Source: Limnomonas spitsbergensis (taxonomy: Eukaryota > Chlorophyta > Chlorophyceae > Chlamydomonadales). Taken from it: 64,000 nucleotides of DNA. Shown in pieces: positions 1 to 64,000 of the stretch (position 1 is its first letter; each line of letters begins with the position of its first letter). Both the position numbers and the translations under genes were made by a program. The stretch is taken from positions 310,001 to 374,000 of the forward strand of contig JAYJMM010000084.1 of the NCBI GenBank assembly GCA_037349105.1, in the 5' to 3' direction. The notes under the pieces are model-generated. The model did no database searches, was not told the origin of the DNA, and saw only the letters and a list, made by a program, of their open reading frames with translations.

Positions 1-385
1 ACCCCCCTCCGCAGATCCTGGCATAGCGCAACTTGTCCCGGTGCTGTGCAATCTTGAGGTGCTCGCCCGCGACCGGGAGGGCCTCCTTGATCCTGGCCAC
101 CCTGGCGAGGAGCAGGTCCGCTGCCTCCTCCACCGTGGCCACACGCGCCGTGCTCCACAGGTCCGCCTCCACCTTGGAGGGGAACACAGGCTTATGCCCG
201 TACAGCACTTCGTAGGGTGCCATGCGTGTGGCCTGCTGAGGCGAGCATCTGAAGCCCAGTGCTACCCACGGGACCATCCTGTCCCATGTGTCGTCGTTGC
301 TCCCGTCCCCGCAGCACTTGCGTAGGCCCGTCTTGAGGGTCTGGACGGCCCTATCGGACAGTCCATCTGCCTGGTTCCTGGGCGG
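1..385 (-). pseudogene. Ty3/gypsy integrase, C-terminal part only
   Basis: One uninterrupted minus-strand frame runs from about 385 off the left edge. It starts with the end of an integrase catalytic core (QADGLSDRAVQTLKTGLRK), where the family normally has HPQ..G..ER.vqtL. The third catalytic acid position therefore reads Asp in SDR instead of Glu in ER. It continues with the usual post-core block (W..mVPWVALGFRCSPQ, then APYEVLYGHKPVFPSKVE) and a helical tail. The HHCC zinc domain and the first two catalytic Asp of the core are absent: only about 110 bases separate this frame from the methyltransferase tail upstream. I read this as an internal deletion of the integrase N-terminal half. Any C-terminal chromodomain and the 3' LTR would lie left of the window. 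Confidence 0.8.
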
Positions 386-496
386 CATCCGCCCAGTCGG
401 CCGCCGCAGACTCCCCCATGCACTGCCGGTACGTTGCTGCCACACCCCCCTCGCCTGAGCATGCCTCGCCTGCGGTAGCGAGGGGAAGTGTGTTGA

Positions 497-1620
497 CTTT
501 AGGGTCATGCCGATAGCGGGGTCGCCTTCCGGGCCGGGTAAGCGGGCCCTTCGAGCCATTTCCCCTAGGGTGATCTTGGCCACCTCAAGTGCCACGTTGA
601 GCCAAGCCTCTAGGGCCCAAGTATCCACGCACCTGCCCAAGGCGGCCCTCCTATCCCCCTCAGGAAAGTCTGGGCGAGGCAGTGTGGACCTGACTGCGTA
701 CCCCATGGCCCTCTCCCTTTCATTGGCGTTGGGCTCCTGCAGGTCCCCATAGAACTGAACACTAGCCCGATCTGCCCGTTCCTGAAGGCGTAGGATGCTG
801 GGGTGGCCATGAGGCAGGGCAGCGCCCTCCTCGGCTGTCCGGACACGTTGATGCGGTACCCGCCGTTATCGGGGCAAGCCACAACCTTGGCCCTACTGAC
901 CTCGTCCAGGATGTCATGGACAACACCATCTTGCGGCCTATGTGAAGCCTGGATAACAAACGCAATGTCTGATGCTGGAGCCAGGTTGCCCCGGTAGTTG
1001 CGTGCGGTGAGCATAGGAGCCCACCTGCGCCGCATCAAACACGGCCGGCCTGCCCAGGATTCTGCACACCTCGCTGAAAGCATCTATGCTGGCTTCTCAC
1101 TCCTCTGATTCAACTGCATAGCGACATTCTCAAATCTCAATCAGGTATGCGGGTGGCTTGGCCTTCTGCAAGAATTTCAAAGAGCCTAACAACCAGATCA
1201 GCGGAAAGAAGGACTTGCTCCGCTCCCCCTCGAGCCCCCTGCCCTTGCCGGCCGCTGAGAGGTCGTGGCACTCCCATCCGGCCACCATAAACCACTGGCG
1301 ACCCTCTTGGGCCCCAGCTTCTATGAAGTGCTTGGTAGTAATGGAGTACACATCCTGGGGCAGCGTCCTGAACGCCCCCTCAAAGGCCGATGCTTGGAGC
1401 AACAGAGGGTACTGCTTGTGCAGCTGCACCCGCCTGTCCCCTGCGATCTCCTGCATGGTAGCACTGGTGTCTGCATACAGGTACTTTGCGACCGGGATGC
1501 CTGCCCTAAGTACCATCTCAAGTCCCGAGCACATACCTCCGAAGGGCTCGAACAGGACCACTCCCTCCTTTTCCAGGGCTCGCACCGCTTCCACTGGCAA
1601 GCACTCCGTATCCACACCCC
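497..1620 (-). pseudogene. retrotransposon-borne cytosine-C5 DNA methyltransferase domain, frameshifted
   Basis: The order of C5-methyltransferase motifs is visible on the minus strand. Motif I is LFEPFGGMCSGLEM (about 1570-1530). A motif IV-like block reads GWECHDLSAAGKGRGL (about 1280-1230), keeping the catalytic Cys but with E-C-H in place of P-C-Q. Motif VI is LIEN-V (about 1135), split by a frameshift. A VFDAAQVGSYAHR block then NYRGNLAP (about 1035-980) resembles motif VIII and carries a second frameshift between the two. A C-terminal EPNANERERAMGY block followed by RRAALGRCVDTWAL (about 735-600) matches motifs IX-X. The domain follows RNase H through a linker of about 130 residues and precedes the integrase remnant, so it is part of pol rather than a neighbouring gene. 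At least two frameshifts and an extra stop near 1090 make this copy inactive. Methyltransferases inside retrotransposons are reported from dinoflagellates and charophytes; family assignment here rests on motifs only. Confidence 0.82.
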
Positions 1621-2400
1621 TGCATGGAGGTGGGCCGGGGGTGAGCGGGGCAGGTCTGTCAGCACATCGCTGATCAGGGACCTGGCCCTGGATCTGCTAC
1701 TGAAAGCCCTATCTGCTGCACTCGCAGGCTGTGCCTGCTCGTCATCCTCATCCTTTGCGATGGAGATAGCTTGGCCACATTGGGCCACAATACACGCTGT
1801 CTCAGCAGCTCGCAACCTTTGCACTCCCCGTCTGCCCTCTTGTGCTAGGCGCACCACCTGGTTAACGTGCCACTGGTTCACTCTGCCCAGGCCCGTGAGC
1901 ATGGCCACCTGCATTCCGCTGGCAACCCCACCCGGTCCCTTCGGCTCAGGGGCGGCTTCATCTAGCCGTGCCCCCGTGCGGTCGTCGGAGGACGGGAGGG
2001 GTGACCTAGACGGGATATCTGCATTCTGGTGGCAGGCCCCTGACCGGTGGAAAATGGTAACGTCAAGCTCCTGGAGCATGAGTGCCCATCTGGCGTGTTG
2101 CCCCACCATGGCCTGGTTATCCATGAGGTAAGTGAGGGGTTCGTGGTCCGTGACCAGGTGCACCTTGCACCCAAAGAACATGTGGCGGTACGTGCGGGCG
2201 GCGTACACTGCGGCTAGCATTTCCCCATGGAACGACGAGCAGTTCTTCTCGCTTTTGTTCAGTGAACGGGACGTACAGGCTACCATGTACTCCTTGCCGC
2301 TGTCGTCACACTGCCCCAACACGGCCCCTATGCCTTGCTTTGAGAAGTCGGTCTACAGCAGGAACGGCCGCGGCGGTCCTCGACCATCCGGCCCCGTCCT
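1621..2400 (-). pseudogene. Ty3/gypsy RNase H domain and linker
   Basis: The minus-strand frame ending at 1321 carries the gypsy RNase H: TDFSKQGIGAVLGQ (first catalytic Asp, read across a frame change near 2330), then SRSLNKSEKNCSSFHGEMLA with the catalytic Glu, then LVTDHEPLTYLMDN with the next Asp, then RWALMLQELDVTIFHRSG and NADIPSR. It follows the reverse transcriptase directly. After the domain about 130 residues of charged linker lead to the methyltransferase. The linker contains a run of acidic residues (AKDEDDEQ) and no domain I recognise. The frame changes at both ends, toward RT (about 2400-2480) and toward the methyltransferase (about 1620), show decay. Confidence 0.85.
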
Positions 2401-3470
2401 GCTGTAGTCCGGCCTGCGCAGGACCCTGCCGCCTTCACACATTTCAGTTTTGATCTGCTGCAATGCCTGGGACTGCTCAGTGCCCCACACAAAGGCCCCC
2501 CCCTTGACAAGCAGCTTTCTTAGAGAAATCCGAGATGTAGCACCGGTAGAAGTTCAGGAATCCCATAACCTCCTGGATGTTTTTGACCGATGCGGGCTCA
2601 GGCAGAGCCATGACAGCTGCTATCTTGGCTGCGTGCGGCGTGAGCCCGTGGTCCGACACGTTGTGGCCTAGGTACTCAACCGTCGCACACCCCAATAGTG
2701 ACTTGTCAGGATGCGCTCGCAGCCCCACCTTATGGAGCATGTCTAGCATGAGCTCTTCATGTCTGATGTGCTCTGCGGGCGTGTCGATGAACACCAGCAG
2801 GTCGTCAATGAATGCCACACAAAAGGAGCTCAGGCCTGCACTGGCTATCTCCTCTTCCATCATACGCTGGAAGAAGGGAGGCCCATTGCGCAGCCCAAAG
2901 TTCAGCTTTGTTTACATCCATAGTTCGGGACCCATCCAAAAGGCTGTTTTATGCTGGTCCTCGACCTTGATCGGGATCTGCATGAATCCTGACCGCAGGT
3001 CCACCTTGCTAAACACCTTAGCCGTGCCCAGGTTCTGAAAGATTGTCTCCATCCTAGGGATGGCACACTCCTGCTTGGCCGTGCGGAGGTTCAGCCTTCT
3101 CATGTCATGCGCAATGCGATGGTCTGACCATTGGCCCGTGTCGGCACACTTCTTTGCTGCTACGACAGAGTTGGCCGCAAACTTTATGGGTCCCCCCTGA
3201 GGAACCCTGACAATGATGCTAGTTTCTATCATGGGTTGACTTTTCCTTGAAGATGGCAGCTTTAGGGGGTGGCAAGTCCCTGGCCTTCTGAAAGCACAAG
3301 CTGTGCTCGTCTTCTAGAGCGAGTGTGAACTCACCCTGCGCCCCGCAGTAGCCTGGCAGTCCCAGCATGGAGTAGGCGAATGCTCCTTGGCGATCCCGCA
3401 GGCTCTGCTCCAGCAGCTCCTGCTGCTCGTCAGTAAAGTCAGGGTGCTTTCCAAGCAGCCATCCTTCCTT
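2401..3470 (-). pseudogene. Ty3/gypsy reverse transcriptase
   Basis: The RT is spread over three frames. Upstream (3470-3220) is the typical lead-in with FAYSMLGLPGYCG and FTLALEDEH. After a frameshift near 3225 come VRVPQGGPIKFAANSVV, then the MRRLNLRT block, then AKVFSKVDLRSGFMQIPI with the first catalytic Asp (about 3010), then KTAFWMGPELWM. An in-frame TAA near 2913 interrupts the fingers-palm junction. The same frame resumes as TKLNFGLRNGPPFFQRMM and FIDDLLVF (about 2800), the F-I-D-D version of the Y-x-D-D active site. It then runs into AHPDKSLLGCATVEYLGHNV and the thumb (VMGFLNFYRCYISDFSK). At least one stop and two frameshifts mark a dead copy. Family: Ty3/gypsy by motif order. Confidence 0.88.
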
Positions 3471-5100
3471 AGTGTTGACATTCTCCGAGGGAGCTTCCAC
3501 CACCCCCCCGGGTTGGAACATGTCGATGACGCCCCCTGCCAGCGGCTCGCCTTCTGCCGCTGGCGGCCCGGCACTGGAGTTGCCTTGGTCCCAACTGCCG
3601 TGCTGGAGGCTGGAGCGGCTTGCGGGAACGTCCACCGGCGGACGCAGCCATCCTAGCTCCAGCTTTGCCGCTGCCTCCATGCTGCTCACGAACGCCCCCT
3701 GCCATGCGGTGAAGCCTCCTTTTCGCACACCTCGTCCGCTGGCATGGGCCCCTGGGAAGGAGGAGAGGAGCAGCCACACCAGCGCCAAGTGGCACAGGCA
3801 TGCTAGGAGCCCCCTGAATGCCGTGCACGACAGGAGGCCCCTGCATGTGGGCTGCCGTCTGGGGCTGGGCTGCGCCCCTTCTGCAGCTGGCGGTGGCGGG
3901 GTGGGCGGCTGGCCTTGCCCTACCGGCCCTGCCCTCCAGGAGATCTCCAGCTCCATGTGGCTGATCTTGGTGGTTGGGGACGGGCACCCCGTGCTGCTGT
4001 TCCTCTCTCTTTCTGCCGCCCTCTTGCGCTCCCGGCGTGAGCGGTTCCTGGCTCCGCGCACTCCTTGCTGCGGCGGCCCTGGCCTTCGCCACTCCGGCCT
4101 CGCCACTGCTTTCTGGGGTTTGGAGCTCCCCTGCCACAGTCTGGCGTGTGCCGTCCGCTTCAGCCCTCTGCGCGTCCTCCTGGCTGGTGGGCTTGCGTCT
4201 TTCATTGCCGCTGCCCCCAGCCTCCCTCTGCGGGTGTCTGTCCAGCTGGTTGGGCTGGAGCATTGTCCGTTGGATGGCTAGGTAGTCCCACATGCTGGTC
4301 TTCTCTGGCAGCCTCCACTCTATTGGCCAGGTGTCCAATGGCCTGCCGGTGTCTGGCCACACCCCCTCGTCGTTGGCCTTGACCATGGCCGCACCCATCG
4401 AGAGGATTTGGGCGCATTGGACGGCGTGCATGCACGTTTGCATGGGTTGGCCACCCGTCTTCCTGAACCATTCCCTGTTCGGCACGGGGCGGTGCTCCCT
4501 CCTCCTAGCCCAGCAGGCCTCATCCATCCTGCGCGCCTCGATGGCTTGCCGTACTTCGGTGGCCGTGGCCCTGCCTTGGGCTGCCCTTAGCACCACTTCC
4601 CTTTCCCTGGGCAGTGCCTCCTGCACATTGCACCACCACCGAACCCCGATCCTGGAGTCTTCCGCCATCTGCCTTCTTCTGATGATGCCCAGTGGCTGGT
4701 CCCGCTCAGGGCATGCCTCGGTCAGGTGCCCCTGGTGGTAGCAGATGGCACACCGGCCTGCCCGCACTTCCAGTGCAGGGCATGCATGGTAGTCGTGTCC
4801 CACCTTGCCGCATCGCAGGCATGGCTCGCCGGTGGCAGAGCCGTGGCCCCATGCCGGGGGTACCGGCTCGCTGCAGCTGCAGCAGGCCCACGCCCCTCGC
4901 CGGCTACCCCCAACGCCTGGCTTGTCCATGCAGTTGCTGCATGCTGCGTCGTGGTATCGGCAGCACCGCCTGTGCTGCTTGCCGAGCGGAGGTCCGTTCC
5001 ACATCCCATGCACTTCTGCAGCACGGGCGCGGGTATCGTGCAGAACCTGCACACCCTGGCTGCCCCCGTCCGTGGGGTCCTCATGCACAGGTCGTGCCAT
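3471..5100 (-). pseudogene. gag-like frame with two CCHC zinc knuckles
   Basis: Minus-strand open frame of about 543 codons directly upstream of the RT. Two nucleocapsid-type knuckles, CX2CX4HX4C, lie side by side near 4830-4740 (CLRCGKVGHDYHACP and CAICYHQGHLTEACP). They are preceded by further Cys pairs (about 5070-4900) that could form another metal site. Downstream are a basic, Arg-rich stretch and a low-complexity Ala/Arg/Gly tail. Position next to RT and the knuckles argue for the nucleocapsid end of gag in the methyltransferase-bearing element. I see no convincing aspartic protease motif between the knuckles and RT. The opposite strand is also open for long stretches because of high GC; that frame is not taken as coding. 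Confidence 0.65.
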
Positions 5101-5115
5101 GGAGTTCCACAGGTG

Positions 5116-6743
5116 TCACACCGGACAATGCATTCGCCGACGCGGCTCTGGTCGCATCATGCGCATGGCATGTCGCTCCCAGAGCCTGTGCTGGTGGTGC
5201 CGCATGGTCGACCTTGAGCCTTGGTGGTTTCTCCACAGGGCCGGCCCTGGCCCCGTTTTCTGCCTTTCTTCCGGTACTGGCAGCTGGCCCGTGGCATACT
5301 CCAAGGGGGTACCCGGCCTCCCGGATGTCCCCATGCTGGTCCGTCGCGGGACAGGTGGCGGCCCTGAGCCTGCTCCCCTTGCCGGGCCCGCTGCCAGCAG
5401 CTGGTCGATAGCTGCGCTTTGCTCCGCACTCATGTGGGCCAGCAAGCTGTTTTGGAGCGCCTGCCTCAACTCCGTCGCCGCCTGGTTGTACCCCCGCATC
5501 CTTGGGTCGGGATTGGGCTCCGGGACCATGCTCAGCCTGTACCGCAGGCTGGCCTTAATGCGGCTGCTCCTGGCTCCGGTCTCTTCCTGGCAGCCCTTCC
5601 CCGGAGCCTCTTCAGCTAGACGCTGCTTGTCGCGCTGAGCCACAAGTCGTCTCAGCTTGTCAGCCCATTGCTCCTTGCTGAAGGCCTTAAGTGTGCTTGC
5701 GGGCTCACATGCAGCCGCCTGGGAGGGTGAGCTGGGTCCCCCACAGCCCGGAGAGCTGTCCTCGAGTCTCACTGAGCCCCCCGTTCCAGCTGGGCTCTGA
5801 GGCTGCGCGGGCCCTTGGGGTCGCCGTGAGCTCCAGCTGCTCCCCTGGGCCGCGCTCCTGCTGGCTGACCTGCTGCACAGAGCTAGCCGCGGCCGTGTGG
5901 GGCACATCAGCCGCCCCTGCCTCCGCTATTGGTGGCTCTGGCTGCTTTGCTGCGGCCGCTGGTTCTCCCTCGGAATCTGAGTCATCCAGCAGGTGCGGCA
6001 GCCCTTCCAGGGCGTCCTCCTCCTCGTCTGAATCAGGCCATTCCACCTCAATGTCTTCCCCCTGCAGCGAGGTGAAGAACGCATATTCCTCGATGCCTAG
6101 CAGCATGTCTGGGGTCACCCCATCAGCGCTGCCGGTACTGCCAGAGTTGGCGGGCTCCCGGTATGCTCCCCACCGCCCCCGCGGCCTCTCCTGGCGGTCT
6201 TCGATGCCCTGATCCAGCAGCATTGTCAGCTCCTGCATGGCTGCGTCGTAATTTCTGCCGATGAACATGGTGTGGAGGGTGCGCGCCTCCGCAGGGTGGC
6301 TCTGCCACCACAGTCGCACCGTGACTGATGGAGCGGACCAGTGGGGTGTCAGGATGGACAGCCTGCCGTTGTAGTAGGCTGCCTTCTCCACCTGTATCCA
6401 CTGGCTCAGGCAACTCTCGAGCCTGCCCTCTGCAAAGGCTGAGAAGGCCAGCCCCCGCTCGCCTCTCCACATGGTGTCACCCACATCTGGCGTGCATGGC
6501 CCACAGGGCTGCGTGGGGCAGTCGGCGCGCTCCAGGGGTGCCGACAGCTCGTCCACCTTCTCGATGTCCTTTTCCGCTGCAGACATCTGACCTGGCAGCA
6601 GCGTCATATTCAAGGCCATCATCATGATGGACCATACCGTTGGGTCTGCTCCCCTGATTGTGGACAGCGCTTGCTCCACCGCTTCCTACACTGAAGGGCA
6701 CTTGGCACTTCGCACTTGGGTGACTGTTTTGAAGAAAAACCAC
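5116..6743 (-). pseudogene. gag-like polyprotein fragment, acidic, two frames
   Basis: Two overlapping minus-strand frames (5705-6679 and 5116-5907) look like one protein broken by a frameshift near 5750. The first has a helical N-terminal part (ALSTIRGADPTVWSIMMMAL), a region with Trp-rich segments (WIQVEKAAYYNG, VRLWWQSHPAEA) and a strongly acidic stretch (WPDSDEEEDALEG). The second has a basic amphipathic segment (FSKEQWADKLRRLVAQRDKQR) and another helical region (ATELRQALQNSLLAHM). I do not recognise a named family. Strand, base composition and place between zinc-knuckle frames suggest the capsid or linker part of a retrotransposon gag. Confidence 0.45.
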
Positions 6744-6802
6744 ACGGGCTGGTCATCGCGGGTGGCATGCATGTGGAGCCATGCACGTGGCACTGGGCTC
6801 GG

Positions 6803-7864
6803 CTAGTCGCCTTGCTCCTCCAGGTCCTCATGGTAGTAGGCCACTGCCAGCCTGCCGGGGATAGCCACTCTGCTCTCTCCCGGCGCGTACCCCCAAGGCA
6901 CCGCCTGGCCCATGACGTATCTGGATATGCCCTGCCCCCTCTCGACAACGCTGGGGCAGTGGCGAGGCGCCCCAGAGTGGAGGATCCCAGCCCCATCGTA
7001 CCCTCGGCCCCGCCGTGCCGCCAGGCCACCCGCCTGCCGGGCGGCTGCCTGTGAGGGCACACAGAAGGCCTGGTTGGCCAGGAACGGGTGGGCCGCAAGG
7101 CCCATGACGCAGCTCTCTGCCCACGGCATTCTCATAAACCCGTCATGGGCTTGCGTCCACATCCCGTTGGCGCGGGCAGTGCCCGGGACGGCTGGGTCTG
7201 TCCGGATCTGCTCTTCCACAGCAGTGACCCCCTCTCTGGCCACGCTGCCTAGGAGCTCTCTGACGCAGCCTGCATAGATGGGGTGCACCCACGTGGCTCC
7301 CATGAACTCCAACATGACCGTGCTGGGCCTGATGTAACCTTTAAGGGCCGCTGTCAGCAGCACCGCTATAACCGTGTCCCAAGGGAAGACCAGCCTTGCT
7401 ACCGCATGCAATGCGGCCTGTCTGTTGACTCATATCACCTCCCCCCGCGGTACGCACCAGTGGTTTTGCAACTTGCACAGCCCGTCCGAGTATTGGGCTG
7501 GGAGGGTGATCATGGCCGTGGTGGTGGCGGCTTCTGGCACGTCGGTACCTGCCAGGTACCACTGCACGAATCTCCTTATGGGCCAGGGGTCGCCGTGCCC
7601 CGGCCCTGGGGTGCGTTGGGCCTCTTTGCTGACTGATGCGGCGTGGCCGTTGTCCCCCATGTCGTCTGGGTCAGGCGGATCCACTGGCTCGCTCCTCTCC
7701 TCTTGGTCGTGGGCCATGGCTCCCTCCATCCACTCCATCTCCATCGGGCCCCACTCCGTCCTGCAGCTACGATGGCCGCTGGCTGCGGCAGGGTGGGGGC
7801 TGTGGTCGCTGGCTGCGGCAGGGTGGGGTCTGCTGTTGCCCCTCCTTGCCTCATGGGCCTGCAA
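6803..7864 (-). pseudogene. gag-like frames (capsid-type helical segment), broken
   Basis: Frames 7430-7864 and 6803-7411 on the minus strand are separated by a stop and frame change near 7420. The upstream part is acidic (PVDPPDPDDMGDN) and leads into an IRRFVQWYLAGTDVP helical segment. The downstream part has further helical segments (VIAVLLTAALKGYI, YAGCVRELLGSVAREG) and ends in YYHEDLEEQGD. No zinc knuckle or catalytic motif is present. The likeliest role is gag capsid of one of the stacked elements. No database family is recognised. Confidence 0.4.
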
Positions 7865-7945
7865 CAGGGGACTGCTGCCGCTTCCTTCCTTGGAGGTCGC
7901 GGCCCTTGACCCGGCGGTGGGATCCTTTGTTGCGGGGGTACTTAG

Positions 7946-9934
7946 TCACAACACATCGGGGAGGCCGTCAGGGTCCAGGGGAGGGCTATCTGCCTGCCCT
8001 CCGTCCATATGGGCCTCCCTTGACTGCTCAGGGCCGCGGCTGTAGCCTCCGCCTTCGGAGTCGCTGCGGTCCCACCCTTCGTTGTAGCCCTCTTCCACGA
8101 CCCATTCCTCCTGCAGGAATTTTGCAAGCAGGGCGTGCCACCCCTCCTGCGGGGCTGGCGCTCCCCGCTGCCTCAAGTTGCTCAAGAACTCTAGGGCGTG
8201 GGCCGTGTTTTTAGGGGAGCCCCTGGGCATGGTCAGGAAGCAGTTGGTGGCCAGCGCCTCAACTGCCATCCTCCAATGGTGGACTTGCTGTGGCACCTCG
8301 CCCTCCTGCGCCCCAGTGTTCTGCACAGTCACCCACACTTGGCCTGCCCATGGATTAGGCTCATAACCTTCCTGAGGGTCCACAGGCTGCCGCGCCTGCT
8401 CCCCCTGCCCCTCTAGGTGCGCGTCAACCCACTCCTGCTCGGCCCAGGTGTCTGGTCCGCCAAACCCTGGGTCGTGTCTCCTTGGTGCTGTTCCAAAGCA
8501 CCCCTGGTTCCCCTTGCCTGCCCACCTTGGTCCCTCAGGCGGGCCTGTCAGCCGCTCGGGGGGGAGTATGCTGGCTCGCTTGGCCGCCCACACGTCAAAA
8601 GGCTCCGCCCTGGCCGCCTCGAACAAGTCGCGGAGGTGGTCTTGCTGCTGGCTGCCGCTGGCCTGCTCCTCCTGTCTGGCACGGCTGGGCCCTGAGCCTT
8701 TAGGGGCCCGTACCCGGTCTTCTCCCCTGATGCTGGGCCACCAGGGACGGTCCCGCGTTTGGCTGCAATCGTAGGAGAAGTGGCCGACCTCCCCGCAGTT
8801 GTAGCAAGCGCCCTTCTGGGGGCTGATGGTCTTGTCGGTCCTGCCCCGGGCAGGGTCCTCCGGTGGCGTCCACCTTATCCGCCTGCTCTCGCTCGGCTCC
8901 TCGGCCGCTGACCTCCTTCCCCTGACGGGGCTGTGGGCCGAGACCTGCCTGATGGGGCTCCGGGCTCTGCCCTGCGGCCACCGCTCGCCGTGGGAGCTCT
9001 GGGCAGCGTCTCTGGTCCTGCGCCCTTTGCTTCCGCTTCCATGGCGGGACGCTTTCCCGGGGGCGACGGGGCTATGGCTCCTTGTTCTACGACTCCGGTC
9101 CCTGTCGTATGGGCTGTTGACCGTCCTGTCCCTGGGTCGCTCGTCTCTGCCGCTGCTGGCGCCCCGCGGCGCTGGGTGTTGCCTTCTACTGGGTGATCCT
9201 TCCCGGGGCGGCTGCTCCCCGCCGTTCCTTCTGCCTGCGGGCTCCACCTGCCTGCGGTTCTCATGGTGCTCCTCGGCGCTGGAGGCCCGCCGCTCCCTGC
9301 AGTTGCTGCGGTGCTCCGGGCTCCTTCCTCTTGGTCTGCGCCCCCCATCGGCGCTGGCAGGCCTAGCCTTCGTGCGGCCGCTAGGGTCGCGTTCTGGGCT
9401 GTGGCTTGACTCCCGCGCCCGTGGCCTGGGGCTGCGGCTAACGGTCGGCCTGGGGTGTTCATCCCCTTTGTGCTTGCCGCTTCCTTCTTCCTGGTCCGGC
9501 TCTTGCTCCTCCAAGGGAATCCATAGGACAGGGTTGTTGAGCTCGGCCAGGAGCGCATGGACCTCGTTATGCTTCTCATTGCTGTCTCCCTGGGCTGTCT
9601 CGTCCTGCGCTTTGTCCTGCTGTGGTGCCTCGGCACTCTTCTCTGCCAGCTGCTGCAGCTGCTTGGCCTCCCTGGCCTTGTCCCTTGCTCCACTGCAGGC
9701 TGCCCGCTGGACTCCACTGGGGCTTGTTGGGCATGGCTCTGGAGCAGCTCCCGTGCTCATGTCCTTGTACTTGTACATCCGCTTGAGCCCATTGACCTCA
9801 TTGATCTGCGCATAGCACTCACTCCGCCATCTGCACAGGTCTCTTGGCGAGGTCCCGTCCGCCGAAGATCGGTGCTGCTGCATCTTGAGGAAGGCGATGG
9901 AGGCCTCTAGGGAGGAGATTTTCTGCTGAGCCAT
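7946..9934 (-). CDS. gag-like protein with coiled coil, RS-rich region and CCHC zinc knuckle
   Basis: An intact 662-codon minus-strand frame, the longest in the retroelement block. It begins MAQQKISSLEASIAFLKMQQ, a short heptad-like coiled coil. It then has an acidic/Gln-rich part and about 200 residues rich in Arg, Ser and Pro (RSRSPR-like, near 9500-8950). A single CX2CX4HX4C knuckle, CYNCGEVGHFSYDC, lies near 8790-8750. The C-terminal 230 residues carry Trp-rich blocks (FDVWAAKRASILP, WHALLAKFLQEEWVVEEGYNEGW). The single knuckle after a basic region is typical of gag nucleocapsid; an RNA-binding role is inference. The ATG at 9934 is the first in frame and is followed at once by the coiled coil. 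Confidence 0.5.
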   Translation of the reverse strand: MAQQKISSLEASIAFLKMQQHRSSADGTSPRDLCRWRSECYAQINEVNGLKRMYKYKDMSTGAAPEPCPTSPSGVQRAACSGARDKAREAKQLQQLAEKSAEAPQQDKAQDETAQGDSNEKHNEVHALLAELNNPVLWIPLEEQEPDQEEGSGKHKGDEHPRPTVSRSPRPRARESSHSPERDPSGRTKARPASADGGRRPRGRSPEHRSNCRERRASSAEEHHENRRQVEPAGRRNGGEQPPREGSPSRRQHPAPRGASSGRDERPRDRTVNSPYDRDRSRRTRSHSPVAPGKASRHGSGSKGRRTRDAAQSSHGERWPQGRARSPIRQVSAHSPVRGRRSAAEEPSESRRIRWTPPEDPARGRTDKTISPQKGACYNCGEVGHFSYDCSQTRDRPWWPSIRGEDRVRAPKGSGPSRARQEEQASGSQQQDHLRDLFEAARAEPFDVWAAKRASILPPERLTGPPEGPRWAGKGNQGCFGTAPRRHDPGFGGPDTWAEQEWVDAHLEGQGEQARQPVDPQEGYEPNPWAGQVWVTVQNTGAQEGEVPQQVHHWRMAVEALATNCFLTMPRGSPKNTAHALEFLSNLRQRGAPAPQEGWHALLAKFLQEEWVVEEGYNEGWDRSDSEGGGYSRGPEQSREAHMDGGQADSPPLDPDGLPDVL

Positions 9935-9972
9935 GCGCTTGATGGTTGCATCGCGCTCCAGGATTTCGGCCT

Positions 9973-10698
9973 TTAGGTCATTGGTTGTCTCGTCCTTGGG
10001 GTCGCTAGGGCCTGCCCGCTGCGCGTCCTCAGAGTCGGTTTCCCCATCGCTGGGCGGGGCGCTCTGTTCTGCAGAAGCAGGGTGGCCTGGCGGGCAGCTT
10101 CCCCCGCTTGGGGCGTCCCTGCTCTGGCAAGGCTGCAGGCCGCTCTCACCCTGGCCTCCTCCGCTGACAGCCCCTGCCTTTCAGCCTTCCCGGCGTCTAG
10201 GAGCACCCTAAGCCGCTCTTCACACTCCTCATCGGAATGCGACCTTTGCATGTCGCAGTACGGGCAGGGCCCGTCTGACAATATCCTCAGGGTTCTCCTG
10301 ACCCGCCTTCGGTCTATCGGGTCCTGCTTCACGGCCAGCCTTGCGGCGCTTATTGCCGCTACTGAGGGTCCTGCGGCGTTGCGGTCTTTGTCAAGGCGGG
10401 CAGGCCGGCCCTTGGTGCCCCTGGCACCTTCCTGGCCTTCTGGCGTTGGGCAGGCCTGGGCAGCGGCCCTGCCAGCTAGCCCGGCCCCTGGCGCGGCGGC
10501 AGGGGCGGCCCCCTCTTGTCTCGTCAGCTGGCTCCCCTTGGCTCCTGCCCCGCGGCCTTCTGTGGCCTTGGCCTGGATGTCCCCCTTAGGTGCCGCCGCA
10601 GGTGCCTCCGCTGTGGGCAGGCGAGTGACGCGGACCGCAGCCGCGGGTGGTATCCGCTCCCGATCGGCTCCTGCGCGTGTCATCAAGGCACAATCCAC
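9973..10698 (-). CDS. gag-like frame with a CCHC-like site
   Basis: A 241-codon minus-strand frame ending just before the start of the frame at 9934. The N-terminal half is Ala/Pro/Gly-rich and disordered. Near 10275-10230 it has CPYCDMQRSHSDEEC, a CX2CX5HX4C arrangement one residue longer than the standard knuckle spacing, followed by a helical ECEERLRVLLDAGKAE. It could be the N-terminal part of the next protein if a frameshift joins them. I know of no host family that fits. Confidence 0.4.
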   Translation of the reverse strand: MDCALMTRAGADRERIPPAAAVRVTRLPTAEAPAAAPKGDIQAKATEGRGAGAKGSQLTRQEGAAPAAAPGAGLAGRAAAQACPTPEGQEGARGTKGRPARLDKDRNAAGPSVAAISAARLAVKQDPIDRRRVRRTLRILSDGPCPYCDMQRSHSDEECEERLRVLLDAGKAERQGLSAEEARVRAACSLARAGTPQAGEAARQATLLLQNRAPRPAMGKPTLRTRSGQALATPRTRQPMT

Positions 10699-10972
10699 TC
10701 ATTGGTTGCAGTCACGCCTGTCGTTTTTGAAGTACTGCAGCCTAGGGCTGATGGTCACCGTGCGCCCTCGACCAACCCAGCCCGGCTCACCGCGGTCTGG
10801 TGTGGTTCCCATGGGTATGGTGGTATGCGCCAGGGCTGTGATCCTCTCGTTTAGGTAAACCACCTGCGCGCGGACATCACACATTCCATCAGCTAATCGG
10901 CGTAACGCAAGTCTCTTGGCTCCCTTCCTGGAAACGTGTTCAATGACTAGTGGTTCGGGCTCCTCTTCACTG

Positions 10973-12664
10973 CTAGATGAGGGCCTGAACGACCGAGGCC
11001 TGGCGTTGTGAGCTACTTGCTTGTTCCCCAGGCCTGGGCGTCAGCCCGACCTGCGTCAGCAAGGCAACTGACTCGCTCAGCACATCGGCAACCGTCTGGT
11101 GCCACCCCTCCGCTTCCGCTAGCTCTGATGGGCCAGAGAGGTGGGACATGTGGGCAGCATGCTGGCCATGCCCCGTCTGTCCCTGCAGTTGCCTTGGGAA
11201 TAGCCTGCTGCCTTGGTTTCTGTCATAGGGTCTGCTGGCAGCTTGCCCTTGCGGACTTGGCGGCTGCGGGTGCGGCTGCTGCGGCGGCCTGGCCTGCCCC
11301 GTAGCAATGTCAGTAGCCAGGGGAGCCGGGCGGCGCTCGTCTATAGCCCTGGGCGCCCTGCAGTCCCTTGCCAGGTGGTCCAGGCTGCCGCTCTGGAAAC
11401 AGGACTTGGGGGCGCCCCCAGCACCTTGGGTGCTGGTTGACAAGGCTGTGGCTTGGTCAGCCCATGTAACCTCCTTGCCTCTCCCTTCCTGTCTGGCAGG
11501 CTGGTTACTGTTCTGGACGGGGGCATCCTGGGCCTGGCCTTCCACTGGCTTGACCTATCTCGTCTTCTGCGGCCCGCCTGTTGCCCCCCCTGGCTCCTCT
11601 ACTGTTGGTCTCCTGGCCCTTGCCTGTTATCCAGGGCAGCCATGTCCCCCATTTCCAGGGCGAACCTCTCCCACAATAGCACCTGCTGCGTCAGCACCGC
11701 CACCTGCCCCTCGTCAGTCATGTTCAGGTAGCCCAGCACAGTCATGATAAACGCGGTCAGCCTGACCCTGACTGCCCCTGGCAGCCCCTCATAGAACATG
11801 TGGGCCACCGAATGCCGCCTGCCGAAGTGGTCGACCGCGTCCATGGAGATCTGCAGCAGCTCCGCCGTGGACATGACTCTGTGGGCAAATGCCTCCACAA
11901 TCTCCTCCGGCTTGACTCCCGGGTCCAAGGTGGTTTTGACTCCCAGCTTGAGGGCGGTGACCGCTGCTCTCTCGTCTGAGGTTGGCTTGCCCACCTCCTT
12001 CTGCACCACCCTGATCCACAGGGTGAGCAGGGACACTTCGCTCGGCGGCCCGACCACCGGAGGCGGCCATGCCTCCTTGATCCGCTCGACCTCCCAAGAG
12101 GTCTTGTCTCACTGGGGCGCCGACCGTATGGCTACAACCAGCGGCCCCACGCAGGCTGGCTTGTCGTTCCACATGCCGACCAATGAGCGGATGAGCGGAG
12201 GGGGACCGGCAAGATCCTGCGAACTCCCCTGCCACCACTGCCAGGGCAGGCGGCTCGTCAGACAAAGCCAGGCGGTTGTGCGAGCCCCATGAGCTGCAAG
12301 CATGGTAGTACTGCCTGGTTGCAACCGCCCCTGGCTGAGACATGTCCAGCACTGGCACGTTGCCCTGGATGGTTGGGATCTTGGTGAACCGGGTTCCTCC
12401 CGCCAGCTGCAAGATCATCTGTTTCTGCAGCTGTATGTGCGGCTCCGCCTGCTCCAGGGCTAACCTTTCCTTTTTCTGTCTAATGGATTTCCCGCTTGAG
12501 CCTGGGCTGCGTCCATCCGTGTCATCCGAGTCTGACTTGCTGGGGTCCGAGCCAGATCCGCCACCTCCGCCCCTGGCTGGGCTTTGACTGCGCTGGCCCC
12601 TGCCGTCTCTGCGGTCTGCACTTTGCTGGGACTGTCCGCCCCCAGACGGCCTCTCGCTTGCCAC
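10973..12664 (-). pseudogene. gag capsid plus degenerate zinc knuckle
   Basis: Three minus-strand frames read in order as one gag: 11789-12664 (Ser/Asp-rich N terminus, then basic helix IRQKKERLALEQAEPHIQLQKQ), 11599-12057 and 10973-11545. The middle frame has a capsid-like helical block (VVQKEVGKPTSDERAAV, ISMDAVDHFGRRHSVA, VLLWERFALEMGDM). The last frame has CFQSGSLDHLARDC, a CX2CX4HX4C knuckle in which the second Cys has become Ser, so it should not bind zinc well. A stop near 12110 and frame changes near 12060 and 11570 show decay. Order capsid then knuckle is that of a retrotransposon gag. Confidence 0.55.
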
Positions 12665-12706
12665 GCTTCTGGGGCGGCTGCCGCCCCCTGAAGGCTGCGT
12701 CGCATG

Positions 12707-13747
12707 TTATTGGTGTCGATATCCTCCTGATTCCGCCTGCCTTCCTGGCTGGTGACTGCTGTGCCTGCTTGGCTGCGTCCCGCCGGTGTACTCCCTTGTA
12801 TCGGAAACTGACAGGTCATCATCCATGCTTTCCTGCCCTTGCGGGCCTCCTCCCCCGGCGTTCCCTGCTGGCTCGATTTCCTGCAATATCCTCCTTCCTT
12901 GGCTGGGGCAGTGGCTCCTCCTTTCCGCTCTACCCCCCGCCTGGGCCGCTTGGCCCCGCAGGAATTCAGCAATGTGGTCCGCCTGGCCCTCTTGGTTGCT
13001 GTTTTCCTTGTTGTCCATGATGCGCGGCCTAGAGTAGGACTCCTGCCTGCTGGCCCTTCTAGGCGCCGAGCCCTGCTCCGCTGCCCTGGCTAGCTGCAGG
13101 CTGGTTGTCCTTGGCTGCTCGCTGGCTGCGGGGCTGCTTGGCCTGGGCCTGCGCCCTTCATCCAACCGCTGGTTCCGGAGGCTGGGCTCGCTGCTGGCCT
13201 CCAGGCGTTCCCACCTGGCTTGGCTTGCAGCTGTGGCAGCTGCTTCCGTCTGCTCTTGCTACCTCCGCACTTCCCTGCGGTCGTCTGGCTGCAGCCTGGC
13301 CGCCTCAAATCCTTCCCACTCCTGAAGCTCTTCCTTTTGCTCGGATTCGGGTTCCTCCTGATCCCCTGTTGCACCGTTGCACCATCCGTCTGCGAAGGCC
13401 TTAACAGCATGGGCCGCCTCTGGCCATGCTGTTCCCAAGGACACCCTGCGTAGGGCCGCTAGCAGCGTCGCCCTGTCTTGCCCCGTGTGGGGGATGCCCA
13501 TGAAGGCCTTTGTTGCCCATTCCGCCAGGTGGTGGCTTCGGAACTCCTCGACGGCCTGGGCCTGATCGCTGAGGTGGGCGAAGCACTTGGAGCACACTTG
13601 CTGCCACAGCCGTGCTGCCCACCGCAGGTGCCTGTCCATCCGATCGGTAGAAGCCCTTCTGCTGGTTGCTCCGCCGTATTTGGCTGCCCGATGCTCCCCG
13701 AGTGCTCCCCCTCCGCTGGGTATTGTTCCCCTGGGATAGGCGTCCAC
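12707..13747 (-). pseudogene. retrotransposon-associated frames, unknown function
   Basis: Minus-strand frames 13259-13747 and 12707-13165. The first has a Trp/His/Cys-containing helical segment (HLRWAARLWQQVCSKCFAHL) and an acidic end (EEPESEQKEELQEWEGFE). The second is charged and disordered. They lie upstream of the capsid-like frames on the same strand and share composition with them, so they probably belong to the N-terminal part of a gag or a nested element. No family recognised. Confidence 0.35.
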
Positions 13748-13799
13748 GCGGGGTTGTTGAAGTACCCGTAGAGGGTATCAGCCCGGTTGCCGCTTCTCA

Positions 13800-14630
13800 T
13801 TCCCTTGCTGTCGTGTCCAGTCACGGCCTCCCGCCTTTGCCCGCTGGCGTTGGCAGGGAACTTGGACAGGGGTGTGCCGTATGCCGACGCTTCAGCTGTT
13901 CCCCCCCTGGGACGCGGAATGGTCTCGTCTGCTTTCCCTTCTGCAGCTCCGGCCTTGGTGGTACTCCCCTTGGCGCCTGCGTCCCACCACGCGGATCTGG
14001 CAGCTCCTCCTCAGCAGCCAGGTCAGCCCACGGCTGACCCACCGGAACGGCCGACGTTGCCACGGCCTTTGGGTCACTGCGTCAATGATCTCGCAGTGTC
14101 ACCGCTGGTTCTGCCGACTCTCCGTGGGTCTGCGGCTTGTTGGACCTTGTCAGCTCCATCTTGACCGCTGCTGGCTGGACCTCCTCCCTTTGCATCCTGA
14201 CCGCTGGGGGTTCAGGCGAGAGCTCCCTGGCCTCCTTCCTGACAGGTGCATGGAGGTCCAGCTCAGCTTCACCGCTCCACGCGCCTGGCTTGCCAGACAG
14301 GGCTTCCGGAGATCGTACTGGCCCACCGACCTCCCCAACACCACCGGTCAAAGACCTCCAAGTGGGTGGCCCCGAGGTCGTGTCCAAGGATTCATCACGG
14401 GGGACTGGCCACTGCCCATCGTCCTGGCTCAGCCCTGGGGGGATGCGCGCGGTGCCACCTCGTCCGATACCCCTGTGTGTCACTGCAACGTGCACCGAGC
14501 CCGCATCCAAGGCAAGGGAGCTTTCGGCCCCAAGGGCCTTGCTCTTCCACATAGGAGCACTGCCATCGCCCGACAATCCTAAAGAGATCTGCATAGCCTC
14601 TTCAGCCAGGGCTGCATCAATGGGTGTCAT
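13800..14630 (-). pseudogene. retrotransposon-associated frame, possible 5' end of gag
   Basis: A 182-codon minus-strand frame (14082-14630) begins MTPIDAALAEEAMQISLGL and is otherwise low-complexity with Pro, Ser and charged residues. Weaker open frame continues to about 13800. Upstream of 14640 the base composition becomes AT-richer and long frames stop, so this may be the first coding segment of the minus-strand element, followed to the right by its leader and 5' LTR. That placement is inference. Confidence 0.3.
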
Positions 14631-14639
14631 AGGGTTTTC

Positions 14640-16185
14640 CCGGATATAATCCCCTCACGCGACCACTGCGCCTAGAGGCCGCTGGGTGCAGGTGGCGATC
14701 ATGATCTACAATTTCATCCTGCATTCTGCAGAATTGCTGCACAACTGCGCATGTTCGACTGTGTTGGCACACAGCACTTGGCCGCTCGCTTACATCGCGC
14801 TTCCGTTCCCTCTACCTTCGGCAGGCTGATGAGGCTTGTGCTATACAGGTCAGGCAACAGATAATAATTTCCCCCCTTCTAGATCTGGCGGAATGTTGCC
14901 TCGCCTCTTTCCCACCTTCTGGATCGCTGGGCTCGTCTGCTGCTCCCTGCCGATCCGCCACGCAGTTTCCGCTCAAGCTGTGCAGCTCCAATAATTCCTG
15001 CACACAGCCTTGGGTAGCCTGCTTTTAAACTTGGATCCCAGATCCTTGTTCACTTCCGTCAACACACGGGTAGTGCACTTCACCACAAGTGCAGGCCAGG
15101 TGCACAGGCACTATCAGCTGGGTGTATAACTCCACAGCCTGATCTTAAAGCTACGTATGCTTCTGGGTTGCCACGCCCAGCGCAAGCAGGAATTGACTTG
15201 GGTTCTCTATGCAGAATCCTCTGCTCAGTGCATTCAAGCTGTCCAAGGTGAATCCGTCCAGTCAGCAAAACATATCGCTCCACAGCACATGCACCTTTAG
15301 CAGGATTCGTTGGGTCAGGCTGATCAGGCTAGATCTTAGCTTAAAAGGGACGAAGTAAGGGACAGTGGGCAAACCGGGATACAAAGTCCCGGCAAGCCCT
15401 TATTACTAAGGTACGGGAAATCTTGCCTCAGATCTTCCCTAAAGTGGGAAGCTGGGCACGTGTCCTAAAAAAGGGGGCTCCGCCGAGAAGCTGCGGAGTC
15501 CCCGGGGCTGCAGTAGCGGCTCCTACGGTTTTGGCACGTATACTGCATTATACCGTGACATGAGTTGTGAAAAAGCGGCATCGCACATAAAAAGGCCGCT
15601 GCACATATCAGCGATTCAATGCTTGCCGTGACCTTATTCTCGTTAGATTAGTTTAGACGGTTGCCTCCAACCGGATTTTCAAAATTTCTTAGTTCGGCTT
15701 CGGAGTTTGGCCTGGCAGCGATTCCTTTGCACGCCGATTGTGTTCACGCTTCTACGAGGTTAAGCGCGTGAAGATATCGCTGTGCCTGTAAGTCACACCT
15801 GTCAACCCCAGGTGTAACGACATTCACCTGTCAACCTGGCTCAGCCAACGTGCAATCCTGACGTTGCCCAAGGACATGTTGCGTGGCAGGCCTTCAATAT
15901 ACGATTCGCATGACGTTTAAATTCGTCCAATGGTTACATCGATTGTCACCTGGGGCAGCATCTCCACCAGAGCAAGGGGGCGAAACCGTTCCGAGGCATA
16001 GGAGGAGTTCACACTACCCATCGCTTCCAGTCAAATAATATGATATGACTAATAGCTATTAGAAGAAGCAATCGCAATCGCAATCGCTGCAAGGCCCGCC
16101 CAAGCAAATGTCAGAAGTTGGTTGGCGGCATCTCTACCGGGATTTAGTCACGGCCTACGGCTTTTTGGGGGGGGGTAGGGGCGGT
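14640..16185. other. noncoding, probable leader or LTR sequence
   Basis: About 1.5 kb without convincing coding potential on either strand, lower in GC than the gag block. It is where a 5' LTR and leader of the minus-strand element would be expected, but I could not find a matching 3' LTR (outside the window) or a clear primer-binding site. A G-rich run lies near 16165. Confidence 0.3.
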
Positions 16186-17107
16186 TGTTGCACGATAACT
16201 CAGTAGGCTGTGCATGAACGGTGTGACCCGTGAAATGGAGTACACCGGCCTGATAAAGGCTGACTAGCAGCTTATATACGTGTAAGGATACTTATAGCTG
16301 GCTCGTGTTCTGAGCTGAGCTAAGAACGTCTGCACTACTAAGGCTGGGAAGGGTGCCAGCACTAGGGCGCCGGCTACCGATCTTCACTAGTGGGTATGGT
16401 GAAGCTTAGGGTGGCTAGAGAGCGTCCTAAGGGGTTGCCCCGCTAGGATCTACGCTGGGTGTCAGTGCGAGGCGCGGAGCTGGGTGTCGTATTGCACGAG
16501 CTATGAGCTGGGTGCTTCATAGCGATGTAATCTGGCTTGATCTTGCTTACTTGGGTTCTTAAGGGTGTGTTCTTGAGACGGTGGTGCCGTCGATCTGGGA
16601 CTCGTGAAGAGCGCTGCGATGTGGGCGCAATGGCTTGCGATGTCCGTAGAACGCGGGCTTTTGGAGGTCGTTGCATAATAGCGTCTTTATAGGCACGTGA
16701 AAGCTATGTCTTGCATATTACACGGGGTGCAAGTTAGCAGTGACTAGTTCACTCGAGCTGGGGAAAGGTTAAAAGGGCACAGTCGGAAATAGCAGGCCCG
16801 GCCACATTTGAATGTGGGAATCTACGAGAGTCTGCTGAGTCAACCTTGGAAAGCCTATTTACGGAGTTGGAACGGTTACTGAGATATTGTGTGACAGCTG
16901 TCGCGTGATAACTCAGTAGGATGTGCACGAACGGTGTGACCCGTGATATGGGGCGCACCGGCCTGATAAAGGCTGACTACTAGCAGCTTATATACGTGTA
17001 AGGATACGTATAGCTGGCTCGTGTTCTGAGCTGAACTAAGAAAGTCTGCACTACTAGTGCTGGGAAAGGCGCCAGCAATAAGGTGCCGGCTACCGATCTT
17101 CACTCTC
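16186..17107. repeat. direct repeat pair of about 205 bp, 0.72 kb apart
   Basis: The segment 16186-16392 recurs at 16903-17107 with only scattered changes. Both copies contain a GATAACTCAGTAGG start, a CCGGCCTGATAAAGGCTGAC core and a GGCTACCGATCTTCACT end. The spacing would fit the ends of a short non-autonomous LTR element or one local duplication. The 0.5 kb between holds no recognisable gene. Confidence 0.6.
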
Positions 17108-17337
17108 CCGCCAGGCGAACGTGATATACGGTACGAAGTATAGAAACGGACGGCTGAAAAAACGACCGGGGACTTTCTCGCCCTCCGATCCCTGAAGTAA
17201 TATCCTACCACTTTGTACACGACGGTACACAAGCAACACATGAGCGAACGGATCTAGTCCGGGCTCTTGAACCAGAAAACAAACTACATCAGTCATAGGA
17301 CCAGAGGATCTGAATCCGGAACCTGAAGCTGGAGCGC

Positions 17338-17850
17338 CCACTTGTACCAAGTGGGACAGATGTTGGAGACGAAACCTAAAGGCGCAACGTCCACTTGGTT
17401 CAAGTAGGATAGCTGCTTGACGCCGGAAACCAGAAACCAAAAACTACAGCGTCCACTTGGTTAAAGTGGGACATCTGCTCAGAACCGAAACCTGAAACCA
17501 GAAACTACAGCGTCCACTTAATTTAAGTGGGACGGCTGCTCAGATCCGAAACCTGAAACCTGAAACCTGAAACCATACAATTCCACGTGGTTCAAGTGGG
17601 ACGGCTGCTCAGAACCGAATCCAGAAACCAGAAACCTTTAGCCAAAACGTCCACTTGGTTCAAGTGGGACGACTGCTCAGAACCGAAACCAGAAACCTGA
17701 AACCACAACGTTCACTTGGACTAAGTGGGACAGTTGCTCAGAACCGAAACCAGAAACCTGAAACCTGAAACCATAGCGTCCACTTGGTTCAAGTGGGACG
17801 GCTGCTCAGAACCGAAACCAGAAACCTGAAATCTGAACCCTCCACCTAAT
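17338..17850. repeat. tandem array of about 60-68 bp units with a hairpin core
   Basis: About eight units start at roughly 17338, 17391, 17452, 17512, 17580, 17650, 17710 and 17778. Each contains a short palindrome (CCACTTGGTTCAAGTGG and variants) followed by GGACGGCTGCTCAGAACC and variable numbers of GAAACC(A/T)GAAACC. The stems change on both arms in several units (CCACTTAATTTAAGTGG; CACTTGGACTAAGTG), so pairing is kept. Confidence 0.65.
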
Positions 17851-18117
17851 CCGACGAGACAGAAAATATTGGAGTGAAACCTCCTGTTGTCTTGAACGAA
17901 ACGTTCCTGACGGAATTCAGGATGTTTTAACCCGTGCAGATCCCCAGAGTCCTCGACCCTTCTGAACTTCCTACTGCTGTTAGGCCTCTCGGCCGTGTAT
18001 CTTCCTTGCCTGCTCCGTGCTCAAACAGAAACCCTCCCTTATCCTGTATTATGGTCAGAGGTTTTCCCGTGATCTCTTGCACTTGACCCAGGCATGCTTC
18101 CACCTAAACCTGCCTTC

Positions 18118-18245
18118 TCCACATGATACTGGCTATTGCTCTCCTCTCCTGATGCTAGATTATAGCCTTCCCCTCTTGATACTGGCTTATAGCCCTCCCT
18201 CCTGATGCTAGCTTATAGCCTTCCCTTCCTAAAACTGGCGTGTAG
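18118..18245. repeat. short degenerate tandem repeat
   Basis: Four or five units of about 30 bp with the pattern CTGATGCTAG-TTATAGCCTTCC. No coding frame crosses it. The neighbouring 17850-18360 and 18250-18830 show nothing else I can name. Confidence 0.45.
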
Positions 18246-18831
18246 CCATCCCCGCGCTGCCTCATAGCCTGCTATTAGCCTGGTGCTCCTCCTGGGCGCG
18301 CCGCTTCTCCGTACTTGTGCATCTTGTCTTCTTGATGAGGGGCTAGGCTGGAAGCTGTGCGAGCCTCTCTAGTCGGCTACTCCCCTCCCGGGCAGCTGGC
18401 AGTATGCCCCGTGCTGCCGGCTGCTTTGCCGCCGACCGAAGCCAGGCGCCCCTTATTACTCTATCTACTAATCAGTGACATTGCTCGAACGTCCGCGCCC
18501 CCTGAGGGGTGTCTAAGGGAAGTGTACTCCTGCTATTGGTCCTGTCTTCAGCTGCTCCGCTCCTATTCCAGATCATGGCGGAACGGGTCGGGTGTGGGGC
18601 TGGCTGTCTTCAGAAACCGGCCTCCAACGGTCCTGGCGGACATTCCCGTCTCCCCCCTGTCAGCCATGTATGTGATCTGGTAAGTCCCATCCTGGTTCCG
18701 CCTGGCGATGCCGCGCTACCGTACACATGTCTTAGGGTTGACGGCTTCCACGCACGCATCGTCCAGGGCTGCATCCGCCTCCTCATGGGCTGTCTTTTGC
18801 TGCTGCCTCTGGCTGCGCAATGCCGGGTCCC

Positions 18832-19861
18832 TTATGGGCGTGGGGTTCTGCCTGGACGCTGTGTCATGTCATGGCGCTGCGCCCGGCCTGGGCGCCTTGG
18901 CTGTTGTGGCGGGGTGAGGCGCCGCCCCGGGCTTCTGCCCTCTGCACCACATGCGCTGTCTTCCTCCCATCCTTCGCTGATGCTGGGCAGACGCGGCTTA
19001 GGGGTGCGCTTCCTCCTCTTAGCGGGCTCTCCAGCCTGGTGGTCCGCTGGAATTACCGGGGCATCGGTCTCCCTTTCCTTGAGGGGTCTTCCCCTGCGCT
19101 TGGCTTGATCCGGGGCTGCGTCCGTGTCCCCGTCATGGGGCAGGTCGGCGCCAGCGCATCGCGGGTGGTGCCTTAGCCCTGGAGCGCTTTCAATCGTCGC
19201 TCGTATGCCAGCCAACCTCCTGGGTCGTCATTGATGTCGATACACCTTGTCCCTCGCCAGCACATGTCGGCTTGTCCGATGGATCGCGGTCCTCCTTCTT
19301 CGTGCGGCACAGCTCGCACCGCCAATCCTTGATTGGCTCCTGCCCTATCCTCCTGGCCCAGAGCACCCCGCTGGGGCACTGGAAGACGCCGCCGGTGATG
19401 TCTATGTCCTCGCTGGGCTGGGCCTGCTGTCTCCCTGGGCTGGGCGCCGGCTGTTCGCCTCTTCTACTACCACTTGCTACGGCAGGGGCAAGGCCGGCGG
19501 GGGTGCCTGGCATGCTGTCCTCTTGGCTGCTTCCTTCCGAGCTGCGTGCTCTCCATGCTCGTGCTCGCTTGGCCATACCTCCTCCTGTCTGTATCCTGGC
19601 ACACAGTTTCCTTCTGTGGACGCTTGCTGGCATGCTGTTCAGTGGCCCTGCCCTCCTAGGTGCCACCAGCGACTGCCTGCCTCTGGCCGCCTCCTCGCTG
19701 GTGTTGCTGCCGATGAGGATGGGCATTACGTCCTTGGGGTTGCCGCCTCCAACCCCGGCGCTGCCTCTGCTGGCTGAGGCTTTGTCTGGCCTGGGGGCCT
19801 GGCTCCCCGCCTCCTCCTTCCGGCTGACAGCGCTGGCGCAGTCCTGTCTTTTCACCTCCAT
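18832..19861 (-). pseudogene. retrotransposon-associated frame with Cys cluster and AT-hook-like motif
   Basis: Minus-strand frame 19190-19861 begins MEVKRQDCASAV and is Ser/Ala/Pro-rich. Near 19400-19250 it has a Cys-bearing region (FQCPSGVLWARRI, WRCELCRTKKED, PTCAGEG) that could hold zinc. A frameshift near 19200 leads into 18832-19215, which carries KRRGRPLKERE, an AT-hook-like core, and a second basic patch (AKRRKRTPKPR). Its start abuts the truncated integrase at 19925, so it probably belongs to an element inserted there. Function unknown; DNA binding is inference from the basic motifs. Confidence 0.4.
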
Positions 19862-19924
19862 GGTGGCGCCCTCTGCGCTTCCGCCATTTGCATGTGCCCT
19901 GGCTCCTTGTTGCTCCGTGGTGCC

Positions 19925-20760
19925 AATAGACTCATGGAAGGCATGGTGCCAATGAGACGTAATAGTTCGGTCGTAAAATGACCTGTGAACACTGATCCAC
20001 GGTCAGTAACATTGTATGTGGGCATGCCATGCAACTTTAACACATTGCTGAGAAACAGAAAAGCAGCCTGCTCGGCTGTGACTGACGTGTGGGTAGGCGC
20101 AATTTGCACCATTTTGGTCAATCCATCCACACAAATCACGATGGCATCGAAGCCAGCCTTAGTTTTCGGCAGATGAACAATGAAGTCCATGCTCATAGTG
20201 ACCCAAGGGGACACAAGGATAAGAAGGGGTTGTAAGAGACCCGCAGGATTGGCAGAATAAGCCGTATTGCGTCGGCAACTAGCACACATCAGGACATATT
20301 GTGTGACATCTACTCTAAAAGTAGACCACCAGTAAGGGTGTTATACCTATTTGAGAGTTTTGGTAACTCCGGGTTGTCCACTGTAAGGCGCATCATGCAG
20401 TTCATAAAGGAGCGCATGGCGTAAGCCCGGAACATCAAGAACTGCCACTTGTGTTCCCCTCCACCATACACCATCTTTCTGAGAGTGACGAGTGAGATGG
20501 GAAGGATTGATAACCATTCATCAGAGAGGTAGCCAGACTGAAGCTGCTATATGACTGGAGCATCATACAGAATTGTGCCATGGCGGACCGAAACAACAAA
20601 TGGTACTACATTACGTGTAACATGCCTCACCAGAGAATCAGAAGGTAAACCCGCTGTAGCATGTGTAGAAACATTACCACTTCGAGCAGCAGACGGACTC
20701 AAGCATACATATATTAAATCCGTTGGACCAAAATTCTTAGGTCTAGCACGCTGGTATGAC
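19925..20760 (-). pseudogene. Ty3/gypsy integrase, N-terminal half, truncated
   Basis: On the minus strand from about 20470: an HHCC-type zinc region (ELHDAPYSGQPGVTKTL then VLMCASC, with the second His replaced by Gln), then the core with WVTMSMDFIVHLPKTKAGFD (first catalytic Asp) and YNVTDRGSVFTGHFTTEL (second catalytic Asp). The match stops right after LIGTMPSMSLLAP, where the family continues to the HPQ...ER segment. Instead the sequence changes to that upstream of the frame at 19861. Two stops near 20350 separate the zinc region's two halves. Upstream to 20760 is the RNase H-integrase linker. This copy differs from the one at the left edge and keeps the half that copy has lost. Confidence 0.82.
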
Positions 20761-20823
20761 TAGTTGGGAAGAGGTATGTCATCATCAGACCAGGTTCTAG
20801 GTGAAGGTAGCACGGGTATGCAG

Positions 20824-21139
20824 TACCGTACTGCTACTTTCATTTGGGAGTTCGACTTTGGGGGTAGCAACCCCCAATAGTAGCACCTTCGATATTAGGG
20901 GTCCGCGCGAACCCCCAAAGTCGAATCACCACACATTTTCCAACGCAAGTGTGGAATTTGAGTGATACACCGCCGACACTTACCAGCTCAGTCTAAAATA
21001 ATCAACCCCCAAAGTCGTATCACCAGAATGTATTGCATGCTTTTGGGAACCCCCAAAGTAACCCCCCAGAGTAGTTTAAAAGGCCTCAAAACGGACCCCC
21101 AAAGGCATCGAACTCCCAAATGAAAGTAGCAGTACGGTA
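20824..21139. mobile_element. MITE with about 30-bp inverted termini and TA flanks
   Basis: The left end (TACCGTACTGCTACTTTCAT, continuing TTGGGAGTTCGA) is the reverse complement of the right end at 21108-21139. Both ends abut TA, as expected for a TA target duplication of Tc1/mariner-type elements. The inside, about 250 bp, has no coding frame and repeats CCCCCAAAGT-type blocks in both orientations. A transposase source is not present in the window. Confidence 0.7.
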
Positions 21140-21382
21140 GTGTAGCCTCGCACTAGGTGCCCTTGTCGCAGTTGACAGCTTGACACTTCTACAAATTTCG
21201 GAGTAACACCATGCATGGTCAGACACGGTAACTAAATGCCCAACTTGGTTAATTTACATAGCTGGCCAAGGTGCTACCATAGTGGCACCAATGTTGACCA
21301 TGGTTGATTTGTGCAAGGACAATCAACCATTGTTATGTCTTGGTTATGATGTTACCAACGGTAGCCGGGTACAACATGTCCG

Positions 21383-21680
21383 ATATAACTGATGACATCG
21401 CTGACATTTTGGGCACTCAGACTCGTTGGTAAGCTCGGGAAACGCCCAAACCCTCTAGCCCCTCCAAGTTGTCTTCCAATACGCGATGCCTAGATTTTTC
21501 TGGCTCCGGTATGACAAAGCCAACAGCCAATTGCAACAAAGTGACTGGGAAATATGTTTGCGATCAATCATTTCTCTATTTGAAGGGACAGCGAACTTCG
21601 AAAATCACCACGTGTTATGGTGGTGTTAGGCATCAGTTATATTTACAGCTATGGGGGGGGGGGGGGGGCACTTTGTATTG
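21383..21680. repeat. dispersed repeat R1, copy 1
   Basis: About 300 bp, starting at AACATGTCCGATATAACTGA, is repeated at 27487-27790 in the same orientation with few changes. Both copies run through a G-run (19 and 10 Gs or so) into the GTGAGGTATG array. The shared order implies the two blocks were copied together with the start of the array. No coding function seen. Confidence 0.75.
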
Positions 21681-21785
21681 GTGAGGTATGGTGAGGTATG
21701 GTGAGGTATGGTGAGGTATGGTGAGGTATGGTGAGGTATGGTGAGGTGTGGTGAGGTATGGTGAGGTATGGTGAGGTGTGGTGAG
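21681..21785. repeat. GTGAGGTATG decanucleotide array
   Basis: About ten 10-bp units, GTGAGGTATG with GTGAGGTGTG variants. It follows the G-run at 21650-21668. Confidence 0.9.
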
Positions 21786-22452
21786 GCTGTCCATTTCACC
21801 CCTAGGCTTTCCACCCCACCCCAAGGCTTCCCACTTGACCTACTGGATTTCCACTTAACCCCAGGGCTTTCCACTTCACCTCATGGCTTTCCACTTCACC
21901 CCAGGGCTTTCCACTTCACCCCGGGGCTTTCCACTTCACCCCTGGGATTTCGACTTCACCCCTGGGCTTTCCACTTCAACCCTGGGCTTTCCACTTCACA
22001 CAGGGTTTTTAACTCCACCTCATAGCTTTCAACTAAACCCCAGTGCTTTCCACTTCACCCAGGGCTTTCCACTTCACCCATGAGCTTTCCACTTCACCCC
22101 GGGGCTTTCCACTTCACCCAGGGCTTTCCACTTCAACCCTGGGCTTTCCATTTCACACAGGGTTTTTCACTTCACCTCATAGCTTTCAACTTAACACCAG
22201 GGCTTTTCACTTCACCCCAGGGCTTTCCACTTCACCCATGGGATTTCCGCTTCACCCCTGGGCTTTCCACTTCACCCAGGGCTTTCCACTTCAACCATGG
22301 GCTGTCCACTTCACCCAGGGCTTTTCACGTTACCTCATGGCTTTCCACTTCACCCCAGGGCTTCCACTTCACCTAGGGCTTTCCACTTCACCCTAGGGCT
22401 TTCCACTTCATCCCATGGCTTTTCACTTCACCCCATGGCTTTCCACTTCCCC
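21786..22452. repeat. minisatellite of about 19-20 bp units
   Basis: Over thirty units of GGCTTTCCACTTCACCCC(A/T) with frequent small indels. Open frames crossing it (for example 21768-22025 and 22043-22396) are repeat artefacts. Confidence 0.9.
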
Positions 22453-22626
22453 TAACGACATGCGGAAAATTGAAGCCTTGGATATGGAAAATCAGACACT
22501 TAGGAAAATCGGAACAACATCGCTAACGCTTTGCAAAAGACTCTGTCACGTATGTAAGGCTACCGAAACAATCGACATCGACAGCGAAAAATACGCGAAA
22601 GACTCACGAAATACTCACGAAAGACT

Positions 22627-23632
22627 CCACTTCCCATACCAGAAGTGGTTGGACAAATATCCGCAATACTGTACTAGAATAGCCAGCACCAAGAGCTCCC
22701 CCTTCCCCCTGTGGAAAGAGGAGAGTTGGACGCAAGGAGCAACCCCACCACCCATGCACAAATGCCACATGGACATAATCGTTGTGTGGAACAAAGAAGC
22801 CCAGTCCCAGCGAAGCCGGTGGAAACAGGATGACCTCATCATCAGAATGCTCCGCACAACCCTCGCACATGTAGATAAACACCCGCAAGCCAGGGCCACC
22901 CCCCTGCTAACCACAACATGGATCCGACCTCCTCCCCCATGTGGGGATAGGGTGGGAGAGGATCAAGGACAGCAGAACCATGCCCAATCCATGATAGGAT
23001 CACGCTCCTTCCAACAATCTCCAAGGGACACAGACATCCCTAGAGCAACAAAGGCAGACCCAATGGACGTATGCAATTGCCTAGAGTGGTTCCAAGAAAA
23101 CAGCGCGCTGAAGCACAATTGGAGGGAGATAGCCTACACTGATGGCAGTTGCATTGAAATCAGCCTTAAAGATGGCAGGAAAGCTCAACTAACTGGCGTT
23201 GGACTCCACATCCCGAGCGCCACCGCCGATGAACAAGACACCACCATTAACCCGGCTGGAGAAGGTCCCACAAAAACCATAAACAGGGCCAAGCTGACAG
23301 GGATCTATGGAGCCCTAGTGAAAGAACAGACAAAAATAGCTGTTGACAGCGCCACCTCCTTGTACCAAATCCGGAAAGCTATCCGATCCCCCATGTCTCT
23401 CACCTACCACAAGCACAGAGACCTCCTCCAGCATATCGTGGGCCAACTCCAGCTCATAGCGTCCCAAGGGAAAATAGTCAAATTCCATAAGGTGAAAGCC
23501 CATAACGGAGATATTGGAAACGAGAAAGCCGACGGGGTAGCTAAACGGGCGGCCACTCAACGGGGAGAATACGATCTGACCGTACCTGTGAGCTCCGAAC
23601 CCTCGCAGTTTCTGGCTTTTCACAAAACCTAA
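22627..23632 (+). pseudogene. non-LTR RNase H domain
   Basis: The open frame ending at 23632 carries an RNase HI fold. IAYTDGSCIE holds the first catalytic Asp. NRAKLTGIYGAL sits where AEL normally gives Glu, so the second acid is Lys. IAVDSATSLYQI gives the next Asp, and KVKAHNGDIGNEKADGVAKRAA the His and last Asp. About 220 residues upstream are charged and Pro-rich, without RT motifs. A frameshift near 23632 separates this frame from the zinc-finger frame. The apparent start inside the minisatellite is chance read-through; the element's own sequence begins near 22627. Confidence 0.8.
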
Positions 23633-23689
23633 CGAAGACGACCCTGGCCAGGGAGAGCCGCAAGGATTAGAAGATCTGAAGGGTGCCCT

Positions 23690-24213
23690 GAACACACACA
23701 TTCACGAGCGCCAAAAGCTGGGCCGATCCAACAACGATAGCGTATACTTTCAAGGGTTGCAACGGTTGCACGCGATTGCTGATGGGGCCCTCAACAACAG
23801 TTTCTTTAACCACCCGGGAGTCACTCTGGCCGAGAAGAAAACAGCCCTTCGATGGCGACATGGATGCCTTTGGAATAACAAGGTGGCTTTCAGGTGGGGC
23901 AAAAGTACCACGGACAAATGCCCCTTGTGTGGAGAGCATGACAGTGCAGGCCATATCACAGGCGCATGCAGGCACCCTGAAATGCAAAAGATGTACATAG
24001 AGCGCCACCATGTCACAGGAAGGATTTTACCGACAGCTGTATCGAAAGGCAGCATGGGAGGGGACATCTTCATGGCAGACCTGGGGACGGCCGAGAAGTG
24101 TGAGGGAGCAGGAGCACCAGCCATGCTAATGAATAAAGGCCCCTCGTACTTAATCCCCGGCCCACGTTGCGGCACCAACACTTGGAGCCATCCAAATAAA
24201 AACAAAAATGCAG
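23690..24213 (+). pseudogene. non-LTR CCHC zinc-finger region
   Basis: Frame 23757-24218 with upstream extension. TALRWRHGCLWNNKVAFRW is followed by CPLCGEHDSAGHITGACRHP, a CX2CX8HX4C finger, then YIERHHVTGRI. The same order follows RNase H in the older copy at 30.3-31.8 kb. It ends at a TGA near 24218, after which the next block continues in another frame. Confidence 0.75.
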
Positions 24214-24537
24214 CCTGACATGTTGTTGATGCAAACGACAGGACAAATAAGGACATTGTAGTCCACATTGGGGAATTTAAGTATTGCAGAGACACCGAGC
24301 ATGGGGACCAATTAAAAGCGTGCTTCAACCAGCACACTGACCTTGTGGAGCGATTGATCTTGAACAGGCACCAGCGAAACAACATAAAAATTATTCCAAT
24401 CTTGATTGGAACATCGGGCACTATCTACAATAAGCACACAATTGAAGCCATGATGTCTCTTGGGATCACCGCATTCCATGCTAAGAAATGCGCCCAGAAA
24501 ATGCATGTCCATTCGATAAACTCTTACATAGCATAGT
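24214..24537 (+). pseudogene. possible restriction-like endonuclease remnant
   Basis: After the stop, the plus strand encodes VVHIGEFKYCRDTEHGDQL, then HTDLVERLILNRHQ, then IIPILIGTSGTIYNKHT and a C-terminal helix ending in SINSYIA. The E-F-K could be the E-x-K half of a PD-(D/E)xK nuclease such as the restriction-like endonuclease of some non-LTR elements. The expected PD is not visible here, but a PDLLL-like piece is present at the same place in the second copy (about 31530). Function by analogy only. Confidence 0.5.
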
Positions 24538-24785
24538 GCAAACCAGACGCAGAATCGAATATTTCCCGCCACAAAGCCTACAACTGGGCCAATAAAGCAC
24601 ACCCATAAGAGGAAACCACCGTGAGGAAGTTGCATCTTTCTTTTTGCCTCATGGTAACGGCACGATGTGGCTACGGCCCCAAGCTGCGTTGTTTCCTCCA
24701 CGCCCAAAGTGAATTAGGGCGTACCTTTCTTTCTTTCTTACGCGAAAGACTCACGAAAGACTCACGAAAGACTACCGACAGACAA

Positions 24786-24859
24786 TTAAGACAATGTTCC
24801 GGTTGGCTTACATTAGTTCGCTACCGAACTAATGTAAGCCAACCGGAACATTGTCTTAA
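24786..24859. repeat. perfect 35-bp foldback with 4-nt loop
   Basis: Arms 24786-24820 and 24825-24859 are exact reverse complements around a CTAC loop. The right arm starts CGAACTAATGTAAGCC. In the downstream copy of this region (near 26143) only the right arm is present. Confidence 0.9.
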
Positions 24860-27470
24860 AGCAGCGACAGAATTACGATAGGCTATCAAAAGGCTACCGA
24901 AAAACATCGATTTCGAACAACAACGCTGACACTTGCGAAAACGGACGAAAGTCTACCGACAAATAAGCGAAACTGGTAAGCGCTGGCTACGAAAAATAGG
25001 ATTTTCAACGGTCCACTGCGCACCGCGAACGCCCACATTCGGGGGCCAGTCGTAACTTACACAGCCCACTATAATCCCTTACCACGCTTCGGAACAACGT
25101 CGCAAAAGCTTTGCGAACGACTGTCGAAATCCAACCGAAAACGCCGTTTAACTTCACACGGGAAGCGAAAAAATTGACATCGACAGCGAAAATAAGCGAA
25201 ACTAGTAAGCTCTGGCTACTGAAAATAGGATTTTCAACGCATATTCGGGGGACAGATCCACGCGTCGCGAAGGCTTTGCGAACGATTGTCGGAAGCATAC
25301 AGAAAATATTGCCAGCGATCCAGCGAAACATAAGCGAACCATGTATGCGATGTCTGCGGAAAACATATTTTCGGGCGGAGAGTCGAAGTTCACACGTTTT
25401 CATACTTTTGGCTCGGTGAATACATCACGCAGTACGTGCATGATCCATTGCATCAACATTTATTACAATTGGAGAAGATTTATTTGTTACTCAATCAGAC
25501 ACATACATACCTACCTACCTACCTACCCATCTTACCCCCCTAGAATCCCTTACGTTCCGTTTCACTTCACACGGGAACCGTCGCGAAAGGTTTGCGAAAA
25601 ACTGTCGAAAGGCTACCGAAAACTGACTAGCGACGGCAAATAAGATACGCCGGCTACAACCTGCCGGGGGTGGGCGTGGCCGGAGGGGGGGCGAATTACG
25701 TCGGGGGAAGGGGTCGGAGGCTGGGGGCCTCCCCGCCTGGGCGCGGCCGGTGGTTTGGGGATTCATTTCGAAACTGTTTGTTGGGTTGTTTGAGATAAGC
25801 GGGCCTTTGAACGTCGCGAAAGCTTTGCGAAAGACTAATGGAAGGCTATCGACAAAATTGGCATCGAATGCGAAACACTAGAAGTCTTGTAAGCGATGGC
25901 TGCGAATAACAGTAGCAGTTCAACGAATTTCCGGATGAAAAGTTCATAATTTACACTATTTCACACTTTGGCTCGGTGAATACATCACACAGTTCGTGCA
26001 TGATCCATCGCACCAATAGCCGCTCCGGATACGGCAATTCTGCTCCGATCCGGCTCACCATGCATGACTATTTTTGCAGCCCTTCCGGGTTGCATGGCAC
26101 AAGTGCGGCTTTGACGCCTTAGGGGGCTGCCGAAAGACAATTCGCTACCGAACTAATGTAAGCCAACCGGAACATTGTCTTATGGCAGCGACAGAATTAC
26201 GATAGGCTACCGAAAGGCTATCGAAAAACATCGATTTCGAACAACAACGCTGACACATGCGAAAACGGACGAAAGTCTACCGACAAATAAGCGGAATTGG
26301 TAAGCATGCATTGGCTACGAAAAATAGGATTTTCAACGGTCCACTGCGCACCGCGAACGCCCACATTCGGGGGCCAGACGTAACTTACACAGCCCACTAT
26401 TATCCCTTACCACGCTTCGGAAGAACGTCGCAAAAGCTTTGCGAACGACTGTCGAAATCCAACCGAAAACGCCGTTTAACTTCACACGGGAACCGAAAAA
26501 ATTGACATCGACAGCGAAAAATAAGCGAAACTAGTAAGCTCTGGCTACTGAAAACAGGATTTTCAACGCATATTCGGGGGACAGATCCACGCGTCGCGAA
26601 AGCTTTGCGAACGATTGTCGGAAGCATACAGAAAATATTGCCAGCGATCCAGCGAAACATAAGCGAACCATGTATGCGATGTCTGCGGAAAACATATCTC
26701 GGGCGGAGAGTCGAAGTTCACACGTTTTCATACTTTTGGCTCGGTGAATACATCACGCAGTACGTGCATGATCCATTGCATCAACATTTAATTCAATTGG
26801 AGAAGATTTAATTTCTACTCAATCAGACACATACATACCTACCTACCTACCTACCCATCTTACCCCCCTAGAATCCCTTACGTTCCGTTTCACTTCACAT
26901 GGGAACCGTCGCGAAAGGTTTGCGAAAAACTGTCGAAAGGCTACCGAAAACTGACTAGCGACGGCAAATAAGTTACGCCGGCTACAACCTGCCGGGGGTG
27001 GGCGTGGCCGGAGGGGGGGCGAATTACGTCGGGGGAAGGGGTCGGGGGCTGGGGGCCTCCCCGCCTGGGCGCGACCGGTGGTTTGGGGATTCATTTCGAA
27101 ACTGTTTGTTGGGTTGTTTGAGATAAGCGGGCCATTGAACGTCGCGAAAGCTTTGCGAAAGACTGATGGAAGGCTATCGACAAAATTGGCATCGAATGCG
27201 AAACACTAGAAGTCTTGTAAGCGATGGCTGCGAAAAACAGTAGCAGTTCAACGAATTTCCGGGTGAAAAGTTCATGATTTACACTATTTCACACTTTGGC
27301 TCGGTGAATACATCACACAGTTCGTGCATGATCCATCGCACCAATAGCCGCTCCGGATACGGCAATTCTGCTCCGATCCGGCTCACCATGCATGACTATT
27401 TTTGCAGCCCTTCCGGGTTGCATGGCACAAGTAGTGCGGCTTTGACGCCTTAGGGGGCTGCTTCAGCAAC
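24819..27470. repeat. 1,324-bp tandem duplication of the GCGAAAGCTTTGCGAA family
   Basis: Copy 1 (24819-26142) and copy 2 (26143 to about 27470) align nearly end to end, including ACCTACCTACC microsatellites (25510, 26835), a GC-rich GCCGGGGGTGGGCG block (25660, 26990) and a shared end at GACGCCTTAGGGGGCTGC. Each copy is built of four or five degenerate subunits of 150-300 bp with a (C/T)GTCGC(G/A)AAAGCTTTGCGAA core. Small open frames inside are not supported as genes. Confidence 0.85.
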
Positions 27471-27486
27471 CGCGCGACAGTACGCC

Positions 27487-27790
27487 TATACAACATGTCC
27501 AATATATTTGATGACATCGCTGACGTTCTAGGCACTCAGACTCGTTGATAAGCTCGGGAAAACGCCCAAACCCACTAGCCCCTCCAAGTTGTCTTCCGAT
27601 ACGCGATGCCTAGATTTTTCTGGCTCCGGTATGACAAAGCCATCAGCCCATTGCAACAAAGTGACTGGGAAATATGTTTGCGATCAATCATTTCTCTATT
27701 TGAAGGGACAGCGAACTTCGAAAATCACCACGTGTTATGGTGGTTTTAGGCCTCGGTTATATTTATGGTTATGGGGGGGGGGGCACTTTG
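27487..27790. repeat. dispersed repeat R1, copy 2
   Basis: Matches 21383-21680 in the same orientation, ending in a shorter G-run. Confidence 0.75.
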
Positions 27791-27970
27791 TATTGGTGAG
27801 GTATGGTGAGGAATGGTGAGGTATGGTGAGGTATGGTGAGGTATGGTGAGGTGTGGTGAGGTATGGTATGGTGAGGTGTGGTGAGGTGTGGTGAGGTATG
27901 GTGAGCCGGTGAGGTGTGGTGGTGTATGGTGAGGTATGGTGAGGTATGGTAAGGTATTGGTGAGGTTTGA
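27791..27970. repeat. GTGAGGTATG array, second site
   Basis: About fifteen degenerate 10-bp units, as at 21681. After it, 27970-28180 is unique sequence with nothing recognisable. Confidence 0.85.
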
Positions 27971-28179
27971 ACGGTGTATTTTTGACGGGGCTTCATCTTT
28001 GATTTAGATGGCTTCAATCATGAATTCATTTAGACTTCATGGCTATATTCAAACTATTGGATACGGTCATGCACCACAAGCACTATGTATGAAACTTGGA
28101 GAGGCTACCCATTTGGGACTGAGCATGGGGTGAGGGTCTGGGGGCGAACCGGCCCATGGTGAGACCAACACACGTAATT

Positions 28180-28560
28180 CAGTATTTCATACAATGACAT
28201 GGGCTGAATGTGCAAGCGGGGGGGGCTGTACTGCTATGCCTGCTGGGGCTGAATTTGCAAGCGGTGGTGATGAGCAAGCGGGGGCTGAATGTGCAAGCGG
28301 GGGTGTTGTGTTCATGGTGAGGGTCTGAGCATGCAGGTGGATGGCCGCGAATGAGGGCAGAGGCTGTGTGTTCGCGCAGTAAGCTGCATTCAGGGAACGC
28401 GGATGCGCGTGGGGTAATGTGCATGTGGGTCGGGAGTGAGCATGTAGGTTGTGTGCATGTGGGCGGATAATGTGCATGCATGTGGTGCGCTTGCAGGTAG
28501 TGCGTTTGAGGGCGGGATAATGTGCATTAATGCAACGGCTAGGGTATTTTGCATGCATTG
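28180..28560. repeat. degenerate GCTGAATGTGCAAGCGGGGG repeats and TGCATG-rich stretch
   Basis: Units of about 20-25 bp around GCTGAATGTGCAAGCGG (28200-28310) grade into a TGTGCATG-rich segment. The minus-strand frames here (His/Pro/Cys-rich) come from the repeats. Confidence 0.55.
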
Positions 28561-28977
28561 CGATGCTCCAGATTCGGGCAGAAGTTGTAAATGCATGTCA
28601 AAGGCTGCGTATAATTGTGGGATTTTTAGTTTGTTTGTTGGCTGAGCACTGTGCATGTGGGCTGGAATTGCACTAAAATTCTGTGAATGCTCTTGCAAGG
28701 TAGGGCACGCTTCACACCATTAAAACCAGTGTTTCTTAGCTTCTTGCGGGCTACCTGACTGAACAGCAACTTAAACAGCACACTTGTCAGGGCATGCCCA
28801 ATATCAGTAATCACTGTGACGGTGTGACCATATGTTGTATTTGACATGAAAATCAATGCATACGAGAACGGATGGGGCACATAGGATGGGTTTGTTTTTT
28901 GCCCACGTTTTGTTCCATGGGACGGAACAAGCGAAAGGCGGGGTTCTATTATCTAGCAGCAGCGAATGCCAGTGACG

Positions 28978-29345
28978 AGTGTGAACATTTTGAATTACGG
29001 CTGTCATCGCTGCGCACTTGCATTTCCATCGGCGTTCCACTACAGCGATGGATATTAACAGCGCATTGACAAGCAACCGTGAGCGCGACGAGCGATAGAT
29101 ATCAACAGCTTCTTGACAAGCAGCTGTGAGCGCGACGAGCGATACCAGCAGCAATCGGTGTTAGCAGCGACGAGCCAGACCAGCATCGGCTGGCAGTGCC
29201 GAGTGTGCCGAGTGTGTACACAGTTTGAATCCCAGCAGTCAGCTATAACAGGCGTGCTCACTGGCAGTCATCGCTGTACATTCTCTGACTTGCGGTTTCC
29301 TCTCGTTGTTCCACTCGAAACGATATGAGATATTAGCAGCTAGAT
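28978..29345. repeat. degenerate tandem repeat of about 240 bp
   Basis: Two diverged copies share GTG(T/A)-GAA-TTTTGAAT, TCATCGCTG, then TTCCACT and GATATTA-CAGC blocks (28978-29060 and 29214-29345). Between them is a shorter internal repeat with GAGCGCGACGAGCGATA twice (about 29081 and 29128). Nothing coding is seen. 28560-28978 shows no feature. Confidence 0.5.
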
Positions 29346-29624
29346 ACACCAGCGATGTAGATGTTCACAATACTACGAGATCGCGGTGGCGAGCGAGGGC
29401 AAGTGAGGACTGCACAGCAATATTTTGTGGTACAGAAAGTGTAGGTTTTAACATGAGGTCGATGTTTCGTTCTTTCTACCGATTCGAATTTCTTTTGCAA
29501 GCAACATGAACAATGCATCGCGTCCATGCAGATTTCCGAGCAATGCACAGCCATTATGCCTATTAACCTCCCCAACCGAACGTTGCTGGAAGATCACGCT
29601 GTTGAAAATGTCACGCAACAGACA

Positions 29625-29656
29625 AGTACAAACGGGGGGTGTTTCCAAATTGCAAG

Positions 29657-29712
<56 letters not shown>

Positions 29713-30045
29713 CTCCACCTAACTCCTCCTTGTGGGCCGAACGCGGCAAGAGCGAAATAACCTCCCGGTTTGTGCAGAAATAAACTCCGTCAAGGAGGAT
29801 GAGTTAGATACGGTAGATGGTGTTACAGAGCTTTCAGGCGTATTCTGTGGGTGGTTACGACTGAGTGGCTGATCCTAATCTGGGGCTGCTTAAAATATAA
29901 CATTTGATCCAGAGGTCACGGCCACTGCTTCATGTCTTTATTTATTACAAACGGGCGGTATCTCAAAATCGCAAGTAAGATATGTCGATGCCTCTTACTC
30001 GTCGTTGTGGGTCGAACGCGACGAGAGCGAAATAACCTTCGTAGA
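29625..30045. repeat. duplicated segment with (AT)n expansion in one copy
   Basis: The block around TTTCCAAATTGCAAGTAA plus TGTGGGCCGAACGCGGCAAG (29635-29760) recurs at 29945-30040 as CTCAAAATCGCAAGTAAG plus TGTGGGTCGAACGCGACGAG. In the first copy the middle has become a 53-bp pure (AT)n run at 29659-29711. Confidence 0.7.
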
Positions 30046-30309
30046 ACCCACACCTTTTCCCCCACACAATGTCGCTGTGGGAATGTGGACTGGTTGACGA
30101 CGGTCGGTTACTGGTCTGTTAGTACATTTTTTTTTATCTTAAATCTACTGTGGTGCCGGACACCGACGACTTGTACATATTTTGTGTCTTGAATAATAGA
30201 CCGGAGCAACTGGCCTGGTTCGCATGCACGATGGCAACACCCCGCTGGCTTCTCTGCCACATCCCGTTTACACTCAAACTCTCTCCCGCCTACACCTCTC
30301 CCTCTTGCC

Positions 30310-31765
30310 CCCGCCACTTTCTCCCCTGCCCTTCTTGATGACCTCTCTTCCCTTTACCCTTGTACCCACCTAATTGCTTGGCCACTGCTTCCTGCCTCCT
30401 ACACAGATGGCGCTTGTGCAAGTTGTTGGCGGTGCCAACATGATTGGAGCTGCCTTTTATTACATTGTTGATGGCTCCACCCATGCGGTCAACCCTGCAG
30501 GACAATGCGAAACTAGTACTATCACCAGAGCCGAACTCGAAGGCATTCATGCAGCTCTCGATCGTGCCCACACACCTTCCGATCCCGCTTTCACCATTGC
30601 CCCCTCCCATACTTTCTTTACTGACAGTCTTTGCAGCTCACACCTCTTACAGAAAACTGTCTTCTAACCACATGATCTCCTTGAGGACAAGCATGCACCG
30701 CTCCTCCTGGCCATCCGCCAACTTCTCCTTTCCCGGGCACACACTGGCCTACATACTCTCGTCCAAAAGGTCAAATCACATAATACAATGAACTTCCTAA
30801 TACTGGGGCAACACGAGCCTTGGTTTCACCCTCCACTTTCACATTTAACTTGTCCTATATCAATAACCAGCACATGGCCTCCCTCCCAGCTTGGCCATGT
30901 CTACCCCCAGACGATACTCAGACAGATACCAACGATACCCCTTGGTTCACTTCAAGTCTGACCTCCTCCATAAAGGCACATCTTAACTCTTCTTGCCCCC
31001 ACATCACGGACGGTCATTCCACTTTCTCTTGTGCTACCTACACCCGCATAAGTGAAGAAATACCGCCTCTTTACCCTTGTATAATAATCACATGTGGCAC
31101 TCCTCTGCTTGCCACTTTCCCTTGAAGCGTTGCATTCTCCGTATGCGAGCCAACCTCCTGTGGAAAGCTAAGCGTGCCCTTCTCTTCCGTATTGCTTACA
31201 AAACATCAGTCCGCTCGTTCACCGATGGCCTTTGCCCCATCTGTTTGCCACCTCCTATTGGACCACCTAATGCTACATCTGACACTCAAGGGCACATGTC
31301 TGGTAGATGCAGGTATCCCTGTATGCAGGCCTCCTATATCTCCCGCCACAACAAAGCTCTTTGCCTCATCCAACGTTCCTTTCACAGAGGCACGAAAAGT
31401 GGTATGTTCACAATTATGGATGCCACCCCAGCTACATCTCTCCCTCCGGGTGTCTACGACTCTACGACACACATATCCCACAATGGATGCTTCCTGCTGT
31501 CCCCCCTGACACCCTCTGCCGCCTTCGAACGGACCTCCTCTTGGCCTGACCATTGCCGATCTCCACGGCTTCCCCCCCGCCCGGCTTACCAACCCCGCCT
31601 TCCTTCAACACCGATACACCGTTGTACTATCCACATCATCAAACTTGGTTCTACTTCCAATCTACAATTCTGCCTGTCCCACAAATCCACACAACATGAA
31701 AAATTGGTACAGTTTCTCCGCGCCGCTGGTAGGACCCTCTCTACCCAAGGTAGCACGATATAGTT
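30310..31765 (+). pseudogene. second non-LTR fossil: RNase H, zinc finger, PD-ExK-like tail
   Basis: Plus-strand fragments in several frames follow the same order as the element at 22.6 kb. RNase H: SYTDGACA (about 30400), then NMIGAAFYYIVDG, TITRAELEGIHAAL with the catalytic Glu kept, FFTDSLCS, and KVKSHNTMN. After a decayed stretch come RMRANLLWKAKRALLF and CPICLPP...GHMSGRCRYP, a CCHC finger with a longer loop, then YISRHNKALCLI. The last part has LRTDLLLA and IHIIKLGSTSNLQF, where the family's PDLL and E-L-G/K strands would be. Many frameshifts and stops; more diverged than the first copy. Confidence 0.7.
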
Positions 31766-31784
31766 GGTCTTTGGAGCCATCATA

Positions 31785-32400
31785 TCATATCATCAGCAAT
31801 ATGATATGATATAGTAAAATATGATATGATATGGTATTAACTTCTCTATATATGGGCATGGGTATGGTGAATTGGTAATGAGTTGGGAATAGGGCTCTTC
31901 TGCCATGCCGACCATGGTACACCAGTGAGAATGGGCCTAATTGTTGCAAGAATTTGCGACAAATAGGGCATTTACCATGGGAAATTTGGATGCATGGACG
32001 CATGGTGACCCTTGAGCCGTAGGTGTCAGTGGGAGCGCTTGCATGCTGCATCCTGCCATGTCAGTATGTATGTGAATGGGGTCAAGGGTCATGCACCCGC
32101 CAAATGCATGGGCACGTCCTTGGTCAATTCTGCAGATTTTACGCTACCGTAGAACAGGTTTCACTCCACTATTAATTAATTATTTTGGAGGGTACGCGGA
32201 CAGCCTGCGCGGTAAAACTAATTACAAAATCTATGCTGCGCGAACTTGTCAGTCACAGAGCAAAAAAACGTTTTGAGGGGGTGCGCGGACTAGTTTCCAG
32301 TACCAAATATCAAAAAATTCCAGACCGGTACCGGTAGTCGGCATAACGCTACTGTCGACTATCTAGCAGCACTATCTAGCAGGGCTGCTCAGTTCAGGAC
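31785..32400. other. AT-rich spacer, no gene
   Basis: A short imperfect palindrome of CATATCATAT/ATATGATATG blocks lies at 31785-31835. The rest holds nothing I can support. Confidence 0.4.
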
Positions 32401-32410
32401 AGTTGGCCTC

Positions 32411-32745
32411 TTAAGCTGCGTCCCCGAGGCAGACGTCGCGTCCGACCTGGCCCGTCTTGGAGGGTTACGTGGCATCACACGTTTTGCGCCAGCAGAACTT
32501 TCCATTCTTCTATCTTGAACGTTCCTTCTTTGTTTGTCTTGCTTACGTTCGGCATCCTAGTTACGAACGTCGTCAGTAGCCCAAGTGCCTCAGATTTTGA
32601 TGTCAGGTTTTTCAGGGTTTGGCGGAAGAGGTCATAGCGCTTTTAGGGTCGACTGCGTCCCCGAGGCAAACGTCGCGTGATCGCGTCAGGCCTGGCCCGT
32701 CTTGGAGGGATACGTGACATCACACTTGGGTGCCAGCCGAACTTT
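32411..32745. repeat. direct repeat pair of about 90 bp, 245 bp apart
   Basis: GCGTCCCCGAGGCAGACGTC through GGCCCGTCTTGGAGGG to CATCACAC and a GCCAGC-GAACTTT end occurs at 32418-32502 and again at 32656-32745 with small changes. The intervening bases also share CTTTGTTTGTCTTGC-like pieces with 32770-32790, so the unit may be larger. Function unknown. 32790-33410 shows nothing else. Confidence 0.6.
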
Positions 32746-33418
32746 TCTTTCTTATTGACCGTGCCTTCTTTCTTCGTCTTGCCTACGTTTGGTGACAAGT
32801 TTAGTACCCCCCCCCTGTTCTTACTGACCCGCCCTAGTCTCATTTCCCTTCGCAAGGGTATATACAGACCGGGGCTTGGGCGTCTCGTCAGCCGGTACTT
32901 CCCAAAATCCGCGCAGCATCCGCTTTTTCTTTTCTTTTCAACAACGAAACACGTTCGTGACTACGGCATCCGAGCCATATTCGAATCGTCCGATCGATGA
33001 GCAATTCAGCACTTCACGAGCTAAGAAAACCCAGCCTTCATCCGGGGAACCTTAACCAAAGTTGCCAAGTTCTGCATACCGACGGTATCAGGCGAGGTTG
33101 CAGATTTAAAGGGCAAAGGGGAAAATGAGAGAAGATAATAGTGATGCATGGCAAATGGCAACTACCAACGGGGGTTGTTATTGCTTGAACAGTTCAGGAG
33201 GTAGAGACTGCATCAATCATTGACTGTTTGCCACAGCATTTGCATGGTCCTAACCCCCAACTAATATCCATGCATGCATGCTGCCTGCAACCATTTCCAT
33301 GTCTTTATATGCCAGTATGTGCCTAACACAAGTTTTTGACTGCAAAGGTCTGATACTCCTAGCCCACTGTATCGATGCGGTGCGGAGCAGACCGGAGCAG
33401 AAGCGTATCCGGACTGTG

Positions 33419-33490
33419 CTACCTACCTACCTACCTACCTACCTACCCATTTACCCCCCTATTATCCCTTACGTTCCGCTATGCTTCACA
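33419..33490. repeat. isolated copy of the CTAC/CCCTTACGTTCCG repeat
   Basis: A (CTAC)n run followed by CCCATTTACCCCCCTATTAT and CCCTTACGTTCCGCT matches 25505-25565 and 26830-26890. It shows the family of the 1.3-kb duplication is dispersed, here at the 3' edge of the kinase gene. Confidence 0.7.
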
Positions 33491-33508
33491 CGTGAATCAA
33501 CAAAGACC

Positions 33509-36500
33509 TCAACGTTCTTGTAATTCACCGCTTTGCTCAATCGCATCTCCACCCCAGCACTCCTCCCACCCCGTCGCAACTGGCGTCCAGTCGCAAAGCG
33601 CAGGCGTTTCAACCATCCCAGTGCCCACAGCAACACCGGGCGACACCAGCACTGGGGCAGCACTGATCACCGGACCAACCGCCGCAACACCTGAATGCGC
33701 AACAACCGCTGCTGCGGGAGCATCCGCCACCAACAACACTGGCAGGATGGGTAGGAGCTTGGGGCGCGCCTTCGTCGCCGCCTCAGACGACGAGCCTGTC
33801 CCGACAGCGACTGGCAGAGCTGCCACTACAAGGACGGGTACCGTGGCAACACAAACAACCAAAGAAGAAACATCGGCCATCACAACCAAAAGCGGTACAC
33901 TGGATGCCCTGTTTGATGCCACGGCCCCTCCCTCTGCTTCCGCCACCCCACTCGATGCCATGGCCTCTCCCTCTCCTACTGCTGCCCCACTTGATGCGAC
34001 CGTCCCTGCCTCTGCTGCCACAAATGCCGCGGCTGAACTGGGCGCATTGGGAGCCTCCGTAAACCAAGGGAAGGACAGGAGTGACGCCGCATCCACGGGG
34101 CGCTTGCCGGGTGCGTCATGCATGCAGGCCTGCAACACCTAGAGGCAACAGCAACAGGCGGGCCATGTAAGGCATCTCGGATACGGAGTGCACGAGGCCC
34201 TGTTTCTTTCAAGGTGCTTCAGCTCCAATTCAGCTACTTCGCAGCTTCTTTCAGGGTGTGTCAGCTACTTCATAGCTTCCTTCAGGATATTTCAGCTATA
34301 AGTCAGCTACTGCACAGCTTCTTCTTCAGGGTGCGTGAGATACTTCGCGGCTTCTTTCAGGGTGCGTGAGCTACAATTCAGCTACTTCACATCCTAAGGC
34401 CGTGGGGGGCTGGTATTCAGTAGGCCCTACTGCTTGGTCCGCGGTCCAAAGGCCAATCAAGGTTTGGCCGCTGAACCAATGACACAGAAATCCCCACCCA
34501 CCAGCCAACCTAGGGTGGTCTGGTGCGCACAAAATGGGCATTTGTTTGAAGGGGCATGTGAGGCCATGGGGGTCAAAACTCGAGACTGGATGCATCAAAT
34601 TGAGCTAGTGGTACAACACTGGTGGCATCCATACCCAATGGTTGAGGGATTAAACCTGCCAAGCGATCCTCTCTCTTCCCCTGTCCAGATCACCGGGTCC
34701 ATGTTCCTACCCCTTTCACATAGGAGGGTGGCATGGCTGCACTATGGTCCTGGCTGTGCATGGTGACTGAACTTGAGGTTAACCATCCCCTACCAGCCCC
34801 ACGCCGCCGCCGCGCATTAAGCAAAGCCCAGTGGGTAACGTATACGCATTTCTTCACAAGTCTTCTCACCTGTTGCAGCGAAGGCGAGAGGTTCTGGGAG
34901 CTTGTCGTTAACGCCTGGGCCGTGGGATGTTTTTTCAGGAATTCGCGGCGCATGCGGGGCAGGTCCTCGAACTCTCCGTCGTGGATGCGCTTGAATTCAA
35001 CCTGGAAGCGCATGGAAGGGCGAGGAGAGGAGGAATGGTTGGAAGAATCGGGCGGGGGGGGGGTCACATGTATTGGGTAGTGGGAGAGAGACGGAGGTCG
35101 CAGGATGGGCAGACACCGAGCGAGGAGGGGGTCGCTGGATAGGTCGGCAGGGAAAGGGGGAAATGTTAAATGGATCGGGCGGAGGGAGGGAGAGATCGCA
35201 GGGCAGGTCAGATTCGAGGAGGAGATAGCTGGGTAGGTCGGCGGAGAGAAGGAGCGGTCAATGGATAGATCGGGCATGGGCTTGTATGTGGCCATGCAAA
35301 GGCAGGTACCGTAGGACCTCTAAATCATAGTGGGTACCCACTGGGTGCAAGGACCCAAAATTCCTGGTCAATTACTTTTTCAAGGCTTTGCACGTGCCCA
35401 GCTTAAAAGAAAACCCCACGATGTCCATGCTTGTCTAAGCTTGTCTTTGAAATTCGTCAATTAGTCAGTCTCGTTAATGATCTAGGCACCATTTTTGTGA
35501 CATCCATGCCAGCTCACCGCAACCCCTGGCAACAGCCCGGTGGCCAGCTCATGCAGCATGATGCCAAAGCTCCATAGGTCAGCCTGCACGAAGCATGGGG
35601 GGTACAGGGACATGCTTTCAGGATACAAGGACAGGGTTTCAGGGTACAGGGACATGCTTTCAGGATACAAGGACAGGGTTTCAGGGTACAGGGACATGCT
35701 TTCAGGATACAAGGACAGGGTTTCAGGGTACAGGGACATGCTTTCAGGATACAAGGACAGGGTTTCAGGGTACAGGGACATGCTTTCAGGATACAAGGAC
35801 AGGGTTTCAGGGTACAGGGACATGCTTTCAGGATACAAGGACAGGGTTTCAGGGTACAGGGACATGCTTTCAGGATACAAGGACAGGGTTTCAGGGTACA
35901 GGGACATGCTTTCAGGATACAAGGACAGGGTTTCAGGGTACAGGGACATGCTTTCAGGATACAAGGACAGGGTTTCAGGGTACAGGGACATGCTTTCAGG
36001 ATACAAGGACAGGGTTTCAGGGTACAGGGACATGCTTTCAGGATACAAGGACAGGGTTTCAGGGTACAGGGACATGCTTTCAGGATACAAGGACAGGGTT
36101 TCAGGGTACAGGGACATGCTTTCAGGATACAAGGACCGGGTTTCAGGGTACAGGGACATGCTTTCAGGATACAAGGACAGGGTTTCAGGGTACAGGGGCA
36201 TGCTTTCAGGATACAAGGACAGGGTTTCAGGGTACAGGGACATGCTCTCAGGATACAATGACAGGGTTTCAGGGTACAGGGACATGCTTTCAGGGTACAA
36301 GGACAGGGTTTCAGGGTACAGGGGCATGCTTTCAGGATACAAGGACAGGGTTTCAGGGTACAGGGACATGCTCTCAGGATACAATGACAGGGTTTCAGGG
36401 TACAGGAACATGCTTTCAGGGTACAAGGACAGGGTTTCAGGGTACAGGGACATGCTTTCAGGATACAAGGACAGGTTTTCAGGGTACAGGGACATGCTTT

Positions 36501-39500
36501 CAGGATACAAGGACAGGGTTTCAGGGTACAGGGACATGCTTTCAGGATACAAGGACAGGGTTTCAGGGTACAGGGACATGCTTTCAGGATACAAGGACAG
36601 GGTTTCAGGGTACAGGGACATGCTTTCAGGATACAAGGACAGGGTTTCAGGGTACAGGGACATGCTTTCAGGATACAAGGACAGGGTTTCAGGGTACAGG
36701 GACATGCTTTCAGGATACAAGGACAGGGTTTCAGGGTACAGGGACATGCTTTCAGGATACAAGGACAGGGTTTCAGGGTACAGGGACATGCTTTCAGGAT
36801 ACAAGGACAGGGTTTCAGGGTACAGGGACATGCTTTCAGGATACAAGGACAGGGTTTCAGGGTACAGGGACATGCTTTCAGGATACAAGGACAGGGTTTC
36901 AGGGTACAGGGACATGCTTTCAGGATACAAGGACAGGGTTTCAGGGTACAGGGACATGCTTTCAGGATACAAGGACAGGGTTTCAGGGTACAGGGACATG
37001 CTTTCAGGATACAAGGACAGGGTTTCAGGGTACAGGGACATGCTTTCAGGATACAAGGACAGGGTTTCAGGGTACAGGGACATGCTTTCAGGATACAAGG
37101 ACAGGGTTTCAGGGTACAGGGACATGCTTTCAGGATACAAGGACAGGGATTCAGGGTACAGGGACATGCTTTCAGGATACAAGGACAGGGTTTCAGGGTA
37201 CAGGGACATGCTTTCAGGATACAAGGACAGGGTTTCAGGGTACAGGGGCATGCTTTCAGGATACAAGGACAGGGTTTCAGGGTACAGGGACATGCTTTCA
37301 GGATACAAGGACAGGGTTTCAGGGTACAGGGACATGCTTTCAGGATACAAGGACAGGGTTTCAGGGTACAGGGACATGCTTTCAGGATACAAGGACCGGG
37401 TTTCAGGGTACAGGGGCATGCTTTCAGGATACAAGGACAGGGTTTCAGGGTACAGGGGCATGCTCTCAGGATACAATGACAGGGTTTCAGGGTACAGGGA
37501 CATGCTTTCAGGGTACAAGGACAGGGTTTCAGGGTACAGGGGCATGCTTTCAGGATACAAGGACAGGGTTTCAGGGTACAGGGACATGCTCTCAGGATAC
37601 AATGACAGGGTTTCAGGGTACAGGGACATGCTTTCAGGGTACAAGGACAGGGTTTCAGGGTACAGGGACATGCTTTCAGGATACAAGGACAGGGTTCCAG
37701 GGTACAGGGACATGCTTTCAGGATACAAGGACAGGGTTTCAGGGTACAGGGGCATGCTTTCAGGATACAAGGACAGGGTTTCAGGGTACAGGGGCATGCT
37801 TTCAGGATACAAGGACAGGGTTTCAGGGTACAGGGACATGCTTTCAGGATACAAGGACAGGGTTTCAGGGTACAGGGACATGCTTTCAGGATACAAGGAC
37901 AGGGTTTCAGGGTACAGGGACATGCTTTCAGGATACAAGGACAGGGTTTCAGGGTACAGGGACATGCTTTCAGGATACAAGGACAGGGTTTCAGGGTACA
38001 GGGACATGCTTTCAGGATACAAGGACAGGGTTTCAGGGTACAGGGACATGCTTTCAGGATACAAGGACAGGGTTTCAGGGTACAGGGACATGCTTTCAGG
38101 ATACAAGGACAGGGTTTCAGGGTACAGGGACATGCTTTCAGGGTACAAGGACAGGGTTTCAGGGTACAGGGGCATGCTTTCAGGATACAAGGACAGGGTT
38201 TCAGGGTACAGGAACATGCTTTCAGGGTACAAGGACCGGGTTTCAGGGTACAGGGGCATGCTTTCAGGATACAAGGACAGGGTTTCAGGGTACAGGGACA
38301 TGCTTTCAGGATACAAGGACCGGGTTTCAGGGTACAGGGGCATGCTTTCAGGATACAAGGACAGGGTTTCAGGGTACAGGGACATGCTTTCAGGGTACAA
38401 GGACAGGGTTTCAGGGTACAGGGACATGCTTTCAGGATACAAGGACAGGGTTTCAGGGTACAGGGGCATGCTTTCAGGATACAAGGACAGGGTTTCAGGG
38501 TACAGGGACATGCTTTCAGGGTACAAGGACAGGGTTTCAGGGTACAGGGGCATGCTTTCAGGATACAAGGACAGGGTTTCAGGGTACAGGGGCATGCTTT
38601 CAGGATACAAGGACAGGGTTTCAGGGTACAGGGACATGCTTTCAGGATACAAGGACAGGGTTTCAGGGTACAGGGGCATGCTTTCAGGATACAAGGACAG
38701 GGTTTCAGGGTACAGGGACATGCTTTCAGGGTACAAGGACAGGGTTTCAGGGTACAGGGGCATGCTTTCAGGATACAAGGACAGGGTTTCAGGGTACAGG
38801 GACATGCTTTCAGGGTACAAGGACAGGGTTTCAGGGTACATGGGCATGCTTTCAGGATACAAGGACAGGGTTTCAGGGTACAGGGGCATGCTTTCAGGGT
38901 ACAAGGACAGGGTTTCAGGGTACAGGGACATGCTTTCAGGGTACAAGGACAGGGTTTCAGGGTACAGGGACATGCTTTCAGGGTACAAGGACAGGGTTTC
39001 AGGGTACAGGGACATGCTTTCAGGATACAAGGACAGGGTTTCAGGGTACAGGGACATGCTTTCAGGATACAAGGACAGGGTTTCAGGGTACAGGGACATG
39101 CTTTCAGGATACAAGGACAGGGTTTCAGGGTACAGGGGCATGCTTTCAGGATACAAGGACCGGGTTTCAGGGTACAGGGACATGCTTTCAGGATACAAGG
39201 ACAGGGTTTCAGGGTACAGGGACATGCTTTCAGGATACAAGGACAGGGTTTCAAGGTACAGGGACATGCTTTCAGGATACAAGGACAGGGTTTCAGGGTA
39301 CAGGGACATGCTTTCAGGGTACAAGGACAGGGTTTCAGGGTACAGGGACATGCTTTCAGGATACAAGGACAGGGTTTCAGGGTACAGGGACATGCTTTCA
39401 GGGTACAAGGACAGGGTTTCAGGGTGCAGGGACATGCTTTCAGGATACAAGGACAGGGTTTCAGGGTACAGGGACATGCTTTCAGGATACAAGGACAGGG

Positions 39501-42500
39501 TTTCAGGGTACAGGGACATGCTTTCAGGATACAAGGACAGGGTTTCAGGGTACAGGGACATGCTTTCAGGATACAAGGACAGGGTTTCAGGGTACAGGGA
39601 CATGCTTTCAGGATACAAGGACAGGGTTTCAGGGTACAGGGACATGCTTTCAGGATACAAGGACAGGGTTTCAGGGTACAGGGACATGCTTTCAGGATAC
39701 AAGGACAGGGTTTCAGGGTACAGGGACATGCTTTTCAGGATACAAGGACAGGGTTTCAGGGTACAGGGACATGCTTTCAGGATACAAGGACAGGGTTTCA
39801 GGGTACAGGGACATGCTTTCAGGATACAAGGACAGGGTTTCAGGGTACAGGGACATGCTTTCAGGATACAAGGACAGGGTTTCAGGGTACAGGGGCATGC
39901 TTTCAGGATACAAGGACAGGGTTTCAGGGTACAGGGACATGCTCTCAGGATACAATGACAGGGTTTCAGGGTACAGGGACATGCTTTCAGGGTACAAGGA
40001 CAGGGTTTCAGGGTACAGGGGCATGCTTTCAGGATACAAGGACAGGGTTTCAGGGTACAGGGACATGCTTTCAGGATACAAGGACAGGGTTTCAGGGTAC
40101 AGGGACATGCTTTCAGGATACAAGGACAGGGTTTCAGGGTACAGGGACATGCTTTCAGGATACAAGGACAGGGTTTCAGGGTACAGGGACATGCTTTCAG
40201 GATACAAGGACAGGGTTTCAGGGTACAGGGACATGCTTTCAGGATACAAGGACAGGGTTTCAGGGTACAGGGACATGCTTTCAGGATACAAGGACAGGGT
40301 TTCAGGGTACAGGGACATGCTTTCAGGATACAAGGACAGGGTTTCAGGGTACAGGGACATGCTTTCAGGATACAAGGACAGGGTTTCAGGGTACAGGGAC
40401 ATGCTTTCAGGATACAAGGACAGGGTTTCAGGGTACAGGGACATGCTTTCAGGATACAAGGACAGGGTTTCAGGGTACAGGGACATGCTTTCAGGATACA
40501 AGGACAGGGTTTCAGGGTACAGGGACATGCTTTCAGGATACAAGGACAGGGTTTCAGGGTACAGGGACATGCTTTCAGGATACAAGGACAGGGTTTCAGG
40601 GTACAGGGACATGCTTTCAGGATACAAGGACAGGGTTTCAGGGTACAGGGACATGCTTTCAGGATACAAGGACAGGGTTTCAGGGTACAGGGACATGCTT
40701 TCAGGATACAAGGACAGGGTTTCAGGGTACAGGGACATGCTTTCAGGATACAAGGACAGGGTTTCAGGGTACAGGGACATGCTTTCAGGATACAAGGACA
40801 GGGTTTCAGGGTACAGGGACATGCTTTCAGGATACAAGGACAGGGTTTCAGGGTACAGGGACATGCTTTCAGGATACAAGGACAGGGTTTCAGGGTACAG
40901 GGACATGCTTTCAGGATACAAGGACAGGGTTTCAGGGTACAGGGACATGCTTTCAGGATACAAGGACAGGGATTCAGGGTACAGGGACATGCTTTCAGGA
41001 TACAAGGACAGGGTTTCAGGGTACAGGGACATGCTTTCAGGATACAAGGACAGGGTTTCAGGGTACAGGGACATGCTTTCAGGATACAAGGACAGGGTTT
41101 CAGGGTACAGGGACATGCTTTCAGGATACAAGGACAGGGTTTCAGGGTACAGGGACATGCTTTCAGGATACAAGGACAGGGTTTCAGGGTACAGGGACAT
41201 GCTTTCAGGATACAAGGACAGGGTTTCAGGGTACAGGGGCATGCTTTCAGGATACAAGGACAGGGTTTCAGGGTACAGGGACATGCTCTCAGGATACAAT
41301 GACAGGGTTTCAGGGTACAGGGACATGCTTTCAGGGTACAAGGACAGGGTTTCAGGGTACAGGGGCATGCTTTCAGGATACAAGGACAGGGTTTCAGGGT
41401 ACAGGGACATGCTCTCAGGATACAATGACAGGGTTTCAGGGTACAGGGACATGCTTTCAGGGTACAAGGACAGGGTTTCAGGGTACAGGGACATGCTTTC
41501 AGGATACAAGGACAGGGTTCCAGGGTACAGGGACATGCTTTCAGGATACAAGGACAGGGTTTCAGGGTACAGGGGCATGCTTTCAGGATACAAGGACAGG
41601 GTTTCAGGGTACAGGGGCATGCTTTCAGGATACAAGGACAGGGTTTCAGGGTACAGGGACATGCTTTCAGGATACAAGGACAGGGTTTCAGGGTACAGGG
41701 ACATGCTTTCAGGATACAAGGACAGGGTTTCAGGGTACAGGGACATGCTTTCAGGATACAAGGACAGGGTTTCAGGGTACAGGGACATGCTTTCAGGATA
41801 CAAGGACAGGGTTTCAGGGTACAGGGACATGCTTTCAGGATACAAGGACAGGGTTTCAGGGTACAGGGACATGCTTTCAGGATACAAGGACAGGGTTTCA
41901 GGGTACAGGGACATGCTTTCAGGATACAAGGACAGGGTTTCAGGGTACAGGGACATGCTTTCAGGGTACAAGGACAGGGTTTCAGGGTACAGGGGCATGC
42001 TTTCAGGATACAAGGACAGGGTTTCAGGGTACAGGAACATGCTTTCAGGGTACAAGGACCGGGTTTCAGGGTACAGGGGCATGCTTTCAGGATACAAGGA
42101 CAGGGTTTCAGGGTACAGGGACATGCTTTCAGGATACAAGGACCGGGTTTCAGGGTACAGGGGCATGCTTTCAGGATACAAGGACAGGGTTTCAGGGTAC
42201 AGGGACATGCTTTCAGGGTACAAGGACAGGGTTTCAGGGTACAGGGACATGCTTTCAGGATACAAGGACAGGGTTTCAGGGTACAGGGGCATGCTTTCAG
42301 GATACAAGGACAGGGTTTCAGGGTACAGGGACATGCTTTCAGGGTACAAGGACAGGGTTTCAGGGTACAGGGGCATGCTTTCAGGATACAAGGACAGGGT
42401 TTCAGGGTACAGGGGCATGCTTTCAGGATACAAGGACAGGGTTTCAGGGTACAGGGACATGCTTTCAGGATACAAGGACAGGGTTTCAGGGTACAGGGGC

Positions 42501-45500
42501 ATGCTTTCAGGATACAAGGACAGGGTTTCAGGGTACAGGGACATGCTTTCAGGGTACAAGGACAGGGTTTCAGGGTACAGGGGCATGCTTTCAGGATACA
42601 AGGACAGGGTTTCAGGGTACAGGGACATGCTTTCAGGGTACAAGGACAGGGTTTCAGGGTACATGGGCATGCTTTCAGGATACAAGGACAGGGTTTCAGG
42701 GTACAGGGGCATGCTTTCAGGGTACAAGGACAGGGTTTCAGGGTACAGGGACATGCTTTCAGGGTACAAGGACAGGGTTTCAGGGTACAGGGACATGCTT
42801 TCAGGGTACAAGGACAGGGTTTCAGGGTACAGGGACATGCTTTCAGGATACAAGGACAGGGTTTCAGGGTACAGGGGCATGCTTTCAGGATACAAGGACA
42901 GGGTTTCAGGGTACAGGGACATGCTTTCAGGATACAAGGACAGGGTTTCAGGGTACATGGGCATGCTTTCAGGATACAAGGACAGGGTTTCAGGGTACAG
43001 GGGCATGCTTTCAGGATACAAGGACAGGGTTTCAGGGTACAGGGACATGCTTTCAGGATACAAGGACAGGGTTTCAGGGTACAGGGACATGCTTTCAGGA
43101 TACAAGGACAGGGTTTCAGGGTACAGGGACATGCTTTCAGGATACAAGGACAGGGTTTCAGGGTACAGGGACATGCTTTCAGGATACAAGGACAGGGTTT
43201 CAGGGTACAGGGACATGCTTTCAGGATACAAGGACAGGGTTTCAGGGTACAGGGGCATGCTTTCAGGATACAAGGACCGGGTTTCAGGGTACAGGGACAT
43301 GCTTTCAGGATACAAGGACAGGGTTTCAGGGTACAGGGACATGCTTTCAGGATACAAGGACAGGGTTTCAAGGTACAGGGACATGCTTTCAGGATACAAG
43401 GACAGGGTTTCAGGGTACAGGGACATGCTTTCAGGGTACAAGGACAGGGTTTCAGGGTACAGGGACATGCTTTCAGGATACAAGGACAGGGTTTCAGGGT
43501 ACAGGGACATGCTTTCAGGGTACAAGGACAGGGTTTCAGGGTGCAGGGACATGCTTTCAGGATACAAGGACAGGGTTTCAGGGTACAGGGACATGCTTTC
43601 AGGATACAAGGACAGGGTTTCAGGGTACAGGGACATGCTTTCAGGATACAAGGACAGGGTTTCAGGGTACAGGGACATGCTTTCAGGATACAAGGACAGG
43701 GTTTCAGGGTACAGGGGCATGCTTTCAGGATACAAGGACAGGGTTTCAGGGTACAGGGACATGCTTTCAGGGTACAAGGACAGGGTTTCAGGGTACAGGG
43801 GCATGCTTTCAGGATACAAGGACAGGGTTTCAGGGTACAGGGACATGCTTTCAGGATACAAGGACAGGGTTTCAGGGTACAGGGACATGCTTTCAGGATA
43901 CAAGGACAGGGTTTCAGGGTACAGGGGCATGCTTTCAGGGTACAAGGACAGGGTTTCAGGGTACAGGGACATGCTTTCAGGATACAAGGACAGGGTTTCA
44001 GGGTACAGGGGCATGCTTTCAGGATACAAGGACAGGGTTTCAGGGTACAGGGACATGCTTTCAGGATACAAGGACAGGGTTTCAGGGTGCAGGGACATGC
44101 TTTCAGGATACAAGGACAGGGTTCCAGGGTACAGGGACATGCTTTCAGGATACAAGGACAGGGTTTCAGGGTACAGGGGCATGCTTTCAGGATACAAGGA
44201 CAGGGTTTCAGGGTACAGGGGCATGCTTTCAGGATACAAGGACAGGGTTTCAGGGTACAGGGACATGCTTTCAGGATACAAGGACAGGGTTTCAGGGTAC
44301 AGGGGCATGCTTTCAGGATACAAGGACAGGGTTTCAGGTTACAGGGACATGCTTTCAGGGTACAAGGACAGGATTTCAGGGTACAGGGGCATGCTTTCAG
44401 GATACAAGGACAGGGTTTCAGGGTACAGGGACATGCTTTCAGGATACAAGGACAGGGTTTCAGGGTACAGGGGCATGCTTTCAGGATACAATGCCAAGGT
44501 TTCAGGGTGCAGGGACATGCTTTCAGGATACAAGGACAGGTTTTCAGGGTACAGGGGCATGCTTTCAGTGCCAGGAAACGGCCAAGCATCTCAATACATC
44601 ATTCAGGAGAGGGAATGAGGACGGACAGGCATAGATGCCCACACCAAGCAGTCCACGAGACAACGTAAACAAAATATATGCGGCAAAACCGTAACTCGTT
44701 CTTGATGGCCGATCCTGCGCGTGCTATCTTGCAAAGTCTCCGGGTTCAAGCCCTAAACACTTAACCTACCCATCGGCTCATGCTGTTCGTCACATCCTGC
44801 AGAGTTCCCGAGTTATCAGCAAGGTCCTCGACCTTCACCCTTACCTGCAGGCCTGCGGTGCTCATCCCAGCCTGCAGAATCTCCAGGTTACCAGTAAGCC
44901 CCTAAACCCTCTACATTTAACCTTACCCGAAGGCCCACACTGCTTGTCCCATCCTGCAGAGTCACCGGGTCAAGGCCCTCAACCCTGAACCTTCAACCCT
45001 ACCTGAGGGCCTGCACTGCTCGTCCCATCCTGCAGGGTTTCGGGGGATGCGTATTCGGGCGTGAAACCAAAGCCGGACACCTGAGGGGACGAAGCAGAGG
45101 CAGGCCAAATGCAACAACTGTTAGCTTCAGCCCAAGATCAGGAGAAACAAGGGCGCATGGGGCCCGTGTGTTGGGTGCGGTCCAGCGGCATTATAAGCGT
45201 AGAAGCAGAGGCAGGCCTAAAGCAGGGGGTAGGCGGTGAGACCAGTAAGAAATGCAAATCTTGGCTGATATCTCTCGTGAGCATACTTGGCACTACCGAT
45301 TAGGCTGATGCGGGCAGAAACTTGATCGACCTCCGGCCAGTGCCTGAGGCACTGGCACTACAGAAGATGGACATACCTGGCCAGCAGGGTGTGCTGCACC
45401 AAGCCCCCTCGGCCACACGCCGCAGAGTAGGTTACGTGTAGCTGAGGCGCCTTCTGAATTTTACAGCGGCAGGTGCTGACGGCCCGACCTCCTGGTGACT

Positions 45501-48500
45501 CGCACTGTCATGGTTTGTGTAGCTGTTACACCCCCCCCCCCCCTTTGTTTCGCACAGCCTGGCTCTTTCGAAAAAATAGGCTGTGGGTGGTTGCGCAAAC
45601 TTTGCAACAAAACAAAGCAACTCACAAAGTAGTGCATGTGCTGCCTGCCCTTCTCCCGGAGCGTGCCGTAGTCCCCAATCTTGTATTCCGGGGCAAGATC
45701 CGAGCCCCCGATGAACACGTTGGAGGGCTGCACAAGGCAGCACCACAGGTGCGGGGGAAGGGAGGTGATGGCCAGTGATTATTCTTTTCAGTACTGAGTA
45801 CGACTCGTACAGAAACACAATCTCGCCCCTTCAAATCTCATGATAGCCCCCCCCCCCCAAACACACACACACACCACCACCACCAGTGTGGGCAGGCGGA
45901 CAGTCATGAAAAGTGTGGGCAGGCGGACACTGATGAAAAGTGTGGCCACTGATTCTGTTAGTCAGTACTGAGTACGACTCGTACAGAAACACAGTATTGC
46001 ACAAATGATGGTCCTCAAGCCGATGAACATGTTGGACGGCAACACGTGCTGGGGAAGGAGGGGGTGATGGCAGTCACCGACATACCCCGACAACAATAAA
46101 ACAGATGCCCGAGCCCAGGTCCCCTGACAGATCTCTCAGATCTCATGATACATCCCGTTTCTCCAATTCCCCATACTGTTCCCCTACCCCTGATCCCCTG
46201 ATCTACATCCTTGTCCCCAAATCCCCGGACAGATCCCGAAACAAATCTTGGCCCCCAGATCACAAGATAGATCTGGTCCGCCAGATCCCCAGATCCAAAG
46301 AAAGATCCCATGCCCTCGATTCCCCGACAAATCACGGTCCCACAGGAGGCCCCAATGAAAACGTGGAACAAGACCAGTTTTGTTCAGGCTGCACATTAAA
46401 GTGCATAATCTTCCTTTAATCTTCATCCCTTTCGCATCATCATCAAAATACCGCTAAGCATTAAATGGTTTCGGTCTCCATTCCCGCACTTCACTCACGC
46501 CGTACACAAGCCCGCTTTCACCCTAAACCCTAATCCATTGCTTATTTGCTTCGCTTTCACTTCGCTGTAACCAGACTACAGCTATCCAAGGTGTTGACCC
46601 TGCTTCCAAGCTTTCACCCTAAACCCTAACACCCCCCTCCTTGTCCAATCTGGAGTACAACAGCCCAAGGCCTTGAGTAGATGTTGAGGGGGATACCCAA
46701 GCTTTCACCCCGACCCCTAATACATGGCTTCACATTCAATTCGCAGTACACCAGCCCACTCCTGTAGAAGGTGTTGAACCCACATCAGCCCTCCACCCAC
46801 ACATCCCGCCATACCTTGAGGTCCCCATACACCAGCCCGCTCTTGTGCAATGTGTCCAGCCCGCTCAGGACGTCCATGGCGATGCGCTGCACCAGCTCCT
46901 CGCTCAGACCCAGCCCAGGGACAAGCAGCCCCTGCAACATTAAAGAGTGCAACGACATTGGGTTGAGCTTTAGGGTTCAAGGTGAGCGTCCATGGCGATG
47001 CGCTGCACCAGGTCCTCGCTCAGACCCAATCCGGGGACAAGCAGCCCCTGCACCAATGAGGCTGAACAACATAGGGTTGGCACTTAGGGGAGATCACCTA
47101 GTGTTACTTTAAGGTTCACACCTTACATCGCTACCTCGGCCCTGGTTCACACCCGTACATCACCACCTCCACCCTGGTTCACACCCATACATCGCCACTT
47201 CGGTCCTGGTTCATATCCATACATCGCCACTTCCACCCTGGTTCACACCTGTACATCGCCAACTTGGCCCTGGTTCACACCTGTACATCCTCTCCTCAGC
47301 CCTGGTTCACACCCCTACATTGCCTCCTTGGCCCAGGTTCACACCTGTACATCGCCACCTTGGCAGTGCTCCGAGTAGATATTGAGCGCACCGCCCTTCT
47401 TGGTGAAACCCAGCAGCTTCACAAGGTTCAAACTGCCAGAGAGCTGTATTGACACAAGTGTGGAGTGTGGACATAGAGCAGATTCACTTGGTGCAAACTG
47501 ACAGGGAGCGATACACATACTAGTGTAGACACACACCTGCTTCACGTGGTTCAAACAGTCAGAGGGCTGCGTTCACACAAGTATGAAGTCTGGACATGCA
47601 ATAGTTTCACTTGGTGCAAACTGACGGAACAGCGTCCAGAATGTGGACATGCACCAGCTTCACCAGGTTCAAACAGCCACAGGGCTGCGTTCACGCAAGT
47701 GTGGATTGTCAATGTACAACAGCTTCACTAGGAGCAAACAGACAGAAAACGGTGTCCACGCAAGTGTGGACAAACAGCAGCTTCATGCGGTTTAAACAAC
47801 CATACAGCTGCGTCCGCAGAATTATCAGGAGGGCAGCGTCCCCACTTCCCTCCTCCCCTCCTCCCCCAATTTCCCACTCACCTGTTCATGATGGCGCGCC
47901 CAAGTGTCCCACTCGTTGAGCGTAGCGGCATACTTGAAGCTGTCCATTCCGTCTGCCTGAGGCAGCAAGGACATGCTTGTGGGAACATGGCAGCAGGCAA
48001 GCAGCATAGATCATTCCTCTCACCCATTCATCATATGATAGATTGACAGGTGCGAACAAACACATGCACAAACACATACCGTCTGAGGCAGCAAGGGCAA
48101 GCTTTGTGAGAAGATGGCAGCAGACAGGCTGCCTGGCGCGGCAGGGGCATTACCCAAACCCAAGAATCATGCATTCAAGCGGCAGGGGCACACACACACA
48201 CACACACACACCAATCGCACAGGCAATCCATACAGGGACAGGGCAACCAGGCCATCCATACAAAGACATCAACCAGGTGGCCGTCCCTCCCAGCCTCCCT
48301 ATCGAAGTGCTGCACATGCTGTGCCCCTGTAACTCTATTTCCTTCCCTCATCGCACCTCGATGCTGTTAATGCGTTCAAATCGTGACCCTGAAACCAGAC
48401 AGCCATCCCACCCTGCCTCTCGCTCTCCTTTCCTCCACACAGGCAGGTGGGCTCTCAATGCTTTGCTTCTCTTACATGACCTATTAGACCACCTAGTGCT

Positions 48501-49270
48501 ACGGCCGAGCGGGTGGCCTCCTTAATCCACACCCCAGGGTATTTTTTATCATTTTGTATTTATTTATTTATTTATCCCTTCTATGACCCTGGCACTAGTC
48601 GACCGTCCCTCCCTCCCGTCCCTCCCTCCCTTTTAATGTTATTCTTCTCAACTACGACCCTGAGGTGGCCATACCTCCCTGCCTCCTCCCTTCCTCCCTC
48701 CCTCCCCCCTGCCTCCTCTCTCCCTCCCTCCCTCCCTGTCAATGCTGTTCATGCCCCCCCCCCTCCCTCCCTCCTCTCTCCCTCCCTCCGTCCTCCCTGT
48801 CTCTTCTCTCCCTCCTCCCCCCCCCCCTCGCCTCCTCTCCCTCCCTCCCTCCCTTCTTTGAAGGTGCACACGCTGTGCTTCTGTTCATGCCTCCCTCCCT
48901 CTCCCCCCCTGCCTCCTCTCTCCCTCCCTCCCTCCCTGTCAATGCTGTTCATGCCCCCCTCCCTCCCTCCTCTCTCCCTCCCTCCGTCCTCCCTGTCTCC
49001 TCTCTCCTCCCCCCCCCCCCCCCCCCCCCCCCCCGCCTCCTCTCCCTCCCTCCCTCCCTTCTTTGAAGGTGCACACGCTGTGCTTCTGTTCATGCCTCCC
49101 TCCCTCCCTCCCCCCTGCCTCCTCTCTTTCTCCCTCCCTCCCTCCCAACCCCCCTCCTTCCTTCCCTCTCCCCCTTCCTCCCTACCTTGGTATTATAAAT
49201 GCTGTGTTTCTCCACCATGACCTTTGACTCCCCCCCAGCTGAGGTGGAGGGCACTCGCACCACCGACACC
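33509..49270 (-). CDS. protein kinase gene, kinase-domain and C-terminal exons
   Basis: Nine phase-compatible minus-strand exons with GT-AG borders encode a full kinase domain, likely Ser/Thr or tyrosine-kinase-like. E2 49186-49270 (VSVVRVPS, SKVMVEKH; candidate ATP Lys). E3 47882-47956 (TLNEWDTWARHH, candidate helix-C Glu). E4 47345-47443 (LNLVKLLGF, YSEHCQGGDV hinge). E5 46815-46931 (helix E, then LVYGDLK). E6 45626-45727 (PSNVFIGG, KIGDYGTLRE). E7 45003-45080 (FTPEYASPETLQ). E8 35518-35583 (ADLWSFGIMLHELATG). E9 34870-35001. E10 33509-34138 (QACMHDAPGKRP, FPWF), ending in an Ala/Val-rich tail with TAG or equivalent at 33509. The catalytic loop is Y-G-D-L-K rather than HRDLK (non-RD), DFG is DYG, APE is SPE. 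E3 through E10 all join in phase 0. Introns carry exon-edge repeats, and intron 7 is 9.4 kb. E10 could be spliced before its stop. Confidence 0.85.
35601..44568. repeat. 42-bp minisatellite, about 213 units, inside a kinase intron
   Basis: An unbroken array of about 8.97 kb. The unit is ACATGCTTTCAGGATACAAG followed by GACAGGGTTTCAGGGTACAG and GG, that is two related 21-bp halves. Variants recur (GGGGCATG, GGTACAAGG for GATACAAGG, CTCTCAGGATACAATG). Since 42 is divisible by three and the unit lacks stops in several frames, very long open frames appear on both strands (over 3,000 codons); they are by-products. Only one length change was noticed, an extra T near 39733, which swaps frames half way. 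The array fills intron 7 of the kinase gene, ending 17 bases before exon E8 (35583). Confidence 0.97.
44690..45002 (-). repeat. exon-edge repeats next to the kinase SPE-box exon
   Basis: About four degenerate copies, 75-90 bp each, of the 3' end of exon E7 with its donor (plus-strand core CTGAGGGCCTGCACTGCTCG then TCCCATCCTGCAG). Copies lie near 44700, 44760, 44848 and 44925; the authentic edge is at 45003. They sit between the exon and the 42-bp array. Confidence 0.65.
47113..47344 (-). repeat. 32-bp tandem repeats of a kinase exon donor
   Basis: Seven 32-bp units start at 47113, 47144, 47176, 47208, 47240, 47272 and 47304; the eighth, at 47336, is the real exon E4 3' end. Each holds the last exon bases (GATGTACAG on the minus strand) and the donor GTGTGAACC. 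Confidence 0.85.
47444..47825 (-). repeat. tandem repeats of a kinase exon acceptor edge
   Basis: Six degenerate copies of about 50-67 bp of the 5' edge of exon E4 and its intron border (plus-strand pattern CAGCTTCACNNGGTTCAAAC, then AGNGAGCTG and CACAAGTGTGGA) begin near 47477, 47537, 47601, 47652, 47719 and 47777. The authentic edge is at 47443. Confidence 0.8.
48553..49180. repeat. CCCTC-rich pyrimidine tract in a kinase intron
   Basis: CCTCCCTC-type low complexity with long C-runs (48830, 49010). A block TTCTTTGAAGGTGCACACGC with CTGTGCTTCTGTTCATGCC occurs twice (48858, 49060), giving a repeat of about 200 bp. Pro/Ser and Gly/Arg frames here are artefacts. Confidence 0.8.
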
Positions 49271-49539
49271 CTGCACGGCGGAGGGTCGGGGCAAGGGGGG
49301 ACAGAGGGCAAAGATCAGCGGCACTGCTTATCTTTTTTGAAGAGTGGACAGGGGGCAGCAGCAGAGCTTACTTTTTTCAAGGGGGGACAGGAGTCAGAGA
49401 GGGCAACAGGGGGCAAGGGGGGACTGGCAGTAGTGACATTATTTCGTGTTTGGGGTATGAAGTGTTACCCAGGCAGCCAGGCCTTGTCGGGGGCATGATG
49501 GGAAGCGACAGTGCTTACTTTTGGGGGGGGGTGAACTAA

Positions 49540-50130
49540 GGCCGCAAGCATACGCAGACAAAAGTATTCCTCCACTACGCGTCCCCCGCGTAGTGAGGAG
49601 ACCTCGCCTGCTTGCAGGCGCGGTCCCCTAACCTAGCAGAGGATCACCGAAACCCGCACCCTGCTATGTGGGGTAGCGGGTTTCGGTGTCCCTCGTAGTA
49701 GAGGAGCGGGTTCTTGGTGTAAGGGTATGCTTAAGAGAATCAGCGGAATTGCTTAGGTGCCCTACGGGCGTCCGAGCACTCCCGCTGATTCTATAAAGCG
49801 GAGGCGTTGCCCCAAGAATTAAATTCTGGGACCAGGGCACTCGAGCAATCCCGATGATAATCTGAAGTGAGAAGCACCCTTACCACTGTTGCGCGCTCAC
49901 TGTCAGGGACCCAAATTGACCTCGTGGGGGTCCCATCGAGGTCTCTCCACCGAAGGTGGCGGGACTCGGCGGACCCCACACACCTTTGGTGTGTGAGGCA
50001 AAGAAAGGCCGCAACACGCTTTAGAGAATCATCGGTATCGCTCAGGGTCTCTCTGGGCACAGCGCAAAGGCGGGATCCGCCACGGACAATAAGCTACGCT
50101 GGTTGTCCCGGCGAACCGCCTTGACCGTCC
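49540..50130. other. cluster of palindromes, structured insert of unknown type
   Basis: Within the intron between kinase exons E1 and E2. Exact stems: 49645-49657 with 49676-49688 (13 bp), 49736-49746 with 49782-49792 (11 bp), 49918-49924 with 49937-49943 (7 bp), 49947-49951 with 49955-49959 (5 bp, GAA loop), and 49977-49984 with 49988-49995 (8 bp, TTT loop). An AGAGAATCAGCGG-like motif recurs near 50029. The texture resembles short dispersed palindromic repeats of algal organelles, or a structured RNA; neither is shown. 50130-50470 has no feature. Confidence 0.5.
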
Positions 50131-50476
50131 TGGGACCCAACTTATTTCTTGGTTCGGGATCCCGTTTTTTCAAAGACAGAAGAGCAGCTTATAGGGTTGA
50201 GAGTTAAGGGTGACCTGGATAGGAAATGCATACACCTAACACACCCAAACTTATACACCTGTACTTCAACACATACGCCTACAGTTCCACACTTCGGAGT
50301 GTACCTAAACAACCGTACTGAATAGCCGCACTGCAACAGCCTTTCGTCCACCTTTGCAACAGCCCTGCTTCCTACCCGCACAGCTTCCTCGCCTCCATCA
50401 CACTAATCATGGCAACATGGGGACACAAGATACCGTACCGGTGCAGTCAAATGAGGCGATTTTCGTATTTGTGTGA

Positions 50477-51710
50477 CTCAGCTACATGTCCAGAGTTCCC
50501 AGTTGTGGCTGGCCTAACTGCCTTGGGCACCAGTCGTAAGCTGGTCCTGATCGGGTCCCAATCCGGCATTTGGCAGCTACGGGAATGCTGCGGGGCGGCC
50601 TGCCGAAGGTATCGACTCAACAGCCAAAAAAGGGAACACTGGTAGGAAATTAAATGATTTCACGATAATATATCGAAGGACAATCTTTTACCTACCATCA
50701 AACATCAAAAAACATTACGCACCTGTCAGCGGTCCTGTAGCCCGGCGCCTCGGCCTCCTCCTCCCTCTCCCCTGGCGGACTCTCCTGCTGCCCTGGAGGT
50801 TCGCTGTAACTCCACTGGCTCTCCAAGTTCGCCCGCTCCAAATCCGCCCACTCCCCCTCCAAGTTCGTCTGCTCCCCCTCCACACCGTCATTGCACACTC
50901 CCTCCCCGTCCTCCTCCGAGCCCTCGCCCAACGTTCGCCCCGCCTCAACACTTCTACTAAGCCCGCTGTGTATCTCTGCAGCACCCGAGCGGACAATGTC
51001 ATCGCACTCGGTAGAGGCAGCCTCATATTTTGCCACTGGCCTTGGAACCAGCAGTAGCACCGGCCCCGCTGCAGCCCCTACAGAGGACAGAGCCGCAGCC
51101 ACACCCTGCTGCAGCTGCTCCTGCTCCTGCTGCCTCTCATGTGCCTGCTGTTCCTGCTCCTGCAGGGGCGCCGGCCCAGCAGAAGACAGAGCTGTACCCT
51201 GCTGCATCTTCTCCTGCTGCCTCTGACGTGCCTTCCGCTCCTGCTCCTGCAGCAGTAACAGCGCCGCCGCCCGCGCCCCCTCCAGCTGCGGCGGCAGCGG
51301 GAGCGCAGCTGCAGCCGAGGCAATGATCGGGAGCGCCGCAGCCAAGCGCGGCCGCGGCACGAGCTGCTGCATCTGCTCTGCAGCAGAGAAGTCCCAGAGG
51401 GCCAGGGATGGCGGCGGAACTGAAGGTGCTGCAGCGGGAAGCAAGTGGGGAAGATGGGCATCAGTGGGTGGACAAGCCTTGAAGGAGAAAGCAATCGGCA
51501 CCCTGTTAAGCAATGCGTGGTAAAGAGGGGCACCAGCAGCGTTTCTTTGTTTTTTGTCAATTCTACCTTCGGCAGGCTGCCCTGCAGCTGCCAAAGGCCA
51601 GATTGGGACCAAACCAGGGCCGGCCTACAACTGGTGCCCAAGGCAGTTTGGACGGCCACAACAGGGCCTCTGGCCATAGGCCAGAGTGCAGCTGACATGT
51701 AGCTGAATCA
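50477..51710. repeat. inverted repeat of about 110-130 bp flanking kinase exon E1
   Basis: 50477-50610 is the imperfect reverse complement of 51565-51710, sharing CAGCTACATGTC, CTGCCTTGGGCACCAGT, GGTCC and GCAGCTNC-GGCNGCCTGCCGAAGG. A third partial relative lies at 52812-52846. It is probably a dispersed element; no coding or terminal structure was found. Confidence 0.65.
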
Positions 51711-52557
51711 TGGGGGGGAAAACTGGGCGCCAGTAACTGAGCCAGGAGAATGCGGTCAGCCCACTGCTTGTTACTGCCGGCACAGCAACAGGAAGCGATT
51801 GGGGAAGATGAGCATCTGGAAGTGAGCAAAGAGGATAGCCTGCAGGGTGACCTGCCTGTAGCGTCCCTGGATGCTACCAAGTCTAAGGCTATACAGATGT
51901 ATATGCTGCACATCTTTACAATGGGCAGTGTATTGTATCTTGAGGATATTTTTAGAAGATATCTTGAGGATATGTCTTGAGGAGATACTGACAGTACTGA
52001 GCGAGGCGGGGCTCTTAACATTGCGTCACTCTCATCCATGTTCAACAAATTGGCAAAGCGCTACACTGCCCCACCCTTGACCCGGTCTCACCCGCTTCTC
52101 TGTTGATGCCGCCGCCAGGACAGCCCCGCCTTACCCTCGCCCCGCTCACACCCACTGCACTGCCGAGCTGGCCCTACCCATCCACCCACCCACCCACCTA
52201 GAACCACCCTGGCCCCACTGTCACCCACCACCAGCCTCACGCCAATCCACCATAGCCCCCCGCTCTACCCCGCACTTACCGGCCCTCGCCTTGCTCACAC
52301 CCACTGCACTGTCGAGCCGGCCCTACCCGCCCCTCCCAAAACCACCCTAGCCCCACTGCCACTCACCACAAGATCCCACCAACCCACCATGGCCCCCTGA
52401 CCTTGCCTCGCGCCCACCTGCTGTACTGCCACTGCCGCCGCTAGGCTGGCCCCAAACGCCCACGAGTGCCCGCCTTAGCGTCTCAAGAAATGAGGGCGTA
52501 TCAGGCGACGAGGCGCGGCAGCAGATAAAGCGCTTGTTGGAGCAGGTGCCACCGCCT
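50723..52557 (-). CDS. likely N-terminal exons of the kinase gene
   Basis: Two minus-strand exons in phase with the kinase exons. E0 52418-52557 (46 codons: GGGTCSNKRFICC, FLETLRRALVGVW) ends at donor GTGGGC in phase 1. E1 50723-51428 follows acceptor CCGCTGCAG, supplies the two missing bases, and runs 234 codons to donor GTGCGT in phase 2, where E2 (49270) begins with the one base needed. E1 has an Ala/Pro-rich start (SLALWDFSAAEQMQQL), then a Gln/Glu/Arg-rich coiled-coil-like part (LLLQEQERKARQRQQEK and QEQEQQAHERQQEQEQ), then an acidic Glu-rich region. I do not know the region; a regulatory or oligomerising role is inference. The start codon is not identified and may be further upstream (52.6-53.8 kb). 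Both joins could have intervening exons. Confidence 0.5.
52120..52417 (-). repeat. repeats of a kinase exon donor edge
   Basis: Two copies (near 52133-52172 and 52291-52325), about 160 bp apart, match the 3' edge of exon E0 and its donor: plus-strand GCTCACACCCACTGCACTG-CGAGC-GGCCC against the authentic CGCCCACCTGCTGTACTGCC. Confidence 0.6.
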
Positions 52558-52956
52558 CTGCTTTTCCCAGCAATGGGAGCGGGGAAAGGGACACGCAGCA
52601 GCAAGCATGGCTCCAAAGCTATCTGAGAGCCTATTCTGCGAGCAGCTGCACGGGCTGTCTGCGGGCGGAGTCTGGCGGCAGAGGTGCCCGGCCTTCGATT
52701 CCCGACGTTGCAGCCTGTGCATTCCAGAAGCAGCAGGGGAGGGGGCAAGGATTATGCTTGTCGCAATGAGGAAGGCAACTGCCGATACAATTATGTTGAT
52801 TTTGAGGATTTGGCTTGTCGGCCGGTCATGGTTTGGTCCCCAATAGCCCGTTTGTGATCTCCCCAATTGTGGTCTCCCCAGACCCCTTACCTACACGCGG
52901 AATTACTCCTAATCATGGGGATCCTCCGAGACCTTACTCCAGCCCCCCTCCATGCA

Positions 52957-53025
52957 TGGCATGGCATGGCATGGCATGGCACGGCATGGCATGGCATAGC
53001 ATGGCATGGCATAGCATGGTATAGC
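52957..53025. repeat. CATGG pentanucleotide microsatellite
   Basis: About fourteen CATGG/CATAG units. Confidence 0.9.
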
Positions 53026-53836
53026 ATCCAACCCTCTCAAACAGCCCGCAACAGTTACAAAACAAAGGTTTAGCTTTTCCCTTGAATATTTCAGCATCTC
53101 TTATAGAAGATATCATGCGGTTGTTGGAATGGTAAGGGGGGTCGCAAAATCGGCAGTCAGGGGCGGTGCGGCGTGTCGGTTGTGACAGGACACGTGTCTA
53201 AGCACGGCAGTTGTTGCCGTCACCTCCTTCCGCTTGTCTGCCCAACATCCGAAAACTCCATAATCTCTCACCTGTCGTCATTCCGTCAGCATTCGAAGGC
53301 ATATAGGCACAGATATTAGAAGCTTGAGTTGGGGCGCCCCTGAAGCTCCTCTGACTTCCCGTCTCCACCCCCGCTGGGCCTACGGCTGGTCCCGGAAAGC
53401 TGTTCCCGCAGCAGATTCCAAATAGTGATTAGGTCATGGGATGCTGGTTTTGCTGTTGACAGCGGACATGCGCAGCGTTTTGGCCTACCGACGTCCGGAA
53501 CACGAGGTCCGCACCGACCAGGAGTCAGCTGAGATAAACATACCACGCCCCATGAAGCCTATCCCGCGACAGTCACTAGTATTCGTCTCCTGCTTGGTTT
53601 GTCGAGGGCTTTGACGACACACTTGTGTGCGTTGCCGACGCGTAATAACGTGCGGTGTAAAACGATGGTATCTGTCGATGGTATGGGTCCGGGTATGGGT
53701 GGTGTGAAAAGCTTGGACAACCCGGTCCAACTTCGAGGTCCCACTTTCGTCGCATGTCACACAAAAGGTGGACTTAAATGCGTACGCACAGGGGCTGTAC
53801 AGGGAGTCAGTAGGGTATCATGATGCACTGAGTGGG
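53026..53836. promoter_or_regulatory. probable shared upstream region of divergent kinase and metacaspase genes
   Basis: The kinase gene runs left from at least 52557 and the metacaspase gene runs right from about 53837. The intervening sequence has no supported gene. No TATA box or named element could be assigned with confidence. Confidence 0.3.
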
Positions 53837-56800
53837 ATGTCACAGGAAACTCGTCGCGCCATGCTGCTTCAGAATGGCGGACTGCTCCTCCTAGCAATCC
53901 TCGCTACTGCCCATGCAACATCCGCACAGTCCTTTTCCGAGGACATCACATCGACGCCATACACAGCTTGCGGCTACTTCACCCTGGGCTACCAGGTGCG
54001 AAATGCTGCAACATTTGCTGCCACGCACGCGCACGCAACACTGCGCTAGGAGGGTGGGCCGCTCTAAGGCTACCCGACTTCCACCACCCCGCACCATGAA
54101 GCCAAGCCGCAAACACTGCGATTGTGGCACAATTAAAATCAACCTGGCGCTTACGGGAAATGGGGTTGCATCGCGCAAAACGCGCGGGCTCCTGCATGAG
54201 GGCCTGACATGGAGAGCCGCTCTGGAATCTGGATGAGCCCAGAGTAAGATCAGGCATCCGACATCAGTCAAAAACAAGCAGCCAGCAGGCATTAGGCTTC
54301 TTAAATTATTTATTATAGACTCGAACTTTGTTAAGTACAAGCAAAGGAACAGGCATCAGCCTAGCAACAGATGAGCAGGCATCTGACATCAGACATGGAG
54401 AGCCATTTTTGTTTTCCATGCCATGGTTTGGAGCAGCAACAGACAGCTGGCATTGTACCAGTAATCTTCATGTGCGGAATGCCGTCAGTTCGCACCTGCA
54501 ACCAGCACCCCTAGGATGTGATGTTCTGGCTCATGCAACAAAGCAGCAGAAAGGTACCTAGCACGTTGGCAGCCCCCTGCCCCCACCCCAGGCTGATTAC
54601 TGAGTTATTTACTCTTTTTAGTGTGAACCCAGTAATCCATTATTTAGGGCCTTTCTCACATGTGTTGTGACGAAGGCCCTGTCCATGGGGTTCAGAAGCC
54701 ACCACCCGAGACCGCTTGGCATTGCACCATGATCAACCAGTGGCTTGAAGGCCCAGCACCAGGGCATGCTGCATCAGGACCACTCATCCGCAGGGAACTG
54801 AACTGTGGCTGAACTGTAGCTGAAATGCAGCTGAACTATAGCTAAAAATAGCATCAGGTGAGCCACCACCCCTGACCCCTCCTTGATGCATACCTGCAGA
54901 TATGGTGCACTAGCAACGCAAATGTATACATCGCACTCGCAACGGTGAGAGAGGGCGGGATGGCAGGAAGAGAGGTGGGCAGGCAGGGGTCTCTGCACTG
55001 GGTCCGGCCGGATGACACGTTCAGTGCTGGGTTGCTGCTACATAGCTCGGATAGCTTAATAGGGTTTAGGGGTACCAGTACCTAGCTCAAATAGCTTGAT
55101 AGGGAGAAGGATAAAGGGTACCTAGCTCGAATAGCTGAACACCGTCCAGCTGCTATTATGTACCATATCTGATGGTTAATGCGAGGCAGTCACTTAAAGA
55201 CTCGAGCGCCGGTTTTGTAGAAATCCATCTAGAGTAGGTATAGCGTTGCAGGAAATTGTTCATATTACGCAGCACCCCGCCACATTTGGCTGGTCGCTGT
55301 GCAGCCACCCCTTGGCTGATGGAGACCTAACCTTGACCAACCGAAATCCTGCGGCTCAAGCAGGGGTGCTTGCTTCAGGCACCTACGGCGGGAGGAGGTG
55401 ATGTGGCTGAATTGCAGCTGAAGCATCATACACAAAAAGTAGCACCACACCACCAGAACACAACTTCTAGTTATCACCGTTGCTCTGATTGAATTGACAT
55501 TGGTGCGAGGTGCCCCTGTCATAGAAACAGGGTTTGGAGGAACTGGGGCTTGGAGGATCAAGGGTTTGGAGAAACAGGGGTTTGGAGGAACAGGGGTTTG
55601 GAGAAACAGGGGTTTGGAGAAACAGGGGTTTGGAGATACAGGGGTTGGATGAACCAGGGGTTTGGAGGAGCAGGGGTCTGGAGAACCAGGGGTTTGGAGA
55701 AACAGGGGTTTGGAGGATCAGGGGTTTGGAGGGACAGGGTTGTGGAGGGACAGGGTTTTGGAGGAACAGGGGTTTGGAGGGACAGGGGTTTGGAGAAACA
55801 GGGGTTTGGAGGGACAGGGGTTTGGAGAAACAGGGGTTTGGAGAAACAGGGGTTTGGAGGGACAGGGTTTTGGAGGAACAGGGGTTCGGAGAAACAGGGG
55901 GTTGGAGGAACAGGGGTTTGGAGAAACAGGGGTTTGGAGAAACAGGGATTTGGAGAAACAGGGGTTTGGAGGGACAGGGGTTAGGAGGAACAGGGCTTGG
56001 AAGTTGAAGAGTTACTGCTTCAAAACTAAAGGACTGCAACCACCCTCTGGCCACAGCCTTTTCTGGAAGGGCCAGGTAGATCAGACCGTCAGGAAATCTA
56101 GAAAGAGGAGCTATAATGCTAGATATAAGGGGCAAACAAATGCAGGAGGCAAACAGCCCATGTTTGTTTTCTACCCTGTCAGGACCTGACGAGGACCCGG
56201 CCCCTCAACCCAAGCCCAAAACCTTTAACTTGTCAGTTTTTGGGGTTAGGGAACCTAAACCCTAAACCCTAAGCCTTAAGCAGGGAGCAGTGCCGTGTCT
56301 GATACCCCTTAAGCTTAAGCCTAAACCCTAAAATGCTTCCTCTTCTCCTCTCCCTCTCCCCATCCCATTCCCCCCTTCATCAACCCCTTATATTTCCCCG
56401 TCCATCTGCAGGCCTGTGCCTCACCCACCAATTGCACCGCAACCTCGTTGTACGCGTCAATGGCCTGCGGCCCGGCCTCCACTTGCTCAGGTGCGTGCAG
56501 CCAGCCTTGATAAGCAGCCTTCATAATTATTCAGGGAGGTGTGGCTTGGGGTATCCGCGGAGGAGTGAGATCGGTGCTGACCTGGCAGCGCCACCAGAGC
56601 AGTTTAGGGAATTGGGTGCTGACATGGCAGCGCCACCAGAGAAGTCTAGCGCAGTGGGTGCTGACCTGGAAGTGGTGTCGAGAGGAGCGTGCAGGATTTT
56701 CCTCTGGATTCCCTCATCTGCAGCCTTTGATACATTTCTGCCGGCACAATCAGTATTGTAACGACGACATTGAAACCCTTCGTTTTTCACCAGATTAATG

Positions 56801-57823
56801 AGGGGCACCCTTACCCCAACCCCCCCCTTCACTAGGCAACGCCTTTCAATGGAGCACTCCTCCCCCTAACGTGTCTCACACTGATGTCATACAGCCCACT
56901 CCAAACATTTCGAACACTAATTTAAAAAGGAGCCCCCCCCATTCACAATTCCCCCGAATACATAGTGCCATTCAAAGGCAGCAGCTCCAAAGGAACACAA
57001 CTCTTCCTGATGCCTCCCCCAGTATCTCAATACCACGCCCCCAAGTGTGTTTTATTCCAGTACATAAAGCCCCCCCCCTCCGCAATGACCCGTACTACAT
57101 AGTGCCATTCAAAGGCATGCAGCTCCCCCAATATCTCGATAACCCTCCCCCGAACCACATGTTTTATACTTTAAGGACCCCCTCCTCAGCCTGCGCAATA
57201 CCCCCTCCATTACGCAGTGCCATTCAAAGGCAGCAGTTCCAACGTGGAAAAACTCTGCCTTCACGTATCCAACGCACTAGCAGCAGGCACAACCAACAAG
57301 TGTGACATCAGCATTAACGGTGCGCGCCCATGTGTGTCGCAGCACACATTTGTGAAGCACACTCACGAACGCTCTCGAGATGTATGCAGATGTTGCAGAT
57401 ATTGCAGATGTTGCAGATGTATGCAAGATATTGCAGATGTTACAGATGTTGCAGATACTGCAGATGCTGCTAATGTTGCAGATGTACGCAAGATATTGCA
57501 GATATTTCAGACGTGCGCAGATGTTGCAGATGTATGCAGATGTTGCAGATGGCGCAAGGTAGGGGACACCATGAGGCGGTTAGGACTTTGGAAACAAATC
57601 CAGGAGTTACAAAAAACATATTTATGCATACAAAATCCCTGAACCCTGAACCTCAGGCAACACCTCTCCCGACGCTGCACTGTCCGACTCCAAGTGGTCC
57701 GCGGAGAAGCTTGGGCTGGTCATTGGGCTCAGCTGCGTTGGCAGCATACTTGTCCTGGGGGGGCTGGCAGCAGCCCTGTACTACGGCATTGCGGCCTGCC
57801 GCCGCTGCAGCAAAAGACCTCAG
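53837..57823 (+). CDS. likely N-terminal exons of the metacaspase: signal peptide, Cys-rich segment, TM helix
   Basis: Three plus-strand exons join in phase with each other and with the metacaspase exons. M1 53837-53995 (53 codons) starts MSQETRRAMLLQNGG and has a hydrophobic core LLLLAILATAHATSAQ, a good signal peptide, then SFSEDITSTPYTACGYF; donor GTGCGA, phase 0. M2 56412-56490 (26 codons plus 1 base) is Cys-rich (ACASPTNCTATS, ACGPASTCS) between acceptor CTGCAG and donor GTGCGT. M3 57657-57823 supplies two bases (Gly), then NTSPDAALSDSKW, a single helix LGLVIGLSCVGSILVLGGLA, then basic CRRCSKRPQ, as in a type I membrane protein; donor GTGGGC, phase 0. A second start (53861) would also keep the signal. 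The joins are inferred; further ectodomain exons may be hidden in 54.0-56.4 kb. Confidence 0.5.
55524..56005. repeat. minisatellite of GGAACAGGGGTTTGGA units
   Basis: About thirty 16-bp units, GGA(G/A)AAACAGGGGTTTG and GGAGGAACAGGGGTTTG variants, within the intron between M1 and M2. Open frames on both strands here are repeat artefacts. Confidence 0.9.
56555..56675. repeat. short tandem repeat, about 45 bp, three units
   Basis: GGTGCTGACCTGGCAGCGCC followed by ACCAGAGCAGTTTAGGGA recurs with changes near 56573, 56617 and 56658, in the intron after exon M2. Confidence 0.6.
56884..57245. repeat. degenerate tandem repeat of 113-137 bp, three units
   Basis: A core AGTGCCATTCAAAGGCA plus GCAGCTCC appears at 56963, 57100 and 57214, with CCCCC-rich and TATCTCAATA-type blocks between. 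Confidence 0.65.
57378..57560. repeat. GATGTTGCA nonamer array
   Basis: About twenty degenerate 9-bp units (GATGTTGCA, GATATTGCA, GATGTATGCA) in the intron between M2 and M3. Confidence 0.85.
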
Positions 57824-58060
57824 GTGGGCCTGCCATCATTGGATTGGGGAATCTTGGGTGGGCCTGCTGTCACTGGAGTGGAAACCTCGGATAGGCCGCT
57901 GCTGCAGCAGAAGACTTAAGGTGGGCTTGCCGTCCTTAGATTGTGAAATCTTGGGTGGGCCTGCATTCACTAGATCTGGAAAATCGGGTGGGACTGCAGT
58001 CACTGGATTGGGCAGCCTCTGGGGTGCCTGCCACAGCGGCAGCCGAAAACCTCAGATGGG
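57824..58060 (+). repeat. repeats of the TM-exon donor edge
   Basis: The end of M3 with its donor (GCTGCAGCAAAAGACCTCAG then GTGGGCCTGCC) recurs near 57885-57920 (CTGCAGCAGAAGACTTAAG, GTGGGCTTGCC) and near 58030-58055 (CGGCAGCCGAAAACCTCAG, ATGGGG). GTGGGCCTGC with TCACTGGATTGGG is repeated about six times between. Confidence 0.7.
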
Positions 58061-58116
58061 GGTAGCAAACATGATATCGGGCTTTAAGGTAGTTTATGGC
58101 GTAGGGCCTGGGGCCT

Positions 58117-58158
58117 AGAGAGTAGGGTGTAGGGTTTAGGGCTTAGGGCTTAGGGATT
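58117..58158. repeat. telomere-like TTTAGGG stretch in intron
   Basis: GGGTGTAGGGTTTAGGGCTT and TTAGGG variants. Confidence 0.6.
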
Positions 58159-58495
58159 CAGCTTTACACAGCTATTGTGCTGGTGGGGTGCTATGATGCC
58201 TCTTTCAATCTCTCACCCAACATAACCATTCAGGGCGTACAGGAACGACTCGGAGAAAGAGGGAGAGGGAGGGGCTGAAACTCGCCGCTATTCGACAGTT
58301 TTTCAAAACTCATGCATCGGTATGAATACCCCTCTGTCCAACCTTCTCCCACCCTCTGGAATGAGGCCATACCCAAAAAATCCAGCATGCGCCTCCTTTG
58401 CTGCTCCTTTCATATCTAGCATGAACCTACTGACACCCCTGCCAAGCAGCACCCCTCTCACCCAATGCCTACCCGTGACTGCCCCGTTTTATCAG

Positions 58496-61400
58496 GTGAC
58501 TCCATACACCCAGCACATGCCAGTCGCAGCCCCCTTCGTCCCCGGCTACGCTGTCAACTACAAGGCCACCATCGGCGCGGAGAGAGCGTGCGGCGTGTGG
58601 GGGCAGCAGGGGGGGACCTGGCGCCCGATGACGTTGCAGCACCAGGATGGTGTGAAGCCGGCGCTGTTGCCGCTGCCTCAGCAGGCATACCGGCAGCTGC
58701 CCACGGTGTCCATGGGAGCGGGCGCTGCAGGAGCAGAAGCGCAATTTGGAGCAGGAGGGCGAGTGGGTGCGGGAGCGGGAGGGGGAGCAGAAGTGAAAAT
58801 GGAAATGGGCGCTATGTCAGCTGGAGCTGGAGCTCAAGGGGGGGACGCTGCTGCCGTAAGCCGGGGTTTCTTCATGGCGGCCAAGGGCATTCCGTCCCGC
58901 AAGGCTGTGCTTGTCGGCTGCAACTACCCGGGCACCCAGTCCAGCCTGCAGGGATGTGTGAACGATGTGCTGGCCATGCAGGTGTGGATGGAGGTGTGCA
59001 CAATATGTGCATGTGTGAACAACGTTTTGGGCCAATTGTTGTTGGGATTGGGACGGTTCTACATCCTAGATCTAGATCTAGGGGCAGCCAGCACAATTTC
59101 TCAAAACACGCCTTAGCGGGAACAGTGAGATTCTCCCGTGGCCAGGGGGCGGGATGGAACTTGCCGGTGCAGATGTACTCCTTATCTATGCACTACCTCT
59201 TGGCAACTTTTTAGTTGTGTTGGACGTTTGGAGGACGAGGCTTTGAATGACCGCTGATCAGACAGCACATGTGGATGAGGAGGATTCCATCCTGTTTTGA
59301 ATCCATTTTATTTGAATTTAAATGTGTATAATGTTCCGGTAACTTTCATAGCCATTACTTGACTACTGTAACTCCCATCTGGAACAGCTCTACATCATGG
59401 GACGTTCTATTGATGGCTGATGGTTTTGACCCATATCCCGTATCCAATGACCTGAAACCCATATACCCATACAGTTTAGTCCTCAATCCATTACCTGAAC
59501 CCATTACTCATAATCCAGAACCCTAAACCATTAACACATAACCCATGAACTAGAGGTCTAGGCTCCATAACTCATAACCCTTCGCCCTTAGCCCATAACC
59601 CTGAACTGTTAATTCTTAACCCTTAAACCTACACCCTTAACCCTTAGCCCTCAAGCCTGAACCCTGAAATCTGAACACTTAACAATTAACACTTGACACT
59701 TAACCCCTACCCCTAAAGCCCTAACCCATCACGCTGCAGGACCTGTTGAAGACGGTGTATGGTTTTAAGGACCAAGACGTCGTCATTCTGATTGACACGG
59801 ACAAGACAGGGCTACAGGTACCATTGCTGTGGACGGACGTTGTGGATGGCTGTTGCGAGTAGCTGTTGCAAGTTGGTTTTGCAAGTTGGTGTTGCGGATA
59901 GATGTATTTGTCATGGCGGGAGCAGGGCCGGGAGTCTCAAGTTAGGGTAACAGTGTGTTCAGGGTGTGCTCTCCGGGGTCTGATATGTAGGTGTAATAGG
60001 TGTAATGCATTAATGCGTGTGATTGCTCCGTATAGAGGTTGTTGAAGTAATACCCAAGGATGATCAAGTGGGCTTTAAAGCGACTGTGGGTTAAGAGACG
60101 AAGGGAGAGACAAGGGCTTGACCTCAGAATTTACATTACAGTGAAGAGGGTAAGGTGAAATGACAAGGGAGGTGGTAACCACAGTGTCCGACTGTCTGCA
60201 CTGTAAAGGGGTTAGTGGTTGGGTTTAGGGTGAGGGGTTGGGGTTAAGGGTTTAGGGTAAAGGCTTAAGGTTAAGGGGTAGGGCTTTAGTGTTAGGGGTT
60301 TAGGGTGAGGGTATGGGTTAAAGGTGTATGGGCAAGGGTTTAGGGGTAGGGGTTAAGGGGTTAGGGGTATTACCAGTCTCCGCTACAGCCAGCAACAGCC
60401 GCTGACTCTAACCCCCCCCCACACCCACTATCGTCTCTCTCCCTTCAGCCTACTGGTCGCAACATTAAGGCCAAGATCGCTGAGATGGTGGCCGCGGCTA
60501 AGGATGGTGATGAGCTGGTCTTTCACTTCAGCGGGCATGGCACGCAGGTGCCCTCCTCAGATCAGGTGAGAGGTGGAGAACGAGAGAAGCTTTCTGGGGC
60601 AACAGGGCACATGTGCCTTCAACAGGTAAGGGCACAGGTGCCTTCAACAGGCAAAGTGGGAGCGGTGAACAGAACGGAGGTGATAGATTACAAAAGGGCT
60701 CAGACTGCTGAGACTGACGGAAGAGACAAGGTCATCTGACCATAAAGGCATGCGACATGAGCATCCTTTGGGATATTAATTATTTATTTATTTGCACTGA
60801 CCTACTGGCTGAGTCTGAAGGCAGGGAAAAGGCCATCAGCCTAAAAGGCATGCAACATGAATATTATTTGGAAACACGAGTTTTCATTTATTTGTATCGC
60901 CCATCAGGCTGAGACTGATGGCAAGGACGAGGCCATCTGCCCTTGTGACATGAACATCATTTGTGACAACGACTTGCGTGACCTTCTGTCTCCGCTCTCC
61001 AACCGGCCCAACACCAAGTTCACCTTTGTGGCGGACTGCTGCCACTCGGGAACATTGCTAGACCATGAACAAGTGGTCATCACAGGACCCAAGGTAGGAG
61101 ATGAGGAGGGGGGGGGGGGGGAGGGAGATGGACGGAGGTAAGGAGAGGGAGGGAGAGGGAGGGAGAGGGAGGGAGGGAGGGAGAGGGAGAAAGGGAGGGA
61201 GAAAGGGGAGGGAGGGAAGGAGGTAGGGGGGGAGTGAGGGGGGAGGGAGGTAGTGAAGGAGGGAGAAGGTGGTAGGGAGGGCACTGGGGGTGTTTGGCTA
61301 CGAGGCGGAAGGAAGGCCCCCAGATGTGTGAGCGGGAGGGGCATGTCATTGAGGGAGGGAACATTTTGGGATTTAGGGAGCAGCCACATTAAATATGAGG

Positions 61401-63021
61401 ATGAGCTTTGATGCCCGGCTGTCAGCATAGGTCGACCATCTTACTGATTTGCATCACATGATCAAGAATATAGGATGGATAGTGCCTCTGTGTGCTTGTT
61501 ATAAACATTCCTTGTAACGTAATTGTAACCAAGCCAGAGGGCATGGAAGTTTTGTTGGTTGATATTGGCTAGTTGATGAGGTGCTTGTGCTAATTACGTT
61601 ATGGACTACAAAAAAAAGCAATTGCCGTATCTTATTGCACGACTGCCCCCCAAAACGAATACCTAATATAATACTAATTGCAGGTGGGTGGGCCTCCGCC
61701 CCCCGACCCCGCGAGCGTTGCGGCCACTCGGGCCATGCTTGCGGGCATGGGCGGCAAGAAGAGCATTCCCCGGTCCCTCCCCTACTCAGACCTGTGCAGC
61801 ATTCTGTCTGGCATGCAAGGCGGCACTACCCAGGTCAACAGCCAGAACATGCACACCACCATGATGGGGCTGTTTGGGGAGGATGCCAGCGGAAAGACGA
61901 AAATCGCAATGGTGAGAGTGGGAGTGCAACACAGCGTGGAAGTGTGGAACTGGTAGTGTGAAAGGGTGATTAAAATGGTGAGAGAGGGAGTGCAACATAG
62001 TGCAGAAGTGTGGAACTGGTAGTGGCATAGTGTGATTAAATGGTGAGAGAGGGAGTGCACCATAGTGTGGAAGTGTGGAACTGGTAGTGTCATAGTGTGA
62101 TTAAATGGTGAGAGAGGGAGTGCAACATAGTGTGTAAGTGTGGAATTGGTAGTGTGATAGTGTGATTGTAATGTTGAGAGAGGGAGTGCAACACAGTGTG
62201 GAACATGTAGTGTGACAGTGTGATTTTAATGGTGCGAGAGGGAGTGAAACACAGGGTGGAAGGGTGGAACTGGTAGTGTGACAGTGTGATTATAATGGTG
62301 AGAGAGGGAGTGCAACACATGTACACAGTGTGGAAGTGTGGAATTGGTAGTGAGACAGTGTGGTTGCATTTGTGGGATATTGTGTGGAAGAGTGAGTGTG
62401 GTATCAGTAGTGGCTAAGTGTGACCCTGGCAGTGTAATGGTGTAATATGTGAATCGTAATTGCATGGGTGAGACCCGTAGACAGACTGGATCATCTCTTC
62501 AAGACTAGTGTGAGTGTCACACTGGAGTTGAACCTCAAGATGCCTCGCCTTGATGAGTGATCGTTCTTGTTGCCACAAGGTAACGCAACCACCCACAGCC
62601 TTTTCAACAGGGTGAGGCAGAGAAAACCTGACTGTGCCTCCTGCTGGGTCCACAGATGTTGGCAGGGAAAATCGGAAATGGAATCGGAAACTTGGTTGGA
62701 GGGCAACACGGAGCAGCAATCAGCCAGGGAATAGCCGCCGGCATAGGCCACTTGTTCAGTGGCGGCGGAGGAGGAGGAGGAAGGGGATGGGGGGGAGGAG
62801 GGGGGCTGGGAGCTCTACCCCAACTGAATCCTGGCGGAATAGGAAGAGGAGGAGGAGGGCTGGGATCTCTGCCTCAATTGAATCCTGGAGGAGGTGGAGG
62901 AGGAGGGGGCGAAGGGGCAGCGGGGGGAGGTGCAGGGCTGCAGCCCTCCCCATTTGCCGCAGTTCAGCCTGAGGAGGAGAAGCTTGGAGCCGACATCGGT
63001 ATCCTTTTCTCTGGCTGTCAG
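58496..63021 (+). CDS. metacaspase (peptidase family C14), catalytic exons, 3' end outside window
   Basis: Six plus-strand exons, all phase 0 with GT-AG borders: 58496-58981, 59740-59817, 60449-60565, 60908-61093, 61684-61911, 62656-63021. The first has about 130 residues of Pro/Gly/Ala-rich linker, then KAVLVGCNYPGT, the first p20 strand. The next is DLLKTVYGF then VVILID. The third holds the catalytic His in FHFSGHGTQ. The fourth has CPCDMNIICDNDL (the acidic calcium-site region) and the catalytic Cys in VADCCHSG, where DSCHSG is usual. The fifth contains SDLCSILSG. The sixth is Gly-rich and ends in LFSGCQ, the p10 SGCQ box. The following DETSADA-type segment is not found before 64000, so the gene is incomplete. 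Role: Ca-dependent Arg/Lys-specific cysteine peptidase, by family. Linker between p20 and p10 is long and Gly-rich. Confidence 0.9.
59430..59730. repeat. degenerate telomere-like CCCTAA stretch in intron
   Basis: Blocks such as AACCCATAACCCT and CTTAACCCTTAGCCC run up to the acceptor of the next exon (59739). 58982-59430 has no other feature. Confidence 0.6.
60227..60372. repeat. telomere-like GGGTTTAGGG stretch in intron
   Basis: GGTTTAGGGTGAGGGGTTGG and GGGTTTAGGGTAAAGG-type degenerate heptamers, opposite orientation to 59430-59730 in the same intron. Confidence 0.65.
60566..60907 (+). repeat. exon-edge repeats on both sides of a metacaspase intron
   Basis: Donor side: the edge GCAGGTGCCCTCCTCAGATCAG/GTGAG is echoed at 60606-60632 (GTGCCTTCAACAG/GTAAG) and 60634-60655. 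Acceptor side: GGCTGAGACTGATGGCAAGG with CATGAACATCATTTG is echoed at about 60700-60770 and 60810-60872, each about 100 bp apart. Confidence 0.65.
61100..61290. repeat. GGGAGGGA purine tract in intron
   Basis: GGGAGAGGGAGGGA-type low complexity directly after a donor. 61290-61680 shows nothing else. Confidence 0.85.
61912..62375 (+). repeat. 64-66-bp tandem repeats of a metacaspase exon donor
   Basis: The authentic edge is GCAATG/GTGAGAGTGGGAG. Six further units start near 61974, 62038, 62103, 62169, 62228 and 62294. Five contain AATGGTG(A/C)GAGAGGGAG, the donor included, and one has AATGTTGAGAG. All continue GTGCAACACAGTGTGGAAG. Confidence 0.85.
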
Positions 63022-63480
63022 GTGAGTTAAGGGTTAAGGTTGCAAGGCTTGGGATTTATAAAACACTCACTTTGCCTGTTGCATGTCAATCGAGGAATCC
63101 CTTTCTGAGGTTGTCAGGTGAGTGCAGAGATTCAGGCTTTGTTTAGGGTTTAGCATTAAGGGTTTCAGGCTGAAGTAGCTTAGGGTTTATGAGGTTGAGG
63201 ATATCCTGAACCCTAAACCCAAGAGCTGCCAGCCGTTATCCGAATCATGTTTTCAGGCTGCCAGTTTGGCAACCCCTGAGACCTCAACCCAAAGCCGGAA
63301 CACGCTGAACCCCACACCTTTATCCCTGACACCCAGAAAGCTTAACAAGACGGCCAGCTATGTATGGGGACTGAAGTATCACCACATGTTTGCTACCAGG
63401 ATCTCAGGGTTGTTAAGACTTATGTATACAGAGACATTTGGCCATGTAGGGTGTGGCGTTGTATGGGAACTTTGTTTGGA
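63022..63480 (+). other. intron start with a copy of the donor edge and telomere-like repeats
   Basis: TTTCTCTGGCTGTCAGGTGAGT is echoed at 63101-63125 (CTTTCTGAGGTTGTCAG/GTGAGT) and partly near 63250. GGGTTTAGGG-like pieces lie between. A next p10 exon could not be placed with confidence. Confidence 0.5.
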
Positions 63481-64000
63481 TTCGGGTTCCATGTGCCTGT
63501 GCATGTGCTTGCGCTTGTGCCTTCGCATATGCATATGCTGGTGCCAGTGTCTGTGCCTGAGCATGTGCATGTGCACGTGCATGTGCATGCGCATGTGCAT
63601 GTGATGTGCATGTGCATGCGCTTGTGCATGCGCCTGTGCATGTGCATGCGCCTGTGCCTGGGCATGTGCATGTGCTTGTACCTGTGCATGTGCATGTGCC
63701 TGTGTCTGTGCCAGCGCCCATGCCTGTGCTTGTGTCTGCGTCTGTGCCTGTGCCAGCGCCTATGCATGCGCCTTCGCATGTGCATATGAATGTGCTTGTG
63801 CCAGTGTCTGTGCCTTTACATGTGCCAGCGTCTTCGCCCATGCCTGTGCTTGTGCTGGTGCCGGTGCCGGCTCTTGTGCATGCGCATGTGCCTGTGCATA
63901 AGCCTGTGCATGGGCCTATGCCTGTGCCTGAGCATGTGCATGTGTAGGTGCATGTGCCTGTGCATGTGCATGTGTAGGTGCATGTGCCTGTGCTTGTGCC
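63480..64000. repeat. TGTGCC/TGTGCATG hexanucleotide-type microsatellite
   Basis: Long interrupted array of TGTGCATGTGCCTGTGCC-type units to the window edge. His/Val and Cys/Met frames across it are artefacts. Confidence 0.9.

Follow-up and report, generated by a model that had tools for sequence, protein, structure and literature searches.

Tandem duplication and intron change were reportedly treated together by Hellsten et al. in 2011. A tandem-duplication route of intron change is also known as the Rogers model, as told in parts of two accounts (PMC4974935, PMC3443670). The passages of the literature that bear on such events describe a duplication across one intron-exon boundary in the potato RdRp gene (PMC4974935), novel introns from tandem duplication in Drosophila (PMC2891723), and, in human genes lying in segmental duplications, internal tandem repeats located at exon-intron boundaries, with 27 intron modifications (PMC2812944). 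For the core-Reinhardtinia algae, long introns without the usual short peak are described, and an ancient driver of length is proposed in the section concerned (PMC8226300). According to the summary figures published with it, the genome of Limnomonas spitsbergensis comprises 260.248 Mb in 124 contigs with a mean intron of 788 bp (PMC11228838).

A stretch of 64,000 nucleotides of this genome at C84:310001-374000, referred to as the window, contains a metacaspase and a protein kinase gene with tandem copies of exon edges in their introns. The process operates in a similar way to the tandem-duplication route by which introns are known to change. As in the route of Rogers and of Hellsten et al., tandem duplication touching an exon supplies extra AG or GT sites and would leave the protein unchanged, but in the alga the introns are lengthened. 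Intron gain itself was not detected, because its defining feature, in-register splice sites lying in copies of one segment, was tested and found in none of 38 introns. The duplicated block in potato also spans an existing intron-exon boundary and takes splice signals along; as described, however, it concerns one gene and a new intron, whereas about a quarter of the sampled borders and intron lengthening are concerned here. Tandem repeats across exon-intron boundaries are shared with the human genes, in which splicing patterns change according to the part of the account cited. Those genes are recently duplicated, whereas in the alga ordinary multi-exon genes carry old, diverged copies at a higher border rate. 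For the long introns of the core Reinhardtinia, as characterized in the section cited, local tandem duplication is a candidate mechanism, sampled here in one species.

Junction copies in the metacaspase and kinase genes

The metacaspase gene has nine exons on the plus strand between 53861 and 63021 in a single open frame. Among 159 protein matches, the best was to Chlamydomonas eustigma (37% identity over 96% of the query), the nearest proteins being chlamydomonadalean. Its borders were set with a purpose-written spliced aligner and eight algal homologues. Donor 63021 was supported by seven of the eight, exons before 58496 were reached by one, and border 57823 is based on the open frame and the one homologue reaching it. 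Two extra exons proposed with one homologue (54900-54944 and 57218-57331) were left unused. The kinase gene, on the minus strand from 45003 to about 51100, was recognized by a Pfam protein kinase match.

A border was considered positive if an ungapped direct repeat with a score of at least 16 (match +1, mismatch -1.5) covered at least 4 nt on either side of the border and had its copy in the adjacent intron, at most 600 bp away. In the window, 30 borders were placed and tested, 17 of the metacaspase and 13 of the kinase gene. Clear junction-spanning copies with an ungapped score of at least 16 were present at eight of them, 57823, 60908, 61911, and 63021 in the metacaspase gene (plus strand) and 45003, 46931, 47345, and 47443 in the kinase gene (minus strand). 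Gapped alignment alone revealed copies at three further borders, 47952, 60565, and 45727, with scores reached by 0, 1, and 1 of 200 resampled introns, respectively. Border 49186 obtained an ungapped score of 21 through a purine-rich run in which three of four exon nucleotides match, and its copy lacks the GT; by the full criterion, the window count is nine of 30. The initial annotation, which had listed at least eight such borders, is thus borne out in number. Among the four edges that it had given by coordinate, 60908, 61911, and 63021 were found again, while 60565 is weak. The features are listed in Table 1.

Exon letters alone were also compared with the own intron. Eight of 28 edges scored at least 32 (57823, 60908, 45727, 46815, 46931, 47345, 47443, and 49186), and the top score with other introns or the reversed intron was 28; this set left out 45003 and 63021.

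Table 1. Exons, copies of exon edges and arrays in the window
Feature	Position	Strand	Remarks
Metacaspase exon	57657..57823	+	donor score 47.5, offset 97
Donor copies downstream of exon 57657-57823	57895-57950, 57959-58012, 58026-58081	+	
Metacaspase exon	60449..60565	+	weak gapped copy of exon end at 60631-60679
Two copies of the start of exon 60908-61093	60700..60837 (60700-60736, 60783-60837)	+	score 24, offset 100
Metacaspase exon, start copied upstream	60908..61093	+	same borders with 8/8 homologues
65-bp array	61908..62317	+	about 6.4 copies (TRF)
Copy of the end of exon 62656-63021 with GT	63094..63136	+	score 17.5, offset 96
Kinase exon	45003..45080	-	donor is left end; score 34.5, offset 76
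Copies of the end of exon 45003-45080 and GT	44897-44956, 44826-44874, 44746-44799	-	GT kept in all three
Copy of the start of exon 45626-45727	46020..46045	-	exon part 18/20
Kinase exon	46815..46931	-	acceptor is right end; score 56.5, offset 116
Copy of the start of exon 46815-46931 and AG	47018-47075	-	exon part 57/61, AG kept
32-bp-unit array	47113..47364	-	about 7.9 copies (TRF); score 104.5
Kinase exon flanked by copies on both sides	47345..47443	-	
Kinase intron	47444..47881	-	six more copies of the start of exon 47345-47443
Six copies in intron 47444-47881	47479-47529, 47539-47596, 47603-47647, 47655-47709, 47720-47770, 47778-47810	-	
Gapped copy, acceptor of exon 47882-47952	48075..48108	-	mostly intron side

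The 32-bp unit of the kinase array is composed of the end of exon 47345-47443, the donor GT and the intron start, and on the other side of this exon, AG is intact in three of the six copies. In the metacaspase gene, of the two copies matching the start of exon 60908-61093, the nearer one no longer has its AG. Exon 61684-61911 contributes only its final 4 nt to the 65-bp array, which opens with them and continues with the donor. A 42-bp satellite of about 213 copies at 97% (35600-44568) adjoins the low-coordinate end of the kinase gene.

The metacaspase gene extends further to the right, and a second catalytic unit (unit 2) follows unit 1 in tandem in the stretch from 58889 to 72046 (window coordinates), its exons reaching the end of that stretch; for the acceptor 70269, there is an alternative at 70260. 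Comparison of homologous borders revealed that the two units differ in bearing copies. Unit 1 has copies at 60908 and 63021, and the corresponding borders of unit 2 are below the cut-off (68329, score 9.5; 70646, score 0). Unit 2 has copies at 66861, 67530, and 69149, and at this score none was found at the homologous unit 1 borders 59817, 60449, and 61684. Arrays are present at one pair of homologous borders, 61911 (65 bp) and 69798 (66 bp), and copy offsets differ at another pair, being 33 at 65400 and 114 at 71392. These differences speak for duplication that takes no account of junctions and against copies being kept as spare splice sites. The exons of the units share between 67 and 100% identity in a patchy fashion, one pair being identical in 99 of 99 nt (65302-65400 and 71294-71392). 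Because of this patchiness, the sequences suggest conversion between the units, and dating of the copies by comparing the units was dropped for the same reason.

Unit 2 also contains an extra intron, 69273-69646, which is missing from exon 61684-61911 of unit 1 and represents either a gain or a loss. Introns could be born by tandem genomic duplication, with both splice sites derived from two copies of one segment bearing AGGT, and tandem duplications across exon edges do exist here. However, in the 38 introns the best score for an in-register match between the two junctions was 3.0, while scores among 1406 other junction pairs reach 8.0, a test that old, eroded cases would escape. The extra intron shares nothing with its flanking exons in the sole comparison available, that of the two metacaspase units. 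Birth of these introns by duplication is very unlikely in our view.

Occurrence in other genes

In total, 88 borders at 11 loci were examined, comprising the metacaspase gene with its tandem unit 2, the kinase gene, a DUF819 gene, a gene for an ice-binding protein, and seven dynein heavy-chain loci. Of these borders, 58 are outside the window (19 in the rest of the metacaspase locus, five in the DUF819 gene, three in the ice-binding gene, and 31 in the dyneins). With respect to the assembly of 260.23 Mb in 124 contigs, the 11 loci are a sample short of genome-wide coverage; seven are paralogues of one family, one consists of two paralogous units, the borders are predicted, and a single species is represented. 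The dynein loci were chosen by an exact P-loop DNA pattern, blind to repeats, and further genes by Pfam searches on open frames. A kinesin DNA pattern matched five places, none of them among the sampled loci. In the DUF819 and ice-binding genes, the borders were placed by eye, guided by the Pfam match, the open frame, and the splice motif. For the dynein P-loop exon, the first base was moved two bases beyond the start given by the aligner, at an AG present in all seven loci, and the donor of L024 was set three bases before the aligned position. The 88 do not include the metacaspase start codon or the arbitrary start of the kinase model, which form the first edges of these genes, and ends of last exons were counted only at L021, L024, and the kinase locus. 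A gametolysin-like gene with unplaced borders was also left out. The ice-binding gene (L016, C70:521017-521821) matches PF11999 on two exons, consistent with a snow alga.

A junction-spanning direct copy in the own intron was detected at 22 of the 88 borders, and in 18 of these 22 it takes in at least 15 exon nucleotides. Positive borders are distributed as follows: metacaspase unit 1, 5/20; unit 2, 6/16; kinase, 5/13; DUF819, 1/5; ice-binding, 0/3; and dyneins L019, 2/7; L020, 1/5; L021, 1/2; L022, 0/5; L023, 1/3; L024, 0/4; and L025, 0/5. Outside the window, 13 of the 58 borders were positive, five of them in dynein loci, so that the outcome named as refuting in the initial annotation, no enrichment of self-similar exon edges in other genes, did not occur in this sample.

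Markov-resampled introns gave 0/88 in each of ten rounds, inverted introns gave 0/88 as well, and swapped introns from other genes gave 1/440, the single case being between two dyneins. These controls bear on the possibility that the copies are artefacts due to the assembly, to sequence of low complexity, or to incorrect gene models. The purine run at 49186 is in line with such an origin, as are the predicted nature of the borders and the disagreement of homologues at 61911 (supported by four of eight) and 62656 (one of eight). Against it stand the resampled and inverted introns, the eight central metacaspase borders from 58981 to 61684, on which all eight homologues agree, and the divergence of the copies, which at 13-21% is too high for duplicated reads. 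An artefact is highly improbable.

Dispersed elements, introners or other mobile repeats, could also make up the introns, and retroelement domains do occur in the same window. The defining trait of introners, sequence common to introns of different genes, was observed in no more than the one of 440 swapped comparisons, which concern the sequence around junctions alone. In addition, a search of the assembly with kinase intron 47444-47881, passing over simple repeats and very frequent words, gave no match at E 0.001 other than the intron itself. It is extremely improbable that dispersed elements are responsible. The traits of ordinary intronic minisatellites, on the other hand, are all found: the repeats are head-to-tail (TRF arrays), local, in one orientation, and locus-specific, as the inverted and swapped introns indicate.

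Borders compared with intron interiors

Copies at a quarter of the borders could indicate that duplication favours exon-intron borders, for example through breaks or R-loops, and that introns owe their length chiefly to it. Pseudo-borders, 2130 positions inside the same 38 introns, argue against such targeting, since they were positive in 30-32% of cases compared to 25% of real borders. For the 76 borders with the whole intron known, 19 positives were observed and 22.6 expected, a ratio of 0.84 with a bootstrap range of 0.51-1.23. Duplication is not aimed at junctions, because intron interiors are positive at least as often as borders, and growth directed to junctions is unlikely. At score cut-offs of 25 or 30, 12 of 88 real borders were positive versus 20-25% of pseudo-borders. 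Because borders are rarer than interiors at these strict scores, junction-crossing duplications may be partly purged. The edge copies belong to a general process acting throughout introns and mark the places where it chances to reach exons.

Local direct repeats account for 32% of the bases in the 38 introns, any repeat being found in 29 of them, and Markov resampling of the window region yielded no repeats at the score cut-off. In exons, repeats cover 26% of the bases up to 20 nt from an edge (507/1959) and 11% of those at least 40 nt away (428/3867). Median intron length was 414 bp for the ten introns with less than 5% repeats versus 643 bp for the 15 with at least 30%. Among unannotated 40-kb blocks, coverage was 5.1% in C70:500001-540000 (L014-L017) and 0.8% in C84:270001-310000 (L006-L009); two other 40-kb blocks, which hold genes or long repeats, showed 16% and 33%.

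Several claims of the initial annotation have to be narrowed by these data. Introns do not consist of copies throughout, as the repeat share of their bases makes clear, and the units, given as 32 to about 160 bp, correspond to measured offsets of 22 to 379 bp at the 22 positive borders. Growth of introns by duplication across junctions holds insofar as tandem duplication adds length and some of it crosses junctions, but junctions are no special engine of growth.

Divergence of the copies and decoy splice sites

At the 22 positive borders, exon-side identity of the copies is 508/586 compared to 719/909 on the intron side, the exon side being less diverged, as expected if selection holds one partner of the exon-side pairs. 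By our own arithmetic, both identities follow from a drift of about 10% per intron copy, with exons drifting about a quarter as much. Splice dinucleotide positions match in 39 of 44 cases, and both splice letters are intact in 17 of 22 copies (donors 11/13, acceptors 6/9), numbers to be read with a bias toward intact sites, since the alignments were picked around the junction. Decoy splice sites are thus indeed left behind, though not in every copy as originally stated.

Such retention could mean that selection preserves the copies for use as spare or alternative splice sites. Overall copy identity, however, already predicts 14 to 17 intact sites among 22 (0.79 squared to 0.87 squared), the choice of alignments around the junction favours intact sites, and homologous metacaspase borders differ as described above; maintenance by selection is quite unlikely. 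Judged from their sequences, the decoy sites appear to be unselected, with no sign of removal by selection.

A proposed mechanism for intron lengthening

The repeats are local, direct, and particular to their own intron, and they are no commoner at borders than in interiors. We consider it likely, with a probability of about three in four, that recurrent local tandem duplication, blind to junctions, makes the copies in introns including those of exon edges, and that the outermost site is still used. In this alga's introns, short blocks of DNA would undergo recurrent head-to-tail duplication with offsets of about 20-400 bp, wherever splice junctions lie. A block straddling a junction would thereby duplicate the exon edge together with its splice site. 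The outermost site, the first donor or the last acceptor, would still be spliced, as protein homology suggests, leaving the protein unchanged; the intron would gain one unit, and the inner copy would be free to decay. Slippage or unequal exchange is the probable physical cause, and duplication of a junction should be near-neutral.

Some findings run counter to this proposal. Intron length and repeat content are weakly correlated (Spearman 0.27, P 0.11), and four of the 11 loci, the ice-binding gene, L022, L024, and L025, are without copies. The low coverage of the two blocks from C70 and C84 mentioned above argues against duplication being uniform.

A broader version, that this algal lineage tolerates junction duplication and that unchecked tandem duplication sets intron length, explaining the long introns of the Chlamydomonadales, is possible but doubtful. 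Were it true, the outermost site would be spliced despite similar sites within the intron at distances of some 20-400 bp. Should duplicated junctions be present at about a quarter of the borders in the genome, they would constitute a natural experiment on spliceosome choice between a true site and a nearby copy, and supply a mutational source of long introns in these algae that can be measured. Gene predictors are likely to face many decoy sites in such a genome. If the effect is small genome-wide, ordinary intronic minisatellite growth would be at hand.

Other features of the regions searched

Sets of open frames recur in C84:270001-310000 with a period of about 4.65 kb, forming a long tandem array of coding-like units. 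Long uninterrupted open frames in C30:500001-540000 (L010-L013) match a polysaccharide pyruvyl transferase, a Cas12f1-like TNB domain, and an IBR domain, and possibly represent a viral or mobile insertion. Pieces of retroelements with Pfam matches to an RT RNase H domain, a zinc knuckle, and RNase H are located in the window at 1321-2352 and 7946-10180 on the minus strand and at 22397-23632 on the plus strand.
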